Below, in pieces: positions 1-64,000 of a DNA stretch of 64,000 bases. Every line of letters begins with the position of its first letter. The stretch's first letter is position 1. Made by a program: the position numbers and the translations under genes. Below the pieces are notes generated by a model that was not told the DNA's origin, searched no databases, and saw only the letters and a list, made by a program, of their open reading frames with translations. The DNA comes from Streptomyces sp. PH10-H1 (lineage in GTDB: Bacteria; Actinomycetota; Actinomycetes; Streptomycetales; Streptomycetaceae): assembly GCF_030063355.1 (NCBI RefSeq), contig NZ_JASISZ010000018.1:14656-78655 (forward strand). The letters are read 5' to 3'.

Positions 1-56
1 GGGCCCCCCCGCGCCGGGGTGTGGGTGGGCGGGGGGGGGGGGGAGGGGGCGGGGGT

Positions 57-1037
57 TCAGGCCCGGTCGGCGAGGGGCTGCGGCTCTTCGGGTTGGGCGG
101 GGTGTTCGCGGGCTTGGGACGCGTTGCGGACCAAGGCGATGGCCTCGGTCAGGCGGTGGGTTCCGGCGCCGAGTCCGGATTCGGTCAGGGCCTTGCGGGC
201 GCTGTCGCGGGTGAGCGTGTCCGGGTCGCGGTGGGCTGCGGCGATGACCTCGGCCAGGCGTTGCAAGGAGGCCATCGGCGGGCGTCCGCCCTGGGCCTGG
301 GTGCGCGGTACGGAACCCCCGTCCTGCCCCTGGCCTGCGCTGTCGGAGTCGTCCTGATGTTCGTCCTGATGGGAATCGGTCGGTGTGACGGCAGCCGTTG
401 CGGTGTCCGGAAGGGGGGCTGCGGGTTCTTCGCCTCCGAAGGATTCGGTCGCAGCGGCGGGGGTGCTTTCGGTCGCCGAGGGCTGCTGTGTGCCGCGCTG
501 GCTTGGCGCTTCGGTGCCGACGGGCTCCTCGTACGGAACTCCTGCGGCGGTTCGGTGCGGCGGGGTTTGGCTGGGGCCATTGCTGCCGTGGCGGGTGATC
601 AGGATGTGCAGGTGGGTGGCGCCGGCCAGGGCGAGGGGGGCGATGGCGGACAGGATGGTGACTGTGGTGTCGTCGAGGTGGAGCTCGACTGTGCCGGGCT
701 GGTTGAGGTCGAGGGCGTGCAGGCCGTTGGCCCAGATGCTGGCGGCGGTGGCGGCGATGAACAGGGTCCAGGCGTACAGCCGTGCGGGCAGTGGGGCATC
801 GCGCAGGACCAGCAGGGCGCGTACGCCGTAGGCGATGAAGCCGTCGATCACGACCGGGAACAGGTAGGTGAGCTGGTGGCGGACGTGGACGGCGGTGGCC
901 ATCTGGCGCAGCGCGTCGAAGGACAGGGCGCAACCGGCGAGGCCGAGCAGGATGATGGCGGCCTGGTCCCACCAGGTGGCGCGGTGGCGACTGGTCGGCT
1001 CTGCGGGGCCGGCTGCGGGTATGGCGGTGTCGGGCAT
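57..1037 (-). CDS. DUF2637 membrane protein of an integrative element
   Basis: 326 residues from an ATG. Four hydrophobic segments are visible at about 25-41, 56-77, 86-104 and 124-148, the pattern of DUF2637 (Spd-like) proteins carried by Streptomyces plasmids and AICEs. The remaining 175 residues are a polar Pro/Ala/Glu-rich tail ending in a helical, possibly DNA-binding region at about 263-310. It is the last visible minus-strand gene of the element, downstream of the DUF3631 gene and separated from it by a repeat-rich gap. A role in plasmid spread or membrane anchoring is usual for such neighbours but is inference. A run of 13 G lies just after its stop (31-43). Confidence 0.75.
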   Translation of the reverse strand: MPDTAIPAAGPAEPTSRHRATWWDQAAIILLGLAGCALSFDALRQMATAVHVRHQLTYLFPVVIDGFIAYGVRALLVLRDAPLPARLYAWTLFIAATAASIWANGLHALDLNQPGTVELHLDDTTVTILSAIAPLALAGATHLHILITRHGSNGPSQTPPHRTAAGVPYEEPVGTEAPSQRGTQQPSATESTPAAATESFGGEEPAAPLPDTATAAVTPTDSHQDEHQDDSDSAGQGQDGGSVPRTQAQGGRPPMASLQRLAEVIAAAHRDPDTLTRDSARKALTESGLGAGTHRLTEAIALVRNASQAREHPAQPEEPQPLADRA

Positions 1038-1068
1038 GCTGAAGGCTTCCTTGCTCTGGGTGTGTGCG

Positions 1069-1312
1069 AGGTGCCGTCTTTGCCGTCTTGCCGTTGCAAC
1101 CGCAGGTCAGGGGCGGTACGGCAGGGCGCGCCTGTGGCGTCCGGGACGGCAGGGGCACGCGGCGGCGTGCACTGTCGGGCGCGGTTCGTCCGCTGGTGGT
1201 CCAAGCGGCGGGGACGGATCGTGATCCGTCTTGGGACGGCTTGCCGTCCCACTTTCAGGGCCGTTGACCTGCTGTTTTCCGTCTGGGACGGCAAGGACGG
1301 CAGAAGACGGGT
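1069..1312. repeat. Iteron-like field of GACGGCA/TGCCGTC repeats
   Basis: The 341-bp gap between the DUF2637 and DUF3631 genes has no gene. It holds at least eight copies of the 7-mer GACGGCA or close variants in both orientations: TGCCGTC near 1072 and 1081, TGCCGTT at 1089, GACGGCA at 1145, GGACGGATC/GATCCGTC around 1212-1230, GGGACGGC-TT-GCCGTCCC at 1233-1250, GGGACGGCA at 1285 and GGACGGCA at 1295. Clustered short repeats in a plasmid replication module usually mark an origin or the operator of a replication protein. The origin assignment is inference. Confidence 0.5.
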
Positions 1313-1378
1313 GTGTGGCTCGGGCTGATCCCTGCCGATAGCGCGATGGTTGCGCGGTGGCAGGGACCAGCGGCCCGA

Positions 1379-2542
1379 TCAGCCCGCGTCGGCCTGTGGG
1401 TTGCCGAGGGGGTGGACACCGGGGCAGTAGCGCTTCCAGGCGTCGGTGAACTTGGCGCGGGTGTAGCCCTTGCGCTGGATGTCGCCTGCACGCACGTTGC
1501 CGGAGTGGATGCCGTACTCGCGCAGCATCGCGCAGAGGCCGCGCGGGGTCAGGCCACCGCGCCCGTGTTCGGCCCAGGGGGCTTCGGGGTCGCCGTTGAG
1601 TGCGTAGAGGATCTCATCCGTGCAGAGTTGTGCCTGCTCGCCTTTGGCGTGGAAGATCCGCCGGATGTCGGCGAGGATGCGGGCGTTGCTGGGGCTGTCC
1701 TGCTCTGCCTCGGCTTCGGCGGTGACCATGGTCGTGCAGGCGTGCCGGGCGCGGTCGGGCCAGGGGCCGCCTGCGAGGTCGGCGATGATCACCAGGGGTT
1801 CCCAGGTGTCGGCGGCGCGGTCCTCGACCGGCATGGAGGGCTCCAGCAGCAGGGCCTGCTCGGCCAGGGGTGCTGTCCACTGGGCGAGGAGGGCGCGCAG
1901 TTCGTGTAGGTCGGGGCTGTCGCGCTTGGTGCGGTAGGGGCTGACGTGCTCGCCTGTGGCACGGCGGCGCATGCGGACCACGATGGAGCGGTCCATGATC
2001 GTGTCGGGGAGGTCGCCGATGCCTGCCAGCGCCGCCATGGCGAAGGTGTGGAAGCGGTGGGGGGTGTGGTCGTTGCCGACCACGCGAAGGACGTAGCGGT
2101 CGCGCTGGTGCCCGGCGTTGAGCAGGCCGCGCATCTCCTCGTTCTTCTCGGCCTGCTTGGGAGTGCCGAAGATGGTGTCGGCCTCGTCGACGAGCAGGGT
2201 GGGGGGTTCCTCGGTGATGGAGCGGAAGACGGCGGCCGCAGTCGAGTTGACCGTCATGACGGGGTGGTGGACGGTCTCGGTCAGGATGTCGAGGAGCCGG
2301 GACTTTCCGCAGCGTTTCGCTGGGCCGACCACGGCCAGCCGAGGGGCGTGCTGCCAGGAGGGCTGCAGGTGGGTGGCGGCGACCCAGAGCACGGTGGCGT
2401 CCAGCGCTTCCTCGCTCGGCAGGATCACGAAGCGGGCCACCGCCGCCTTGAGCCGGTCCAGGAGGGCCGCGCCGTGGCTGGCGGTGGCGTCGGGATCCGG
2501 TTGTGCTGCGTGGATGGGGTCGGGGCGGGTATCGTCACTCAT
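1379..2542 (-). CDS. DUF3631 ATPase, probable replication protein of the element
   Basis: 387 residues from an ATG. A P-loop GPAKRCGKS is at about 73-81 and a Walker B-type stretch LLVDEAD at about 116-122, followed by an arginine-rich region and the C-terminal DUF3631 block with a conserved aromatic end. DUF3631 proteins are common in actinobacterial plasmids and integrative elements and are often paired with primase-like functions; the exact activity is not established from sequence. The gene lies just downstream of a leader containing hairpins (2543-2662) and upstream of an iteron-like field, as expected for a replication gene. Confidence 0.75.
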   Translation of the reverse strand: MSDDTRPDPIHAAQPDPDATASHGAALLDRLKAAVARFVILPSEEALDATVLWVAATHLQPSWQHAPRLAVVGPAKRCGKSRLLDILTETVHHPVMTVNSTAAAVFRSITEEPPTLLVDEADTIFGTPKQAEKNEEMRGLLNAGHQRDRYVLRVVGNDHTPHRFHTFAMAALAGIGDLPDTIMDRSIVVRMRRRATGEHVSPYRTKRDSPDLHELRALLAQWTAPLAEQALLLEPSMPVEDRAADTWEPLVIIADLAGGPWPDRARHACTTMVTAEAEAEQDSPSNARILADIRRIFHAKGEQAQLCTDEILYALNGDPEAPWAEHGRGGLTPRGLCAMLREYGIHSGNVRAGDIQRKGYTRAKFTDAWKRYCPGVHPLGNPQADAG

Positions 2543-2630
2543 GGAGATTCCTCACTCGACGGCTCCGGGGGGCAACCCGGTCCGTCGTTGGTTAGCTGTC
2601 CAGGGATGGGCGGTGTCGAGGTTTCCGTTC

Positions 2631-2662
2631 AACCCCCGGTGTTCGTAGCGCCGGGGGTTTTG
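2631..2662 (+). terminator. Hairpin with T-run in the leader of the DUF3631 gene, opposite strand
   Basis: Inverted repeat AACCCCCGGTG / CGCCGGGGGTT with 7-nt loop TTCGTAG followed by TTTT on the plus strand. It lies about 90 bp upstream of the minus-strand DUF3631 start, so a plus-strand RNA ending here would be antisense to that gene's leader. A second inverted repeat (CGACGG...CCGTCG, 2557-2587) lies between. The same arrangement recurs upstream of the replication operon of the second element (54907-54937). Confidence 0.6.
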
Positions 2663-2756
2663 TCGTTCTCTGGCGACGCGAGCGCCGTTCCTAACCTCCT
2701 CCAGGTTGGGATTTCCATGCCATGCCATCATTTGTACCCTGCTTGGCGTACGAAGT

Positions 2757-2792
2757 CAAACCGATGAGCGGTTTGAGTATCCATGCGATGGA
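2757..2792. promoter_or_regulatory. Two adjacent inverted repeats upstream of the XRE regulator
   Basis: CAAACCG-ATGAG-CGGTTTG (2757-2775) is followed by TCCAT-GCG-ATGGA (2780-2792). Both lie in the gene-free stretch 2663-2930 between the divergent DUF3631 and XRE genes, where an element's control operators would be expected. Binding by the adjacent XRE protein is inference. Confidence 0.4.
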
Positions 2793-2930
2793 AGAATAGC
2801 CCCAGGCGGGGCGCGCATGTGATCTGCGCCACTTTAGGGTTCATGCTCCTATGGGTTGGGAATCCAATGCTGGTATGGTTTAACGAAGGTCCGGTGCAAT
2901 GTCGCATCGCCCAACAGGGAGGAGGTGAAC

Positions 2931-3449
2931 ATGGACGAGCCCAAGGAGCGCCATCTCGTCCCCAGCGAAGGGGAGGCCCTGGTGGCGCACAACCTGAAGA
3001 TCATGAGGAAGACCGCTCGGCTGTCGCAGGATGATGTCGCCGAGCGCATGAGGCGCCTTGGCTTCAAGTTCCATCAGACCCAGATCGCCAAGATCGAGAA
3101 CGGCACCCGTGCCATCCAGTTCGACGAGGTCATCGGCCTGGCGAAGGCGCTGAATCTGCCCGCCGAGTACTTCATGACCCAGGCAGTGGCCGACCCGCAC
3201 GATTTCCACTTCGAGCTCCAGGAAGCGGGCTTCCGCCTCCAAGATCGGGAGAAGGAGTGGAGAACCGCCCAGGATCTCGCCGACGCGGCGAGGGGGCGCC
3301 TCGAAGAAGCCGAGCGCGAATACGACGAGATCGCAGAACGCCTCGGCGTGGATACCGCTCCCAGCGGTGACGGGCTGACGTTCTACCCGGCTCCCAACTC
3401 GCCCGAGGACCCACTCCGTAAGGACGAGGGCACGCCCGCCGCCGAGTAG
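2931..3449 (+). CDS. XRE-family regulator of the element
   Basis: 172 residues. I chose the ATG at 2931 because it follows a strong ribosome binding site (GGGAGGAGGTG) and begins right before the conserved region; an upstream in-frame ATG at 2856 has no such site. A helix-turn-helix of Cro/CI type spans about residues 22-75 (LSQDDVAERM... QIAKIENG). A C-terminal segment of about 90-145 is charged and heptad-like, probably a coiled coil for dimerisation. It is divergent from the DUF3631 gene and precedes excisionase and integrase genes, so control of replication or excision is likely. Confidence 0.8.
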   Translation: MDEPKERHLVPSEGEALVAHNLKIMRKTARLSQDDVAERMRRLGFKFHQTQIAKIENGTRAIQFDEVIGLAKALNLPAEYFMTQAVADPHDFHFELQEAGFRLQDREKEWRTAQDLADAARGRLEEAEREYDEIAERLGVDTAPSGDGLTFYPAPNSPEDPLRKDEGTPAAE

Positions 3450-3472
3450 TCGCACGGCCCTGCCCCGCGCGT

Positions 3473-3518
3473 CCCCCGGTGCTACGAACGCCGAGGGCCG
3501 CCTTGCGGACCCTTTTTT
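3473..3518 (+). terminator. Hairpin pair and T-run after the XRE gene
   Basis: A hairpin with stem CCCCCGGTG/CGCCGAGGG and loop CTACGAA (3473-3497) overlaps a second one, GGGCCGC-CTT-GCGGACCC (3495-3512), followed by six T. The second is a plausible intrinsic terminator for the XRE transcript. The first is nearly the same hairpin, with the same loop, as the minus-strand reading of 2631-2659 on the other side of the XRE gene. Confidence 0.6.
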
Positions 3519-3584
3519 CACACCGCCCATCCCGCACAGCGATCACGTCGGCGCGTTGCCCTCGCGCCGCCGAGAGGTATCCCC

Positions 3585-3890
3585 ATGTCTGAAACGACCA
3601 TGCCCATCTCCCTGGTGGCGGACGCACTTGGCGTCAGCGCACAGGCCCTCCTGGACCTCGTACAGGCCAGCGCACCCACCGCGCCCGACCCCACCTTGGT
3701 CGCGCTGACCGTCGAGGAAGCCGCTCGCCGGCTCAGCGTCGGCCGGACAACGATGTACGCGCTCCTGGCCTCCGGTGAGATTCCGTCCGTGGCCGTAGGC
3801 CGCCTGCGCCGTATCCCGGCTGAGGCGCTGAACGACTACGTTGCCGCCCGCACCCGGTTCACCCGTTCGACCGTCGCTCTCGCGGCCTGA
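3585..3890 (+). CDS. Excisionase-like helix-turn-helix protein
   Basis: 101 residues from an ATG preceded by GAGAGGT. The C-terminal half carries a MerR/excisionase-type winged helix (LTVEEAARRLSVGRTTMYAL, then GRLRRIPAEALNDYV), as in the helix-turn-helix 17 family often annotated as Xis. The N-terminal about 45 residues are another small helical segment. It ends 11 bp before the integrase start, forming the usual xis-int pair. Directionality control of integrase is expected from family and place, not shown. Confidence 0.8.
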   Translation: MSETTMPISLVADALGVSAQALLDLVQASAPTAPDPTLVALTVEEAARRLSVGRTTMYALLASGEIPSVAVGRLRRIPAEALNDYVAARTRFTRSTVALAA

Positions 3891-3901
3891 GGGGGACTGT
3901 C

Positions 3902-5140
3902 ATGGCAAAGTCCCGGCAGCCCAACGGCGCCTCTACGATCTACCTCGGCAAGGACGGAAAGTGGCACGGCTACGTCACCGTCGGCGTCAAGGACGACGGT
4001 AAGACCGACCGCCGCCACATCAAGCGCAAGACCCGTGCCGAGACCACCAAGGCCGTTCGCGCGCTGGAGAAGGAGCGCGACGCGGGCCAAGTCCGGAAGG
4101 CCGGCCAGACCTGGACGGTCGAGTCCTGGCTGCTGCACTGGGTCGAGAACATCGCGGCCCTGCACGTCTCCGAGAACACCATCGACGGCTATCGCGTCGC
4201 CGTCTACCACCACCTCGTACCCGGCCTCGGCGCTCACCGCCTGGCGAAGCTGGAGCCCGAGCACCTGGAGCGCTTCTACAAGAAGATGCAGGACGAAGGC
4301 AGCTCGGCCGGTACGGCGCACCAGGTCCACCGCACCGTGCGCGCCGCCCTCAACGAGGCCAGGCGGCGGCGCCACCTCACCGAGAACCCCGCCAGCATCG
4401 CCAAGGCACCGCGCTTGGTGGAGGAAGAGGTGGTGCCGTACACGGTCGAGGAGGTCCAGCTCCTTCTGGAAGTGGCCAACCGTGAACGGAACGCCGCACG
4501 TTGGGTCATCGCTCTGGCGCTGGGCCTTCGTCAGGGCGAGGTTCTCGGACTCAAGTGGACGGACGTCGACTTCGACCTCGGGGTGCTGGTCGTCCACCGA
4601 GGGCGACTTCGGCCCCGGTACCAGCACGGCTGCGGCGACAGTTGCGGGCGCAAGCCCGGGTACTGCCCGCAGAAGGTCAACATCCGGCGCGAGGCCAAGG
4701 AGACCAAATCCCGTGCCGGACGGCGGCCCATCGGTGTCCCCGACGAGCTGATGAAGCTCCTCGCTCAGCATCGGGACGAGCAGGAACGTGAACGTTGCAT
4801 TGCCCGTGACCTGTGGGTGGAGAAGGGATATGTCTTCACTTCGCCGACCGGCGAGCCGCTCAACCCGAACACGGACCACCACAAGTGGAAGGAGCTGCTG
4901 CGGTCGGCAGGACTACGGGACGGTCGACTGCATGATGCCCGTCACACCGCGGGCACCATCCTGCTGATCCTCGGCGTCTCCGACACGGTCGTGGACGCGA
5001 TCATGGGCTGGGAGCCCGGCCAGTCGGCCCGCATGCGCCGGCGTTACCAGCACCTGACCGATCGGGTCCTCAAGGACACGGCCGCCAAGATCGGCGGACT
5101 CCTCTGGACCCGCCCGGACCAGCGGCCTCCCGCCGCCTGA
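3902..5140 (+). CDS. Tyrosine site-specific integrase
   Basis: 412 residues from an ATG. An N-terminal arm-binding/AP2-like part and SAM-like core-binding domain are followed by the catalytic domain: Arg in LGLRQGEVLGLKW, His344 and Arg347 in LHDARHT, and the nucleophile Tyr382 in RRRYQHLTD. A Cys-rich insertion (HGCGDSCGRKPGYC) after the first catalytic Arg is common in actinobacterial integrases. The gene is next to a tRNA-Ser gene, the likely attachment site. Integrates and, with the excisionase, excises the element. Confidence 0.93.
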   Translation: MAKSRQPNGASTIYLGKDGKWHGYVTVGVKDDGKTDRRHIKRKTRAETTKAVRALEKERDAGQVRKAGQTWTVESWLLHWVENIAALHVSENTIDGYRVAVYHHLVPGLGAHRLAKLEPEHLERFYKKMQDEGSSAGTAHQVHRTVRAALNEARRRRHLTENPASIAKAPRLVEEEVVPYTVEEVQLLLEVANRERNAARWVIALALGLRQGEVLGLKWTDVDFDLGVLVVHRGRLRPRYQHGCGDSCGRKPGYCPQKVNIRREAKETKSRAGRRPIGVPDELMKLLAQHRDEQERERCIARDLWVEKGYVFTSPTGEPLNPNTDHHKWKELLRSAGLRDGRLHDARHTAGTILLILGVSDTVVDAIMGWEPGQSARMRRRYQHLTDRVLKDTAAKIGGLLWTRPDQRPPAA

Positions 5141-5148
5141 TCTGGGCA

Positions 5149-5170
5149 ACTGCAACCCAAACTGCAACCC
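5149..5170. repeat. Tandem 10-mers beyond the integrase stop, arm-type site candidate
   Basis: ACTGCAACCC occurs at 5149-5158 and again at 5161-5170, a 12-bp period about one helical turn. Short tandem repeats between an integrase stop and the att core are typical of arm-type integrase binding sites in actinomycete elements; binding is inferred. Confidence 0.45.
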
Positions 5171-5176
5171 TCGAAC

Positions 5177-5215
5177 GACGTAGGGCCCGACCGCGATGCG
5201 GTCGGGCCCTACGTC
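5177..5215. terminator. Strong bidirectional hairpin between integrase and tRNA-Ser
   Basis: Perfect 18-bp arms GACGTAGGGCCCGACCGC / GCGGTCGGGCCCTACGTC with a 3-nt loop GAT. It lies between the convergent integrase and tRNA-Ser genes, so it can stop transcripts from both sides. No long T-run is present, as is usual in high-GC actinobacteria. Confidence 0.75.
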
Positions 5216-5233
5216 TGCCCTGGTGGGCGGGTG

Positions 5234-5318
5234 CGGAGGATACGAGATTCGAACTCGTGAGGGGTTGCCCCCAACACGCTTTCCAAGCGTGCGCCCTAGG
5301 CCACTAGGCGAATCCTCC
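5234..5318 (-). tRNA. tRNA-Ser(GGA)
   Basis: Read on the minus strand the gene runs from GGAGGATTCG to ATCCTCC plus discriminator G. The seven-pair acceptor stem GGAGGAT/ATCCTCC, the anticodon loop TTGGAAA on a CACGC/GCGTG stem (anticodon GGA), a long variable arm with GGGGGCAACCCC and the T-loop TTCGAAT are all visible; the long variable arm is a class II mark and fits serine. CCA is not encoded. Its 3' end faces the integrase gene and is the probable attB of the left element. A candidate -10 box TAGTGT is at 5326-5331 on the minus strand. Confidence 0.95.
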
Positions 5319-5393
5319 GCGACGAACACTACAAGACGGGGAGGGGTGCTAGCGAACTCGTAAGCCGGTGATCCGATCGGGTACGCTGTGCGC

Positions 5394-5482
5394 AGCCCCT
5401 CACGTGGCGCTATCTCGCTGAACTCCCCCAGGGCCGGAAGGCAGCAAGGGTAGGTGGGCTCTGGCGGGTGCGTGGGGGGTCT
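5394..5482 (+). ncRNA. ffs: SRP RNA (4.5S-type)
   Basis: The conserved apical domain of bacterial signal recognition particle RNA is seen at 5431-5451 (GGGCCGGAAGGCAGCAAGGG), with the GGAA-type tetraloop and asymmetric loop. Flanking segments GCCCCTCACGTGG and the run near GTGGGGGGTC pair to close the rod. Ends are approximate. A candidate -10 box TACGCT at 5382-5387 is at the right distance from 5394. The gene lies just upstream of dnaX, a common place in actinobacteria. Confidence 0.9.
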
Positions 5483-5535
5483 TTGCTTGCCCTCGGGGGC
5501 GTCGGTTGTCAGTGGGCCCCGATATCGTCGTAGGC

Positions 5536-7833
5536 GTGTCCCTCGCTCTGTACCGCCGCTACCGTCCCGAGTCCTTCGCCGAGGTCATCGGGCAGGAGCA
5601 CGTAACCGACCCGTTGCAGCAGGCGCTGCGCAACAACCGGGTCAATCACGCGTACCTGTTCAGTGGACCGCGAGGCTGCGGGAAGACGACGAGTGCGCGC
5701 ATCCTGGCGCGGTGTCTGAACTGCGTTCAGGGGCCGACGCCGACGCCGTGCGGGGAGTGCCAGTCGTGCCAGGACCTGGCGCGGAACGGGCCGGGGTCGA
5801 TCGATGTGATCGAGATCGACGCGGCGTCGCACGGTGGTGTGGACGATGCGCGTGACCTGCGGGAGAAGGCGTTCTTCGGGCCGGCGGGCAGCCGGTACAA
5901 GATCTACATCATCGACGAGGCGCACATGGTCACCCCGCAGGGCTTCAACGCCCTGCTGAAGGTGGTCGAGGAGCCCCCGGAGCATCTGAAGTTCATCTTC
6001 GCGACCACGGAGCCCGAGAAGGTCATCGGCACGATCCGGTCGCGTACCCACCACTACCCGTTCCGGCTGGTGCCGCCCGGCACGCTGCGGGACTACCTCG
6101 CGGAGGTCTGTGCCCGGGAGGACATTCCGGTCGCGGACGGGGTGTATCCGCTGGTGGTGCGGTCGGGCGCGGGGTCGGTGCGTGACTCGATGTCGGTGAT
6201 GGACCAGCTGCTGGCGGGCGCGGGCGCCGAGGGTGTGACGTATGCCATGGCGACGGCGCTGCTCGGATATACGGACGCGGCGCTGCTCGACGAGGTGGTG
6301 GACGCGTTCGCGTCGGGCGACGGGGCCGCGGTCTTCGAGATCGTCGACCGGGTCATCGAGGGCGGGCACGATCCGCGGCGCTTCGTGGCGGACCTACTGG
6401 AGCGGCTGCGCGATCTGGTGATCATCGCGGCGGTTCCGGACGCGGTGGACAAGGGGCTCATCGATGCCCCGAGCGATGTCATCGAGCGGATGCGGGCCCA
6501 GACGTCCGTGTTCGGCGCCGCCGAGCTGAGCCGGGCGGCCGACCTGGTCAACACCGGTCTGACCGAGATGCGGGGAGCCACGTCCCCGCGGCTCCAGCTG
6601 GAGCTGATCTGCGCCCGGGTGCTGCTGCCCGCGGCGTACGATGACGAGCGGTCCGTCCAGGCCCGGCTGGACAAGCTGGAGCGGCGGGGCTTCGCCCCCG
6701 GTGCCGCCCCGGTCCCGGACTTCGCCTATCAGCCTGCCCGCGCCGATCACTCCGACCCCTCCGTCCACATTTCGGGCCCCGGGCCCGGCGGGTCCGATCC
6801 GGGTTCTGGCGGGTCCGGTCCTGGTGGGCCCGGCGGCCCGGCCTCGGTCCGTGCGGCCGTGGGCGGTGGGCGCCCGGGTCCGGCCGTGCAGCCGCCGGCC
6901 GCCGCGACGCCCGAACCGCGCGACGAGCCCGCGCCTGCCCCTGCCCCTGCCCCTAGTTCCGGCCCTGCGGACGGTGGCTCCCGGCAGCGGCCCGGCGCCT
7001 GGCCGACCACGGCCACTCCGGGCATTCCAGGTACACCGGCGGCCGCGTCCGCTCCGACGGCCCCATCCGCTGCCCCGGCCGAGGCCCCCCGCCCCGGCGC
7101 CTGGCCGACGGCGGCTCCGGGCCCGGCCGCCCCGCCGGCGCAATCCGCTCCCGCTCCCGCCGTCAGCCCCGCACCGGCCCCCGCCGCCCCGGCGTCGTCC
7201 GGGTTCGTGGGGGATCCCGCGCGGGTGCGGCAGATGTGGCCGGACATTCTGGAGGCGGTGAAGAACCGCCGCAGGCTCACGTGGATGCTCCTGCTGAACA
7301 ACGCGCAGGTGGCCGGCTTCGATGGGCAGACGTTGCAGCTCGGATTCGACAATCCCGGCGCCCGCAACAGCTTCGCCAACAGCGGCAGCGAAGACGTACT
7401 GAAGCAGGCGATCAGCGACGCCCTCGGGGTGGAGTGGCGGATCGAGGCGATCGTCGACCCGTCGGGCGGGGGCGGAGGCGGAGGTGGCGCAGGAGGCGGC
7501 GGTGCCGGCTTCGGCGGCGGAAGCGGCGGCGGTGGCGGCGGTGGCGGGTCCAGGCCGCCCGGACCCTCCGCACCGTCCGCACCGGGCTCTCCCGTCTCCC
7601 TTGCCGCCCAGCAGGGCGGGCCCGTGCAGTCGGCCCCGTCCGCGCCGCAGGCGGCCGCCGCACGCCCGAGCGGTCCGCCTCCGCCGCGGATGACGGACGA
7701 GACGCCGCCGCCCCTGGAGGACGATATTCCGGAGGACGACGATGCGGACCTGGTTGAATCCCCCCTGTCCGGATACGAGCTCTTCGTGCGCGAAATGGGC
7801 GCTACGGTGATCGAGGAGATCCCGAACGACTGA
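5536..7833 (+). CDS. dnaX: DNA polymerase III subunit gamma/tau
   Basis: 765 residues from the GTG at 5536, chosen because family members begin with this SLALYRRYRPESF stretch; a start 10 codons earlier is possible. Clamp-loader AAA+ ATPase: Walker A GPRGCGKT at about 44-51, zinc-binding cysteines at 60, 63, 72, 75 and 78, DEAH at about 127-130 and the sensor TTEPEKVI. After about residue 380 there is a long Pro/Ala/Gly-rich linker, a conserved C-terminal domain (RQMWPDILEAVKNRRRLTWM), then a poly-glycine stretch (DNA 7466-7550) and an acidic tail. Loads the sliding clamp at the replication fork. Confidence 0.95.
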   Translation: MSLALYRRYRPESFAEVIGQEHVTDPLQQALRNNRVNHAYLFSGPRGCGKTTSARILARCLNCVQGPTPTPCGECQSCQDLARNGPGSIDVIEIDAASHGGVDDARDLREKAFFGPAGSRYKIYIIDEAHMVTPQGFNALLKVVEEPPEHLKFIFATTEPEKVIGTIRSRTHHYPFRLVPPGTLRDYLAEVCAREDIPVADGVYPLVVRSGAGSVRDSMSVMDQLLAGAGAEGVTYAMATALLGYTDAALLDEVVDAFASGDGAAVFEIVDRVIEGGHDPRRFVADLLERLRDLVIIAAVPDAVDKGLIDAPSDVIERMRAQTSVFGAAELSRAADLVNTGLTEMRGATSPRLQLELICARVLLPAAYDDERSVQARLDKLERRGFAPGAAPVPDFAYQPARADHSDPSVHISGPGPGGSDPGSGGSGPGGPGGPASVRAAVGGGRPGPAVQPPAAATPEPRDEPAPAPAPAPSSGPADGGSRQRPGAWPTTATPGIPGTPAAASAPTAPSAAPAEAPRPGAWPTAAPGPAAPPAQSAPAPAVSPAPAPAAPASSGFVGDPARVRQMWPDILEAVKNRRRLTWMLLLNNAQVAGFDGQTLQLGFDNPGARNSFANSGSEDVLKQAISDALGVEWRIEAIVDPSGGGGGGGGAGGGGAGFGGGSGGGGGGGGSRPPGPSAPSAPGSPVSLAAQQGGPVQSAPSAPQAAAARPSGPPPPRMTDETPPPLEDDIPEDDDADLVESPLSGYELFVREMGATVIEEIPND

Positions 7834-7950
7834 TGTCGCATGATGTTCCGCGTCGCGTCGTCCGTTCCTCCGTACGGCGTAGGGCGCAGGGCCGTCCGAG
7901 CACGTAGGCTCGCCCTACCGCGCAACGTCGTCGTAGGCAGGAGCGAATAC

Positions 7951-8283
7951 GTGATCCCCGGTGGTCAGCCGAACATGCAGCAGCTGCTCCAGCAGGCCCA
8001 GAAAATGCAGCAGGACCTGGCCACGGCCCAGCAGGAGCTGGCCGAGACCGAGGTCGAGGGTTCCGCGGGCGGCGGTCTGGTGACGGCCACGGTGACCGGA
8101 GCAGGTGAGCTCCGCGGTCTGGTCATCGACCCGAAGGCGGTCGATCCTGAAGACACGGAGACGCTGGCCGATCTGGTCGTCGCCGCCGTGCACAACGCGA
8201 ACGCGACCGCGGTGGAGCTCCAGCAGCAGAAGCTCGGTCCCCTCGCCCAAGGGCTGGGCGGCATGCCCGGTCTGCCGTTCTAG
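7951..8283 (+). CDS. ybaB: YbaB/EbfC nucleoid-associated protein
   Basis: 110 residues from the GTG at 7951, the start that precedes [19 protein letters not shown]; a longer in-frame extension from 7840 has no family support. The helical Q-rich N-terminus, the central beta segment ([18 protein letters not shown]) and the C-terminal helix are those of the YbaB/EbfC dimer, a DNA-binding protein. It stands between dnaX and recR, the order kept in most bacteria, which suggests a link to recombination or replication. Confidence 0.92.
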
Positions 8284-8404
8284 CAGCCATCCGGTCACCC
8301 GGGTAACGCCGGAAACGACCCCCGAGCCCAGCCCACACCGACCCCGGACCCTGACCCCGATCCCGAGCCGACTCCGAGCCGACTCCGACCTAAGGAAGGC
8401 ACCC

Positions 8405-9004
8405 GTGTACGAAGGCGTGGTTCAGGACCTCATCGACGAACTGGGCAGGCTGCCCGGCGTGGGTCCCAAGAGCGCGCAGCGGATCGCCTTCCACATCCTG
8501 CAGGCGGACCCGGCCGATGTGCGGCGCCTCGCGCACGTCCTGGCGGAGGTCAAGGCCAAGGTGCGGTTCTGCAATATCTGCGGGAATGTCGCCCAGGACG
8601 ACCTGTGCAGGGTCTGCCGTGACCCGCGCCGCGACCTCGCAGTGATCTGCGTGGTCGAGGAGCCCAAGGATGTGGTCGCGGTCGAGCGCACCCGTGAGTT
8701 CCGTGGCAGGTATCACGTACTGGGCGGGGCGATCAGCCCGATCGAGGGCGTCGGTCCCGACGATCTGCGGATCCGGGAGCTGCTGACGCGGCTCGCGGAC
8801 GGCACCGTCACCGAGCTGATTCTGGCGACGGATCCCAATCTTGAAGGTGAAGCGACCGCTACGTACCTGGCCCGCATGGTGAAACCCATGGGGCTGAAGG
8901 TGACGCGACTGGCCAGTGGTCTGCCCGTGGGGGGAGACCTGGAGTATGCCGACGAGGTCACGCTGGGTCGTGCCTTCGAAGGGAGACGACTGCTCGATGT
9001 CTGA
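8405..9004 (+). CDS. recR: Recombination mediator protein RecR
   Basis: 199 residues from the GTG at 8405, the usual length. The helix-hairpin-helix [13 protein letters not shown], the four-cysteine zinc finger (CNICGN... CRVCRD) and the Toprim domain with ICVVEE and [12 protein letters not shown] are all present. Works with RecF and RecO to load RecA on gapped DNA. Its last 8 bases overlap the next gene, so the two are translationally coupled. Confidence 0.96.
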
Positions 9005-9704
9005 CACCGCGGTAACCACACAGGACGCGCAGGGCGCGCCGCCGGAACGGGTACCGGAAGTCCAGGAGCCCGACGACTTCGCCGTCCAGATCTGCGACCA
9101 GATCGAGAGCTTCATCCTCTCGGTCCGCGAGGTCGCCAAGGGCGACGACCCGGACAGCGCGGTTCCGTACCTGCTGCTGGAGGTCTCCCAGCTGCTGCTG
9201 GCCGGCGGCCGGCTCGGCGCGCACGAGGACATCGTCCCGGACGAGCGCTACGAGCCCGATATCGGCCCCGAGCCGGACGCCGACGAGCTGCGCCAGCGCC
9301 TCGCCGCGCTGCTGGAGCCCATCGACGTGTACTCGGAGGTCTTCGACCCGTACGTGCCCCGCAGCACGCCCGTCGCCTGCCGGATTTCGGACGATATGGC
9401 CGACGTGGTGATGGATCTCACCCATGGCCTCGCGCACTTCCGCGCGGGCCGGATCAGCGAGGCGCTGTGGTGGTGGCAGTTCTCGTACCTGTCGAACTGG
9501 GGTCCGACGGCCAGCGCCTCGCTGCGCGCGCTGCAGTCCCTGGTCGCGCACGTCCGCCTGGACAGCCCGCTGGACGAGCTGGACGGCCTGGACACGGACG
9601 ATTCGGCGGACGACGAGGAGGCGCTGGCCGAGGAGGCCGGCAAGGTCATGGCGGCCGAGCTCGGCACCCCCCTGGGCCTCCGCGCCCAGCCCGCCACCGG
9701 CTGA
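8997..9704 (+). CDS. DUF5063 family protein
   Basis: 235 residues from the ATG at 8997, which lies inside the last codons of recR. The protein is acidic and helical with a recognisable DUF5063 core ([16 protein letters not shown], then [29 protein letters not shown]) and an Asp/Glu-rich C-terminus. Function is unknown; the steady position after recR in actinobacteria suggests a house-keeping role. No membrane segment or signal peptide is seen. Confidence 0.85.
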
Positions 9705-9824
9705 CCACCCGGCCCTCCAGGACCGACGGCAAAGCTCTCCGTCGGCCCGCCACTGGCCGGCCCCCTGGCCGCCGCCGGCGGACCACCCACCCCCTGATCT
9801 GGGGTTATTTCGTTGAGTCCTGGG

Positions 9825-9851
9825 CAGGTGGCCCACCGAGTGGGCCACCTG
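9825..9851. terminator. Hairpin downstream of the DUF5063 gene
   Basis: Perfect 12-bp arms CAGGTGGCCCAC / GTGGGCCACCTG with loop CGA. It is 120 bp after the DUF5063 stop and before the ask promoter region, so it probably ends the dnaX-side transcript. An attenuator role is less likely because a -10-like box lies downstream of it. Confidence 0.65.
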
Positions 9852-9862
9852 TCTCAATATCC

Positions 9863-9916
9863 GGTACTGCGGAGGCCGCCCCGGCCCGCTCGTTAGACTG
9901 AGCCGACCGCAGTACC
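9863..9916 (+). promoter_or_regulatory. ask promoter region with split inverted repeat
   Basis: GGTACTGCGG (9863-9872) and CCGCAGTACC (9907-9916) are a perfect inverted repeat separated by 34 bp. Between them lies TAGACT (9894-9899), a good Streptomyces -10 box, which puts a start point near 9906 and the right arm at the start of the leader. The ask GTG follows at 9938 behind CGAGGAG. The repeat could be an operator spanning the promoter. Confidence 0.45.
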
Positions 9917-9937
9917 AAACCTCCCCGAGGAGCGCAC

Positions 9938-11212
9938 GTGGGCCTTGTCGTGCAGAAGTACGGAGGCTCCTCCGTTGCGGATGCTGAAGGCATCAAGCGC
10001 GTCGCCCGGCGAATCGTCGACACCAAGAAGTCCGGCCATCAGGTCGTCGTCGTGGTGTCAGCGATGGGCGATACGACGGACGAGCTGATCGATCTCGCCG
10101 AGCAGGTGTCTCCGATTCCCGCCGGCCGGGAGTTCGACATGCTGCTGACCGCCGGAGAGCGGATCTCCATGGCGCTGCTGGCGATGGCGATCAAAAATCT
10201 CGGCCATGAGGCGCAGTCGTTCACCGGCAGCCAGGCGGGGGTCATCACCGACTCCGTCCACAACAAGGCGCGGATCATCGACGTGACGCCGGGCCGGATC
10301 CGGACCGCGCTCGACGAGGGCAACATCGCGATCGTGGCCGGCTTCCAGGGGGTGTCCCAGGACAAGAAGGACATCACCACGCTCGGCCGCGGCGGCTCCG
10401 ACACGACCGCGGTGGCGCTGGCCGCCGCGCTCGCCGCCGAGGTGTGCGAGATCTACACGGATGTCGACGGTGTCTTCACCGCCGACCCGCGGGTCGTGAA
10501 AAGGGCCCAGAAGATGGACTGGATCTCGTTCGAGGACATGCTCGAGCTGGCCAGCTCCGGTTCGAAGGTGCTGCTGCACCGCTGTGTCGAGTACGCCCGC
10601 CGTTACAACATCCCGATCCACGTCCGCTCGTCGTTCTCCGGTCTGCCGGGCACCTGGGTCAGCAACGAACCACCACGAGGAGACAAGCCGATGGAGCAGG
10701 CGATCATCTCCGGGGTCTCGCACGACACGTCCGAGGCCAAGATCACGGTCGTCGGAGTGCCGGACAAGCCGGGCGAGGCCGCGATGATCTTCCGGGCCAT
10801 CGCGGACGCCGAGGTCAACATCGACATGGTCGTGCAGAACGTGTCGGCCGCGGCCACCGGCCTGACCGACATCTCCTTCACCCTCCCCAAGACCGAGGGC
10901 CGCAAGGCGATGGACGCGCTCACCAGGGCGCAGGACCGGATCGCGTTCGACTCGCTGCGCTACGACGACCAGATCGGCAAGATCTCGCTGGTCGGCGCGG
11001 GAATGAAGACCAACCCGGGCGTCACGGCGACGTTCTTCGAAGCGCTGTCGAACTCGGGAGTCAACATCGAGCTGATCTCCACCTCGGAGATCCGGATCTC
11101 GGTCGTCACCCGCGCCGATGACGTGAAGCCGGCCGTTCAGGCGGTGCATACCGCGTTCGGGCTCGACAGTGACAGCGACGAAGCGGTCGTCTACGGCGGT
11201 ACGGGCCGATGA
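9938..11212 (+). CDS. ask: Aspartate kinase
   Basis: 424 residues from a GTG behind a CGAGGAG site. The kinase signature KYGGSSVAD is at the N-terminus, the [16 protein letters not shown] nucleotide-binding stretch is central, and two ACT domains fill the C-terminal third. Catalyses phosphorylation of aspartate, the first step towards lysine, threonine, methionine and diaminopimelate. The length and the internal start described separately fit the alpha/beta type of actinobacteria, which is controlled by lysine and threonine. It overlaps asd by 4 bp (ATGA). Confidence 0.95.
10691..11212 (+). CDS. Aspartate kinase beta subunit from an internal start
   Basis: An in-frame ATG at ask codon 252 is preceded at 7-nt spacing by GAGGAGA (10677-10683), a better ribosome binding site than most in the window. 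Translation from it gives 173 residues holding only the two ACT domains. In Corynebacterium and some other bacteria, aspartate kinase is an alpha2-beta2 enzyme whose beta chain starts near residue 250 in the same frame, so this is very likely a genuine second product. Seen in sequence: the start and its site; inferred: its use. Confidence 0.65.
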
Positions 11213-12270
11213 GCCGCAAGCCGACTCTGGCCGTCGTCGGTGCGACGGGCGCGGTCGGCACGGTGATGCTGGAGCTGCTCTCCACCCGGCAGGACGTATG
11301 GGGGGAGATCCGGCTGATCGCCTCCGCGCGGTCGGCCGGGCGCAAGCTCGTGGTGCGCGGCACGGAGACCGAGGTCATCGCGCTGACCGAGGAGGCGTTC
11401 GAGGGCGTCGACGTCGCGATGTTCGACGTTCCGGACGAGGTGTCCGCGCAGTGGGCCCCGATCGCCGCCTCCAAGGGCGCGGTCGTGGTGGACAATTCCG
11501 GCGCCTTCCGGATGGATCCCGATGTCCCGCTGGTGGTGCCCGAGGTGAACGCCCACGCGGTGCGGATGCGCCCACGCGGCATCATTTCCAACCCCAACTG
11601 CACGACGCTGTCGATGATCGTGGCGATCGGCGCGCTGCACGCCGAGTTCGGGCTGAGCGAGCTGATCGTCTCCTCGTACCAGGCGGCGTCCGGCGCGGGG
11701 CAGTCCGGCGTGGACACCCTGCGCGACCAGCTGTCCAAGATCGCAGGCACGCAGCTGGGCACCCAGCCGGGCGACGTACGGCGCACGGTCGGCGACTTCG
11801 GACCCTTTCCGGCGCCGCTCGCGCTCAACGTGGTGCCGTGGGCGGGTTCGCTGCGGGAGGACGGCTGGTCCTCGGAGGAGCTCAAGGTCCGGGACGAGTC
11901 GCGGAAGATCCTGGCGCTCCCGGAACTGCGCGTCACCGCCACCTGCGTACGGGTGCCGGTCATCACCACCCACTCGCTGTCCGTGCACGCGCGGTTCGAG
12001 AACGAGGTGACGGTGGAGAAGGCGCACGAGATCCTGCGCAGCGCTCCCGGCGTCGTCGTGACGGACAATCCGGCGGAAGGCGAATTCCCGACCCCCGCCG
12101 ACGTGGTGGGCACCGATCCGACCTGGGTCGGGCGGGTTCGCCGTTCGATGGACGACCCGAACGCGCTCGAACTCTTCGTCTGCGGGGACAATCTTCGCAA
12201 GGGCGCCGCGCTCAACACCGCACAGATCGCCGAGGTCGTGGCGGCCGAGTTCGTGGATTCGCACACATGA
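11209..12270 (+). CDS. asd: Aspartate-semialdehyde dehydrogenase
   Basis: 353 residues. N-terminal NAD(P) fold with [16 protein letters not shown] at about 7-22, the catalytic cysteine in SNPNCTT and the substrate-binding region [10 protein letters not shown]. Reduces aspartyl phosphate to the semialdehyde, the second step after aspartate kinase; the two genes overlap by 4 bp and form one operon. Length is normal for the family. Confidence 0.95.
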
Positions 12271-12281
12271 TGTGATCAACT

Positions 12282-12297
12282 TTGTGGTCTGGACCAC
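12282..12297. promoter_or_regulatory. DasR-like palindrome downstream of asd
   Basis: TTGTGGTCTGGACCAC, with arms GTGGTC and GACCAC around TG. The core TGGTCTGGACCACT differs at one base from TGGTCTAGACCACT, the core of the DasR (GntR family) responsive element known in Streptomyces. It lies 14 bp after the asd stop and about 250 bp before the sigma factor gene, so it could act on either the sigma gene or as a roadblock. Binding is inference. Confidence 0.4.
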
Positions 12298-12547
12298 TTG
12301 AAGTGGCTCTCGGCCCGTTGGACAATTTCGCTCCCTGGCCTCTGCAACCGGCAGATGATGGGGAGCGTCTTTGTGTCAGCGCACTGCCCTACCGTGCTGC
12401 GTGCCGGGCGTGTTGGGCGGTCGCATCTCGTGCCTGATCAAAAGGGCGCATTGGGGAAGAGTTGGTACGCATGGGGATATCCGACGCCACATCAAAGGCG
12501 ATGCCTTGCGCGTACAACCCTGACGGGGGGACGCGTGTCCAACAGTC

Positions 12548-13231
12548 GTGGCAGAGGCACTGGGTATCGAGACGGCTCTTGGTCGGAGCAGCGCTCCGGC
12601 GCGCGTGCCGCGCTCCCGTACGCCCGGTCGCACGCCAGGCCGGCCACGTACATCCGGCGGGATGCCGGTGATCGCGCCCTGGCCCATCGTGCGCGTGCCG
12701 TCCGAGCTGGGTGCTGACGCCACGATGGCCGTCGGCACCACGGTCGACCACCTCACCGAGACCTACCGTGCCCACTACCGGTCGCTGCTCGGCCTCGCCG
12801 CACTGCTGCTGGACGACACCGCCTCCTGTGAGGATGTCGTCCAGGAGGCGTTCATCCGCGTCCACTCCGCGCGCAGCCGGGTGCGTGACCCCGAGAAGAC
12901 CCTCGCCTACCTCCGGCAGACGGTGGTCAATCTCTCCAGGTCAGCGCTCCGGCGGCGCATCCTGGGTCTCAAGCTCCTCTCCAAGCCCATGCCCCTGGTC
13001 GACATGCCGAGCGCGGAAGAGGGCGCCTACGAGATCCTGGAGCGTGACCAGCTCAAGACCGCCATGCGCTCCCTCCAGCGCCGTCAGCGCGAGGTTCTCG
13101 TGCTGCGCTATTTCGCGGACATGACCGAGGCGCAGGTCGCCGAGACGCTCGGAATTTCCCTGGGCTCGGTGAAGGCGTACGGTTCCCGTGGCCTCGCGGC
13201 GCTTCGCATCGCGATGGAGGCGACCGTATGA
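12548..13231 (+). CDS. ECF-type (SigE family) RNA polymerase sigma factor
   Basis: 227 residues from the GTG at 12548; a shorter product from the ATG at 12662 or 12725 cannot be excluded, since the first 60 residues are Arg/Pro-rich. Region 2 (HYRSLLGLAALLLDD... EDVVQEAFIRVH) and region 4 (LQRRQREVLVLRYFADMTEAQVAETLGISLGSVKAYGSRG) are clear; there is no region 3 domain. Coupled by ATGA to the following membrane protein, which may act as its regulator. The 277-bp gap upstream holds a DasR-like palindrome but no further gene that I can support. Confidence 0.88.
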   Translation: MAEALGIETALGRSSAPARVPRSRTPGRTPGRPRTSGGMPVIAPWPIVRVPSELGADATMAVGTTVDHLTETYRAHYRSLLGLAALLLDDTASCEDVVQEAFIRVHSARSRVRDPEKTLAYLRQTVVNLSRSALRRRILGLKLLSKPMPLVDMPSAEEGAYEILERDQLKTAMRSLQRRQREVLVLRYFADMTEAQVAETLGISLGSVKAYGSRGLAALRIAMEATV

Positions 13232-14358
13232 CCACCCCCTACGACTCCCGTGGCATGGATCCAGATAACCGCGAATTCACCGAAGAGACCGAAGAATCCG
13301 CCCGCACACGCTCCACCCCCGAGGCAGGGAAGAGCCTCTGGCCAGGGAAGAGCATCGGGTCAGGGAAGAGCCTCGATGAGCTGGCCCTGCGCCGGCTGAT
13401 GAAGGACGCGGTCCAGGGCATCGAGCCCGCGCCCGACGCGCTCGACCACCTGCGGCACGCGGTTCCGGCCCGCAGGACCCGCCGCCGCCAGGCCGCGGCC
13501 GGCGTGGCCGCCGCGGTCCTGCTCGTGTGCACCGCCGTACCGGCCCTGCTGCATGCCGCGAACACCGCGAACCAGGAGGACACCACCTCGGCCGCGGCCA
13601 GCTCCCATCAGCCGCAGCAGAGCTCCGGCCAGGGGCAGAGCGGCCAGGACGGCACGGGCTGGTCCACCGGCCCCGAGGGCGGGGAGAGCGCCGAGCCCAC
13701 CCCGTCGACGGCAGTCCCGCCCTCGCCCACCACCAGGAACGAGCACGGCACCACGGTCGCCCCGACGGCCAGCGGCACCAGCGGCCGCGCCGCGCCGGCC
13801 TGTGTCCGCGCCCAGCTCGGCGACGGCGCGAGCAAGACCGGTGCTCCGGACGGCAAGGGCAACATCTACGGCTGGTTCCGGGTCGCCAACGTCTCGACGA
13901 AGATCTGCGTCGTCAAGAGCGGCGGCGCCGTCACCGCTACCGCCCAGGGCAGCGCCGACTCGACGAAGATCCAGGTCGTGGAGCACAGCACGGGCGACCC
14001 GGCCACCGGCCTGCCCGTCGTCGCGGCCGCCCCATTGCTCCTGCAGCCGGGCCAGACGTACGAGGTCCGGTTCGCCTGGGTGCCGGACGCCGCCGGTCCC
14101 AACGGCTGCCCGGTCCCGCCGACGCCGACACCCACCCAGACCACCGTCGGCGGCGCCACCGCCGGCTCGGCGGGCAGCGCCACCGCCGGCAGCACGGCGA
14201 ACACCCCGGCCGCGGCCGATGTGCCGCCCACCCCGGCCCCGGCGAGCGTCGAGATCAGCCACACCCCGGAGGCGGGAGCACCGGCCGTCGCCGACACGAC
14301 GATTCCCGGCGCGTGCGCCGGGACGATCTACAAGACGACGGCACTCACGGCGCCGTAG
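13228..14358 (+). CDS. Single-pass membrane protein coupled to the sigma factor, possible anti-sigma factor
   Basis: 376 residues overlapping the sigma gene by 4 bp. A cytoplasmic N-terminus of about 85 residues is followed by an Arg-rich stop and a membrane segment at about 89-111, a low-complexity Ser/Pro/Thr linker and an exported domain (ACVRAQLGDGAS... GQTYEVRFAWV) resembling DUF4232-type beta domains, then another Pro/Ala-rich stretch. Size and topology fit an anti-sigma or sensor partner, but no zinc anti-sigma motif (HxxxCxxC) is seen. Codons 33-49 arise from three tandem copies of CAGGGAAGAGC with an 18-bp period. Confidence 0.75.
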   Translation: MTTPYDSRGMDPDNREFTEETEESARTRSTPEAGKSLWPGKSIGSGKSLDELALRRLMKDAVQGIEPAPDALDHLRHAVPARRTRRRQAAAGVAAAVLLVCTAVPALLHAANTANQEDTTSAAASSHQPQQSSGQGQSGQDGTGWSTGPEGGESAEPTPSTAVPPSPTTRNEHGTTVAPTASGTSGRAAPACVRAQLGDGASKTGAPDGKGNIYGWFRVANVSTKICVVKSGGAVTATAQGSADSTKIQVVEHSTGDPATGLPVVAAAPLLLQPGQTYEVRFAWVPDAAGPNGCPVPPTPTPTQTTVGGATAGSAGSATAGSTANTPAAADVPPTPAPASVEISHTPEAGAPAVADTTIPGACAGTIYKTTALTAP

Positions 14359-14516
14359 GGGGCCGGCGGGTGCCTGCGGGGGAGGAGCGACGTCCCGGCG
14401 AGGTCCCGCGGTGGCCCTCACGAAGTCCCGGCGAGGTCCCGGCGGCGGAGGAGCGCGGGGTGTGGGGCGCGGGTCCCGGTGGAGTCCACCGGCCGCGCTC
14501 CCCGTACCGTTGAGGC

Positions 14517-15392
14517 GTGTACCGGTTTCTGCTGACCCCGCGCTGGCTGGGAGTCCATCTCTTCGTCGTGCTCGCCGTGCCGTTCTGCATCTTCATGGGC
14601 AGCTGGCAACTGAGCCGCTTCGAGGCACGGATGAACAGCCACCACGCCGCCGAGCAGGCACCCAGGGCCGCCGCGTCCGCCGCCCCGGTCCCGCTCGCCG
14701 CCGTCCTCCCGGACACCAAGGCGCAGGTCACCCAGGACACCTCCGGCCGTACGGTCACCGCGACCGGCCGCTACGACACCGGCCACCAGTTCCTGGTCCC
14801 CGGCCGTGACCTCGGCGACCGCACCGGCTACTACGTCCTCACCCCGCTGCGCACGACCGGCGGCGCGGCCCTGCCTGTCGTCCGCGGCTGGCTGCCCGGT
14901 GCCGCCCCCTCCGCCGCCCCCTCCGCCGCCTCGTCCGCCACCGTCGTCGGCATTCCGGCGGCGCCCGGTGGTGACGTCACCGTCTCCGGCGCGCTGCAGT
15001 CCCCCGAGAACACCGGCACCCAAGGCGTCCAGTCCGGCGGCGGGCTTCCGCAGGGCCAGCTCGGCATGATCAGCGCTGCTTCCCTGGTCAACGTCCTGCC
15101 GTATGACGTCTACAGCGGCTGGATCACGCTCACCGAGACCACCGCGCCGCTCACACCGGTACCGCCGGCGGCCCCCGGGAACACCGGGCTCGACCTGAAG
15201 GCCTTCCAGAACCTCGGGTACACCGGCGAGTGGTTCGTCTTCGCCGGCTTCGTCGTCTTCATGTGGTTCCGGCTGGTCCGCCGCGAGGCCGAACTGCGCG
15301 CGGACACCGCGCTGGGCCTCATCCCGGACGAGGACGTGTCTCCGGTGGTGTCCCCGGGCAGGTTGGAGGATTCCAGCCTGCCCGGGGACTGA
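14517..15392 (+). CDS. SURF1 family protein
   Basis: 291 residues from a GTG. Two membrane segments, about 9-27 and 238-257, flank an external domain, the topology of SURF1/Shy1. The N-terminal FLLTPRWLGVHLFVVLAVPFC and GSWQLSRFEAR are the family signature. SURF1 proteins help assemble cytochrome c oxidase. Family members in actinobacteria have this size. The 158-bp gap before it contains two copies of GTCCCGGCGAGGTCCCG and no gene. Confidence 0.9.
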   Translation: MYRFLLTPRWLGVHLFVVLAVPFCIFMGSWQLSRFEARMNSHHAAEQAPRAAASAAPVPLAAVLPDTKAQVTQDTSGRTVTATGRYDTGHQFLVPGRDLGDRTGYYVLTPLRTTGGAALPVVRGWLPGAAPSAAPSAASSATVVGIPAAPGGDVTVSGALQSPENTGTQGVQSGGGLPQGQLGMISAASLVNVLPYDVYSGWITLTETTAPLTPVPPAAPGNTGLDLKAFQNLGYTGEWFVFAGFVVFMWFRLVRREAELRADTALGLIPDEDVSPVVSPGRLEDSSLPGD

Positions 15393-15423
15393 GGGCGAGG
15401 GACGGACCGGCTCGGACAGCCGA

Positions 15424-17220
15424 CTAGCGCGCGTGCTTCATCGCGAAGGCCAGCTCCAGGCGCACCTGCTTGATCCGCTCCTCGACGACGAGCGAGCCGT
15501 GCCCCGCGTCGTACCGGTACACCTCGTGCACCTTGCCCAGACCCGCCAGCCGCTCGACGTAGTTGTCGATCTGGCGTATCGGGCAGCGCGGGTCGTTCAT
15601 GCCCGCCGAGATGTACACCGGCGCCGTCACCTGCTCGACGTACGTGATCGGTGACGATGCCTCGTACCGGTCCGGGACCTCCTGGGGCGAACCGCCGAAG
15701 AGCGTGCGGTCCAGCGACTTGAGGGCCTCCATCTCGTCGGCGTACGAGGTGATGTAGTCGGCGACCGGTACGGCCGCGAGACCCGCCGTCCAGGCGGCGG
15801 GCTGCGTGCCGAGCCCCAGCAGCGTCAGATAGCCGCCCCACGAACCGCCGGAGAGCACCAGCCTCTCCGGATCGGCCAGCCCCGAGCCGACGGCCCAGTC
15901 GCGGACCGCCGCCACGTCCTCCAGCTCGATCAGCCCGACGCGGTGTTTCAGCGCGTCCGTCCACTCGCGCCCGTAGCCGGTGGAACCGCGGTAGTTGAGC
16001 CGTACGACGGCGAAGCCGTGGTCGACCCAGGCCGCGGGGCCGGCCGCGAAGGCGTCGGAGTCGTGCCAGGCGGGACCGCCGTGGACCTCGAAGATCGCCG
16101 GGAAGGGTCCCTCCCCCTCCGGCTTCTGGATGAGAGCGTGCACCGGTCCGCCGGGGCCGTCCACCCACACGTCCTCGACGGGTACGGAGGCCGGGGCCTT
16201 GAGACCCGGCGCCTCCAGCACCACCTCACCCGTCGTGGACCGCACCACGGGCGGCCGCTGCGCGGACGACCACAGGTACTCCACCGACCCGTCCGGGCGC
16301 GCCGTGGCGCTGCTCACCGTCCCCGGCGGGGTCTCCATACGGATGAGCGCGCCCTGGGCGGGATCGGCGCGCAGGTCGTAGCGGTACATCTCGCTCCGGG
16401 CCTGGAACGAGTGCACGACGAGCAGCGCGGAACCGTCGGGGAACCACTCGGCGGAGACATCGCCCGGCAGATCGATCGCCAGCGCGGTCTCCTCGCCGGT
16501 CGCCACGTCCCACACCATCGGCAGCCAGCGTCCGGCCCGCTGGTGCCCGACCAGCAGCCGGGTGTCCCCGGCCACCGGCGCGAAGCCCAGGCAGTCGAGA
16601 CCGAGTTCCTCGGTGCCGCCCCGGGAGTCGTCCAGCTCGGCGACGGTCGAGCCGTCCAGGCGCACCACGCGCAGCGCACCGTGCATCGCGTCGCCGAACT
16701 CCGTGTGCTCGATGGCGATCAGCGTGCCGTCCTCCGACAGATCGCCGACCCCGGCGGACTCCGCGTGCCGGTAGATCTCGGCCGGCGCGGAACCGGGCCG
16801 CACCACGTGGATGGACGTGCCCTCCTCGTCCGTCGACCGGCCGATCGCCACGGTCCCGTCAGCGCCGAGTACCAGGCCGGCCGGGTACGAGGCGTCGAGG
16901 CCGGGCGTGGCCGGCTCGTCCTCACCGCCGCCGAACGGCTGGCGCATCCACACCCCGAACTCATCGCCGTCGGTGTCCGAGAACCACCACACCCACTCCC
17001 CGTCGCGGGACAGCGTGCCGTCCGTCGTGCCGTTCGGCCGGTCCGTCGCCTGGCGCTGCTCACCGGTGGTCCGGTCCCAGGCGTACAGCTCGTACGTGCC
17101 AGTCGCGTTCGATACGAAGAGGCAGCGCTCCGGCGCGTCCTCCGCCCATTCCGGCAACCCCACCCGAGGCGCACGGAACCGCTTTTCCCACTCCGGCATG
17201 GCAGCCGTGACATCGCTCAT
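15424..17220 (-). CDS. S9 family (prolyl oligopeptidase-like) serine peptidase
   Basis: 598 residues from an ATG. The N-terminal 330 residues form a WD/beta-propeller-like region (repeated WxxxTGEE-type motifs), followed by an alpha/beta hydrolase domain with nucleophile Ser460 in GGSWGGYL, Asp543 in MNDPRCP and His574 in AGHGS. No signal peptide, so a cytoplasmic acylaminoacyl- or oligopeptidase is expected. Convergent with the SURF1 gene and divergent from the methyltransferase gene, 54 bp apart. Confidence 0.92.
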   Translation of the reverse strand: MSDVTAAMPEWEKRFRAPRVGLPEWAEDAPERCLFVSNATGTYELYAWDRTTGEQRQATDRPNGTTDGTLSRDGEWVWWFSDTDGDEFGVWMRQPFGGGEDEPATPGLDASYPAGLVLGADGTVAIGRSTDEEGTSIHVVRPGSAPAEIYRHAESAGVGDLSEDGTLIAIEHTEFGDAMHGALRVVRLDGSTVAELDDSRGGTEELGLDCLGFAPVAGDTRLLVGHQRAGRWLPMVWDVATGEETALAIDLPGDVSAEWFPDGSALLVVHSFQARSEMYRYDLRADPAQGALIRMETPPGTVSSATARPDGSVEYLWSSAQRPPVVRSTTGEVVLEAPGLKAPASVPVEDVWVDGPGGPVHALIQKPEGEGPFPAIFEVHGGPAWHDSDAFAAGPAAWVDHGFAVVRLNYRGSTGYGREWTDALKHRVGLIELEDVAAVRDWAVGSGLADPERLVLSGGSWGGYLTLLGLGTQPAAWTAGLAAVPVADYITSYADEMEALKSLDRTLFGGSPQEVPDRYEASSPITYVEQVTAPVYISAGMNDPRCPIRQIDNYVERLAGLGKVHEVYRYDAGHGSLVVEERIKQVRLELAFAMKHAR

Positions 17221-17274
17221 GGCTCCATCAAACCCGATGGCCGGGCGTCGTAACCCCGGCTAGGGTCACTCCCC

Positions 17275-18129
17275 ATGTACACGAGGACCCCGGAGGACTG
17301 GCGCGAAGCGAATCGCGCCAGGTGGGACGAGCGCGTGCCGATCCATACCGCGAGCGAGTACTACGACCTCGACAGCTTCCGGGCCGGCCAGGACGTGATC
17401 CGCCCCTTCGAGGCGGCGGAAGTGGGCTCCGTCACCGGAAAGTCCCTGCTGCACCTGCAGTGCCACATCGGTCTGGACACCCTCTCCTGGTCCCGCTGCG
17501 GCGCCTCCCGGGTCGTCGGCCTGGACTTCTCAGAACCGGCCATCGAGGCCGCCCGCGATCTGGCCGCCGACCTGGGCCTCACGCCCGACCAGGCGTCCTT
17601 CGTCGCCGCCGATGTGTACGACGCGGCCGAGGCCGTCCCCGACTCCTCCTACGACATCGTCTACACCGGCACCGGCGCCCTGTGCTGGCTCCCCGACATG
17701 GGCCGCTGGGCCGAGACCGCCGCCTCGCTCGTCGCGCCCGGCGGCTTCCTCTACCTCGCCGAGTTCCATCCGCTCACCGACGCCCTCGACGACGCGACGG
17801 GCTCACGGATCGCCCACGACTACTTCGGCCGCGACGCGTGGGTCGACGAGGCCCCGGGCACGTACGCGGACTACGACGCCCCCACGGTCAACAACCGCAG
17901 CATCGAGTGGCAGCACACTCTCGGCGAGGTCGTCACCGCCATCGCCGCCACCGGCCTGCGCCTGGAATTCCTCCACGAGCACGACGCGACGCTCTTCCGC
18001 CGCTTCGAGACCCTCGAGCGGGGTGCGGGTGGCGAGGACCGCGGTGATGGCTTCTACCGGCTGCCGCCCGGCAGCCCGCGCGTGCCCCTGATGTACTCGC
18101 TGCGGGCGTCCCGCCCGGCCGACGGCTGA
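17275..18129 (+). CDS. Class I SAM-dependent methyltransferase
   Basis: 284 residues from an ATG. The SAM-binding loop LHLQCHIGLDTLSWSR and the acidic end of strand 2 in VVGLDFSEPAIEAAR are visible, as is the post-motif region DIVYTGTGALCWLPDMGRWA. The substrate is unknown. A TAGGGT box 13 bp before the ATG suggests a leaderless or very short-leader transcript. It is the last core-chromosome gene before the island boundary. Confidence 0.88.
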   Translation: MYTRTPEDWREANRARWDERVPIHTASEYYDLDSFRAGQDVIRPFEAAEVGSVTGKSLLHLQCHIGLDTLSWSRCGASRVVGLDFSEPAIEAARDLAADLGLTPDQASFVAADVYDAAEAVPDSSYDIVYTGTGALCWLPDMGRWAETAASLVAPGGFLYLAEFHPLTDALDDATGSRIAHDYFGRDAWVDEAPGTYADYDAPTVNNRSIEWQHTLGEVVTAIAATGLRLEFLHEHDATLFRRFETLERGAGGEDRGDGFYRLPPGSPRVPLMYSLRASRPADG

Positions 18130-18195
18130 TCGCGGGGGATCCGGCGGGGGAACCGGAGGACGGCCGTCCCGCCGTCCGGACCGATCCGCGACCCG

Positions 18196-18310
18196 GGAGG
18201 CGCGCCTCCCCAACCCGCCCTTGCCCAAGGCCTGTTCACGCTCTCACGCGCCGCAGGCACACAGAAAAGGCTGGAGGCCCTGATCCATAAGGATCTGGGC
18301 CTCCAGCCTT
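18196..18310. terminator. Palindrome and long hairpin at the tRNA-Pro trailer
   Basis: GGGAGGCGCGCCTCCC (18196-18211) is a perfect palindrome after the methyltransferase. AAGGCTGGAGGCCC (18267-18280) pairs with GGGCCTCCAGCCTT (18297-18310), with an inner GATCC/GGATC stem. The second hairpin immediately precedes the tRNA-Pro fragment and reads as the original trailer terminator of that tRNA on the minus strand; a homologous version precedes the second fragment at 23.88-23.92 kb. Confidence 0.75.
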
Positions 18311-18315
18311 GTGTC

Positions 18316-18363
18316 ACATGGTCGGGGTGGCGGGATTTGAACCCACGGCCTCTTCGTCCCGAA
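18316..18363 (-). repeat. tRNA-Pro(CGG) 3'-half fragment, left attachment copy
   Basis: On the minus strand this is the end of a tRNA-Pro: anticodon loop TTCGGGA (anticodon CGG), anticodon stem, variable loop, T arm with GGGTTCAAATCCC and acceptor strand CCACCCCGAC. The 48 bp are identical to 23927-23974. The 5' half that should follow to the right is absent, so this is not a working tRNA but an att scar left by integration at a tRNA 3' end, as known for pSAM2-type elements. Confidence 0.88.
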
Positions 18364-18655
18364 TCACGGGCAAGGCGGTCGGTGGGGTTATCTACGCATG
18401 TCAGAGGTGGCGCAAGGGTCGTTCGTGATCACTGTTGGTCGGGCTGGTTGCTGTACTTCGCTGCTGTGCTTCTGCACTCACGCGGGCAGCCGGGGTGTGA
18501 TGGCGGCCGGCGGGATGCCGTTTGTCGATCTTTCAGGTTACTTCTCGTCGCCTGCCATGCCTCACCCGCCGCAGAACCTTCCCGTCGGCACGCTGCCCGT
18601 CGGTGGCCGGCCGGTCGCGGACGTTGTTCGGGTGCTTGCCGAACCGCAGGACCTC
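18364..18655. other. Gene-free stretch inside the att-bounded segment
   Basis: About 290 bp between the att copy and the YefM operator. An open frame from 18398 runs into yefM but has no ribosome binding site or family support before the YefM start. I see no RNA gene or repeat here beyond the att fragment. Confidence 0.5.
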
Positions 18656-18675
18656 ACGTACAGTTTCTTGTACGT
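18656..18675. promoter_or_regulatory. YefM-YoeB operator
   Basis: ACGTACA-GTTTCT-TGTACGT, a 7-bp inverted repeat 16 bp before the yefM ATG. It holds the TGTAC core known from operators of YefM-YoeB systems (TGTACA motifs in E. coli). Autoregulation by the antitoxin and toxin complex is the family norm. Confidence 0.7.
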
Positions 18676-18691
18676 CGAAAGAAGGTTGACC

Positions 18692-18946
18692 ATGAAGACC
18701 ATGACGTATTCCGAGTCTCGCGCGCGTTACGCCGAGGTGCTCAACTCCGTAACCGACGACCGTGAAGAGGTCGTCATCACCCGGGCCGGACATGACCCGG
18801 TCGTCATCGTCTCCCTTGAGGACTACGAGTCCCTGAAGGAGACGGCGTACCTGTTGCGAAGCCCGGCGAATGCCCGGCGTCTGCTCGCGTCCATCGACGA
18901 GCTGGAAAACGGCGGCGGCACCGTACGCGAGCTGACGACCGACTGA
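18692..18946 (+). CDS. yefM: YefM-type antitoxin
   Basis: 84 residues from the ATG at 18692, next to the operator and behind AAGAAGG. The Phd/YefM fold is plain: MTYSESRARYAEVLNSVTDDREEVVITRAGHDPVVIVSLEDYESLKETAYLL split over the N-terminal 50 residues, then an acidic C-terminal tail that would wrap the toxin. Neutralises YoeB and represses the operon. The toxin gene follows after 12 bp. Confidence 0.93.
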   Translation: MKTMTYSESRARYAEVLNSVTDDREEVVITRAGHDPVVIVSLEDYESLKETAYLLRSPANARRLLASIDELENGGGTVRELTTD

Positions 18947-18958
18947 CGAGGGCCGCGA

Positions 18959-19219
18959 ATGAAGATCACCTTCTCCTCCCGCGCCTGGGAGGACTATCTG
19001 TGGTGGCAGCTCCAGGACCGGAAGATCCTGAAGCGCATCAACACACTCATCGCGGACATCGCCCGGAACGGCAACGAGGGGATCGGCAAGCCCGAACCCC
19101 TCAAGCACGGATTCCAGGGTTACTGGTCTCGTCGCATCAACGACGAGCATCGGCTGATCTACAAGGCCACCGAGGCTGGTGTCCTGATCGCACAGTGCCG
19201 CTACCACTACGAGAACTGA
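18959..19219 (+). CDS. yoeB: YoeB-type ribosome-dependent mRNA interferase toxin
   Basis: 86 residues from an ATG, the usual size. RelE/YoeB fold with the conserved start (FSSRAWEDYLWWQ), the KPEPLKH segment, SRRINDEHRLIYK and the C-terminal catalytic region CRYHYEN. Cleaves mRNA at the ribosome A site when free of antitoxin. As part of an att-bounded segment it probably also stabilises that segment against loss. Confidence 0.93.
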   Translation: MKITFSSRAWEDYLWWQLQDRKILKRINTLIADIARNGNEGIGKPEPLKHGFQGYWSRRINDEHRLIYKATEAGVLIAQCRYHYEN

Positions 19220-19420
19220 CGCGACCCGAGCGGGATCGAGCGCGGCCACGCGCGGTAGCGGTGGTCCATGGGAGGCGGCCGTGACGTCTTCCCGTACTGC
19301 GCCGGGTCTGCGAGGCCCGTTCCCGGCACATCCTGTCCGCCTGCGTGGATAGCCTGGGTCCGTCGGTGGCGTGCGGGGGACCCGCGCCGTCCCGAAGAGC
19401 TGTGGGAGTGGGTGCCAGGA

Positions 19421-22360
19421 GTGGGTACGGTAGCGAAGGCTGCCCCGTCGGCAGAGCCCGAGTCGGCGGTTCCGGACCGGGAGCGGCTGTTTGCGCGGGT
19501 GCCTGAACTCGCCGCAGGCGAGGCGGTGTTCCTTCCCGCTGATCCGCCTCGGATGGGGCGGGTGGCGTTCTGGAGTCCCGGTGGTGAGCCGCCGGACCTC
19601 GGGGTGGAACCCGAGGAGCTCACCGTTGTCCGCCCGCACGGCTCATCCGTGCGCCGTGCCCGTGTGATCGCCGTACCGCTTCCGGTGGAGCAGGCGCTGC
19701 CGTTGCTGACCCGCTGCCGGGCGCTCGGTGCGGACGGCAGTGAGCAGGCGTCGGCCGCCAACACTTCGGCCAACGCCTCGGGCAGCACGGCGTTCTGGGG
19801 TGCGGCTGCCCTGCTGGGCTTGCGTCTGATCGCCCGGGGCCGGTTGCTGCCCGGGGTTTCGCCGGAGGGTTTCGACGCGTGGCGGGTCGGCCCGCTGGAC
19901 GCCGAGGACCACGAGCGGCTGGGTTCCCTGGCCGCAGCCATGCCTCCCGAGGCCCGCGCGGTCGCGGTCCCCGGAACCTCCCCGCTTACGCTTCCGGCGG
20001 GCGAGCCGCTGCTGCGGGCCTTCCTGGACGCCGTGGCCGACTCCCTCGCCCGCCCTCCCGCCGCCCGCCTGGTGACTGGCGGACCGGCATTCGCGGTCCG
20101 TGCACCGCAGCCCGTGCCCGAGCAGCGGGGCTGGGCGGCGGAGGTCGCCGCCGGCCGCGACGCCGGCCTGGCGGTGTCGCTGCGGCTGGAACTGGGCCGC
20201 GCGGAGTCCTTCCGGGCCGTGGTCCAGCTGCGCAGCCTGGCCGACCCCACGGTGCTCGCCGACGCCGCGGACCTGTGGTCGGGGCGGGCCACCGCTCCCG
20301 AACACTTCGGTCCACGGGCTCAGGTGGACACGCTGCTGACGTTGCGGCGGGCCGCCCGCGTCTGGCCCCCGGCCGGACGGCTGCTGGACGCGGCTGCCCC
20401 GACCGGCCTGGAACTGTCCGACGAGGAGGCCCAGGAACTGCTGGGCGACGCGGCGGAAAGCCTCGCTGCCGCCGGGGTCGCCGTGCACTGGCCCAAGGAG
20501 CTGGTACGCGAGCTGACGGCCTCCGGAGTCCTGGAACCCGTACGGCGAAAGGGGACTCAGTCCTCGGCCGAGTCCTTCCTGTCCTCCGGCGGGCTGCTGG
20601 ACTTCCGCTGGCGGGTCGCACTCGGAGACCAGGAACTTGACCAGGAGGAGCTGGAACGGCTGGTCCAGGCGCACCGGCCGATCGTGCGGCTGCGCGACCA
20701 GTGGGTGGTCGTGGACCCGGAACTGGTCCGCCGACTGCGCCGGGCCGCGCAGTCCAGGAGGACGTCGCTGACCGCGATCGACGCCCTGGGAGCCGCGCTG
20801 ACCGGCAGCGTCGAGGTGGACGGCGAACAGGTGGCGGTCACCGCGGGCGGCGTACTGGAGGAGCTGCGCTCCCGGATCGCCGACGACCCCGAGGCCCGTG
20901 CCGAGCGCGAGCCCCAGGGGCCGCCTCAAGCACTGGCCGCGACCCTGCGCGACTACCAGCTGCGCGGCCTGAACTGGCTGCACCGGATGACCTCGCTCGG
21001 CTTGGGGGGCTGCCTCGCCGACGACATGGGCCTGGGCAAGACCGTCACCCTGATCGCACTCCACCTGCGCCGCCAGGAAGGGAAAACCACCGCCGGCCCG
21101 ACCCTGGTGGTCTGCCCCGCCTCACTGCTCGGCAACTGGGAGCGCGAGATCCAGCGCTTCGCACCCGCCACCCCCGTACGCCGCTTCCACGGCCCCGGCC
21201 GCGACCTGGCCGGTCTCGACGCCGGAGCGGACGGCGGCTTCGTCCTGACCACCTACGGGACCATGCGCCGCGACGCCGAACGTCTCGCGGAGCAGCCCTG
21301 GGGACTGCTCGTCGCCGACGAGGCCCAGCACGTCAAGAACCCGCACGCGCACACCGCCCAGGCACTGCGCAGGATCCCCTCGCGGGGTCGGGTCGCGCTC
21401 ACAGGCACCCCGGTCGAGAACAACCTGTCCGAACTGTGGTCACTGCTCGACTGGACCACCCCCGGCCTCCTCGGCACGCTCACCTCCTTCCGCGACCGCT
21501 ACGCCACTGCCGTCGAAGGCGACCGCGACGAACAGGCTGCTCGTCGGCTGGCCGCGCTGGTCCGCCCCTTCCTGCTGCGCCGGCGCAAGTCCGACCCCGG
21601 CATCGCACCCGAACTGCCGCCCAAGACCGAGACCGACCAGCCGGTGTCGCTGACGAAGGAACAGGTCTCGCTGTACGAGGCGCTGGTACGCGAACTCATG
21701 GCCGAGATCGAGGAGAAACAGGGCATCGCCCGGCGCGGCCTGGTGATGAAGCTCCTCACCGGCCTCAAGCAGGTCTGCAACCACCCCGCGCAGTTCCTGA
21801 AGGAAGCCGCGGGCGCCAAGCTTCCGGGCCGCTCGGGGAAGCTGGAACTCCTGGACGAACTCCTGGACACCGTCCTGGCCGAGGACGGGTCGGCCCTGGT
21901 CTTCACCCAGTACGTGGCCATGGGCGCGCTGATCGAACGTCACTTGGCCGACCGGGGCGTGGACACCCTGTTCCTGCACGGAGGCACCACGGTCAAACGC
22001 CGCGAGGAGATGGTCGACGCCTTCCAGCGCGGTGAGAAGAAGGTGTTCCTGCTCTCCCTCAAAGCCGCCGGGACCGGCCTGAACCTGACCCGGGCGGGAC
22101 ACGTCATCCACTACGACCGCTGGTGGAACCCGGCCGTGGAGGACCAGGCCACCGACCGGGCCTACCGGATCGGACAGACCCAGCCGGTCCAAGTGCACAA
22201 GCTGATCGCAGAGGGGACCGTGGAGGACCGGATCGCCGAGATGCTCCGCCAGAAGCGGGAACTGGCCGACTCGGTGCTCGGTTCGGGCGAGGCGGCGTTC
22301 AGCGAACTGAGCGACAGCGAACTGGCCGAACTGGTCACGCTGCGAAGGACAGAACGATGA
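19421..22360 (+). CDS. SNF2-family DEAD/DEAH-like helicase
   Basis: 979 residues if started at the GTG at 19421, which is behind GGAG; an open extension to an ATG at 19268 (1030 residues) is possible but its extra part lacks conservation signs. An N-terminal bacterial SNF2-associated region is followed by the motor: DDMGLGKT at about 534-541, DEAQ near 633, TGTPVENNLSELWSLL, and the second RecA fold with GGTTVKRREEMVDAFQ and RAYRIGQTQPVQVHKL. A dsDNA translocase rather than a strand-separating helicase. It overlaps the SWIM gene by 4 bp; such SNF2-SWIM pairs recur in actinobacteria, with function unknown. Confidence 0.9.
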   Translation: MGTVAKAAPSAEPESAVPDRERLFARVPELAAGEAVFLPADPPRMGRVAFWSPGGEPPDLGVEPEELTVVRPHGSSVRRARVIAVPLPVEQALPLLTRCRALGADGSEQASAANTSANASGSTAFWGAAALLGLRLIARGRLLPGVSPEGFDAWRVGPLDAEDHERLGSLAAAMPPEARAVAVPGTSPLTLPAGEPLLRAFLDAVADSLARPPAARLVTGGPAFAVRAPQPVPEQRGWAAEVAAGRDAGLAVSLRLELGRAESFRAVVQLRSLADPTVLADAADLWSGRATAPEHFGPRAQVDTLLTLRRAARVWPPAGRLLDAAAPTGLELSDEEAQELLGDAAESLAAAGVAVHWPKELVRELTASGVLEPVRRKGTQSSAESFLSSGGLLDFRWRVALGDQELDQEELERLVQAHRPIVRLRDQWVVVDPELVRRLRRAAQSRRTSLTAIDALGAALTGSVEVDGEQVAVTAGGVLEELRSRIADDPEARAEREPQGPPQALAATLRDYQLRGLNWLHRMTSLGLGGCLADDMGLGKTVTLIALHLRRQEGKTTAGPTLVVCPASLLGNWEREIQRFAPATPVRRFHGPGRDLAGLDAGADGGFVLTTYGTMRRDAERLAEQPWGLLVADEAQHVKNPHAHTAQALRRIPSRGRVALTGTPVENNLSELWSLLDWTTPGLLGTLTSFRDRYATAVEGDRDEQAARRLAALVRPFLLRRRKSDPGIAPELPPKTETDQPVSLTKEQVSLYEALVRELMAEIEEKQGIARRGLVMKLLTGLKQVCNHPAQFLKEAAGAKLPGRSGKLELLDELLDTVLAEDGSALVFTQYVAMGALIERHLADRGVDTLFLHGGTTVKRREEMVDAFQRGEKKVFLLSLKAAGTGLNLTRAGHVIHYDRWWNPAVEDQATDRAYRIGQTQPVQVHKLIAEGTVEDRIAEMLRQKRELADSVLGSGEAAFSELSDSELAELVTLRRTER

Positions 22361-23667
22361 CCAGGCGTACCAAGCCGCAGAGAGAACTCACCCGCACATT
22401 CGAGGCGCTCCCTCCGGCCAAGGGAAGTCGCGCTCCTTTCGCCGAGTCCTGGTGGGGCCGCGAGTGGCTGTGTGCCCTGGAGGATTCCTCCCTCGACACC
22501 GGCCGCCTCCAACGCGGCCGGACCTATGCCCGCCGCGGCGCGGTCGGCCGGGTCGTCGTCGCCCCCGGCTCGGCCGCCGCCCCGGTCCAGGGCAGCCGCC
22601 CCACCCCGTACCGCTCCAAGATCCAGGTCGAGCAGCTGACCGACCAGCAGTGGGACCGACTGCTCGACATGATCGCCGAGCGGGCCGCCAACATCGCCGC
22701 ACTGCTCGACGGCGACATGCCCGCCGGCCTCGCCGACGACGCCGCAGCCGCCGGCGTCCCGCTGCTGCCCGGCCCCCGGGACCTCGACCCCGCGTGCAAC
22801 TGCCCCGACTGGGGCTACCCCTGCAAACACGCCGCCGCCCTCTGCTACCAGGTCGCCCGGCTCCTGGACCGCGACCCCTTCGTGCTGCTGCTCCTGCGGG
22901 GCCGCGGCGAGCGGGACCTGATGGACGAGCTCGGCCGCCGCAACACCGCCCGCGCCGCCGCCGAAGCCGCCTCCTACGCGTCGGCCCCGGACCCGGCCGT
23001 ACCACCTCCGCCCCGGACCGGCGATCCCGCCGGGCCCGCCTTCGCCTCCCGTACCGCACTGCCGCCCGTGCCCGCCCCGCCGCCGCTCCCCGAGCGGCCC
23101 GGCCGCGGCCCCGCGCTGGTGGACGCGGCCACCCCGGCTCCCGGCCTGGACCCGGCCGCCCTGGAACTGCTCGCCGCCGACGCCGCGACGCGCGCCCACC
23201 ACCTGCTTGCCGCAGCCCTGGGCGCCCGTCACGCCGACACCGCCCCACCCGCCTCCCTCACCGAATGGCAGGACGCCGTCCGCCTCGTCGTCGCCCACCC
23301 CACCATGGACGTCTTCGCCGGAATCGCCTCGAACTGCGGCCGCACCCCCGCCGAACTCGCTGCCGCCACCCGCGCCTGGCGACATGGCGGCGCGGCATCC
23401 CTCGACGTACTGGAAAACCCCTGGAACCCATCCACGGCCCGCCTGGAACGCGACCGCCAGGCGCTGCGAGCAGACTGGACCGACGGCAGACCACCCCGAC
23501 TCCGCTCCTGGCGCAACCGTTGGACCGTCGAGGGCCGCGACGCCCAACTGCGCCTCGGCCGGGACGGACTCTGGTACCCCTACACCAAGGACCAAGACAC
23601 CTGGTGGCCGGCCGGACCACCCGACGCCGACCCCGCCGTCGTCCTGACCGCCCTCCTCGAAACCTGA
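22357..23667 (+). CDS. SWIM zinc-finger protein
   Basis: 436 residues, starting at the ATGA overlap with the SNF2 gene. The SWIM finger CxCx6CxH is at Cys147, Cys149, Cys156 and His158 (CNCPDWGYPCKH). N-terminal part SWWGREWLCALE... GRTYARRG is typical of proteins paired with SNF2 ATPases; the C-terminal 200 residues are Pro/Ala-rich then a conserved Trp-rich end. Probably a DNA- or protein-binding partner of the SNF2 translocase. Role not known; repair or defence are both possible. Confidence 0.88.
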   Translation: MTRRTKPQRELTRTFEALPPAKGSRAPFAESWWGREWLCALEDSSLDTGRLQRGRTYARRGAVGRVVVAPGSAAAPVQGSRPTPYRSKIQVEQLTDQQWDRLLDMIAERAANIAALLDGDMPAGLADDAAAAGVPLLPGPRDLDPACNCPDWGYPCKHAAALCYQVARLLDRDPFVLLLLRGRGERDLMDELGRRNTARAAAEAASYASAPDPAVPPPPRTGDPAGPAFASRTALPPVPAPPPLPERPGRGPALVDAATPAPGLDPAALELLAADAATRAHHLLAAALGARHADTAPPASLTEWQDAVRLVVAHPTMDVFAGIASNCGRTPAELAAATRAWRHGGAASLDVLENPWNPSTARLERDRQALRADWTDGRPPRLRSWRNRWTVEGRDAQLRLGRDGLWYPYTKDQDTWWPAGPPDADPAVVLTALLET

Positions 23668-23878
23668 CCGACGGGCCCCTGGGCTTTTCGCTCTCCGAGG
23701 TCCGCACCCTGCCCTCGGCATCCGAGGCGGGCCGCGCGTCCTGCGTTTCCGCATGGCGGATGAAGCGCCGGCCCCGGTCTCGTCGACCGCTGACGGTTGC
23801 GACCGGTCGGAAGTGCCGCAAAGGGTGATTACGGCGACCGCCCATAGGCGGTTGCTGTACTTTCGCGTCGGCAAAACG

Positions 23879-23916
23879 CCAGAGGCCCTATCGGATTTCT
23901 CCGATAGGGCCTCTGG
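23879..23916. terminator. Hairpin before the second tRNA-Pro fragment
   Basis: Perfect 17-bp arms CCAGAGGCCCTATCGGA / TCCGATAGGGCCTCTGG with loop TTTC. It is placed exactly as the tRNA trailer hairpin at 18267-18310 and shares the outer GAGGCCCT/GGGCCTC. It can also end the SNF2-SWIM transcript. The stretch 23668-23878 before it has no supportable gene. Confidence 0.75.
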
Positions 23917-23926
23917 CCTGCGTGTT

Positions 23927-23974
23927 ACATGGTCGGGGTGGCGGGATTTGAACCCACGGCCTCTTCGTCCCGAA
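23927..23974 (-). repeat. tRNA-Pro(CGG) 3'-half fragment, second attachment copy
   Basis: Identical over 48 bp to 18316-18363, in the same orientation. It breaks off in the anticodon stem (CCCGAACGAG then unrelated sequence), so like the first copy it lacks the 5' half of the tRNA. It marks the junction between the integrase-less segment and the next part of the island. Confidence 0.88.
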
Positions 23975-24080
23975 CGAGGTCCGAGCGTGATCGACGCCTG
24001 ACTGCTTGGGGTTTGTGCAGGTCACGGCGATGGACCCGGGTGGTTTCGCGCGGTGCCAGGAGGGCTTGGGGAGTGGGTTG

Positions 24081-24101
24081 GCTCCCAGATGGCTCCCAGG
24101 C
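24081..24101. repeat. Tandem TGGCTCCCAG pair, arm-type site candidate
   Basis: TGGCTCCCAG at 24081-24090 and 24092-24101, an 11-bp period, 107 bp from the att copy. Short tandem repeats at this distance from att cores are typical arm-type binding sites of actinomycete integrases (compare 5149-5170). No integrase gene is next to it, which suggests a remnant. Confidence 0.4.
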
Positions 24102-24346
24102 GTCTTCTCTCTCGCGCTTACCGTTGGGCGGGTACAACACACCACGGAGATCGAGAAGTTGATTCTTGCAAAATACGCTCGACTTGACCTGGCGCCAGCC
24201 CTCGAGGACCGACAGTTTGGTCTTGTTGGGTTTCAGCCTCTGCTTCGTTGAGAGTCGCCTCGAACGACGCAGCCCGTACGGGACCTTCACCACCCCCTCG
24301 CACGCACTCATGGCCGTGACCCCGACTACATGAGCGTCCAGATACT
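24102..24346. other. Unrecognised sequence between att copy and IS element
   Basis: About 245 bp with no gene I can support. Short minus-strand open frames exist but lack starts and family features. Probably the end of an older element cut by the IS insertion. Confidence 0.4.
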
Positions 24347-25234
24347 GAGCCCTTTCCAACCTCAGGTTGAGGCGTGGTGAAGGACGACGACGGCCTTCGC
24401 GATGTCGGTGACCCGGTTGGTGCTGCAGCGGAGCTCCCGCAGAAGGCGCCAGCCTTTCAGGGTGGTCATGGCCTGTTCGCCGAGACAACGGATTTTGGCG
24501 TGGGTGGTGTTGTGTCGCCGCTTCCAGAGCTTGAGCCGGGGCCCCTGAACGGTACCCGGACGGGGCGCCCGGCACCCTGGTAAGCGTTGTCCGCCCAGCA
24601 CTTTACGTCGACCTCGGCAAGCGCGTCGATGATGCCGTGGCGCCGGGTGGGGGGCAGGTCATGGGTCGATCCGGGCAATGCCGGCGAGGTCCACAGCAGG
24701 CGGCCGAACGGGTCGGTGAGGACCCGGATGTTCACGCCGTGGCCTTTGTGTTTCCCGGAGTAGTACGGGGTGTCGGCGGCGATCCGGTCGCTCGGCAGCA
24801 GGGTTCCGTCCAGGATGACGAAGGCTTTCGCCCGTACGGTCTTCATCGCCTCTTCCAGGGTGGGCCCCGGCGGCCAGGACATCGATGGCCTCGGGTATGT
24901 GTCGGTACACGGTCGCGACGCCGATGCCGAACCCTGTGGCGAGCTGCGCGTAGTTGTCCCCGCACCGAAGGTGGGTGAGGGCGAGCAGGGCCTGACGGCC
25001 GACAGGCAGCCGTCGCCACCGGGTCCCGATCTCTCGCTGCCGGGCGCGGAGCCGCGCTGTCAGGTAGCGCCGGGTGCCGCTGGACAGATCGATCGACGAC
25101 GGGTAAACAAGCACGCGAAGCTCCTGGCGGACACGGGCGATCTTGGTCGAGGACCCGTCTACCGGGGGCTTCGCCGTTCGGTACAGCCGACAACCTCCAA
25201 CACCGCAACGCCGCAGCAAGGTTGGAAAAGGCCC
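24347..25234. mobile_element. Degenerate IS5-family insertion sequence
   Basis: About 888 bp bounded by imperfect terminal inverted repeats: GAGCCCTTTCCAACC inward from 24347 and GGGCCTTTTCCAACC inward from 25234 on the other strand (13 of 15 match). The enclosed minus-strand transposase is broken by frameshifts. No clear target duplication could be read at the edges. Confidence 0.7.
24362..25114 (-). pseudogene. IS5-family DDE transposase, frameshifted
   Basis: Read on the minus strand the protein is spread over three frames. The first part (from a GTG at 25114) has the helix-turn-helix segment RRLPVGRQALLALTHLRCGDNYAQL and GIGVATVYRHI. The second frame (about 24880-24590) carries DDE motifs: FVILDGTLLPSDR, YYSGKHKGHGVNIRVLTDP and LPGSTHDL. 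The third frame (about 24601-24362) ends with LKLWKRRHNTTHAKIRCLGEQA. Two frame changes, near 24880 and 24590, mean no intact transposase is made unless by frameshifting at both sites, which is unlikely. Confidence 0.8.
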
Positions 25235-25399
25235 GCTGTCTCGCAGAGCACGAGTTTGCCAACGGTGGGTTGCCCGAAAGTGCGTTAGCTCCGTAGCTGG
25301 CGTGGTGGCCTCTCTGCAGGAAACTCCAGCGGGAAGCCGCCAGTTGTGAAAGGGCCATAGGGTGTCGAGACAGGGGCACGGGACATCGGGGAGGCGAGT

Positions 25400-28300
25400 A
25401 TGTCGGGGCCGTTTCAGCCAGGCTGGCGGGTGCGGCTGCCACATGGCCCGAGCGGCTGGCTGACCGTCGACTTCGCCCGCCCCGACGCCGCTGGCGGCTG
25501 GATCGTCTATGTGGCGCCGGACGGACAGAACAGTTTTACGAAAGTCGTGCTCACGGCGGACGAAGCCGCCCGTGCCGAGGTTTTGGCCCGCGACGGTGGC
25601 GGTTCCTCCGCCGCCGCCCTGGCCGGTATGTGGACCTGTTGGATGACCGCCGCTGCAGCGGACACGTCGGCGAGCTTGTTGTCGTCCTCCCCGTTACGGC
25701 CATACACCCACCAGATCAACGCTGTGTACGGGGCGATGCTGCCTCAACCCTGGCTGCGCTTTCTGCTAGCAGACGAACCAGGGACAGGGAAGACGGTAAT
25801 GGCCGGTCTGTACATGCGCGAGATGCAGCGCATCGGACTGATCCGGCGTGCGCTGGTTGTCGTACCTGCGGGTCTGGTCACCAAATGGCAGGCGGACTTC
25901 GAGCGGTTCTTTGGTGGTGGACTACGCCGGGTCACGGCTGCCACGGTACGGGAAGGTGCACTGGAGTTGGGGCACGACTTGTGGATCGTCTCCTTGGAAC
26001 TAGCTGCGGTTAACGCCGCCGTACAGGATGCGATCCGCCCCGACCTTGCAGGATGGGATCTTGTCGTCTTCGATGAGGCCCATCGGCTGACGGCCACGGC
26101 ACAGTCATTCCACCGGGTGGGACGACTACTGACGGGCACCAGCCCAAGGGCCCTCCTCATGACGGCCACCCCCCACCGTGGCTCGGAGTGGTTGTTCCGC
26201 CATCTGCTCCATCTGGTGGACCCCGAGGTCTATCCGGATCCGGGAGATGACTCCAAGCAGCCACTTACTCCCCTACGGCCTGGCAGCACTCACTTCCTGC
26301 GGCGTATGAAAGAGGACCTGGTCGACTACGACGGCGTCACGCGCCTGTTCAAGCGGCGTCACGCCACTAATCACAGGGTGCCGCTGGCCCCGGCTGAACT
26401 CGAGGCTTACACCCAGGCCCTGCAACTCGTCGACCAGTTCTTCCCAGCCACGGCCCGCCCGTTGGCACGGATGGTTTACGGCAAGCGGGCCGCGTCCAGC
26501 CTGTACGCACTGGCGGAGACACTGAAACGGCGATCGGCCAGTATGGGCGCCAAGTCGCAGGCCCAGGCGGCGGCGGACGCTGATCCCGAGGGGGATGACC
26601 AGGCCCTGCTTGAGGAGGCCCGCGTCGTCCACTCGGACTCCCGCTCCCCCCGGTCCGAGCGATCCGCGATCAGCCAACTGCTCGCTGGAATAACCGAGAT
26701 GCTTAGGAATCCGGAGTATGTTCCTTCGAAATGGCATGTGCTGGTGAATCAGTGTTTGGCGGCGAATGGGATATTGCCCGGTGGACGCCAACAAGCGGTT
26801 GTGTTCACCGAATACGCTGACTCCGCCGAATGGATCGCCCAGCGGCTCACCGACGACGGTTACCCTGCCCGCACCTATAGTGGTCGCCAGGCACACGTGG
26901 AACGGGACAAGGTCCGCGCGGCGTTCATGGCAGGGGACTTTCAAGTCATCGTTGCCACTGACGCGGGCAACGAGGGAATCGACCTTCAAGTCGCCCATGT
27001 CCTAGTGAATTTCGATATTCCCTGGTCGCTGGTGCGACTGGAACAACGAATGGGTCGAATTCATCGGGTCGGCCAGGAACGTGATGTCGAGCTGTACAAC
27101 TTGGTCGCTGTCGACACACGCGAGGGAGACACGCTGCACACGCTGCTGGAACGATTCGTCACGGCAGCGAATGAACTGGACGGGCAGATGTTCGACAGCC
27201 TGTCTCTTGTGGCCGAACTTTCAGCGGTCCCTTACGAAGACTGGCTGAGGACGCTGTATGGCGACGACGAACTAAAGCAGGACGAGGTCCTGGCCGCTGT
27301 GCGTCGGGTGAGCGCCGCAGAGCTGAAGCGCCGAGCTGAAGCCGTACGCGGTCAGGAGGCGGAACTCGCCTCCGCCGTCGATGTGGCGGCCGGACTGGCT
27401 CGCCTGCGGCAACAGTCGCTGGAGGGGATCCATCCGGTAGTCGTGGGAGCCTACATACGACGGCTGGCGCAAGCGGGGGTCCTGCGGGCCAGTCACACCG
27501 CCGCAGGAGAAGACGTCATGCTCATCGAGGCAGTTGACGCCCTGCCTCAGACCATGGGCGGGTCTCGGCAGGCTCTGGTGTCGATTGGCGGCGCGGCCCC
27601 GCACGAGATCTTGGACGCCGAGGGGCAAATACAGGGTCCACAACCTGTGTCGCTAGGCCACGGAACCCCAGCCCTCGCGGAACTGGTCGCCCACTGTGAA
27701 CAGATACTGGTTCCGGATGTGTACCGTGGCGGGACCGTCGAGGACCCTGCGGCCACGAGTCCGTACGAGCTCATGGTCTTCGCGTCGGCTGTGTACTCGG
27801 CCGCCTCACCGGTCCGTACCCCTTGGTTCAGGCTGATACGTGCGGATCCCACCGGTGAGACCCGAGGGGTCCGCTGGGAGATCCTGGCCGGCCTGGCCGC
27901 CACCGATCACGCCGCTGGGCGTCCCGATCCTCTCGTTGCTGAGGTCGCGGAGAGCGAAGCACGACGCCTTCTCGCTCAAGTAATCGCTGAGCAGAAACGG
28001 ACACGCAGAGATTGGTATGCCGCGGCCAAACGTGACCTCAGCAATCTGCCGGTCGATGTGACCCTCGACATCCCGGACCGTGGTGAACGACTTGCTTTGC
28101 GGGACCGGCTTACGGCCGCATCTGAGCGCAGGCTTGCGCAGCTGGAAGAGCTCTGCCAGGTGGAAGCGGAGCCGCCCCGACTCCTCGCCCGGCTTCAAGT
28201 GGTGCCAGGACAGGATGGAGCCTCACCTCATCGTCGTCAGGCGGAGGCTGTTGCAGCCGATCACGTGCGCAGGCTGCTGGAAGGCCGCGGTTGGACGGTG

Positions 28301-28654
28301 GATGACGTACGAGCCGAAAGCCGTGGCTTTCAGTTGTGTGCCCTGCGAGGGCAGGAGCGCCGGATGGCGCTGGTCAAGGGTGTCTGGCGAAGTATCGACG
28401 ATGAGGACATACGGCTACACGAAAACGAGTTGCTGATGTCGGCCCAGCACCGCTCCGATTACGTGCTCTACGTGGTCGAGTCCTGCCACGACGGCGTCGG
28501 GCAACTGTTCGCATCTTTCCGGGATCCTTTTGACGTCTTGACCGCTGGTCTTCATCCTGAACCGGTCGTCCGGCTGTCTGGCGACATACTGCGATCCGCC
28601 CGCAAGGCAACGTCCGTCGTTGACGGTTCCTTTCCTGACCAGGAGACACTATGA
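25400..28654 (+). CDS. SNF2-type helicase with DUF3883-like C-terminus, putative defence protein
   Basis: 1084 residues from an ATG behind GGGGAGG. Motor domains: LADEPGTGKT at about 123-132, FDEAHRLT, TATPHRGSEWLFRHLLHLVDP, and the second fold with YSGRQAHVERDKVRAAF and QRMGRIHRVGQERDVELYNLV. This architecture matches the DrmD/COG0553 helicases of defence loci. The C-terminal about 120 residues resemble DUF3883, a restriction-endonuclease-like fold, but the expected acidic residues are replaced (Gln978 in GFQL, Leu991 before V-K993-G), so it may bind rather than cut DNA. Overlaps the methylase gene by 4 bp. Confidence 0.85.
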   Translation: MSGPFQPGWRVRLPHGPSGWLTVDFARPDAAGGWIVYVAPDGQNSFTKVVLTADEAARAEVLARDGGGSSAAALAGMWTCWMTAAAADTSASLLSSSPLRPYTHQINAVYGAMLPQPWLRFLLADEPGTGKTVMAGLYMREMQRIGLIRRALVVVPAGLVTKWQADFERFFGGGLRRVTAATVREGALELGHDLWIVSLELAAVNAAVQDAIRPDLAGWDLVVFDEAHRLTATAQSFHRVGRLLTGTSPRALLMTATPHRGSEWLFRHLLHLVDPEVYPDPGDDSKQPLTPLRPGSTHFLRRMKEDLVDYDGVTRLFKRRHATNHRVPLAPAELEAYTQALQLVDQFFPATARPLARMVYGKRAASSLYALAETLKRRSASMGAKSQAQAAADADPEGDDQALLEEARVVHSDSRSPRSERSAISQLLAGITEMLRNPEYVPSKWHVLVNQCLAANGILPGGRQQAVVFTEYADSAEWIAQRLTDDGYPARTYSGRQAHVERDKVRAAFMAGDFQVIVATDAGNEGIDLQVAHVLVNFDIPWSLVRLEQRMGRIHRVGQERDVELYNLVAVDTREGDTLHTLLERFVTAANELDGQMFDSLSLVAELSAVPYEDWLRTLYGDDELKQDEVLAAVRRVSAAELKRRAEAVRGQEAELASAVDVAAGLARLRQQSLEGIHPVVVGAYIRRLAQAGVLRASHTAAGEDVMLIEAVDALPQTMGGSRQALVSIGGAAPHEILDAEGQIQGPQPVSLGHGTPALAELVAHCEQILVPDVYRGGTVEDPAATSPYELMVFASAVYSAASPVRTPWFRLIRADPTGETRGVRWEILAGLAATDHAAGRPDPLVAEVAESEARRLLAQVIAEQKRTRRDWYAAAKRDLSNLPVDVTLDIPDRGERLALRDRLTAASERRLAQLEELCQVEAEPPRLLARLQVVPGQDGASPHRRQAEAVAADHVRRLLEGRGWTVDDVRAESRGFQLCALRGQERRMALVKGVWRSIDDEDIRLHENELLMSAQHRSDYVLYVVESCHDGVGQLFASFRDPFDVLTAGLHPEPVVRLSGDILRSARKATSVVDGSFPDQETL

Positions 28655-31410
28655 CCCGCATGATCGAACGCTGGTTTCCCTGTGCCGAGGTGAGCGACGC
28701 GTCGATGGTCGGGTGGGGAAGCGGGAACACGGAAGCGAGTCTCTGGGTGTGGTTCGCGAAGCGGCCGACCGCCCAGGCCAAGGCTGCCGTGTTGACCAGC
28801 CTGTTGCCGTGGCCGGAAGATAAGGCCGAGCAGCGAAAACTTCAGGATGCGGTCAGAGAGGTGCTCACCGCCAACACCCCCGCCAGGGTACGAACAGCAA
28901 ACATGATGGGCGGTGCTGTATCCGTGATTCGAGCGCACCTTCAGGTAACCCATCCTGAAGGTGCCAGAGTGCTCGACCCGTTCTCCGGGCGAGCCGTAAT
29001 CCCGTTGGAGGCGGGGAGGCTCGGGGTGCATGCGGAAGGCATCGACTACTCACCGTTCGCTGTTCTTGGCGGATCACTGTTGGCAGACCTCCCCTTCCAG
29101 GACTGGAACGACGAGCCGCCGCTCCCTTTCCATGGTGGCGGACAGGGCCAGGCCGAAGGTCGACTGGAACAGGATGTCGATGCGTTTTTGAACGAGGTCG
29201 GCCAGCGGTTCGTCGAGAGCATGGCCGATTTCTACCCGAAGCACTCGGGCGCCTACCCTTGGGGTTACTTGTGGGCATCGACCCTACCGTGCCAGGAATG
29301 TGGTCACCGCTTTCCGCTGGTCGGCGAACTGCGCTTGCGCCTTCCCCGGGAAGCGACCAGAACGCGCCCTGAGGACCTGGGTCAGAGTTTCTTCATCGAC
29401 GCTGATCCACGTAACGGCGAATTTCGCGCAGTTGTGCACGAGGGCGAGCCCAAGGGCACACCGACCCGGGTCTTCACAGGCAGGAGTAAGTACGCCTCAG
29501 ACGGGAGGGTCGCCGTCTGCCCGTTCTGCGAACACGTCCACTCGAAGGCGGTCCACACCCGGCTCAGCGCCGAGGGCTTGCGACGTGACGTCCTCCTGGT
29601 GGCGGCGGACATCGCGGAGGATGGCACCAAGGTCTTCCGTGAACCATTGGAGCAGGAGTACGAGGCTGCGGAGCGGGCCGAGCGGGCGTTGAGGGAAGAG
29701 CCGCCATTCGGGCCGCTGAGCGCTCGGCCGGATGAGCGGATACCCGCAGGGAACACGTGGACCATCAAGTCCGTCAACTATGGGGACAAGACTTACGGTG
29801 ATCTCGTGCCGGCACGTCAGTCTCTGGGGCTGATCCGTCTCGCACGTGCGGTGAACGGGCTTGCCGAGAAATGTCTCCAGGCGGGTCTCTCACCTGCGTA
29901 TGTACGAGCTCTCAGCGGTTACGCAACTGCCGCGATGATGCGCAAGATGCGTACGTCGTCCCGCGGCGCTCGCCTTCAAATTGGTAGCAGTGTCAAGGTC
30001 GGGGATGTCTTCGTCGCCCAGGCGGCGATCCTGCACTCCTACGACTGGTTCGAGAGCGGCCTCTCCGAGGGTCCGGGTTCCTGGGCATCCCTTGCCAAGA
30101 AGACAGTTTCTACGCTTCACCACGTAAGGAAGCGGGGGGTGGCTCGCCCGGCAGAGATCCACCGCGGGAGCGCGACGATGCTCCCTCACAGAGACGCATC
30201 GTTCAGCGCAGTCGTCACGGACCCCCCATACGACGACATGATCGACTACAGCGATTCCAGTGACCTTTTCTACGTCTGGGCCAAGCGGGCCATGTTCACC
30301 GCGGATTCCTCCCTCACCATGACGATGCATCCGGATGGCGTTCAGGAGAAGGACGAGGAGATCATTGTCAAGCGTGGTGGCAGTCAGGCAGGCGACCATC
30401 GGACCCTGCAGCACTACGACACCATGATCTGCCGTGCGTACCGGGAGATGCGCCGGGTGGTCGCCGCGGACGGCGTGGTCACCATCGTCTTCGGCCACGG
30501 CGACGTCGAGGTGTGGGAGCGCATGCTGCGCGCCCTCCACGAGGCCGGACTCGTCATCACCGCCTCCTGGCCAGCCAAGACCGAGGCGGGAGGCGCTGGC
30601 GCCGGTGCGTTGAATATTGTTACGACCGTCACAATGGCATGCAGACCAGCGAAACCCGATCGTGGCCGTGGAGACCTCATGGCCGTGGAGAGCAGGATCA
30701 AAGAGGCCATCAGGGAACGCATGCGCCTGTGGGAGAGTTCCGATCTTGCCCGCGACGACATGATGATGGCAGCGGTGGGGCCTGCGATGGAGATCGCCGG
30801 ACAGTACGAGAGCATCAGCGACAACACGGGAAAACCGGTCGAGTTGCTCACTCTGCTCGCGACCGCGCAGAAAGCGGTCCAGGAAGTAACCCTGAACCGC
30901 ATCGATTCCGTGCCGCTCGAACTTTTCGATGAGCGTACAAAGTTCGCGCTGTGGTGGATCGGCCTCCACCAACGGCGTCAGGTGGCCAAATCCGAACTGC
31001 GCTGGCAAGGACTGAGGTCCGGACTCGCCCTCGCCGAGTTGAAGACCTTGGTGAAGCAGGACAAAAAGGGCTGCTGCTTCGTTCTGTCCAGCCAGGTCAG
31101 TCCGGTCATCGATGACAAGTCCGCGGTGATCGACATTGCGTTGGCCATGGCGAAGGCATGGAAGGGAGGCGCCGACGACGTCGCGGAGGTGCTGGTGGCT
31201 GCGGGTCGTGAAGGTGACGACGAGCAACTCTGGGCGACCATCACGTTCCTGATCGAGAAGCTGCCCGAAGCAGACCCTGATGCCCTTGCCTGGACGGCTC
31301 TTGTCAGGGTGCGTCGTCCCATCGAGTCGGCCACGCACTCGGCGCATGAGACCAGGACGGCCGAATCTCGCCACATACAGCGGGAGGACATGCAAAGTCG
31401 CTTGTTCTAG
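28651..31410 (+). CDS. DUF1156 adenine-specific DNA methylase
   Basis: 919 residues, ATGA-coupled to the helicase. N-terminal DUF1156 region (WFPCAEVSDAS... WVWFAKRPTAQAKAAVLTSLLP), SAM-binding motif DPFSGRAVIPLEAGRLG, a zinc-ribbon pair Cys214/Cys217 and Cys290/Cys293 (CQECGH, CPFCEH), and the catalytic motif DPPY at 524-527 followed by DSSDLFYVWAKRA. These are the marks of COG1743-type N6-adenine methylases found in defence islands. The last 250 residues are helical and unassigned. Likely marks host DNA as self. Confidence 0.9.
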   Translation: MTRMIERWFPCAEVSDASMVGWGSGNTEASLWVWFAKRPTAQAKAAVLTSLLPWPEDKAEQRKLQDAVREVLTANTPARVRTANMMGGAVSVIRAHLQVTHPEGARVLDPFSGRAVIPLEAGRLGVHAEGIDYSPFAVLGGSLLADLPFQDWNDEPPLPFHGGGQGQAEGRLEQDVDAFLNEVGQRFVESMADFYPKHSGAYPWGYLWASTLPCQECGHRFPLVGELRLRLPREATRTRPEDLGQSFFIDADPRNGEFRAVVHEGEPKGTPTRVFTGRSKYASDGRVAVCPFCEHVHSKAVHTRLSAEGLRRDVLLVAADIAEDGTKVFREPLEQEYEAAERAERALREEPPFGPLSARPDERIPAGNTWTIKSVNYGDKTYGDLVPARQSLGLIRLARAVNGLAEKCLQAGLSPAYVRALSGYATAAMMRKMRTSSRGARLQIGSSVKVGDVFVAQAAILHSYDWFESGLSEGPGSWASLAKKTVSTLHHVRKRGVARPAEIHRGSATMLPHRDASFSAVVTDPPYDDMIDYSDSSDLFYVWAKRAMFTADSSLTMTMHPDGVQEKDEEIIVKRGGSQAGDHRTLQHYDTMICRAYREMRRVVAADGVVTIVFGHGDVEVWERMLRALHEAGLVITASWPAKTEAGGAGAGALNIVTTVTMACRPAKPDRGRGDLMAVESRIKEAIRERMRLWESSDLARDDMMMAAVGPAMEIAGQYESISDNTGKPVELLTLLATAQKAVQEVTLNRIDSVPLELFDERTKFALWWIGLHQRRQVAKSELRWQGLRSGLALAELKTLVKQDKKGCCFVLSSQVSPVIDDKSAVIDIALAMAKAWKGGADDVAEVLVAAGREGDDEQLWATITFLIEKLPEADPDALAWTALVRVRRPIESATHSAHETRTAESRHIQREDMQSRLF

Positions 31411-31490
31411 ACGGGAGTTCAGAGGCGGTCCGTGGTTGAATCTCGGTACCGATCAAGAAGAGTGCAACTGAACGGAACCGAGGGGGAACC

Positions 31491-34490
31491 GTGTCCGCGA
31501 CCGCGCCGACACCGTGGTGGGAAACGCTGAGGCTGCGGGAAGAGATCACTGATGCCTCGGGGGTGGCCAGCGACATTCAGGTCTCGCTGTACCGAGTGGC
31601 GTACGGTCAGGGCGCGAGCAGACCGCACTATGCGAGCGCAGCCACCTACGGCCAAGTCACGCACCCCACCTCCCAACTGGTTGAGTTGCTCACCCAGATC
31701 GCCATTCGGTTGGCAGGGGCCACGAAGTACACGTCCGCGCCGGCGCTGACCCGACTCGACCAGGGAATGGGCGGCGGCAAGTCGCACGCCTGCATAGGCG
31801 CCTGGCATCTGGCGAAGGACCCCGAGGCACTGGCCCAGGAGGACATCGGGCGCGAAGTCTTCGAACAGGCCAAGGCCGCGCTAGGCCAGGAGCTGCCACG
31901 AGACCTCAACAAGCCGCACGTGGTCGTGCTGTCGTGCGACAACATGGTCCCCGGCGCGACGGACGCTGAGCAGGACGGGCCGTGGGCCCACAATCTCTAT
32001 GAGCGGTTCCTTTGGAGGCTGTTCGACGGGCTAGACGATCGGGAGCCCCGTTACGACAGCTATCGGTCACATTTTTCCAGCAAGGCCAAGATCGGTGAGG
32101 CCATAGCATCGCTGGATCGCCCCGTGCTCATCATCATTGACGAAGTTCTCAACTACGTGGGCGACGGCTTGGAGGGCTGCGGGGACAAGCAGCTCATTGC
32201 GCAGGACATGGCCTTTCTCCGTGCGTTGACGGAAACGGTGAGCACTGCACCGCACGTGTCCATGCTGGTCGTGATGATCAATTCGGAGAAGGATCCGACC
32301 ACGCTTCAAGGAGAAGGGGAGGCGCGACGTCAGGACCTGCAGGCGTATCTGCAGCGTAACGGCCAGACGAAGCCGGTGAGCGAGAATGCCGACTTCACGG
32401 CCATCCTGCGCCGTCGGCTCTTCGCCAATTCCGCGGACAGGGCCGTCGACCTGGCCGCTCAGCAAGCGGCTGAGGCGTTTCGGCCGATCATGGAACAGGG
32501 CAACTGGAAAACGAGGGTTTTCGGAGCCCTCAGCGGTCCGTGGACGAGCCGATTCCCGGACGCTGTCGTGCGTTCGTACCCCTTCCATCCCCAGTTGATG
32601 GATCTTGCTGAGCGGGAGTGGGCGAATCTCGCTGGCTTCCAACAGGTGAGATCAACAATCACGATCTTCGCCGCCACGGTGTACGCACTGACCGAACGCG
32701 CGAAGCGCGGCGAATGGGTACCGTCGCTCATTGGACCGGGAGACCTGCCGCTGTCGGACGGTATGGTACGCGATGCGGTCATCGGCTCCGGCCTGATATC
32801 CGATACCAAGACCCAGGGAAACTACCGCTCGATCGCGCAGAGCGACATCGTCGATCTGGAAGACAGCGGTGGTGCCGCGCGCCAGCTCGATGTAAGCCGC
32901 GTCGGTGCGCCGTGGGCGCAGAGCAACCCCCGCGCTGCCGAACGTGCCGCTACGTTCATCTACCTAGCGTCCATCGTCGGAACACGCGGTGGCTCGCGCC
33001 GAGGCGCGTCCGACCCCGAGGCCAAGGTGGCCACGGTCGTGCCCGACCCCGGCTATGACTACGCGGAGGCGGATGCCGTCGTACGGGCTCTCACCAACGT
33101 CGACGACGCTGGTCTTGCCACGGTCGAGATTTTCGAGGGCAGGGGCGGCCAGCCACGGCGCTACTACCTTTCGACACGGCAACGCCTCCCCATGTTGCTG
33201 CGGGCCATGCGTAACTCCGTGACCGATGAGGACCGAGATGAGGCCGTCGCCAAGTACGCCAAGGAGATGCTGACGCCGGGGCCGTTTGCCAAGACCCGTT
33301 TCATACACGCCGACACCAGTCATAGCCACCGTGCTCTCCTGGTTGAGGCCGAGATCGACGAGGCACGCACGACTCGGCTGATCGCGCTTGATCCGGCGAT
33401 GTACACCGTTGGCAACGGCACACAGAAGGCCACCCTCGAAGCGGTACAAGCGGTGCTCGGACTCGGACCAGACCGGATTCCGGTGGCGTGGGCATCCTCT
33501 GCAATCTTCACCGTAGCTTCAGCCCGCGGCCGTACTCAGGCTCGCAGAGCAGCGGTCGAGTATCTGGCGATCGAGCGGGTGCTGGAGGGACCTGAAGCCG
33601 AAGCGGATGAGGACATCGCCCTGGAGGCCACGGCGAGGCGAGACGACGAGCTCCGTCGGCTCAAAGACAGTGTTCGTAGGGCCTTCCAGCACGTGATTTA
33701 TCTGGCCCAGCCGGATCCCACCGTGGAGCGCGAGGTCATCCAGCGCAATCTGGAGCAGGGCACTCTTGACGGAGGCGTGGTATGGGAGGCACTGGCCGTC
33801 GCCCAGAAGGCTTTCCGGCCAGATGAGTTCACGGGCACCGCCCTCCGGCATAACCTGCGCGATAGCGATTACGACCGCCGTCCCCTGGCGGAGATACGGG
33901 ATTCGTTCTGGGATACGCCGCGGCTGGGACTGCTCCCCGGTGACGGGACTGAAGCGTTGCGGCAGGCCATATACCGGGCGGTGAGCGACGGAGAACTCCG
34001 GATCGTACGGCAGGGCGGAGAGCCCGTCGTCGTTGATGCTCTCACCGGGATCAACTTTAACGCCCCGACCTATCGGCTCGCCAAACCCGTGCCCTCTCCC
34101 ACCAAGGCACAGGAATCAGAGGACAAAGGCGAGCAGGGAGAAACCGGTGATTCTGAGCGCGTAGGGGGAACTAACGCGTCAGGTGACCCAGGTTCGCATT
34201 TTGCTACTGATTCTGTGGGCGGCGTGCGAGCTAGGCCCGGTGCCTCCGCTGATGGTCCCAGGGCTGTGGAGCAGCAGGTTGCCTTCACCGTGATGAAGAA
34301 CCTCATCAGCGAGCCAGACTCTGCCGACAAGTTGGCCCAGCTCTTCAGAAAGCTCTTCGATCTCCTGGACCGCGGTGTGATCTCGTATCTGTCCTCCACG
34401 CTCCAGGTCACCATGCCGTCCGAACAGGCCAGTGAGGTCAGGGAACTGGCGCAGAGCCTTGGCATCGCTGTCTCTATCCGTGATCGCTGA
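31491..34490 (+). CDS. DUF499 AAA+ ATPase of the defence module
   Basis: 999 residues from a GTG behind GAGGGGGA. Walker A QGMGGGKSH at about 91-99 and Walker B VLIIIDEVLNY near 205-215, in the order typical of DUF499/COG1483 proteins. The C-terminal third contains a possible DNA-binding segment and a Gly/Asp-rich linker before a short helical end (VAFTVMKNLISEPDSADKLAQLF). DUF499 and DUF1156 genes are commonly adjacent in defence islands. The ATPase is remotely like BrxC/PglY of BREX. The stop overlaps the convergent NACHT gene by 17 bp. Confidence 0.88.
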   Translation: MSATAPTPWWETLRLREEITDASGVASDIQVSLYRVAYGQGASRPHYASAATYGQVTHPTSQLVELLTQIAIRLAGATKYTSAPALTRLDQGMGGGKSHACIGAWHLAKDPEALAQEDIGREVFEQAKAALGQELPRDLNKPHVVVLSCDNMVPGATDAEQDGPWAHNLYERFLWRLFDGLDDREPRYDSYRSHFSSKAKIGEAIASLDRPVLIIIDEVLNYVGDGLEGCGDKQLIAQDMAFLRALTETVSTAPHVSMLVVMINSEKDPTTLQGEGEARRQDLQAYLQRNGQTKPVSENADFTAILRRRLFANSADRAVDLAAQQAAEAFRPIMEQGNWKTRVFGALSGPWTSRFPDAVVRSYPFHPQLMDLAEREWANLAGFQQVRSTITIFAATVYALTERAKRGEWVPSLIGPGDLPLSDGMVRDAVIGSGLISDTKTQGNYRSIAQSDIVDLEDSGGAARQLDVSRVGAPWAQSNPRAAERAATFIYLASIVGTRGGSRRGASDPEAKVATVVPDPGYDYAEADAVVRALTNVDDAGLATVEIFEGRGGQPRRYYLSTRQRLPMLLRAMRNSVTDEDRDEAVAKYAKEMLTPGPFAKTRFIHADTSHSHRALLVEAEIDEARTTRLIALDPAMYTVGNGTQKATLEAVQAVLGLGPDRIPVAWASSAIFTVASARGRTQARRAAVEYLAIERVLEGPEAEADEDIALEATARRDDELRRLKDSVRRAFQHVIYLAQPDPTVEREVIQRNLEQGTLDGGVVWEALAVAQKAFRPDEFTGTALRHNLRDSDYDRRPLAEIRDSFWDTPRLGLLPGDGTEALRQAIYRAVSDGELRIVRQGGEPVVVDALTGINFNAPTYRLAKPVPSPTKAQESEDKGEQGETGDSERVGGTNASGDPGSHFATDSVGGVRARPGASADGPRAVEQQVAFTVMKNLISEPDSADKLAQLFRKLFDLLDRGVISYLSSTLQVTMPSEQASEVRELAQSLGIAVSIRDR

Positions 34491-37398
34491 TGATAGGCAT
34501 GGAGATCCGTTGACCCACGGGCCGGCGTTCCAGCCAGAGCCCTAGGATGCGACGCAGAAGACTCGCGATAGGCCAGTGCTCGAGTCCTAGAGCATCTACA
34601 ACACCGATGAGCGTTTTCAGCACCTGTTGATCTTCAAAAGGCGCGTCTAGCAAAGAAAGATCCGGAAGGTGACGGTGGTCCACCTTGATGACGCGACCAC
34701 CGTCTGTCTCTTGGCGCCAAATGCCTGCTTCTGCCAGCGCCTCGACTGCCTTACGGGTAAGCTGCCTCTCACGCTGATCGAGGTTTTTATTGTTTAGCAG
34801 CGGATTCAACACGGCACTCAGCGCCACCGGCTCGCTGCTCTGTCTCTGCGGCTCGTATTCCCGGAAGGCGGACAGCCGGAAGTTCACCGGCAGACAGGCA
34901 ACGGCTTGCTGTCGTTCTCGACCGGCGGACCGCAGGGTCGCGACTCCTTGCCTCAGCCAGGACCTGGCTTTGCCAGCAAGAGTGCCGGTGCCGGTTGCCC
35001 ACGTGGCACAGACGATGAGAACGCTGAGCGTGGCGGTTCCCGCTGATGCCAGTGCGTCGGATATCTCCGCTTCCACCAGCTCGGATGCCGTCGGATTCTG
35101 AGCCATGACGCCCGCCAGTACGTCAGCGAGCGGGACAAGGTGCCGCCCGGGCGTCTTCCGTAGCAACTCAACAGCATGCTGCACGAGGAGCGTCTGATAT
35201 CGCGGGGAGGTCTCCGCGATCTGTTCCTGCAGCAGGTCAACGGCCAGATGCGCGGCAGGAGTGATAGCCCTGCTGAGGGCATCGCTCACGTCGGCGGAGC
35301 GCATCTGGGACAGCACATCCCCTCGCAGGTGGGCGCGTTCCGAGAAGATCCGGCCTGCGGCGAGCAGCCAGGTGTTCCTCCAGTGCGCTGACGGAACCAC
35401 AGTCACCAGGTTTGCGATGACCTCTATGTCGGACGCGGATACCAGTGCCCTTGCTGCCATGAATTCCTGAAGACTGCGAATTTCAAAGCCGATGCCGCCC
35501 GCCGGCATTGGTGTCAGCAAAACCAGTCGCTGCGTAGCCAGGGACACAAGTCTTCCCGAGAGGATGTCCGCCTGGTCGGCGTCGTACTCTTCCTGCCGCA
35601 GGATGCGCGTTGCGAGCTGCCGCAGTTCTTTGTCGGACAGCGCAGCCTCGGCGTCACCTCTTTGCTCCGAACGCACCTGCAGCATGAGGCCGACTGCCTC
35701 CTGGAGGGAATCGACGTGAGTCTTGTGATGTTCGAGCAGTATTGCCGACCCGGTGGCCTTCGCCACTTCTCGGGCGAACAACGTCTCGTAGTAGCCCTTG
35801 AACAGGTCGTAGCGATGCTGCGGTGCCGTGGGCCGACGCTCAAGAAGCAGCGACATGATGGAGATCTGCAACGGCGAGCGCATCAGCCGTGACGTCCGCT
35901 GCTCTCTCGCCGCCTTCCGAACCCTGCCCAGGACCTGCTCCTGCTTGTCAGGATCGGAGGCGTGCCGTGCGCCAGCCAGCCGCTCGGCGTACTTGACCGC
36001 TTGATCTTCCTCAAGAGGGCACAGACTCAGGTATTCGTACTGGTCCGGATCGAATTCGTCCCCGTAGCCCTGAGGCCGTGTTGTTGCGATGGTCAGGAGA
36101 TCGGCGTCGCGTCGAGCAGCGTCGACCTGGAATTCCTTGATATGCCGTAGCAATACTTCCCGGAGCTGCTGATCAGCCACCTCGTCCAGTCCGTCGAGTA
36201 CCAGCAGCCAGGGCCATTTGCCCAGCCAGACGAGGAGTTGCTGCTCCGTTATAGTGGTCGGTGCCCGTTGGCTGACTTTCCTGGCGATGTAGCGAAGGAT
36301 CGTCATATTGGGGTCGGCGGCGAATTTGTCCGCGTACTGATCCAATCGGATGTGGAAGGGCCAGCGGCGTGCGACAGGCAGCTCGAGACCTGCTGAACCG
36401 AGAAACGCACCGGTGAACTCGCTGCAGAGGGAGCGAACTTCGGCTGGGAGTGACCGATCGGGAAGGTCTGCCAGCAGTGCCACACGGTAAATCTGGCAGA
36501 TTAGCTGAGCCAGGGTGGTTTTCCCTTGGCCTGGGCCTCCGAGGAGGACCAGGCGGTCGGATGTACTAGTGGCGTCTGGAGAGGCTGTTTCGTCTTCAGC
36601 GCGCAGACTTGGTCGCAGGATCCGGTTCCCGCGGGCGATGACGTACGCCGCGGTGTGGACTTCTGTCTCTTCACGGTCAAGACGGGCGGGGAGGTCGATG
36701 GCAACCCTATCAAGGCGCAGACGCTGGTCGTCGCTGTCGCCGGCCTGCCCGAGACGTACCCATCGTTCAGCCAGCAATTCCTTCGCGACATGCGACGACA
36801 GGGCGTCCTGGGCGCCGTCATCAACGCCACGTATGTAGTCGTGGAGGCGGGCTAGAACATCGCCCGGCGTAATCAAGCCGTAATATCTGCCGGCGACTTC
36901 GGGCTCACCGTCCAGCAACCGGCACAGCTGGTCGTAGTGCCATACGCGGTAGCCTTTCAGGCGGAGCCGAGGAGCGTATTCCTCAATCAGGGCGTTGACC
37001 GAGTCGATTCCACCGCTTCCCGGGTAGGGCGAGAGCACGACGTTGCTTACGGCTAGGAAGTAGTCGGGTCGGCGCCCACGTCCTGCGTTGGGATCGAGCC
37101 ACTTCTCGAACTCACTTTTGAGGTGGCCCTTCAGCCACGTCGTGTTACTCCCAGTATCCATGGGGCGGTAGCGGAACTTGGCCTGGATGACGCCGTACCC
37201 TTCCCACGGCCCGTCCGGGTCAGGATCGGGGAAGTCGACTTTTCCCTCGAACGTGGCCTCCCGGCCGCCATCGGCGCCATCGCCAAAGGCTTCGACACCC
37301 GGACCAAGCGTCCTGATGGCCAACGCTTGGGTCAAGTGTTCGAATTCTCGCTCGCCTAGTCGGTTGAGGTCATAGTCCACGGGACCATCCTCACCCAC
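34474..37398 (-). CDS. Mrr-like nuclease fused to a NACHT NTPase (Avs/bNACHT-like)
   Basis: 974 residues from an ATG. The N-terminal 170 residues look like a restriction-endonuclease fold: Asp40/Asp43 with GGREATF, then the Q-x-K motif Gln72-Ala-Lys74 in GVIQAKF. A linker leads to a STAND NTPase: Walker A GGPGQGKT at 287-294, Walker B LLVLDGLDEV at 398-407, then RPQGY and LCPLEE, typical NACHT. The C-terminal 400 residues are helical and would be the sensor. Related proteins (Avs, bNACHT) detect phage products and kill or cut. It is convergent with the methylase-ATPase operon and may be an independent second line. Confidence 0.85.
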   Translation of the reverse strand: MGEDGPVDYDLNRLGEREFEHLTQALAIRTLGPGVEAFGDGADGGREATFEGKVDFPDPDPDGPWEGYGVIQAKFRYRPMDTGSNTTWLKGHLKSEFEKWLDPNAGRGRRPDYFLAVSNVVLSPYPGSGGIDSVNALIEEYAPRLRLKGYRVWHYDQLCRLLDGEPEVAGRYYGLITPGDVLARLHDYIRGVDDGAQDALSSHVAKELLAERWVRLGQAGDSDDQRLRLDRVAIDLPARLDREETEVHTAAYVIARGNRILRPSLRAEDETASPDATSTSDRLVLLGGPGQGKTTLAQLICQIYRVALLADLPDRSLPAEVRSLCSEFTGAFLGSAGLELPVARRWPFHIRLDQYADKFAADPNMTILRYIARKVSQRAPTTITEQQLLVWLGKWPWLLVLDGLDEVADQQLREVLLRHIKEFQVDAARRDADLLTIATTRPQGYGDEFDPDQYEYLSLCPLEEDQAVKYAERLAGARHASDPDKQEQVLGRVRKAAREQRTSRLMRSPLQISIMSLLLERRPTAPQHRYDLFKGYYETLFAREVAKATGSAILLEHHKTHVDSLQEAVGLMLQVRSEQRGDAEAALSDKELRQLATRILRQEEYDADQADILSGRLVSLATQRLVLLTPMPAGGIGFEIRSLQEFMAARALVSASDIEVIANLVTVVPSAHWRNTWLLAAGRIFSERAHLRGDVLSQMRSADVSDALSRAITPAAHLAVDLLQEQIAETSPRYQTLLVQHAVELLRKTPGRHLVPLADVLAGVMAQNPTASELVEAEISDALASAGTATLSVLIVCATWATGTGTLAGKARSWLRQGVATLRSAGRERQQAVACLPVNFRLSAFREYEPQRQSSEPVALSAVLNPLLNNKNLDQRERQLTRKAVEALAEAGIWRQETDGGRVIKVDHRHLPDLSLLDAPFEDQQVLKTLIGVVDALGLEHWPIASLLRRILGLWLERRPVGQRISMPIISDHG

Positions 37399-37519
37399 TC
37401 AACGCCCGTTGGAGCATGGATTATTGAACTTTGATCGGCGGTCCTCCCAGTCGCCTGCCGTGCTTGCGGCCTGGGGGCTTGTGGGGCACGCACATTGGCA
37501 ACGAGTTCCCGCGCGGGGT

Positions 37520-37705
37520 TCAGCCGGCGCACTCCTCGCTGTTCAGGTGCAGCATCGCGTATTCGTGTCCCTCTGGGTGCCGCGCCAGCCGCGCCATCGC
37601 CCGGGCGGTGCGGGCATTCATCCCCGGCCCGAACTCGGCCGCCAGGTGGCGGGCATGCCACGCCATCCGAGGCAGGAGCACCCAGCGCACAAGCGGGAAC
37701 CGCAC
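37520..37705 (-). CDS. Small hypothetical protein (61 residues)
   Basis: GTG start; sequence is compact and looks protein-like: RFPLVRWVLLPRMAWHARH, then LAAEFGPGMNARTARAMARL and a conserved-looking end EYAMLHLNSEECAG. Its codon third positions are GC-rich as in neighbours. I recognise no family; such short orphan proteins are common in Streptomyces islands. No strong ribosome binding site precedes it. It stands alone in an otherwise gene-free stretch. Confidence 0.45.
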   Translation of the reverse strand: MRFPLVRWVLLPRMAWHARHLAAEFGPGMNARTARAMARLARHPEGHEYAMLHLNSEECAG

Positions 37706-38258
37706 GTAGCCAGTGCTTACGGCTGGCCTGGGTCTTTCTCCAAGGAGGTGCCGGGTCCAACCGGTGCGTGCGTCGTCGTATCGGCCACCCCGCGAGTGGC
37801 GTGGCGCAGTCGGCCTTCACGGAGTCGTCTAGCCCGGGGACCACGGGAAGGAGCGGCGGGGACTGCCATCGTTGACGCGCGAGGCGCGGCGTTCACCGTC
37901 ACCCGAGCCCAGGCTGCCCCTGCCTGTTGATCCGATCTAGGCATGGCCGACTCGCGCCCTTCTCACGCTGCTCGGACGGCCGTACACGGAAATGTGGGGG
38001 AGGTACTTCGATCGTGGCTGGGCGTGACCGGGTGTGGCTGCGCGCCGCGGGCGGGCGGCACTGATGAAGTCGGTGCTGGTCGGCGGTAACCTGATGCAGG
38101 TCCCTCTGATGGCATTCTGGCCGGTGGTGTGGCCGTATTCCCAGGGGCCTTGCTCATCGGCGCAGTGTCGCGTCGGCCGGGTGGTGGCTATGGCGTACGG
38201 ACCGGTTCGTGGATTGTGGCATACGAGTCCCTTTGACGGAGCGGACGGCGGTTCCTGG
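37706..38258. other. Gene-free stretch of the island
   Basis: About 550 bp (and 37399-37519 before the small gene) with no gene I can support. Open frames here on both strands have biased composition but no recognisable features. No tRNA, repeat pair or hairpin of note was seen. Confidence 0.4.
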
Positions 38259-38741
38259 TTACGACGCTGATTCCGGGGACGTTCCGTGTTCCAGGTAGGC
38301 GGTCAGGCCGTTCGCGCGGGCCTGGATGCCAGCGGTGATTCGGCGTACGAGGCGAGGGATGGTGAGTTCTGGCAGCTGTTCGGAGTCGTGGAAATCGTAG
38401 CTGCGGAGCTCGTCGGTTTGCAGGGCGATCTGGCGGCGGTGGTCCTCGTTGAGGCGGCCGCCGTCGAAGAGGTAGAGGACCTTGTCGCCCTCTCCCGGAT
38501 TCGGCGCCCAGTCCACTACCAGCAGGCGGCCGATGCGGGGATTGATGCCCAGCTCCTCACGGACTTCGCGCACGCAGCATTGCAAGGGTGACTCGCCCAG
38601 TTCGACATAACCACCCGGAATATCACGGTAGTTCTTGTACGAGGGCTCGACGAGCAGGACTCGATCAGCGTCGTCGAAGAAGAGGGCGCCGGCTGCCATG
38701 CGCGGGTGGGCCATCTTCGCCTCGTGCTCGTTCTCGCTCAC
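38259..38741 (-). CDS. NUDIX hydrolase
   Basis: 160 residues from a GTG at 38741; the ATG at 38714 behind GAGGCGAAG is a good alternative (151 residues). The Nudix box is complete: GGYVELGESPLQCCVREVREEL matches Gx5Ex7REUxEExGU. Substrate unknown: typically a nucleoside diphosphate linked to another group. The gene follows the XRE/TPR regulator by 10 bp on the minus strand, so the two are probably one operon divergent from the kinase-MAT-SerRS operon, which hints at a linked nucleotide substrate. Confidence 0.9.
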   Translation of the reverse strand: MSENEHEAKMAHPRMAAGALFFDDADRVLLVEPSYKNYRDIPGGYVELGESPLQCCVREVREELGINPRIGRLLVVDWAPNPGEGDKVLYLFDGGRLNEDHRRQIALQTDELRSYDFHDSEQLPELTIPRLVRRITAGIQARANGLTAYLEHGTSPESAS

Positions 38742-38751
38742 GGGACGGACT

Positions 38752-39981
38752 CTATCCGCCGGCGACGACGCGCAGCCTGCGAGCCAGGTCGGCCAAGGGC
38801 TGAGACGGTCTGCCTCGGGTGCCGCGCATCCAGCCGATGACCAGTTCCCGGCTCAGGTAGTGGTGGCGCACCTGTTCAGGGGCGGCCTGCTCGGCGTCCA
38901 GCAGCGTGGCCAGGGCATCGTCGGTTCTGTTCCAGGCGCTGAGCGCGCGGGCGACTTCCAAGCTGTGCCGGACACGCCGCTCTACCGGCATACCGCTTGT
39001 GTCGATTCGAGGTCCGAGGTCCGCGGCCACCTGTATGTCTCCGAGTTCTCCCGCAGTGGCCACGCAGTGAATGGCCACATTGGTTGGGCCGAAGGCTGTC
39101 CACATGTGATTGGCATCAGCACCGAGCCGCTGTGCGGTCTCGTCCGCTTCGCGAAGAAAAGTCTGCGTGGTTGCCCGGTCCTCTGCTCGTGCCGCAGCCA
39201 TCGCCCCAGTGAGGAAGAGCGTTCCGTATACGGATAGATGCTCGTTGCTCGCGTTGTTCAACTCCGGCTGCATGACGGCCGCCGCGTCGTTCACCAGCTG
39301 AATCGCCGTGGTGAACCGCCCGGTGGACAGCACACAGTGTGTGACCGCTCGGAGCAGGGAGCCGGTCACTGCGCTTTGACCGCTGAGCTGTGCGGCTGCC
39401 AGACCGCGCTCGGCGGCGATCCACGCCAGCTCCGGCTCCCCCACCTTGCCCAGCACCATGGCGGCACCTTGGTAGATCAGGGCGAGCAGGGCATGAGCCT
39501 CCTCTCCCTTACGTCCCGAGTACGCGCGGGATGCGGCGAGGGCATCGGCCAGGACGAGGGGAAGGCGTCGTGTGGCGAAGCCGTAGCGGGACGCCTGGTA
39601 GGCGTCGAGGACCTCCTTCACGTTGGTCCGAAGGTCCTTCAGAGCCGGTGGTTCGTCATCGGACGGTCTCAACAGAGGCGTGAGCTGCCTGTAGTCCATG
39701 AGCGCTTCGCGCAGCGCGGGGACTGTGCGGTGGCCGCTGTCGCTCGACCATTCCATGAGGGCCGGCTCGGCGAGAAGGTCTCCGAGGGAGACGTCCAGGG
39801 CTTGGGCGAGTGAGGTGATGACCGATAAGCGGTCGAGCTCGATCCGGTTGTTCTCCGCCTTGCTCAGCCAGTCCGTGGTGCGTCCGACGAGACCGGCCAG
39901 GACCTCTTGGGAGAGACCGCGCCGGCGCCGGTACCAGGCGACGCGCTCGCCGATGGTCAGGTTCTCTGTCATTCCTTGCAT
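38752..39981 (-). CDS. XRE regulator with TPR-like C-terminal domain
   Basis: 409 residues from the ATG at 39981; three codons later another ATG (39972) is possible. Longer upstream reading is only the antisense of the next gene. Residues about 8-65 are a Cro/CI helix-turn-helix (RRRRGLSQEVLAGLVGRT, WLSKAENNRIELDRLSV). The remaining 330 residues are helical repeats of TPR type, as in Streptomyces regulators that sense small molecules or peptides. It lies divergent from a seven-gene operon with a strong inverted repeat between them, so it is the likely pathway regulator. Confidence 0.85.
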   Translation of the reverse strand: MQGMTENLTIGERVAWYRRRRGLSQEVLAGLVGRTTDWLSKAENNRIELDRLSVITSLAQALDVSLGDLLAEPALMEWSSDSGHRTVPALREALMDYRQLTPLLRPSDDEPPALKDLRTNVKEVLDAYQASRYGFATRRLPLVLADALAASRAYSGRKGEEAHALLALIYQGAAMVLGKVGEPELAWIAAERGLAAAQLSGQSAVTGSLLRAVTHCVLSTGRFTTAIQLVNDAAAVMQPELNNASNEHLSVYGTLFLTGAMAAARAEDRATTQTFLREADETAQRLGADANHMWTAFGPTNVAIHCVATAGELGDIQVAADLGPRIDTSGMPVERRVRHSLEVARALSAWNRTDDALATLLDAEQAAPEQVRHHYLSRELVIGWMRGTRGRPSQPLADLARRLRVVAGG

Positions 39982-40011
39982 GTCCTGAGCATCACCTCGT
40001 GGCCGGAATAG

Positions 40012-40034
40012 ACCCCGGAAGGTTTTTCCGGGGT
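40012..40034. promoter_or_regulatory. Operator candidate between XRE/TPR gene and kinase operon
   Basis: ACCCCGGAA-GGTTT-TTCCGGGGT, perfect 9-bp arms, in the 138-bp divergent intergenic region 31 bp upstream of the regulator start. Just after it CGGGGTGC occurs twice (40030-40044 region). Position and symmetry make it a good site for the XRE/TPR regulator. Confidence 0.55.
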
Positions 40035-40119
40035 GCTGCGGGGTGCCGTGCCTACTGTCGCAGGAGACCGAGAAAGCCGCTGGGCTCCGAAGCAAATCGA
40101 CAGAATGGAGGTGCAGAGG

Positions 40120-41013
40120 GTGCGAAGCACGAAGACGACGGAGTCGTGGATCGAGCAGGAGCTCGGTCCGTTCGGACCAGCAGCCATCAAGCCGTATTCC
40201 AGAACGCGGTTCGCCACGGACGGCAGTGCCTTGCTGAAGGTCTACGTGGGCATTGACCCCGAGGGTCGGCGCCTGCGTGAAGCTGCGACGGTCGCGCGTG
40301 CTGCCCTCCGCGGCATCTCGGTTCCGGCTGTCCTGGCCACGGGAAACGACGAGATCGGGTCCTGGACGGCGTTCCCGGTGGTGGATGGGACCCCATGCTC
40401 GGTAGGTACGCACAACGCGACGGAGGAGTACATCGGTTACGTCGTGGCTGTGAGTGACAGACTGCACCGACCTACTGCTGGCGCCAATCCCGGCTCCGGC
40501 TGGGCAGCGTGGCGAGCCGGTTCTGCCTCCTCGCGCCAGTTCCTGCTGGATCAGTTCTCTCCTCGCTGCCGGTGGCTTCCCTGGTGGGCGGTGCTGCGTG
40601 AGGCCCTCCAACCGATCGATTCCCATCTGGTGGTTCACCTGCATGGTGATCTCAAGCCAGAGCATTTCCTCGTGGATGGCGAGCTTCTGCACGTCGTCGA
40701 TTGGGAGGCAAGCGCCCGCGGACCGGCCGTTCTCGACTACACCGACGTGGTCTTTCACCTCGTGCGCGACCTGTTGTACGAGGGCGTACCGCCCGGACGC
40801 ATTCCAGTCGATCTCGTGACCCGGCTGCCGTTCAGCGGGCCGGTTCTCGCTTGGCGCCTGCTCCTGTGGCTCGATCGCCGCCGGCCCCAGGACATAGACC
40901 TCGTTACCACCCGCGCTGTCTACCGACTCGCTGCCGAAGAACAGGCCGCTTCCGCGTACATGTCGCTCGCCCAGACCGTCGCGCTCCTCCGCGCTGCCGG
41001 CGTTCCTCGCTGA
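40120..41013 (+). CDS. APH-like phosphotransferase
   Basis: 297 residues from the GTG at 40120, which has GGAGG at 8-nt spacing; an ATG at 40105 is the alternative. The Brenner motif HLHGDLKPEHFLVDGELLHVVDWE contains catalytic Asp and the metal-binding Asp of the aminoglycoside phosphotransferase fold. N-lobe with SALLKVYVG carries the ATP lysine. Substrate not known. First gene of the operon that goes on with methionine adenosyltransferase; so a small-molecule kinase in a pathway is more likely than drug resistance. Confidence 0.82.
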   Translation: MRSTKTTESWIEQELGPFGPAAIKPYSRTRFATDGSALLKVYVGIDPEGRRLREAATVARAALRGISVPAVLATGNDEIGSWTAFPVVDGTPCSVGTHNATEEYIGYVVAVSDRLHRPTAGANPGSGWAAWRAGSASSRQFLLDQFSPRCRWLPWWAVLREALQPIDSHLVVHLHGDLKPEHFLVDGELLHVVDWEASARGPAVLDYTDVVFHLVRDLLYEGVPPGRIPVDLVTRLPFSGPVLAWRLLLWLDRRRPQDIDLVTTRAVYRLAAEEQAASAYMSLAQTVALLRAAGVPR

Positions 41014-41092
41014 ATTCTCGCTTCAGCGCTCGTCCAGGCGTGCTGACGCCTGCGCCCATCCCCTTCTGTCCACCCTTGAAAGGGAGTTCGCG

Positions 41093-42343
41093 ATGCCTCG
41101 TACCAGCACGATCCTCGGCAAAAGCCACCTCGTCATCGACACCGGCGTGGCCACACCGGGCGCGACGACCATCGTGGAACGCAAGGGCCTGGGACACCCG
41201 GACACCCTGGCCGACCATCTCGCGGAGCGGCTGTCGCGCGCTTACAGCCGTTACACGGTCGACCACTTCGGCGCCGTGCTCCACCACAACTTCGACAAGC
41301 TCGCCCTCCTCGGCGGAGCCAGCGAAGTCCGATACGGGGGAGGCCGGATGACTTCTCCCGTGCGGGTCCTGGTCAACGGACGAGCCGCACCGATGTGCGG
41401 AGGTGAGTCCATCCCGGTCACGGAGATCGTCGAGGCGGAAGTGAGGTCCTTCTTCGCCGAGCGGCTCCCCGAGGTCTCGGACAGCCTCGACATCGTCTTC
41501 AACATCACCAGCAATTCCAGCCCGGGTGCCGTGCTCACCGGTGACGAGATACCGGACCGGACCCGGTGGTTCAGCCCGCGCTCCATCGACGACCTGCGCG
41601 AGCGGCGCGTGAGGCTCTCGAACGACACGTCTCTTGGCACCGGCTGGGCACCGGAGAATTCCTTCGAGTCGTTCGTGAGGGAGCTGGTCGACCACTTCTC
41701 CGGGGATAGCGACTTCACCCGCGCCCACGCCTGGTGCGGTTCGGACGTGAAGCTCATGGGGTACTGGGATGGTGAATGCGCGGATGTCGTGCTGTGTGTC
41801 CCCCAGAAGTCCCGCCAGGTCGGCAGCCGAGGGCAGTACGTCCGCAACGCAGAGACCGTACTGGTCGAGTGCCATCGCCTGGCTGGCGTCCGCCTGCCTG
41901 GCGCCGAAGCTCGTTTCCGCCTGAACGCCCGTGACGTCCCGGACAAGGACGAGCTGTACCTCACCTATACGGGCAGCTCCATCGAGTCCGGTGACGAGGG
42001 CGTCGTCGGCCGGGGCAACCGCGTCAATGGGCTGATCACGCCGCTGCGGCCGATGAATCTGGAGGGGGCGAACGGTAAGAACCCCGTTTACCACGTCGGC
42101 AAGCTGTACAACATCGCCGCTCAACGGCTCGCTCTCCGGCTCCATGAGGCGACTGCGGGCTACGCGGAAGTGCACCTGGTCAGCACCACGGGCCAGCGCC
42201 TCGACGAGCCCTGGCGCATCCTCGTCCGCCTCTCCGCTGCCGACGCCGAGCTCGACAAGGTGCAGGCCCTGGTCGCCGAGATTCTCACCGAGTTCCCGGC
42301 CCTCACAGACGAGCTGGTCTCCGGCGGAATCGTGCTGAGTTGA
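41093..42343 (+). CDS. Archaeal-type methionine adenosyltransferase
   Basis: 416 residues from an ATG behind GAAAGGGAG. The sequence follows PF01941, not the bacterial Met[33 protein letters not shown], the GGGRM loop, [21 protein letters not shown], and [13 protein letters not shown]. Makes S-adenosylmethionine (or an analogue) from ATP and methionine. A core bacterial metK is expected elsewhere, so this copy is probably dedicated to the pathway. Its stop overlaps the next start by one base. Confidence 0.9.
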
Positions 42344-43269
42344 TGACGACGCGGACGCTCGGCGATATCCCCTCGGGCTGTCGGCAGCGCCTCCTCGCGC
42401 ACTACGGCCCCGGAGCCCAGGGCTGGCTCGACACAGCCCCTGATCTCTTAGCCACTGCCGCGCAGCGCTGGAAGCTCTCGCTCAGAGGCTATGTCGACTC
42501 CGGACACGCATCGGTGATCGCGATGACGACCGACCTCGGCGGGCGTCCGCTTCTCCTCAAAGCTTGGGTCGACCCCGACCGATACCGCCACGAAGTGGAC
42601 GCTCTGCGCTTGTGGGCCGGCGGACCCACAGCCGACGTCCTCGAAGCGGCGGACGATCTCGCCGTGGCCTCCCTCGAACTCGTTGGAGGCCGGCCTGGGG
42701 GCGCGGATCGACCACACCGTGAGACACAGATGGTCGCCGCCGCCCTTCAGGGACTGCACATCGTCGGGCGGCGCAGGAACCGGCCGAACCAATTTCCCCG
42801 GCTGGCCGACTACCTCCATGGGGAAGTCCTCCCCCGGATCCGTAGGCGGGAGCACACCCTAGACGTCGGCCGGTGGCGCCCTCCCATCGACGCCACGCTC
42901 CCGTCTCTCGCTGACCTTGATGAAGACCCGACCCGGACGACGGTCCTCCACGCGGACCTGTACCGGGAGAACGTGCCCTTCGATTCGCGGGCTCGGCCGC
43001 GCTTGATCGACCCGCTGCCCATGCTGGGCGACCCGGCGTTCGACTGGGCGTTCTGGACCGTCTACTACGACCTCGGCCAGGGGACCAGCGCACGGCTCAC
43101 AGCTGCCTCGCGCGTGTCCCGGATCCCTGTGCCCGTACTCGCACCGTGGTGCCGCCTGCTCGCCCTCGACGGTCTCCTTTTCTACGTGGAGACCGGCGAT
43201 CCGAGAGTGCCGCGGATAGCGGAAGTGCTCTCCGACCTCTCGGCATCGACTCGATGGAGCGGAACGTGA
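42343..43269 (+). CDS. Second APH-like phosphotransferase
   Basis: 308 residues from the ATG at 42343 inside the previous stop region (TGATGA). Resembles aminoglycoside/hydroxyurea-type kinases: LHADLYRENV is the catalytic loop, LIDPLPMLGDPAFDWAFW holds the metal ligand, and PLLLKAWVDPDRYRHEVDAL carries the ATP lysine and its Glu partner. Differs clearly from the kinase at 40120, so the operon has two distinct kinases. Substrate unknown. Confidence 0.82.
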   Translation: MTTRTLGDIPSGCRQRLLAHYGPGAQGWLDTAPDLLATAAQRWKLSLRGYVDSGHASVIAMTTDLGGRPLLLKAWVDPDRYRHEVDALRLWAGGPTADVLEAADDLAVASLELVGGRPGGADRPHRETQMVAAALQGLHIVGRRRNRPNQFPRLADYLHGEVLPRIRRREHTLDVGRWRPPIDATLPSLADLDEDPTRTTVLHADLYRENVPFDSRARPRLIDPLPMLGDPAFDWAFWTVYYDLGQGTSARLTAASRVSRIPVPVLAPWCRLLALDGLLFYVETGDPRVPRIAEVLSDLSASTRWSGT

Positions 43270-43982
43270 TCTCCTACATCGTTCGCCATGGCCAGACGAA
43301 CTACAGCAAGCGCTACCTCGTCAATGGCGACCCGGCCAAGCCCATCCAGCTCAACGACGAAGGCCGGCAGTCCTTGAGCCGTGCCTGGGCGACCCTGCCT
43401 CTGCATGCTGTGGCGACGTGGCTGGCCAGCGAATTCCCACGAGCCCAGCAGACGGCATTCCTGCTGATGGGCGTTCCGGCGGCCGAACTGGTCGTCGACG
43501 CTCGGTTGAATGAACTCGACTACGGGAAATTCGAGAGCAGCCCGTTTCTGGAATACGCGGTATGGCTCGACAGCCAGGGCGCGAGCCGACGTCCACCCGG
43601 TGCTACGGAATCGCAGAGCGAGGGCATCCGCAGGATGCTCTCAGGGGTCTTCGCCGCCTTGGAGCATCCCGGCCCTCGTGTACTCGTCGGCCACGGGCTG
43701 CTGGTATCTGTATTGCTATGGCACCAGGGCCGCTCTGCGAACGACCGCATGCCGTTGTTCTTCCCGGAGGCTCCATACGTCGAGCCGGTCGCCATACCCG
43801 ACGACGAGCTCCCGATCCTGATCACGACGCTGCTGGACGATCTTGACGCGAGTGCTCACCAAGAACCTGCCGGCGACGGTGGCGGGACGATATTGCGGAT
43901 CAGCGGAGGCTCGACGGTTGCTACCGTCGATTCTGCATCCCCATCCCGCTCGCTGGATAAAAAGGATCTTCCTCATGCATGA
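43266..43982 (+). CDS. Histidine phosphatase family protein
   Basis: 238 residues if started at the GTG at 43266 (GTGA overlap with the kinase stop, GGAG at 6 nt); an ATG at 43254 adds four residues. The RHG motif IVRHGQTN is right at the N-terminus, the second catalytic His is in VLVGHGLLVS, and the acid residue in RLNELDYGKFE. Phosphoglycerate-mutase-like fold. It probably removes a phosphate set by one of the kinases or acts on a phosphorylated intermediate. Ends inside the first codons of the SerRS gene. Confidence 0.88.
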   Translation: MISYIVRHGQTNYSKRYLVNGDPAKPIQLNDEGRQSLSRAWATLPLHAVATWLASEFPRAQQTAFLLMGVPAAELVVDARLNELDYGKFESSPFLEYAVWLDSQGASRRPPGATESQSEGIRRMLSGVFAALEHPGPRVLVGHGLLVSVLLWHQGRSANDRMPLFFPEAPYVEPVAIPDDELPILITTLLDDLDASAHQEPAGDGGGTILRISGGSTVATVDSASPSRSLDKKDLPHA

Positions 43983-45267
43983 TGCCCGCGCCCTCATTGA
44001 GATGGGTGCCGAAGCGGTTCGTCGGCTCGCTCGTCGCGGTTACTCCCTGGACCTGTCCCGGCTGGAAGACCTCCAGTCGCGGCGCAACCAGAGCATCCGC
44101 TCAGCCGACGAGCTGCGGGCGGAGGCCAAGCGGGTAGCAAGCGAAGTCCAGCAGACGGCCAAGCAGGGCGGCGACATCGCCAAGCTGAAGGAGCGCGCCC
44201 GCGAGCTGAAGGACCAGGTCCGCGAGATTGAGGCCGGCCAGGAGCAGAGCCAGGAAGAGCTCCGCGATCTGCTGCTCAGCATCCCGAACCTGCCCGACGA
44301 CTCGGCCCCGGACGGCGACTCTGACGAGTTCGCGGTCGAGGTCCGGCGCGTCGGCACCCCGCCGTCCTTCCTCTTCGAGCCGAAGGACCACGTCGACCTC
44401 GGTGAGAGCACCGGCATCCTCGACTTCGGCCGGGCGACGAAGCTGTCGGGCCCTCGGTTCGTGGTCTCCCGCGGTGCGGGCGCCGCCCTTGAACGGGCAC
44501 TGGCGACCCTCTTCCTCGACATCCACACCCGCCGCCACGGATACGTCGAGCACGCGGTCCCCTACCTGGTCACGCGTAAGACGATGACCGGCACCGGGCA
44601 GCTGCCGAAGTTCGAGGAGGACCTGTTCAAGACCGGCATGGCCGACCGCGAACTGTTCCTGATCCCGACGGCCGAAGTACCGCTGACCAATCTCTACGCC
44701 GACGAGATCATCCCCCCGGCCGAGCTGCCCATGGCCCTCACCGCGCACACGCCGTGCTTCCGCTCCGAGGCTGGCTCCTACGGCCGTGACACCCGGGGCC
44801 TCATCCGGCAGCACCAGTTCGCCAAGGTCGAGATCGTCCGGATGGTCGACCCCGCGGACGCCGACGCCACGCTGGACACGATGGTCGGCCACGCCGAGGC
44901 GTGCCTGAAGGAGCTCGGCCTCGCGTACCGCGTCGTCAAGCTGGCCGCAGGCGACATCGGCTTCTCCGCCCAGCTCACGTACGACATCGAGGTCTGGATT
45001 CCCAGCCAGAACACCTACCGGGAGATCTCCTCGATCTCGAACTTCGGCACCTTCCAGGCCCGCCGCGCGAACATCCGCACCCGAGGCGAGGACGGCAAGC
45101 CCAAGCTCGTCGCCACGCTCAATGGCTCCGGTCTCCCCATCGGCCGCACCGTGGCCGCGCTCCTCGAACAGTGCCAGCAGCAGGACGGCTCCCTCGTCCT
45201 TCCCGAATCGCTCTTCCCGTACCTCGGCTTCCGCCGTATCTCGGCGGACGGAACACCGGAGGCATAA
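43975..45267 (+). CDS. serS: Seryl-tRNA synthetase, pathway-associated copy
   Basis: 430 residues from an ATG behind AAAAAGGA, overlapping the phosphatase gene by 8 bp. The tRNA-binding coiled-coil arm (about 27-110), TAEVPLTN, motif 2 CFRSEAGSYGRDTRGLIRQHQF split across 260-285, and motif 3 GSGLPIGRTVAALLEQ are intact, so it should be active. Since every cell needs a housekeeping serS elsewhere, this is likely a second copy. In natural-product loci such copies either feed seryl-tRNA into a pathway (as VlmL) or give self-resistance to a SerRS inhibitor. Confidence 0.93.
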   Translation: MHDARALIEMGAEAVRRLARRGYSLDLSRLEDLQSRRNQSIRSADELRAEAKRVASEVQQTAKQGGDIAKLKERARELKDQVREIEAGQEQSQEELRDLLLSIPNLPDDSAPDGDSDEFAVEVRRVGTPPSFLFEPKDHVDLGESTGILDFGRATKLSGPRFVVSRGAGAALERALATLFLDIHTRRHGYVEHAVPYLVTRKTMTGTGQLPKFEEDLFKTGMADRELFLIPTAEVPLTNLYADEIIPPAELPMALTAHTPCFRSEAGSYGRDTRGLIRQHQFAKVEIVRMVDPADADATLDTMVGHAEACLKELGLAYRVVKLAAGDIGFSAQLTYDIEVWIPSQNTYREISSISNFGTFQARRANIRTRGEDGKPKLVATLNGSGLPIGRTVAALLEQCQQQDGSLVLPESLFPYLGFRRISADGTPEA

Positions 45268-45268
45268 C

Positions 45269-46291
45269 GTGCTCGTCGGCGTCTGCGACTTCCCTGGTAG
45301 CTACGCCTTTCCACCCGCCGGGTACGGCGGGATCGAACGATGGCTGTGGGCGGTCGCCGTAGGCGCCCGTGCCGCAGGCGCCGACGTACACCTTCTGGGG
45401 CCGGGCTGGCTCGCGGACCTGGAGCCCGACTGGGTCCGTAAGCCGGATCGCCTGGAAGACATCACCGCCGGATCACTCGCCGAGCGCGCGCTGCGGAGTG
45501 CCGGATACGACCTCCTGGTCGTGGGGCACGAGTACCCCTCGCTGCCCGCCTGGACCCGCACTTGGAACGCGCTGGAATGCGACGTCGCCACGTTCCAGCA
45601 CTCACCCGTCTTCCAGCACACCAGCACCGCCTTCGACGGAGCGCGGTCACGCCTCTACTGCTACTCGCCCGAGATGATCGAGCGGTACGCGGACCACCAG
45701 CCTGTGCCTGAACTCGCTGTCCACCTCGGCCTGGACGAGGACGAACCTCCGGCTGTTGCCGGCAGCGACCTCGTGTGGCTCGGCCGCATAGACGAGGAGA
45801 AGGCCCCGCACATCGCCGTCCGCGCCGCCCAGATGCTCGGCCGCCGAATACAGATCGTCGGACCCGTCTTCGATGAGGCGTACGTGCGACACCACGAGCG
45901 CCTCTTCAGCGCGAGCCACGTGAAATGGGTGGGCGAGCTCGGCGGCCCCGCCAAGACCGCCGCTATCCGCGATGCCTCCGCCTTCGTCTACACCTACGCC
46001 CGTACGTACGTGGAGGCTGGCGCCGCAGTCTTCGGCGAGTCCCTCCGCGCCGGCACTCCCATGGCCGCGCTCACGTGGCGCGGGGGAACATGCGCTGAGG
46101 CGGCCCTGTGCGATCAGACCGGGGCGATCACGGTGGGCGACCCCGACCTGGACGACGAGACGGCCGCAGGACTTCTGGCCCGGGCGATCGAAGAAGCCGA
46201 GGACCTTGACCACACGCAGGTCCAGGAGATTGGGATGCAACGCTTCGATCCAGCCCGCCACTTCACGGCGATGTCGACACGGCCATGCTGA
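45269..46291 (+). CDS. GT4-type glycosyltransferase
   Basis: 340 residues from the GTG at 45269, one base after the SerRS stop and behind GGAGG. GT-B fold: N-terminal GGIERWLWAVAVGARAAGADVHLLGPG and C-terminal VWLGRIDEEKAPHIAVRAAQMLG with the family E-x7-E region around EAGAAVFGESLRAGTPMAALTWRGG. Soluble, no membrane segment. Donor sugar and acceptor unknown; suggests the product of this operon is glycosylated. Confidence 0.87.
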   Translation: MLVGVCDFPGSYAFPPAGYGGIERWLWAVAVGARAAGADVHLLGPGWLADLEPDWVRKPDRLEDITAGSLAERALRSAGYDLLVVGHEYPSLPAWTRTWNALECDVATFQHSPVFQHTSTAFDGARSRLYCYSPEMIERYADHQPVPELAVHLGLDEDEPPAVAGSDLVWLGRIDEEKAPHIAVRAAQMLGRRIQIVGPVFDEAYVRHHERLFSASHVKWVGELGGPAKTAAIRDASAFVYTYARTYVEAGAAVFGESLRAGTPMAALTWRGGTCAEAALCDQTGAITVGDPDLDDETAAGLLARAIEEAEDLDHTQVQEIGMQRFDPARHFTAMSTRPC

Positions 46292-47292
46292 CGGACGGGG
46301 CTCGGGAACACGCGCTCGGGGAGTCATCCGCACGGGAGGACCGCTTACCTGCCGTGCTGCGACAAGTGTTCGGCCCGCAATGGGTGTTCACTTCTTCTGC
46401 CGGTCGGATCAGGATCGAGCACGCACACAGAGGCTCTCCGTACTGCCCGCCTCGCCGCACCCCGTCGTGGGAGGAGCTCCTGGCGGTGCTGAAGGCGGGC
46501 TTCGCGGCGCAGGGCGTCCCGCAGGCCGCCTGTCTGCCCCTTCGATGGGGCCGGGAGACCGAGCTGACGATCTCGGCTGTCCAAGCCCTTGACCCCCTCC
46601 TCAAGGACGGTCGCCCACTGACGTACCGCAGCGGCTTCCTGCCCCAGCCTGTCGTCCGCTTCACCGGGCGGCGTGACGCATCAGGTGACCTCCAGGACGG
46701 GTTTCTGACCTCGTTCGTCAACGTCTCCCGAGTCCAGCCGATCCAGTGCCTGGACGAGTTTGGGACGATCTTGGACGGCTGGCTCAGCGTGCTCTCCCGC
46801 TTGGGTTTCCACGCGCGCCACATCAGCGTTCACGGCAAGCTCTCGACCTGGCGGCGCCGCCAAGTCGTAGGCATCACTCTTCGCTTCGACCACCTCGACC
46901 TGCCTCTCGGCGACATCGTTCTCCTGTGGAACGCCGACAACCCCGAGCGAATGGCGGTAGACCTCGGCACCGGGCTGGAACGCCTGGCCTGGGCACGGAC
47001 GCGGCTTGAGTGGTGGGATCTCGTCTTCGGTAGGTTCGCGTCCCTCGTGCCACGGGCGACACTCGATGCCGTCCGCACGGCCACCCTTCTCCTCGCGCAC
47101 GGCGTCAGCCCTGCCGCGCGAGGGGCCGGCGGCATCACTCGCCGGGTCATCGGAGCGATCGACCCTGATGTGGCGAGGCTGGGCGTCAGCTCCCTGGTGC
47201 GTGCGTCCTACCGCTATTGGCGCCTTTTCGGCGAGCCGAATGTTCCCTGGCCGGCGGTGACCATGGCGATCGAGGAGGAGCTGGACAGCTGA
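46285..47292 (+). CDS. Class II tRNA-synthetase-like (AlaRS-type) protein
   Basis: 335 residues overlapping the glycosyltransferase gene by 7 bp. The region VDLGTGLERLAWARTRLEWW (226-245) is a class II motif 3 in AlaRS style, and LLAHGVSPAARGAGGITRRVIGAI parallels the AlaRS segment around GVLPSNEGRGYVLRR. The N-terminal 220 residues have no clear motif 2. There is no editing or C-Ala domain, so it is far shorter than AlaRS. It may be a ligase that has left translation. Last gene of the operon. Confidence 0.65.
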   Translation: MLTDGAREHALGESSAREDRLPAVLRQVFGPQWVFTSSAGRIRIEHAHRGSPYCPPRRTPSWEELLAVLKAGFAAQGVPQAACLPLRWGRETELTISAVQALDPLLKDGRPLTYRSGFLPQPVVRFTGRRDASGDLQDGFLTSFVNVSRVQPIQCLDEFGTILDGWLSVLSRLGFHARHISVHGKLSTWRRRQVVGITLRFDHLDLPLGDIVLLWNADNPERMAVDLGTGLERLAWARTRLEWWDLVFGRFASLVPRATLDAVRTATLLLAHGVSPAARGAGGITRRVIGAIDPDVARLGVSSLVRASYRYWRLFGEPNVPWPAVTMAIEEELDS

Positions 47293-47622
47293 AGAGAATT
47301 CCGAAATGAAGTGAGCCGCCTGCCAGGGCGGCCCTGTTGTAGCTCTCGTGTCTCATGCCGGGGTCTGTCTGCAGTTTCGTATATCCACGGCAGGTGCGTG
47401 AACGCGGCACGACTGCCGCTCTCGGAGCGGTATCGAACCACCTCTGAATAGCCATCGACTGCCGAGCTCTCCGGAAGCGATGAGTTCGCTGGAGGCAGAC
47501 AAGGAAGAGCGCAGAAAGACTGGCCACATGGGGTAAGGGATGTCAAGGTAAACGACCTCCCAGAGATTTTCAGGCCGCCTTAGCTCGCTGCGTCGGTGGT
47601 CGATGGGCCCATTTCAATTCAC
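47293..47622. other. Gene-free stretch after the operon
   Basis: About 330 bp without a supportable gene. GCCGCC-TGCCA-GGGCGGC near 47312-47329 is a modest hairpin that may end the operon transcript. Confidence 0.45.
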
Positions 47623-48444
47623 ATGGAGGCGTTCCTGAATCCGCATTTTCCGTTCGATCCTTCCCTCGCGACCGGCGTCCTTCCCACGTACTGGGTCGGC
47701 CCCCGACACCTGGCCGGTGACGACGGTCGTCTCTACGATGCCGTCGCGGACTACCTCGCCGGCTTCGGCTGGACGAGCCTGACAGCCGTTCGAGGGCGGC
47801 GTGAGCTCGATAAACCGCTGGAGGACCTTCAGGTGCTGCGCAGCACGGTCCTGCACATCAGTCCCGACGCTCTTCGGTGGGCGCAGTGGGTGTTGCCGGA
47901 CGAGCCGTTCTACCTCGGTGGGCTGCCGATCGCGTGGCAGGTCTCTGCCCGCTCGGACGCGAGCAGTCCTCTCGCGGACTGGTCCGCCTACTTCACCCGT
48001 GAAGTCCCGGGTGAAGTCATCGCCGCCTTTCTCCAGGCACTTGACGCATGCGGCCAGCCTTCTGCTGCGTCCGCCGGACCCCGGGTGGTCCTCGATGCGG
48101 TCACCGCGCACGGTTGGTTCCGCGACGCAGAACAGCCCCAGACGGCGGCAATGCACCCCACCTTCACCGCTCGCATCAGTCTCGGCGAGGTGCCGCCCTT
48201 GATCCAGGACGCCGACCCCCGGGCTCTGATAGCCGAGGCGGAGGATGAGGGGGCGAGGGGCTGGCAGGCGTGGGCTGAGCCGGCCATGGGGGCCCCATGT
48301 CTGTGGGCTGCGTCGTTCAGTGCCAGCGTGCCCCACAGCCTGGTCGCCGCGTTCGCCTCCTCGCTCAGCTCCACCACACCGGTACTGCGCCGAGTGCTGC
48401 CGGAGAGCACGCGGGATCACCTACTACGGGCCCCTGCGAGCTGA
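47623..48444 (+). CDS. DUF317 family protein
   Basis: 273 residues from the ATG at 47623. Two related halves are seen, each with the DUF317 pattern (YWVGPRHLAGDD... YLAGFGWTSL, later DAVTAHGWF then SLGEVPP). DUF317 proteins are almost limited to streptomycetes and their plasmids and AICEs; function unknown. The presence supports the mobile origin of this part of the island. Confidence 0.72.
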   Translation: MEAFLNPHFPFDPSLATGVLPTYWVGPRHLAGDDGRLYDAVADYLAGFGWTSLTAVRGRRELDKPLEDLQVLRSTVLHISPDALRWAQWVLPDEPFYLGGLPIAWQVSARSDASSPLADWSAYFTREVPGEVIAAFLQALDACGQPSAASAGPRVVLDAVTAHGWFRDAEQPQTAAMHPTFTARISLGEVPPLIQDADPRALIAEAEDEGARGWQAWAEPAMGAPCLWAASFSASVPHSLVAAFASSLSSTTPVLRRVLPESTRDHLLRAPAS

Positions 48445-48460
48445 CCGTGCCCCACGCCGG

Positions 48461-48494
48461 GAAGCCGGGCCTCTCGCATGGGAGGCCCGGCTTC
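48461..48494. terminator. Terminator after the DUF317 gene
   Basis: Perfect 13-bp arms GAAGCCGGGCCTC / GAGGCCCGGCTTC with loop TCGCATGG, 17 bp after the DUF317 stop. The following 48495-48690 has no supportable gene. Confidence 0.8.
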
Positions 48495-48690
48495 GTGCTG
48501 CTCGTGCAGCTCCGGTGTGTAGCGGACTTGTGGTTGCCCGAGCGGGAGCGGGCTAGTTGCTGTATCCAGCCTGTTGGCAGCGCTGGGAGATGGCGTCTAT
48601 TTGATCTTTCCTGGCGCCGATCGCCGGGACCGGGAACGTCTCTGGCCCCGGTCACTCCATCGTTGGGTCAATATGTGACGCGGGCCTTCG

Positions 48691-49071
48691 CTAAAAGGTG
48701 TAGGGGGTGAAGGGACGCACCGGTTCCATCTGGAGGGCGAGCAAGCGATCGAACTCGACCCGTTCGTCCTGGCTCATCAGCTCGACGGCGTTGCCCAAGG
48801 TCTTCTTAGCGAGCTGGTTCATGAACGGAGCGAGGAACCGGTTCATGACTTCTGGGGCGTCGTACACTCCCCGCTTATACTCCATGTAGCGCTCGAACTG
48901 CGCATGGAACTCGAAGAATTCTTCGCGGTTTGCGTGGAGGGCGGTGGTCTGTTCCTCGTTGCTGAACGGTCGCCCGTCGCTGTGGGACCAGGTACGGGTG
49001 TCCTTTCGGTACGTGAAGTCCGAGTCGCAGAGAAGGGCGACGACGGAGGGGTTGACTTCCAGTTCGGTCAT
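48691..49071 (-). CDS. Hypothetical protein at the left edge of the mobilizable element
   Basis: 126 residues from the ATG at 49071. No family recognised. It is soluble and acidic to neutral, with a helical middle (REEFFEFHAQFERYMEYK) and an end rich in Leu/Met. Its upstream region carries a 40-bp operator-like module (49125-49164) that recurs inverted before the XRE gene at 55.36 kb, so the two genes are likely controlled together. Confidence 0.65.
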   Translation of the reverse strand: MTELEVNPSVVALLCDSDFTYRKDTRTWSHSDGRPFSNEEQTTALHANREEFFEFHAQFERYMEYKRGVYDAPEVMNRFLAPFMNQLAKKTLGNAVELMSQDERVEFDRLLALQMEPVRPFTPYTF

Positions 49072-49124
49072 AGGGGTGTGCGGCTCCTTGTGGGATCGGT
49101 TGGGGTACATCAATCGTCTGGAGA

Positions 49125-49164
49125 ATCGCCGGTTGGGCTAACCGGCGATCGTCGGCTATGTTGC
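49125..49164. promoter_or_regulatory. 40-bp operator-like module, left copy
   Basis: ATCGCCGGTT-GGGCT-AACCGGCGAT (49125-49149, perfect 10-bp arms), then 5 bp, then GCTATGTTGC (49155-49164). It lies 54-93 bp upstream of the start of the minus-strand gene at 49071. An inverted, near-identical copy is at 55301-55340. Confidence 0.6.
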
Positions 49165-49180
49165 GCCCGCCTCCCCGGGG

Positions 49181-50920
49181 TCAGTGCCGATGGCTGGAAC
49201 GGCTCGACGCCCTGGCGACCGGTGATGCGACGGGTGCTGCGGCCAGGGTGCCCCGGCTGCCTCGGGTGGGTCTGACCTGCGGGTTTTCGGGTGCGGCGGG
49301 CAGGTGAGCGGTGGCGCGCAGGCGCCAGACGAGGACGTCGCTGATGGAGGTGGCGGTGCCGAGCTCGCGTCGTTGGGTGGCGTCGGCGAGCAGGGAGGCC
49401 GGGTCGTGTCCCGCTTGCCGGGCGTCGGCGAGGGTGGCGGCCAGAGCAGGCCAGCCGGGCTCGGCCTGGATGCGTTCGGCGAGCTCTGGCAGCACCTGAC
49501 GCAGGAGGTCGGCTTGCCGTCTCCGGATACTCGCTGCCTGACGCTGGCCTCGCCGGCGGAGGGTGGCCATGGGGTGGGCTGCGGCCGCCTGGTAGGCGGC
49601 ACGCAGGTGTTCGGCGGTTTGCTGGGCCGCGGCGGCCTGTTGGTGGTGGTGCCTCTTGGCGTGCCAGTTCGCCACGGTGATGGCGAGGAAGACGGCCATG
49701 TCGATGACCATGGCGGTGGTGGCGCCGTCCTCGCCGTGACCGAGGGCGGGGCCGCTGTGGACCAGATCGTGGGCGGCCTGGCGAAGGGCGCGGTCGTGCC
49801 CGCGTATGGCACGGATGTGGGAGCGGGCGGCCCGTTCGAACGCGGAGGCTGCTTGCCGTAGTTCGGTGCGGGTATGGGCGGCACAAGTCTGGGCGAGCGC
49901 GTCCAGGATCTCCCCTGTGGCGGCGATCTGCGCTGCTGCAATCCCGTCGTCACCGTGATCAATGATCAGCAGGGCGCGCCAGGTGGCGGCGGTGGCGCGA
50001 CGTCGGGCGAACGCGGGATGGGTTACGGGCGGAAGGGCGGGCTGCGCGGTCTCGGAGCCGCCTTCGGGGACAGCCTGCGCCTGCTGGGTCCAGCGTTCTC
50101 GGATGCGGGGCAGGGACAGGTCGGGGGCGAGGGTGGAGCCGGCGTAGAAAACCGGTTCGTTGTCCTTGTTGCGGTCACCGGGCAGTGCGACCTTGTAGCC
50201 GAGGAGGTCACCCGACGGTGCGATCCGCTTGTGGATCAGGACACCGCCGGCGGCCAGCCGGTCGAAGAACTCATCCGTGGAGGCCGCGCCGGCTGCCGCG
50301 CCGCGCACGGTCTCGCGCAGCTCCTCCCGCACAGTGCGCTCCCGCCCAGCACGTTCGGCTTTGTGGCGTTCGGCGCTGGTGGGGCGTTTGGCTGCGGTGC
50401 CGTCGCCGGGCGTGACGCGGTGCAGGCCGTAGTCGGCTTCGATGAGGCGGGCTGCGGCCTGTGCGCGTTGGCCGGAGCGGTGGTGGTCGGGGCGGCGGCC
50501 GTCCTCGCGAACGAGGGTGGCGATGATGTGGATGTGGTCGTCGGCATGACGAACAGCGGCCCACCGGCACCCGGCACTGTCTGGGCTGACGGGGTCGATG
50601 CCGGTGGCGGCCACGATGCGGCGGGCGATGTCGGCCCACTCCTCGTCGCTGAGGATGCGGTCGGTGCCCGCGGCCCGCACGGAGCAGTGCCACACGTGCT
50701 GCTCGGGCCACTGGTCTTCCCCGAGCAGATGCAGGGGCTGGTCGAGGACCCGCTGGAGGTCTTCATTCGTGGCGGAGGGGTCCCGGCCGGGGTCGGGTGC
50801 CATGCCGTCGTAGGAGGCGAGCAGGTGCGGATCGACGTGCTCCTCGCGGGTGCCCTTGCCGTAGAGGTAGTTGAGTAGCCCCCGGGTGTTGCTGCCTTGC
50901 TTGTGGATGCGAGGGATCAA
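49181..50920 (-). CDS. Relaxase / mobilization nuclease
   Basis: 579 residues from an ATG. The N-terminal 200 residues form a relaxase domain: candidate nicking tyrosines Tyr18/Tyr20 in LLNYLYGKG, and the metal-binding histidines His125, His129 and His131 in VRHADDHIHIIATL. The middle and C-terminal parts are helical and Arg/Ala-rich, probably DNA-binding. It would nick at oriT and lead the strand into a recipient. Coupled by 4 bp overlap to mobC upstream. Confidence 0.9.
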   Translation of the reverse strand: MIPRIHKQGSNTRGLLNYLYGKGTREEHVDPHLLASYDGMAPDPGRDPSATNEDLQRVLDQPLHLLGEDQWPEQHVWHCSVRAAGTDRILSDEEWADIARRIVAATGIDPVSPDSAGCRWAAVRHADDHIHIIATLVREDGRRPDHHRSGQRAQAAARLIEADYGLHRVTPGDGTAAKRPTSAERHKAERAGRERTVREELRETVRGAAAGAASTDEFFDRLAAGGVLIHKRIAPSGDLLGYKVALPGDRNKDNEPVFYAGSTLAPDLSLPRIRERWTQQAQAVPEGGSETAQPALPPVTHPAFARRRATAATWRALLIIDHGDDGIAAAQIAATGEILDALAQTCAAHTRTELRQAASAFERAARSHIRAIRGHDRALRQAAHDLVHSGPALGHGEDGATTAMVIDMAVFLAITVANWHAKRHHHQQAAAAQQTAEHLRAAYQAAAAHPMATLRRRGQRQAASIRRRQADLLRQVLPELAERIQAEPGWPALAATLADARQAGHDPASLLADATQRRELGTATSISDVLVWRLRATAHLPAAPENPQVRPTRGSRGTLAAAPVASPVARASSRSSHRH

Positions 50921-51540
50921 GCGGCCTCGCCTTTCGCGCGGGAGATGATCCGCTCAACGGCAGCCTTGGTGGCGGTGGCCGCACGGCGGACGTCAGCGAG
51001 GGTCTCCTCGACGTCGGTGGCGTCGCCGCCGGAGTTGAGGGTCTTGGCCATCTGGTTGAGGTTGCTGCCGGCCCAGCCGAGTTTGCGGCCGGTGGCGAAC
51101 AGTTCGGTGAGGACGTCGTGGTCGGCTGCGATGGCGGCGGCGGTGCGGGTCTGGTCGCGGGCGGCGGCCAGGGCGGAGTGCGCGAGGAAACCGGCGATGC
51201 TCATGCCGACGGCGTCGGCGCCGGCCTGGATGAGGGCGTGTTCGCGTTCGCTGAGGCGGACGCTCTGGGCGGGACGCTGCTTCTTGTCACGCGGACGCGA
51301 TTTCCCCCTGGCCCGGCGCTTGCGCCCGGCCGCGCCTGGCTGCGATCCGCCCTCGGTCGCAGCCTTCCCGTCCGGCGCCCCCTGGCGCTGGTCGGGCCCC
51401 GCCACCCCTGGGGCGGGGTCGAGTTCGGACGCTCCCCCGGCGGGGGAGTGTCCGAATCTCCAACTTGCTCCGTCTGAAGCTGGGGTGGGTTGTCTCTCGT
51501 TCTGGTGTTGGTCGGGGCTGGTGGTGCACGGATCCTGCAT
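50917..51540 (-). CDS. MobC-like relaxosome protein
   Basis: 207 residues from the ATG at 51540. The conserved MobC part is the C-terminal half (VRLSEREHALIQAGADAVG, then GWAGSNLNQMAKTLNSGG). The first 90 residues are low-complexity and Arg/Lys/Gly-rich and overlap a 15-bp inverted repeat (51424-51456), so the true start may be further downstream. Assists relaxase nicking by opening oriT. Confidence 0.82.
   Translation of the reverse strand: MQDPCTTSPDQHQNERQPTPASDGASWRFGHSPAGGASELDPAPGVAGPDQRQGAPDGKAATEGGSQPGAAGRKRRARGKSRPRDKKQRPAQSVRLSEREHALIQAGADAVGMSIAGFLAHSALAAARDQTRTAAAIAADHDVLTELFATGRKLGWAGSNLNQMAKTLNSGGDATDVEETLADVRRAATATKAAVERIISRAKGEAA
51424..51456. repeat. Large inverted repeat near mobC 5' end, oriT candidate
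   Basis: TTCGGACGCTCCCCC (51424-51438) and GGGGGAGTGTCCGAA (51442-51456), 14 of 15 pairs, with loop GGC. An inverted repeat next to mobC is the common layout of oriT in mobilizable plasmids; here it lies inside the non-conserved first part of the annotated MobC frame. The nick site cannot be read from sequence alone. Confidence 0.4.
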
Positions 51541-51723
51541 GGAAGGCTCCTGATGGGAGGGGGGAATGAGCGGATCAGGCCGGCGCTTGGGCAGTAACCC
51601 CGCGTCCTGCTGGTGCGAGAGGGGGGATCGCGGGGGAGTGCTGCGCCTGGTATGGCGGCGTGAACGTGGGGCTGCGGTCAGGCGGAGTCGATGGTCCGCG
51701 GATCCCCGTGCCGTCGTTTGTGG

Positions 51724-51743
51724 CTGACCGGATATCCGGTCAG
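51724..51743. repeat. Perfect 20-bp palindrome at the stop of the DUF2637 gene
   Basis: CTGACCGGATATCCGGTCAG, perfectly self-complementary, overlapping the stop codon region of the minus-strand DUF2637 gene (stop at 51740). It could be a dimeric protein site or a terminator. The 51541-51723 gap to mobC has no gene. Confidence 0.5.
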
Positions 51744-53035
51744 GCCGTTGGGAGGCTGGTCTTGGCGCCCTGCTCCGCGGCTAGGAGCGCCTTGAGTTCG
51801 GTGAGCCGGTCCTCGGAGATGGTGAGTTCGGCCTTCCGGATGGCGTTGCGCAGCACGGCGCGGGTGGTTGTTCCGTGCACTGCGACGGCCTCGCGGCAGA
51901 TGGCGAGTAGCTCGTCCATTTCGGCACCGGGAGGGCGGCCGTAGCGTTGCGCCGCGGGTACGTCTTCCTCGTGGGACGGCTCGGCGGGTGCTGGGGCGGG
52001 TGCCCAATCGTGCAGGGGGAGTTGTTTCTGCACGGATCGGTGAGCCACAGACTCGGGGGGAAGGTGGGCACCGAGGTGTTCCGTGGCTTCCTCGGTCTCG
52101 GAGGCGTAGTCGGCGGCCGGTGGGCTGTGTCGGGGCGCCGTCGGTTCGACATGACGCGTGGCGAGCCCGTCCGGTGTGGAAGCGGTCCAGGGCGATGGCA
52201 GCTCGATCGTGGCCAGCGCTGCCGCGTGACGGCGGACGGCGAGCTGCTGCAGCAGCACTTCGCGTTGGCGCTGGTCGATGCCCACCGAGGCTTCGGCGAT
52301 GGCCTGCGACAGCCGCCGTGCAGTGCGCCGGCCTCGCCAGCTGGTGCGCTGCTTCTGGGTTCGCTCCGCAAGGTGGGCGGCCAGGGCGACGGCTTTGCGG
52401 GTGGCGCGGTCGCGGGTGATCTGCGCGGCATCACGATCGCGTTCGGCGATACCAAGGCGGGAGAGCAGGCGTTCGCGTACTTCGCGGCCGACCCGGGCGA
52501 GGACGCTGTGAGAGGCGGCCTCGGGCGTGCGGATGCGCAGTTCGATGCCCATGGCCTGATGCCAGAGCAGTGCGGCCATGACGGGTCCTACGAAGGCCCG
52601 CACCGTGCCGCCGACCGCGCCCGACTCGGCGTACGCGGGGATCACCTGAACAGCGGTGATGACCCAGGTGAGGATGCCGGGCAGGCCGGGGGTCTGTTTG
52701 GGGCCTTGGAGGTTCTGCCGCGCGAGCAGCGCCGTGGCGAAGAGGGCGAGTTCGGCGGCGGCGAACATCGCGGTGCGCTCGGTGGTTCCGTTCATGTCCA
52801 GGTAGTCGGCGGCGAACCGCCAGCTGGTGTCGGCGCTGTAGGTGGTACAGCCGACCGCGGCCAGTGCGGCGACCCTGACAGCGGGTGTTCCGGGCTGGCG
52901 CTTGCTGCGGTTTCGGTTGGTGAGGCGGTAGATCAGCAGGCCGATCAGGAGCATCGTGCATGCGGCCAGGAAGGCGGTAAACGCGAGCGACGTCGGGGTC
53001 CAGCGCCCCAGTGCGGGCAGGGGGAATGGCGTCAT
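51740..53035 (-). CDS. DUF2637-like membrane protein of the mobilizable element
   Basis: 431 residues from an ATG. Hydrophobic segments at about 15-37, 50-70, 88-105 and 120-158 form the membrane part, followed by a long cytoplasmic region with a coiled-coil-like stretch (about 180-280) and a helix-turn-helix-like end (MDELLAICREAVAVHGTTTRAVLRN). Same kind of protein as at 57-1037 but with a different tail. Placed between replication and mobilization genes, it may tie the element to the membrane during transfer; this is inference. Confidence 0.7.
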   Translation of the reverse strand: MTPFPLPALGRWTPTSLAFTAFLAACTMLLIGLLIYRLTNRNRSKRQPGTPAVRVAALAAVGCTTYSADTSWRFAADYLDMNGTTERTAMFAAAELALFATALLARQNLQGPKQTPGLPGILTWVITAVQVIPAYAESGAVGGTVRAFVGPVMAALLWHQAMGIELRIRTPEAASHSVLARVGREVRERLLSRLGIAERDRDAAQITRDRATRKAVALAAHLAERTQKQRTSWRGRRTARRLSQAIAEASVGIDQRQREVLLQQLAVRRHAAALATIELPSPWTASTPDGLATRHVEPTAPRHSPPAADYASETEEATEHLGAHLPPESVAHRSVQKQLPLHDWAPAPAPAEPSHEEDVPAAQRYGRPPGAEMDELLAICREAVAVHGTTTRAVLRNAIRKAELTISEDRLTELKALLAAEQGAKTSLPTA

Positions 53036-53130
53036 ACAGGGGGTCTCCAGAGGCCCGCTGCGCCGGGTGGGCAGGCGGGAGCGCAGGCGGGCGGTGTGAG
53101 GAAGCGGTCAGGTGGGGCGGCGGCGTGCGG

Positions 53131-53829
53131 TCAGACGCCGGGCTGGCGTCTGCGGTCTGCGCCGGTGAGGACGACGGTCGTGGTCATCTCGGCGAGACGG
53201 GAGGCGACGCGGTCGCCGACGGCGTCGCGCAGCGCGGCGGTCGGCAGGTTGGTTGTGATGAGGGTGGGGAGCAGCTCGGTGTAGCGGCGGTTGATCAGCC
53301 GGTAGGTGATCTCCTCGGTCCACTCCGACTGTTTGGCTGCGCCGAGGTCGTCGAGGATCAGCAGTGGGCAGCTGCTGAGAGTGGCGAGGTCTCGCTCGGC
53401 GTCGTGGCCGGCGCGTGGGCGCAGGCGGGCGTACAGGTCAGCCGTGGTGGCTGCGTCCCACCGCAGTCGCACTCCGGCGGTCAATAGCGACCGCACCGCG
53501 CCGTATGCCTGGTGCGTCTTGCCGGTGCCGGTGGGTCCGGCGATCAGCAGGGATGGTCCGAGCGCGATGCCGCGGGTACCGCTCGGGCCGGGCCGCGCGG
53601 CGAGGGTTACCTCGTCGGCCCAGGCGGCGACCTGCTGGTGATCGGCGAGGGCGTGGCGGTAGCGGGGCGGGATGCGGGCTTCGGCCAGTTCCAGCGCGGT
53701 CACCCGCTCCGAGGGGGCCTCAGCGGGTGCGGCGGTTGCGTCGATGCCCCGGTCGGCGAGGATCGTGCTGAGGCGGGCGGCCAGGGTGCTGATGCGCTGC
53801 GGTTCGCGGCTGGTGGTGGCTGTGGTCAC
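53131..53829 (-). CDS. DnaC-like helicase loader / ATP-binding protein
   Basis: 232 residues from an ATG. Walker A GPTGTGKTHQAYGAV and Walker B LLILDDLGAAKQSEWTEE, then sensor ITTNLP and the arginine-finger region DRVASRLAEM, as in DnaC/IstB AAA+ proteins. It overlaps the upstream replication gene by 4 bp. It likely loads the host DnaB on the element's origin. Confidence 0.88.
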   Translation of the reverse strand: MTTATTSREPQRISTLAARLSTILADRGIDATAAPAEAPSERVTALELAEARIPPRYRHALADHQQVAAWADEVTLAARPGPSGTRGIALGPSLLIAGPTGTGKTHQAYGAVRSLLTAGVRLRWDAATTADLYARLRPRAGHDAERDLATLSSCPLLILDDLGAAKQSEWTEEITYRLINRRYTELLPTLITTNLPTAALRDAVGDRVASRLAEMTTTVVLTGADRRRQPGV

Positions 53830-54743
53830 AGCTGGCCTCCGTAGGCCGCCTCGACGTCAGCTGGCACCGGGTTGGACCACGCCCGGTGTGGGGAGGCGGC
53901 TGCCTGCGGAGCGTTCATGGCCTCGTTAACCAGGCTCGGCAGCAGGTGCACGGACAGGCCCTTGGCACGCATCCGTCGCATCCCGGCGCGGATATGGTCG
54001 GGTGCGAGGCCCTCGCCGAGCAGTTTGCCGACCACCCGGCCGAGGTGGCCGAGCACGTCGCCGGGCGGCCGGTGTTCGCATGAGGCGACGTATTCGCCGA
54101 CCAGGCTCTTGGCCGAGACCGAACCCGAGGCAGCCGGGGGCGCGGGGGCGCTTGCGCTCCCCACCGGAGGTGATCCTAGATCCAGGATCCTAGGTCCTAG
54201 ATCCGGACCCTGAGTCCTCACCGCACCCTCCTGTCGTTGTGGTGAGGGCTCACTGAAATTGCTCTGAACTGCGGCTTCGTCGTTCACGGGTGACTCGCTA
54301 CGTTCTCGGGAGCCCTCAGGCTCTCCTCCGTGAGGGCTCCCGACCGGTTCACGGAGGACACCGCGAACGGACGGGGCAGCCGCGGCCGATCGACCCTCCT
54401 GGTGGCGTGGGCAGGCCGGGCAACGGCTGCCACTGGGCCGGTTGATCTTCTGATGCCGAGCCCAGGCGACGATGTGCAGGTACCGCTTGCCGTCGGCGCC
54501 TTCGTATCGGCAGATCAGACCGGCACCGTCGAGCTGTGTGAGGTCGTCCTCGACTTCCAGCGGGCCGTGTTCGGGGCGCAGAGACCACAGGGCGCCGGCG
54601 ATGACGGCGGCCTGGTCACGGAAGCGCCCGTGGTCATCTGCCTGGGTGAGCAGGCCGAAGAAGGTCCGCTCGGCAGGGACGCTCACTGCGGCGAGCGACT
54701 CGGAGATGAAGGCTTCCGGTTTGATGGTGCGTATCCGCGCCAT
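53826..54743 (-). CDS. Replication initiator-like protein of the element
   Basis: 305 residues from an ATG. The start MARIRTIKPEAFISESLA and the domain up to about residue 105 (GLLTQADDHGRFRD, LHIVAWARHQKINRPSGS) are the pattern of phage and plasmid replication proteins that carry a winged helix and interact with a DnaC-type loader. The middle is low-complexity; the C-terminal GDVLGHLGRVVGKLLGEGLAP is DnaD-like. Translation is probably coupled to a 28-codon leader frame that ends two bases before its ATG. Confidence 0.82.
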   Translation of the reverse strand: MARIRTIKPEAFISESLAAVSVPAERTFFGLLTQADDHGRFRDQAAVIAGALWSLRPEHGPLEVEDDLTQLDGAGLICRYEGADGKRYLHIVAWARHQKINRPSGSRCPACPRHQEGRSAAAAPSVRGVLREPVGSPHGGEPEGSRERSESPVNDEAAVQSNFSEPSPQRQEGAVRTQGPDLGPRILDLGSPPVGSASAPAPPAASGSVSAKSLVGEYVASCEHRPPGDVLGHLGRVVGKLLGEGLAPDHIRAGMRRMRAKGLSVHLLPSLVNEAMNAPQAAASPHRAWSNPVPADVEAAYGGQL

Positions 54744-54745
54744 GC

Positions 54746-54832
54746 CTATCGCCCCGCCTTCGTAGGCAGAGGACGGGAGTTCGGCGACGGGTACGCGACT
54801 ACGGCCGCGAGGGCTGTAGCTTGTTGTGGCAT
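54746..54832 (-). CDS. 28-residue leader peptide frame before the replication gene
   Basis: ATG at 54832 behind GTGAGGAA; encodes PQQATALAAVVAYPSPNS and a short basic end, with the stop two bases before the replication gene ATG. Too short for family assignment. The spacing suggests translational coupling. Such small frames precede replication genes on several Streptomyces elements, from general knowledge. Confidence 0.5.
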   Translation of the reverse strand: MPQQATALAAVVAYPSPNSRPLPTKAGR

Positions 54833-54906
54833 AGACGGTTCCTCACCCGGTGGCGTTGTGGCCGCCACCGTCTTGATCGTCCCAATTCGGTTGATAGGGG
54901 ACTTTG

Positions 54907-54937
54907 AACCCCCGGCGTTGGCCCGCCGGGGGTTTTT
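54907..54937 (+). terminator. Plus-strand terminator in the leader of the replication operon
   Basis: AACCCCCGGCG / CGCCGGGGGTT, 11-bp arms, followed by five T on the plus strand. The replication operon reads the other way, so this can end an antisense RNA or stop incoming transcription. It matches in place and arm sequence the hairpin at 2631-2662 of the first element. Confidence 0.65.
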
Positions 54938-55300
54938 CATGTGTTCGACCCCAGGGGTTCCGGGCGTATGGCCAAGACAGCCACACCCTCTCCGCACAAG
55001 TCCAGCATTCTGCCGAGAATGCAAACAGCTCTCGGCGAACGCATCGTGCACGGCTTCCCTAAAACGATAGACCCGAATTGGCCGCTGACCTAGAAGCGGC
55101 ACAAAAGGGACAATCGGTAAATCGCCCTCTGCAGAGCTTTGATGGGTGTGCGTTTTGGCCGGGCGATGCAGAGTCCCACGTGAGAGGCACCGCAGACGCC
55201 GCTCCATCAACGCCGTTCGAGGTATTTGGTCAACGGCGGATTCCAGGCTATGTTGCCTCGCTTGCGGGAGTCAGGGGACCAGACCTGACAAAAATGAAGC
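54938..55300. other. Gene-free control region of the mobilizable element
   Basis: No supportable gene. It contains GCTATGTTGC at 55247-55256, an inverted match to the GCAACATAGC at 55301-55310. Together with the 40-bp module that follows it probably holds the divergent promoters of the replication operon and the XRE gene. Confidence 0.45.
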
Positions 55301-55340
55301 GCAACATAGCAGCACATCGCCGGTTACCCAAACCGGCAAT
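55301..55340. promoter_or_regulatory. 40-bp operator-like module, right copy
   Basis: GCAACATAGC (55301-55310), 5 bp, then ATCGCCGGTT-ACCCA-AACCGGCAAT (55316-55340; 9 of 10 pairs). It is the inverted copy of 49125-49164, with the same internal spacing. It ends 19 bp before the XRE start at 55360. Confidence 0.6.
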
Positions 55341-55359
55341 GCAGAGCTACAACTGACCT

Positions 55360-55628
55360 ATGCCTGAATGCCCTCTGGGAATTGGTCCGGCCGGCGTGCT
55401 GACCACCCGCGCTATTACCCGTGCCTGCACAGCGCGCGGATTCGCCCAGCGCCAGCTGGTCGAACGGGTGACCACGCTCGGCCGCCCCATGACCATCACG
55501 ATGTTGTCCCGCATCGAACGCACACATGCCGCTGTGACGTCGACGACCTCGTCGCCATCGCAGCCGCCCTCGACGTCTCACCGCTCGCTCTGCTCGCCGA
55601 GACGAGTTGGCGGAACGAGCCCTCATAG
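55360..55628 (+). pseudogene. XRE-type regulator with a frameshift
   Basis: The first part from the ATG at 55360 reads TRACTARGFAQRQLVERV... MTITMLSRIERTH, a Cro/CI helix-turn-helix. The rest of the family pattern, CDVDDLVAIAAALDVSPLALL, is found in the next frame (from about 55530) and stops at 55628. A one-base deletion near 55528-55540 explains it. It may be a true mutation or a sequencing error. It would be the counterpart of the XRE gene at 2931 in the first element. Confidence 0.7.
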
Positions 55629-55812
55629 CGCTCCCCGGGTGGGTCAACACCCGGCAGGCGCAACGTACTTCACACCGCCCCATACCCAAGTGATCAACCG
55701 GCGCGTCATAAGTCGCACCGGCGCGCCAGAGAAGGAACTTCCTTGCGCCGAGAGGCCATGCCCCCTGCCCTGTTGCCCTATCGCCTCCGTACCGCGAAGG
55801 AGGCGATCCAGC

Positions 55813-56163
55813 GTGGCTGAACAGCCAGCCACCGAGATTGCGCTGTCCCGCCTCTACCGCCCCGAGGAGGTGGCCGCCGTGCTCGGCTGCTCTGCCTGGT
55901 GGGTCAAGGACCGGGCCCGCCGTCACCAGATCCCCTTTGCTCGCGTGGGCCGTGCCTACCGCTTCACCGCCGGCCATCTCGCCGAGATCATCCGCCTCCA
56001 TGAGGAGCGACCGACCACCGCTGCACGGCCGCCGGCAGTTGGTGCCCCACCTGCGGCAGCCGCTCGACGGTCCGGCGCACCCGAACCGGCTGCACCATCG
56101 CCTCGCCTGCGCGCCAGGCCGCCGCGCCGGTCCAACCGATCCGAATTCGACACCGCCGCATAG
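55813..56163 (+). CDS. Excisionase-like helix-turn-helix protein
   Basis: 116 residues from the GTG at 55813 behind AAGGAGG. Winged helix-turn-helix of excisionase type: YRPEEVAAVLGCSAWWVKDRARRHQIPFARVGRAYRF split over residues 15-55, then a Pro/Ala/Arg-rich tail. Followed after 30 bp by the integrase gene. The open frame continues upstream without a good start; this GTG is best supported. Confidence 0.82.
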   Translation: MAEQPATEIALSRLYRPEEVAAVLGCSAWWVKDRARRHQIPFARVGRAYRFTAGHLAEIIRLHEERPTTAARPPAVGAPPAAAARRSGAPEPAAPSPRLRARPPRRSNRSEFDTAA

Positions 56164-56193
56164 GACCCCGAACCGAAGAGGAAGGAAACGCAC

Positions 56194-57708
56194 TTGGGTT
56201 TCGCGGAGAAGCGCGGAAGCTACTGGCGTGCCCGATACAAGACCGCTCCCGGCAAGCACCTCACCGTCGTCGACGAGCATGGCAAGGCGATCAAGTTCGC
56301 CACCAAGGGTGAGGCCCAACGCTCGGCGGGCGAGGCCGAGAACAAGTACCGGCGCGGCGACTGGCGCGACCCCGCACTGGGGCAGGAGACGTTCGGCGAC
56401 TACGCGAGCCGCTGGTACGGGGCCCAGGATCTGGCGGCCTCGACCATGCAGAACTACAAGCGCCACATCGAAGAGCACCTCCTCCCCGACTTCGAGGACC
56501 ACGCGCTCGCCGGCATCCTGCGTTCGGACGTCGACCGGTGGGAGAAGAAGGAAAGGGCCCTGTACGCGGCCTCCAGCGTCAAGACCTGGCGCTCCACGTT
56601 CCACCTGATCTTCGAGGACGCGATCGACGAAGGGCTGATCACGTCCAACCCGGCGACCAGGCGACGCGGGCGGGGCAAGCGCGCGGGCCGCTCCCGTGGC
56701 CGGGGCCCCGAGAAGGTCGTCACCGATCCGCTCGGCATCCTGCTCATCGCCGAACGGGCCGCCCTGCTGTCCGGCCGCGACGACGAGTTCGTTGCCGTGA
56801 TCCTCAAGGCGTACACCGGGATGCGCTGGGGCGAGATCGTGGGGCTGGAGACCGAGTTCGCCCGCCCCGGCGCGGTCCGCGTGGAATGGCAGCTGTACGA
56901 GCTGGACACGGGCGAGATGGTGCGCTGCCCGCCCAAGGACGACAGCTACCGCACCATCGACGCCCCGCCCTGGTTGTCAGCGCTGGTCGCCAACCACATC
57001 GCCCGCGCCAAGCCGACCCCCTGCGCCTGCCACAGCAGGACGTACGTCTTCTGTGGCCACGGTGCAGCGCGCACCGGTGGACACCACGGTGCGAAGCTCG
57101 TGGACGTCGCCCGGCGCGCCGATGTCTCCACGGGGACGGTGTCCAACGTTCTCAACCACCCGGACCGGGTGACCCAAGCCACCCGCACCAAGGTGGAGGC
57201 GGCTATCGCGGATCTCGGGTTCATACGTGGGGGCGCGGTAGTCGGGCACACCGCGCACTGGCGCCGGAACGGCTTCGCTACCTGGCTCTTCACCCCGGCC
57301 GTCTCGGGCTGCTACCCGAAGAAGGCGCCCCAGGAGGCACGACCAGTGCCGTTGGTTGGCGAGCCATGGCCCGGCATCCCGGTCCGGGGGCGCAATGCCT
57401 CGGCACGGGCCGACGCGTGCTGGGTCCCGATCGCCAAGGGGCTCACCCCGCACGGTCTCCGCCACTCCCACCGGACCCACATGGAGGACATCGGCACGGA
57501 GAAGGTGCTCATGGACGAGCGCATGGGCCACATCGACGGCTCGGTCTCCGCCCGCTACGCCCACGTCACAGCGGGCATGCGCAAGCGGTTGCTGCTCGGC
57601 CTCACCGAGCAGTGGGAGGAGGCACTCGATACCCGGCTGGAGATGAGCCCCCGCTCACCGGTGCGGGTGCTCGACGCGCTCCTGCGGGCACGCCGCAGCG
57701 AGCTGTAA
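56194..57708 (+). CDS. Tyrosine integrase with an embedded LacI-type helix-turn-helix
   Basis: 504 residues from a TTG behind GAGGAAGGAA. Core-binding domain about 60-160; catalytic Arg211 in TGMRWGEIVGLE, His420/Arg423 in PHGLRHSHRT and Tyr455 in SARYAHV. Between Arg211 and His420 lies an insert at about 301-347 (LVDVARRADVSTGTVSNVLN, then VTQATRTKVEAAIADLGF) that is a LacI-family DNA-binding domain. Catalytic residues are intact. The insert accounts for much of the extra length over usual integrases of about 400 residues. Confidence 0.9.
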   Translation: MGFAEKRGSYWRARYKTAPGKHLTVVDEHGKAIKFATKGEAQRSAGEAENKYRRGDWRDPALGQETFGDYASRWYGAQDLAASTMQNYKRHIEEHLLPDFEDHALAGILRSDVDRWEKKERALYAASSVKTWRSTFHLIFEDAIDEGLITSNPATRRRGRGKRAGRSRGRGPEKVVTDPLGILLIAERAALLSGRDDEFVAVILKAYTGMRWGEIVGLETEFARPGAVRVEWQLYELDTGEMVRCPPKDDSYRTIDAPPWLSALVANHIARAKPTPCACHSRTYVFCGHGAARTGGHHGAKLVDVARRADVSTGTVSNVLNHPDRVTQATRTKVEAAIADLGFIRGGAVVGHTAHWRRNGFATWLFTPAVSGCYPKKAPQEARPVPLVGEPWPGIPVRGRNASARADACWVPIAKGLTPHGLRHSHRTHMEDIGTEKVLMDERMGHIDGSVSARYAHVTAGMRKRLLLGLTEQWEEALDTRLEMSPRSPVRVLDALLRARRSEL

Positions 57709-57717
57709 CCCCAAGCA

Positions 57718-57756
57718 GGTGGGCGTCGTGCCCTGCAGCGGGGCACGACGCCTACC
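57718..57756. terminator. Bidirectional terminator after the integrase
   Basis: GGTGGGCGTCGTGCCC / GGGCACGACGCCTACC, 15 of 16 pairs, loop TGCAGCG. It lies between the convergent integrase and endonuclease genes and overlaps the stop of the latter. Confidence 0.75.
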
Positions 57757-59335
57757 GAGGACGGTTTCTCGGCGGTACCGGGCCAGGGATGACATCGAGG
57801 TTCAGGTGCTCTTTGAACAGGTGTACCAGGTTGCCGCCGTCGAGAAGTTCGAGCCGTCCGTGCTCGTTGGCGAAGGCTTCGCTGCGCCGCCCGAACCAGG
57901 AGGTCGTCACCAGAATGCCCTTGGCGGCCCGTTTGTGTTCCACGACGCCGGCGAGCGCGGACACTGTCTCGAACGGCACCACGTTCTTGGTGCGCTTGGC
58001 CTGGATGATGCACAACCCCTTCATGACGGGGTCGGTATTCATGGCGATCGCGTCAACGCCCTCGTCCTGTGACGGCTGGGTATTCACGCTGTCGAGGCCA
58101 ATGGCCTCGAACAACTGCCTCACCAGATGCTCGAATTCTGTCGGGGTCAGGTCCATCAGCACCGGCCGGCTGTCCAAGCCCGCTACAACGTCCATGCTGT
58201 CCATCAGCCGGAACTTGGTCAGGTCGAACGTGACCAGCGGGCGCACCGGTTCCAGCTCGTACGGGTTCGGCGAGATCAGGGACCGCAGCCGTTTCAGGCA
58301 AGCTCGCGGGTCCACCTGCGTCAGGACCAATTGCCCGAACTCTTCCCGGTCTGCCTGGAGGGTGATCAGGCACGGGTGTACATCACGTCCCGTAGCACGG
58401 TCGATAGTCGCCACATGCCCGTTCAACGCGATGGACTGCACTACGCCTTCGGTGTCCGCGGCGAAGAGCTCGTGCACGGTTCGCAGGGCGGTCTGCGCGA
58501 GGACGGACGCGTACAGCTCCTTGCGCTCCTTCTCAGGGCGCGCGATGGGTGTGATCTCGTCACGCAACTTCACATACCGAAATGCACGGGCCGCAGGGAC
58601 CACACCTTCCAGAGGCAGGTCGATCTCGACGAGCAAGTCCCCTGTGTCTGCCTGGTACGAGACCTGGTGAGTCTTCGGGAAGCCGTGGGGGTACGCGGAC
58701 GCGGCCAGGACCTTGTCGACGTACCACTCAACAGCCTCGACGTCCCTGTCCCGGTAGGCGTTGTGGCGCTCGTCGATACGAGCGTTCCATTCCGCGACCC
58801 GGGCGGCCTCTTCCTGGTTGCGCTCCTCGTGCCGATCACGTGCCTTCTTCAGTTTCTCGGCGCGCTTCTGCTCATCGCGAGCGTGGTCCCGCAGGGCTCT
58901 GTCGAACCGCTCGCGCGCCGCCTCTACATCCGCCTCGTAGGCCCGACGCTTGAATCCGAGGGCGCCCAGAAGCCCACGTGGAGGCTCCGGCTCGTACTCC
59001 TCCAACCGCGGGACCGGCATCTCTCGCGAAAGCGTCGCCTTGGGCGCGAAGACGGAGGGAACGAACACCTGCCGGAACCGCTCGAAGGCTGGCGGCCGAC
59101 TGTCCAGTACGGCTGAGCGCAGCAACGTCGAGAGTTGCTCGGCGTCGTGTTCGGTCACACTGGTCCGGTCGACGGCCTTCTGGACTTGGGTAGCTTCGTA
59201 CGCCAGCTTGTCTTCGCGAACCTTCCGCTTGGCATTGGCTTCGGCGGCCTTCCGCTCTCGCTCCCGCTCCTTGGCCTGTCGCGCGAGTTCCCGGGCGTAC
59301 GGATCGTTTCCACCCGCCCCGTTTCTGCTCGCCAT
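57752..59335 (-). CDS. Mrr-type restriction endonuclease-like protein
   Basis: 527 residues from an ATG. The first 170 residues are highly charged and coiled-coil-like (KERERERKAAEANAKRKV; later RDEQKRAEKLKKARDRHEER). The C-terminal 130 residues are a restriction-endonuclease fold of the Mrr type: MDLTPTEFEHLVRQLFEAIG, Asp428 in DEGVDAIAM, then Gln445-Ala-Lys447 in CIIQAKR, and GILVTTSWFG. Cuts modified or foreign DNA in known relatives. The coiled-coil part may drive oligomers. Second such nuclease in the island, besides the NACHT fusion. Confidence 0.85.
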   Translation of the reverse strand: MASRNGAGGNDPYARELARQAKERERERKAAEANAKRKVREDKLAYEATQVQKAVDRTSVTEHDAEQLSTLLRSAVLDSRPPAFERFRQVFVPSVFAPKATLSREMPVPRLEEYEPEPPRGLLGALGFKRRAYEADVEAARERFDRALRDHARDEQKRAEKLKKARDRHEERNQEEAARVAEWNARIDERHNAYRDRDVEAVEWYVDKVLAASAYPHGFPKTHQVSYQADTGDLLVEIDLPLEGVVPAARAFRYVKLRDEITPIARPEKERKELYASVLAQTALRTVHELFAADTEGVVQSIALNGHVATIDRATGRDVHPCLITLQADREEFGQLVLTQVDPRACLKRLRSLISPNPYELEPVRPLVTFDLTKFRLMDSMDVVAGLDSRPVLMDLTPTEFEHLVRQLFEAIGLDSVNTQPSQDEGVDAIAMNTDPVMKGLCIIQAKRTKNVVPFETVSALAGVVEHKRAAKGILVTTSWFGRRSEAFANEHGRLELLDGGNLVHLFKEHLNLDVIPGPVPPRNRPR

Positions 59336-59456
59336 TGTGACCCCCCAGGTCAGTACATGATCGTGCGGTCGAAACTCCCCGAAGTATCCCGCATACGGTC
59401 AACGGCGTCAGCTGGTGTCGGTCAGGACCGCTCTGCGTCGATCGGCCTGCGGCAGT

Positions 59457-61391
59457 TCACCTGGTGCTCGGTGGGGTCGGCCACGGGGTCCCGTGGATGG
59501 AGGCGTCGAGGACGTCCCCCAGCCGGAGCCAGGCTGTGGGGCCTGAGTAGGAGGCGGGACTCGATGCGAAGCGTGTCCACGCCTTGTCACTGTCACCGAG
59601 CGCGTTCATGACGACGGTGGTGACGGCCTGGTGCGTAGTGCCGTAGCGGGAACTGCCGCCGACTGTGAGGGCGGTCCAGGCGGGAAGCGCACGGATCAAT
59701 TCCGGATTGGTGTCGGGCAAGGCGAGTACCTCCCGTGCCCACGCCTCGCGGTAGCCCGGGGAACCGCCCAGGCGGCGACGGAGACCTGTGGTGATGTCCA
59801 TCAGAGCGGCTTGGGGCGCCGAGTGGCGGGCCAGCACGTCAGCGAACGTGAGGTTCGGCCGGTAGGAACCTGACGCGAAGGCGATAAGCGCCTTCTCGAC
59901 CAGATCGTCGTTCCCGGCGTGCCGCGTCAGGTAATCCTCCAGCACCTCCCCGGTTGCGCCGGCGAGGTCCCGAACGGTGACGCGGTTCGGATCGCCGAGC
60001 GCAGACTTGCGGGCCGCAGCCGAAGGATCGCCGATGATGCGCACGATCGAGGCACGGGTCTCGGACAGCAGCCGCTCCTTGTTTTGGGCTGTGTAGTCAT
60101 GGGCCCGGGTGTACGGGTCCGGGCGGAAGTCCTTCAGTACGGTACGCACCTGGTCCTCCACCTCATCCGACACGATGGCCAGGTGCACCAGAGTGGCGTG
60201 AACCCAACGGAGATCGGGCTGTGTTCGGTAGGCGGTGTCGTTCTGCGGTTCCCAGAGCTTGAGGGCTTCGACGCCTGCCTCTGCAAATCGCCGGCCCAGG
60301 TCGCGCAGGAGTTCGTCGGGCGAGCTCCAGGTGTGGGGATCGCCGTAACGGTGCTTTGCGTCGGTGGGGTTGAGGATGTATCGCCAGCTTCCTTCCGCTG
60401 CGTTCTCCATCCACGAGGTGGTGGCGTGCTCGCCGTACTTTCGCAGGTTCGCCACGTCGGAGAGATAGTCCTCGAAGTGCTGGAGCCGGTCCGGCGCCAG
60501 CGCGCCGAGGTCGTCGGCGAAATGGGAACGTACCCGCTGCTCAGAGGCACTGTCCCTGAACATGCGACACATTCGTGTGAGGAGCGAGCTGTCCCGGAAG
60601 CGTGCGAGATCGTCTTTCGCGATCTCCTCCAGGAGGCTTGGCTCGACGTCCCAAGGGATGGTGCCGAGCAGGTGGCGGCGGATGATGTGGTTGGCATCGG
60701 ATTCCTCGGACCAGGCGACCAGTTGCCGGTGGCGCGCGGTGTGGGTGGACACCACCTGCTCCCACATCCGCTCCCAGGCGTTCTTTGCGGCCTTGAACGC
60801 GTTCCACCAGGCAGTGGAGTCCTCACCCTCTCCTAGGTGCGTTGGGCGGGGGAACGTCGGAAGAAGATCGAGAGCCATGGCGAAAATCACGTCGTGCACA
60901 TCCGGCTTCCGCAAGATCATTTGCGCGGCGGCCGGTTCCTGCAGCAGCTCCGGAGTCATGGGCTGACTGTGCGGCCCGCGCTGTCGCAGTTCGGCCGCGA
61001 TCCCGTCGGCAAGCGGCTTCCCGCATCCAGCCCGACCAAGACTGCCGAGCTGCGGCACCGAGCAGCGACGGAGGGTCTTCGTGCGCTGCGTGTCGGTGCA
61101 CGAAGGGTTGGACAGGGCTGCGGAGGCCAGTTCCATGGGCGCGCCCCAGTGGGGCTCAGCCGTTCGTTTGAGATCTTGGTCGATCGCAGTCTGGAGCAGC
61201 CAGTCCGGGGCGCCTTCCCTGAGCGCTCCCCCCAGCAGCGCCAACACGAGGTCATCGTGTTCGACACCCTCCGGCATGGCACGTACGTGCTCCACGGCCG
61301 CACGCGTTGGGGGCGACTCGGGCCCCGCCTCCGCGACGACGGCGCGCAGCAACTGGACAGGAAGCCCGGAACGCGGCTCCGTCGTACTCAT
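59457..61391 (-). CDS. Large hypothetical protein next to the endonuclease
   Basis: 644 residues from the ATG at 61391 behind GGGGG. No known domain recognised. Predicted all-helical, soluble, rich in Trp and Leu, without a P-loop or a metal motif that I can find. Same strand as the endonuclease, 121 bp upstream of it, so they may be co-transcribed. A defence-linked role is possible from its place only. Confidence 0.7.
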   Translation of the reverse strand: MSTTEPRSGLPVQLLRAVVAEAGPESPPTRAAVEHVRAMPEGVEHDDLVLALLGGALREGAPDWLLQTAIDQDLKRTAEPHWGAPMELASAALSNPSCTDTQRTKTLRRCSVPQLGSLGRAGCGKPLADGIAAELRQRGPHSQPMTPELLQEPAAAQMILRKPDVHDVIFAMALDLLPTFPRPTHLGEGEDSTAWWNAFKAAKNAWERMWEQVVSTHTARHRQLVAWSEESDANHIIRRHLLGTIPWDVEPSLLEEIAKDDLARFRDSSLLTRMCRMFRDSASEQRVRSHFADDLGALAPDRLQHFEDYLSDVANLRKYGEHATTSWMENAAEGSWRYILNPTDAKHRYGDPHTWSSPDELLRDLGRRFAEAGVEALKLWEPQNDTAYRTQPDLRWVHATLVHLAIVSDEVEDQVRTVLKDFRPDPYTRAHDYTAQNKERLLSETRASIVRIIGDPSAAARKSALGDPNRVTVRDLAGATGEVLEDYLTRHAGNDDLVEKALIAFASGSYRPNLTFADVLARHSAPQAALMDITTGLRRRLGGSPGYREAWAREVLALPDTNPELIRALPAWTALTVGGSSRYGTTHQAVTTVVMNALGDSDKAWTRFASSPASYSGPTAWLRLGDVLDASIHGTPWPTPPSTR

Positions 61392-61546
61392 AGCAACCCC
61401 CACAGATATCGGACCGTATGCCCGCCATCGTGCCGGACCGTAGTGACGGTCGTGGTCGGTAACTGGAATGAGACGTACGAGTAGCGGAATGGCGAGATCC
61501 TGTTGAAGACCAGCCGGCGGCGGCCTCGACCTGGCTCAATGGAGGC

Positions 61547-62389
61547 ATGGAAAGTGGGGAGTGCTGGGCCTATCGGGCCAGGCCGAAAGAGCTGGGCGGC
61601 GCTCTGCGCCGGGTGGAGATCGTCCGGGTAGGTGCCTCGGGCAGAGCCGGGCGGGTTCACGTGCGGTTCCTGGACGGTGACGAGGCCGGACTGCAGGAGT
61701 GGGTGAGCCTCGATTCTCTGGCTGTGCTCTGGACGGACGTCGAGTCGTTCCGGGTGGATGACGCGGCCGAGCTGGCCCTGGTCGAGGTGTCGAGATGGGT
61801 TCGGGGCAGCGCCGAGTTCGAGGCGGCCCGGTTGATCTTGGGGTTCGTCCGGCCCAAGGGCCGGGTGCGTTTGCGCAAAGCGGTGGCTGACGCGGGTGTG
61901 CTGGAGCTTGGCCGCCTCGACGAGACCGCGCCGCTCGTAGGCATGGACTCCAGCGAGCTACGGGACGACCCCATGGTCTACAAAGACCGCAACGGCCTCT
62001 GCACCGCTGGCTGGCCGGTCACCGAGCGGATCGCCCGGCAGGTCGCCCAGCGCCTGGCCGAGAAGATCCTGCCGGAGGTGGACCGGCTGCAGCAGGCTCT
62101 GGATGAGGAGCGCGCCCAGTCCTCCTGGTATGGACACCGGCGCCGGGACGACCGCAAGCTCGATGCGGAGGCGGCCTCCCTGCGCACGGTGCGGGAATGG
62201 TGCGGGGAGGAGAAGGCGGAGCGCTACGACGAGCTAGTCGCCCTGCGCGCCGAGGTGCTGCGACTCGGAGAAGTGGGCGAGCGGGCGGTGAAGGCGCTCC
62301 GTGACCGGGGGCATGGTGTCATCGCCTCCACCATTGAGCGCGACCTTGGCGTCCATATCTCCAGCCTTGGTCCTGACGTGCGTCGTTGA
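61547..62389 (+). CDS. Hypothetical protein with N-terminal beta-barrel-like domain
   Basis: 280 residues from an ATG. Residues about 1-60 (CWAYRARPKELGGALRRVEI, then GRVHVRFLDGDEAGLQEWV) look like a Tudor/chromo-like or PWWP-like small barrel; the remainder is helical with a coiled-coil stretch (about 160-260). No enzyme motif. Proteins like this are seen in Streptomyces accessory regions, with no known role. Its last 71 bp overlap the next minus-strand gene. Confidence 0.65.
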   Translation: MESGECWAYRARPKELGGALRRVEIVRVGASGRAGRVHVRFLDGDEAGLQEWVSLDSLAVLWTDVESFRVDDAAELALVEVSRWVRGSAEFEAARLILGFVRPKGRVRLRKAVADAGVLELGRLDETAPLVGMDSSELRDDPMVYKDRNGLCTAGWPVTERIARQVAQRLAEKILPEVDRLQQALDEERAQSSWYGHRRRDDRKLDAEAASLRTVREWCGEEKAERYDELVALRAEVLRLGEVGERAVKALRDRGHGVIASTIERDLGVHISSLGPDVRR

Positions 62390-63989
62390 AGCCGTCACGC
62401 GATCGCTCGGGCTCGGGCTCCGGCTTGGGTGGTGCGGGCTTCGCCGAGGGCTTCACCTTCTCCGGGCGTTGCGGGTGCCAGCCGTCGAGGAACGGCCGCA
62501 TCTCGTCTCCGGTCGGCTTCGCGTGGAAGTTGCGGGCGCCGAGGCCCCTCCTGCTCAGGGTGGGGTCGAGCCGGTCGGCCTCCGCTTTGCCCCAAGCCGA
62601 CCACTCCCGCAGCCTCTCGGCCTCGACGTGGTCGCCGGTCTGCGCGGCGGCGGCGTCCAGGGCGGTACAGAAGACCCGGATCTCCCCGGCGGCTCGCCAG
62701 TCCTCCAGGGCTGTCCCGAAGTGTTCGGCCCGATTGGCATCCACTGCCTTGATTGAAGCCACGCCGACTGCGGCCTCCCACTCCTGCTGAGCGCGCTCCC
62801 GCTGCTCGGCCTCCAACTGACGACGCTCAGCTGCCTGCCGCTCCCGCTCCTCCTGCTGCCGGCGCTGTTCCGTTTCACGCCCGAGCCGGGCCCGCTCCTG
62901 TTCCGCTTCACGCTCAAGGCGAGCCCGCTCCTGTTCCTCGGCACGGACCTTCAGCGCCCGAAGTACCGAACCGACCTGGTCCTCAAGCGGCTTCTTGGCG
63001 GTGTCGCCCCACTCCTTCTTCCAGCCGTAGTTGTAACCCTGCTGTTGAGCGAGCTGCAGTTCCAGCTCGCCGGAGGGCTCGAACCGATGCGCCGGGGTGA
63101 CCCTCTGCCAGTCATATGTGCGGCGGTCCCCCTTCTTGGGCACGTACCGGACCTGCTTCTGCCGCTCCTTGAAGCCGATCTCGTATGTCCTGCCGTGGAC
63201 CGTGAGCAGTGGCCTCGGCTGCTTGCGCTTCTTGGAGACCGCCATTTCCCCGTGGAGAGGAAGTACCTGCTCGGCGAGGAGGCGAAGCAGGGACAGCACT
63301 CGGGGAAGCACCTCGTCGGAGACCTCGAAAGCGCTGTGGTCCGTGGTCACGGCGGCGATGACGTCGTCCACGTCGGTGATCACCCGGCTGCGGGCCAGCC
63401 GGATCCGGTTCCACTCCGTGTCGTCCTCGCCGGTCACCCGGAGCAGCCCCAGGAAGAAATCCCCCTTGGCCCGTCCGCTGTACTTCAGGTGGTATCCGGC
63501 AGGCGCACACTGACGTGCCGCGTCGAAAGCCCTGCGGTATCGGGCCCGCACCGCCTCGTCCGGATCAGGGATACGCAGGAAGCGCCCGGCCTGCTGCACC
63601 TCCGCGATCAGAGCCGGCCCAACGGCTACCGGAGAAGGCCGTGGCGTTTTGGCGACGCTCCGCGCAGAGGGCTTCCGCTGAGCGGCGGCCGTCGGCTCGG
63701 GGCGATCCGATTCCGGCTGCCCAGGCTCGGGGTTCGCCGGCCGGGACTTCCGTGGTGCCGGCTCAGGCCGGTCCGGGTGATGCCCGTGCTGGAGGTAGAA
63801 GCGCCCGGCATCGGTGATCTCCGCCCGCCACTTCCCGCCCTCCTTGGGCATGACGATATGCCCGCGCTCCTTGAGGGCCTTGGCGGTGACGGCAAGTTCA
63901 GGGGTGTCTGATGTGACGGGGTCGACACTCTCCCCGATTCGGGTGAGGAGGACGAGTTGGCGATCGTTGAGCGGTGACCAACGGTGCAT
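62319..63989 (-). CDS. Hypothetical protein with coiled coil and winged-helix-like N-terminus
   Basis: 556 residues from an ATG at the window edge; complete in the window. The first 70 residues (LNDRQLVLLTRIGESVDPV, AVTAKALKERGHIVM) look like a winged helix. A middle domain (about 125-250) and a conserved block around VRYVPKKGDRRTYDWQRVTPAHRFEPSG follow, then a long Glu/Arg-rich coiled coil (about 350-400) and a basic tail. No family assigned. Convergent with the 61547 gene. Confidence 0.68.
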   Translation of the reverse strand: MHRWSPLNDRQLVLLTRIGESVDPVTSDTPELAVTAKALKERGHIVMPKEGGKWRAEITDAGRFYLQHGHHPDRPEPAPRKSRPANPEPGQPESDRPEPTAAAQRKPSARSVAKTPRPSPVAVGPALIAEVQQAGRFLRIPDPDEAVRARYRRAFDAARQCAPAGYHLKYSGRAKGDFFLGLLRVTGEDDTEWNRIRLARSRVITDVDDVIAAVTTDHSAFEVSDEVLPRVLSLLRLLAEQVLPLHGEMAVSKKRKQPRPLLTVHGRTYEIGFKERQKQVRYVPKKGDRRTYDWQRVTPAHRFEPSGELELQLAQQQGYNYGWKKEWGDTAKKPLEDQVGSVLRALKVRAEEQERARLEREAEQERARLGRETEQRRQQEERERQAAERRQLEAEQRERAQQEWEAAVGVASIKAVDANRAEHFGTALEDWRAAGEIRVFCTALDAAAAQTGDHVEAERLREWSAWGKAEADRLDPTLSRRGLGARNFHAKPTGDEMRPFLDGWHPQRPEKVKPSAKPAPPKPEPEPERSRDGFNDARQDQGWRYGRQGRAQWWRR

Positions 63990-64000
63990 GTGATGGTCGT

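What the first reader, a model, noticed from the sequence alone, without database searches (positions are those of the whole stretch)
25400..34490. Helicase - DUF1156 methylase - DUF499 ATPase defence module without the usual DISARM or BREX partners
Three large coupled genes form a methylase-ATPase-translocase set. The helicase resembles DrmD and the ATPase is remotely like BrxC, but no DrmA, DrmB, DrmC, PglZ, BrxA or PglX-type gene is adjacent. It therefore looks like a minimal or separate restriction-like system, with the effector nuclease not evident.
Basis: partly seen in the sequence, partly recalled or inferred. Interest (0 to 1): 0.75.

Follow-up and report, generated by a model that had tools for sequence, protein, structure and literature searches.

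The report
Nuclease-dead Hma locus with NACHT partner
This is a copy of a known bacterial anti-virus module (Hma, also called Type-1 BREX-related) whose built-in DNA-cutting domain has lost its catalytic residues and which, in three distantly related bacteria, travels with a neighbouring immune-receptor-like (NACHT) gene that may supply the missing effector.

Summary
The three genes are real and intact: hmaA (25400-28654), hmaB (28651-31410), hmaC (31491-34490). The triplet is not new. It is Hma (PADLOC 2021), described in 2026 as the Type-1 DUF499-centred BREX-related system. Its usual effector is a PD-(D/E)XK nuclease at the C-terminus of the helicase. Two things here differ. First, that nuclease domain is present but has lost its catalytic acids (D to Q, E to L). 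Of 81 aligned homologues, 78 keep D-E-K; the three exceptions are the window, an Actinomadura and a Nocardia. Second, exactly these three carry a NACHT (STAND) gene tail-to-tail with hmaC (window 34474-37398, minus strand), stop ends overlapping by 14-26 nt. None of the other 63 surveyed loci with enough downstream sequence has it. The three form one clade in the HmaA and NACHT trees, share only these four genes, and the dead domain evolves fast while methylase, helicase and ATPase motifs stay intact. The NACHT effector domain is swapped: Mrr/Avs4-like nuclease in two, trypsin-like protease in Nocardia. I propose that this four-gene variant has handed its output to the NACHT protein. The linkage is shown; functional coupling is inferred and rests on one evolutionary event.

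The parts
25400..28654 (+). hmaA: SNF2/SF2 helicase, 1084 aa, ATP-binding and DEAH motifs intact
   Evidence: ORF; PADLOC HmaA 3.7e-82; motifs aligned
28241..28492 (+). C-terminal NOV_C / PD-(D/E)XK domain of HmaA (residues 948-1031), predicted catalytically dead
   Evidence: Pfam NOV_C 5.7e-06; AF2 pLDDT 91, Hjc-like fold Z 10.1; catalytic residues replaced
28331..28333 (+). codon CAG = Q978, where homologues have the catalytic Asp
28370..28372 (+). codon CTG = L991, where homologues have the catalytic Glu of E-x-K (K993 kept at 28376-28378)
28651..31410 (+). hmaB: DUF1156-type N6-adenine methyltransferase (by motif), 919 aa; motif I DPFSG 28975-28989, motif IV DPPY 30220-30231, four Cys of the zinc-finger insert kept
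31491..34490 (+). hmaC: DUF499 AAA+ ATPase, 999 aa, GTG start; Walker A 31764-31784, Walker B 32127-32144
34474..37398 (-). NACHT/STAND protein, 974 aa, tail-to-tail with hmaC; P-loop GGPGQGKT 36517-36540
   Evidence: ORF; NACHT 3.8e-06; conserved beside hmaC in L039 and L041
36817..37398 (-). N-terminal Mrr-like PD-(D/E)XK effector domain of the NACHT protein (invariant E20, D43, Q72-x-K74)
   Evidence: AF2 pLDDT 82; Avs4 N-terminus Z 10.0, AspBHI 8.3, MspJI 7.8
34474..34490. 17-nt overlap of the hmaC and NACHT stop ends (26 nt in L039, 14 nt in L041, from the ORF ends)

Best explanation
The locus is a four-gene variant of the Hma / Type-1 BREX-related restriction-like system. HmaB methylates adenines in a host sequence (inferred). 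HmaC (ATPase) and HmaA (SNF2 translocase) scan DNA and engage unmethylated invader DNA (inferred from the family). In the ordinary system the C-terminal PD-(D/E)XK domain of HmaA then cuts. Here that domain keeps its predicted fold but has lost its catalytic acids, so HmaABC probably cannot cut by itself. The output is instead carried by the convergent NACHT protein: recognition by, or an attack on, the HmaABC complex triggers NACHT oligomerisation and its N-terminal effector. That effector is an Mrr-like nuclease here and in Actinomadura, and a trypsin-like protease in Nocardia. Shown: family identity, loss of the catalytic residues, faster evolution of the dead domain, intact other motifs, conserved four-gene linkage, effector swap. 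Inferred: methylation target, absence of cleavage, and the link between HmaABC and NACHT.
For: PADLOC and NCBIfam hits for all three genes. Catalytic triplet D-E-K in 78 of 81 HmaA homologues; the only exceptions are the window (Q-L-K), L039 Actinomadura (D-T-L) and L041 Nocardia (D-V-K). Each window substitution needs two base changes from any Asp or Glu codon, so a single read error cannot explain either. The same three are the only loci with a convergent NACHT gene after hmaC: 2 of 65 surveyed loci with at least 2 kb downstream, plus the window. Loci outside the clade fetched afterwards have an intact nuclease and no NACHT, as predicted. Monophyly: HmaA without the nuclease domain, SH-aLRT 100; NACHT 99/99. 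Only these four genes are shared at the locus by the three regions. Relaxed constraint: window-L039 helicase core 77.5% but nuclease domain 47.3%, against a mean of 69.9% (minimum 54.2%) in intact pairs of 75-80% helicase identity. Methylase and ATPase motifs intact. Protease domain in L041: Trypsin_2 9.3e-10.
Against: The three loci form one clade, so the association is one evolutionary event, not three independent ones. NACHT relatives without Hma beside them occur on plasmids, so this protein family can probably work alone. The NACHT gene is on the opposite strand, so it is not co-transcribed. No experiment shows that HmaABC and NACHT interact. A backup or guard role fits the same data.
Confidence: 0.45

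Rival explanations
1. The NACHT protein is an independent Avs/bNACHT-type defence gene or a guard that backs up Hma (as PARIS is proposed to back up BREX). HmaABC itself restricts without cutting, as BREX is thought to do, by blocking replication through the ATPase and translocase.
For: NACHT relatives exist without Hma on Rhodococcus, Gordonia and Streptomyces plasmids. In Nocardia the NACHT effector is a protease, so it does not replace a nuclease like for like. Opposite strand. BREX-related systems often have backup effectors nearby (PMC12839542).
Against: Linkage is kept with overlapping stop ends in three families, and the NACHT copies beside Hma form their own clade. Loss of the built-in nuclease coincides with the partner.
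Confidence: 0.35
2. The system is decaying: Hma has become a solitary methylase remnant without defence function.
For: Both catalytic acids of the nuclease are lost and that domain evolves fast.
Against: All three ORFs are full length. Helicase, methylase and ATPase motifs are kept in three lineages that differ by about 30-44% in each protein. The dead domain is not deleted.
Confidence: 0.1
3. The HmaA nuclease is still active with a rearranged active site (migrated acidic residue).
For: Active-site migration is known in PD-(D/E)XK enzymes (general knowledge). K993 and E949 are kept. The fold is predicted with high confidence.
Against: The three members differ from each other at the site (Q-L-K, D-T-L, D-V-K), and the whole domain evolves faster.
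Confidence: 0.1

Closest known systems
Hma (HmaABC), PADLOC 2021, PMC8565338
   Same: Same three proteins in the same order; PADLOC Hma models are the best hits
   Different: Window copy has a degenerate HmaA nuclease and a conserved convergent NACHT gene. PADLOC called HmaB an m5C methylase; the TDPPY motif and the 2026 work point to N6-adenine
Type-1 DUF499-centred BREX-related (BR) system, PMC12839542
   Same: DUF499 ATPase, DUF1156 N6-methylase, SNF2 helicase with an extra C-terminal PD-(D/E)XK domain; no PglZ, DUF3780 or HKD nuclease seen
   Different: The paper reports an active C-terminal nuclease in 79% of taxa and nearby nucleases in the rest. Its main text mentions neither NACHT nor trypsin-like partners
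Type-3 BREX (BrxHII, BrxXI, BrxC)
   Same: Homologous three-protein core (PMC12839542)
   Different: No BrxA, BrxF or PglZ found among the scanned neighbours
DISARM DrmD
   Same: Related SNF2 helicase (7.5e-69)
   Different: 217.7 bits against a DrmD cut-off of 610; no DrmB or DrmC among the scanned neighbours
Avs4 / bacterial NACHT proteins (for the fourth gene)
   Same: N-terminal Mrr-like nuclease domain (Avs4 Z 10.0) followed by a NACHT-type NTPase and a C-terminal region
   Different: Tied to a restriction-like module; the effector domain is swapped for a protease in the Nocardia member

Membership tests
Hma (PADLOC) | HmaA, HmaB and HmaC encoded together | tested here: met
   each gene's best PADLOC hit is HmaA, HmaB or HmaC; adjacent
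Type-1 BR system | Tripartite core only: DUF499 ATPase, N6-MTase with DUF1156, SNF2 helicase | tested here: met
   (DUF1156 itself below the Pfam cut-off)
Type-1 BR system | C-terminal PD-(D/E)XK domain on the helicase (79% of taxa in the paper) | tested here: met
   NOV_C; Hjc-like fold
Type-1 BR system | That C-terminal domain is catalytically active (not universal in the paper) | tested here: not met
   Catalytic D and E replaced by Q and L; D-E-K in 78 of 81 homologues. Activity itself was not assayed
Type-1 BR system | N-terminal TUDOR domain on the helicase | not tested
   About 95 residues precede the helicase core, but their fold was not predicted
Type-2 BR system | HKD nuclease at the helicase N-terminus and a DUF3780 gene | tested here: not met
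   No HKD/PLD domain in HmaA by Pfam and no DUF3780 hit among the scanned neighbours
Type-3 BR system / BREX | PglZ gene in the locus | tested here: not met
   No PglZ hit in the scanned neighbouring genes
DISARM | DrmD equivalog score plus DrmA/B/C | tested here: not met
   217.7 of 610 bits; no DrmB/DrmC hit
Restriction-modification function | Adenine methylation of host and phage restriction | not testable with these tools
   needs methylome sequencing and phage plating
Avs/bNACHT (fourth gene) | Effector domain, NACHT/STAND NTPase, C-terminal sensor | tested here: inconclusive
   NACHT just above cut-off; Mrr-like N-terminus by fold; C-terminal part not modelled

The most novel reading that the evidence does not exclude
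A restriction-like DNA-scanning complex (HmaABC) has lost its own nuclease and become the sensor for a dedicated NLR-like (NACHT) protein whose effector domain is exchangeable between nuclease and protease: a direct coupling of self/non-self DNA methylation sensing to STAND signalling.
Probability: 0.3. Interest if true: 0.85.

Novelty: new variant of a known kind. Interest (0 to 1): 0.6.

Why it matters
Restriction-like systems are thought to carry their own scissors. A lineage that keeps the methylase, ATPase and translocase, disarms the scissors and keeps a NACHT receptor next door would show how DNA self-recognition can be rewired to a signalling effector, and that the effector can be exchanged (nuclease to protease). 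It also warns that defence-finding software calls these loci complete Hma systems although the primary effector is probably dead. The idea can be tested with four genes in a laboratory Streptomyces strain.

Tried and rejected
DISARM/DrmD identity was rejected (score well below cut-off). The first genome-contig scan with the single HmaC protein found nothing; the HmaA alignment gave 79 loci. A search for more clade members in 298 genomes of the window's family, 255 of L041's order, 300 of L039's family and 150 of L041's genus found only L039 and L041. NACHT in viral contigs: no relative by single sequence; 12 distant ones by alignment, used only for the structure model. No Hma homologue in the phage collection. 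PDB sequence search with the NACHT N-terminus gave nothing useful. A simple 'NACHT nuclease replaces the lost nuclease' reading was weakened, because the Nocardia copy carries a protease. L117 (Virgisporangium) has an Mrr-like nuclease gene about 6 kb away, but it is not the same protein and its HmaA is intact. The genome search failed once and was repeated.

Full report
OBSERVATION. The three ORFs exist as described: 25400-28654, 28651-31410 and 31491-34490, all +. The first two overlap by 4 nt, and 80 nt separate the second from the GTG start of the third. Pfam gives SNF2/Helicase_C, a weak N6_N4_Mtase/DUF1156 and DUF499. PADLOC gives HmaA 3.7e-82, HmaB 1.1e-35 and HmaC 7.1e-36 as the best hits.

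WHAT THE TRIPLET IS. It is a known system. Payne et al. named Hma in 2021 as a candidate system (1,638 instances, 26 phyla; PMC8565338). A 2026 study describes the same triplet as the Type-1 DUF499-centred BREX-related system, with a C-terminal PD-(D/E)XK nuclease on the helicase as primary effector, and cites an experiment showing that HmaA defends against phage (PMC12839542). The motif TDPPY and the 2026 paper favour N6-adenine methylation over the m5C originally proposed.

RELATED LOCI. An HmaA alignment brought 79 loci from GTDB genomes; plasmids and whole genomes gave more. The A-B-C order recurs throughout. Plasmid copies sit in Rhodococcus and Mycolicibacterium.

THE DEAD NUCLEASE. The C-terminal domain (residues 948-1031, NOV_C) is predicted with mean pLDDT 91 to have the PD-(D/E)XK fold; best matches are Hjc Holliday-junction resolvases (Foldseek E 0.012, probability 1.00; VIA Z 10.1, rmsd 3.4, 112 residues aligned). 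Of 81 aligned HmaA proteins (79 distinct), 78 have D, E and K at the three catalytic columns. The window has Q-L-K, Actinomadura L039 D-T-L, Nocardia L041 D-V-K. Each window change needs two base substitutions. All three have lost the Glu of E-x-K. The domain also evolves faster: window-L039 47.3% against 77.5% in the helicase core, and window-L041 39.7% against 74.7%; intact pairs at 75-80% and 70-75% helicase identity have a nuclease-domain minimum of 54.2% and 53.4%. Helicase, methylase and ATPase motifs are intact. The domain is retained full length, which suggests a structural or DNA-binding role (inference).

THE FOURTH GENE. Tail-to-tail with hmaC lies a 974-aa NACHT protein (34474-37398, -). 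Homologues at the same place, also tail-to-tail and overlapping hmaC, occur in L039 (49% identity) and L041 (41% over residues 200-965), and in none of the other 63 surveyed loci with at least 2 kb after hmaC. Comparing 38-64 kb around the three loci, only the four genes are shared at the locus. HmaA (without the nuclease domain) and NACHT trees both put the three together (SH-aLRT 100; 99/99). By pairwise identity HmaA, HmaB, HmaC and NACHT all place the window nearest to Actinomadura. This is what co-inheritance of a four-gene cassette, moving between three bacterial families, would give.

EFFECTOR SWAP. The window NACHT N-terminus is an Mrr-like PD-(D/E)XK domain: invariant E20, D43 and Q72-x-K74, model pLDDT 82, best match the N-terminus of Avs4 (Z 10.0, rmsd 3.9, 154 residues), then AspBHI 8.3 and MspJI 7.8; Foldseek alone gave only weak matches. 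The Nocardia member instead starts with a trypsin-like protease (Trypsin_2 9.3e-10, above the Pfam cut-off; His, Asp and Ser motifs visible).

MECHANISM. I think the most likely reading is that HmaABC still marks and recognises DNA but hands the response to the NACHT protein. The main rival is that NACHT is an autonomous or guard system beside an Hma that blocks phage without cutting. Solitary NACHT relatives on plasmids keep that rival strong. Because the three loci are one clade, the correlation between nuclease loss and NACHT partner counts as one event.

NOVELTY. The triplet is known; the nuclease-dead, NACHT-linked version was not found in the 2026 paper's main text (no 'NACHT', no 'trypsin'). 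Its supplementary tables could not be read, so an entry there cannot be excluded. I rate it a new variant of a known kind.

Noticed in passing
window 19268-22360 (+): SNF2 helicase with a DUF3670 domain, 3 kb upstream of hmaA; distant paralogue of the HmaA helicase core (26% over about 121 aa).
   Followed up: no
window 24659-25444 (-): Open frame with a DDE-transposase helix-turn-helix (HTH_Tnp_4) directly upstream of hmaA, overlapping its start; hints at a mobile element next to the module.
   Followed up: no
window 41093-47292 (+): Run of genes with an archaeal-type methionine adenosyltransferase, an aminoglycoside-kinase-like protein, a seryl-tRNA synthetase and a glycosyltransferase; looks like a biosynthetic cluster.
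   Followed up: no
L014 14932-23934: Rhodococcus rhodochrous GD02 plasmid copy of Hma is interrupted by two IS256 transposases, leaving a split hmaA and hmaB.
   Followed up: no
L152 1114-8693: Virgisporangium Hma is followed by GajB/GajA-like genes and an Mrr-like nuclease fusion, a defence island.
   Followed up: partly
L140-L149: Several IMG/VR contigs carry relatives of the nuclease-NACHT protein, so this receptor family also sits on predicted viral or provirus DNA.
   Followed up: no
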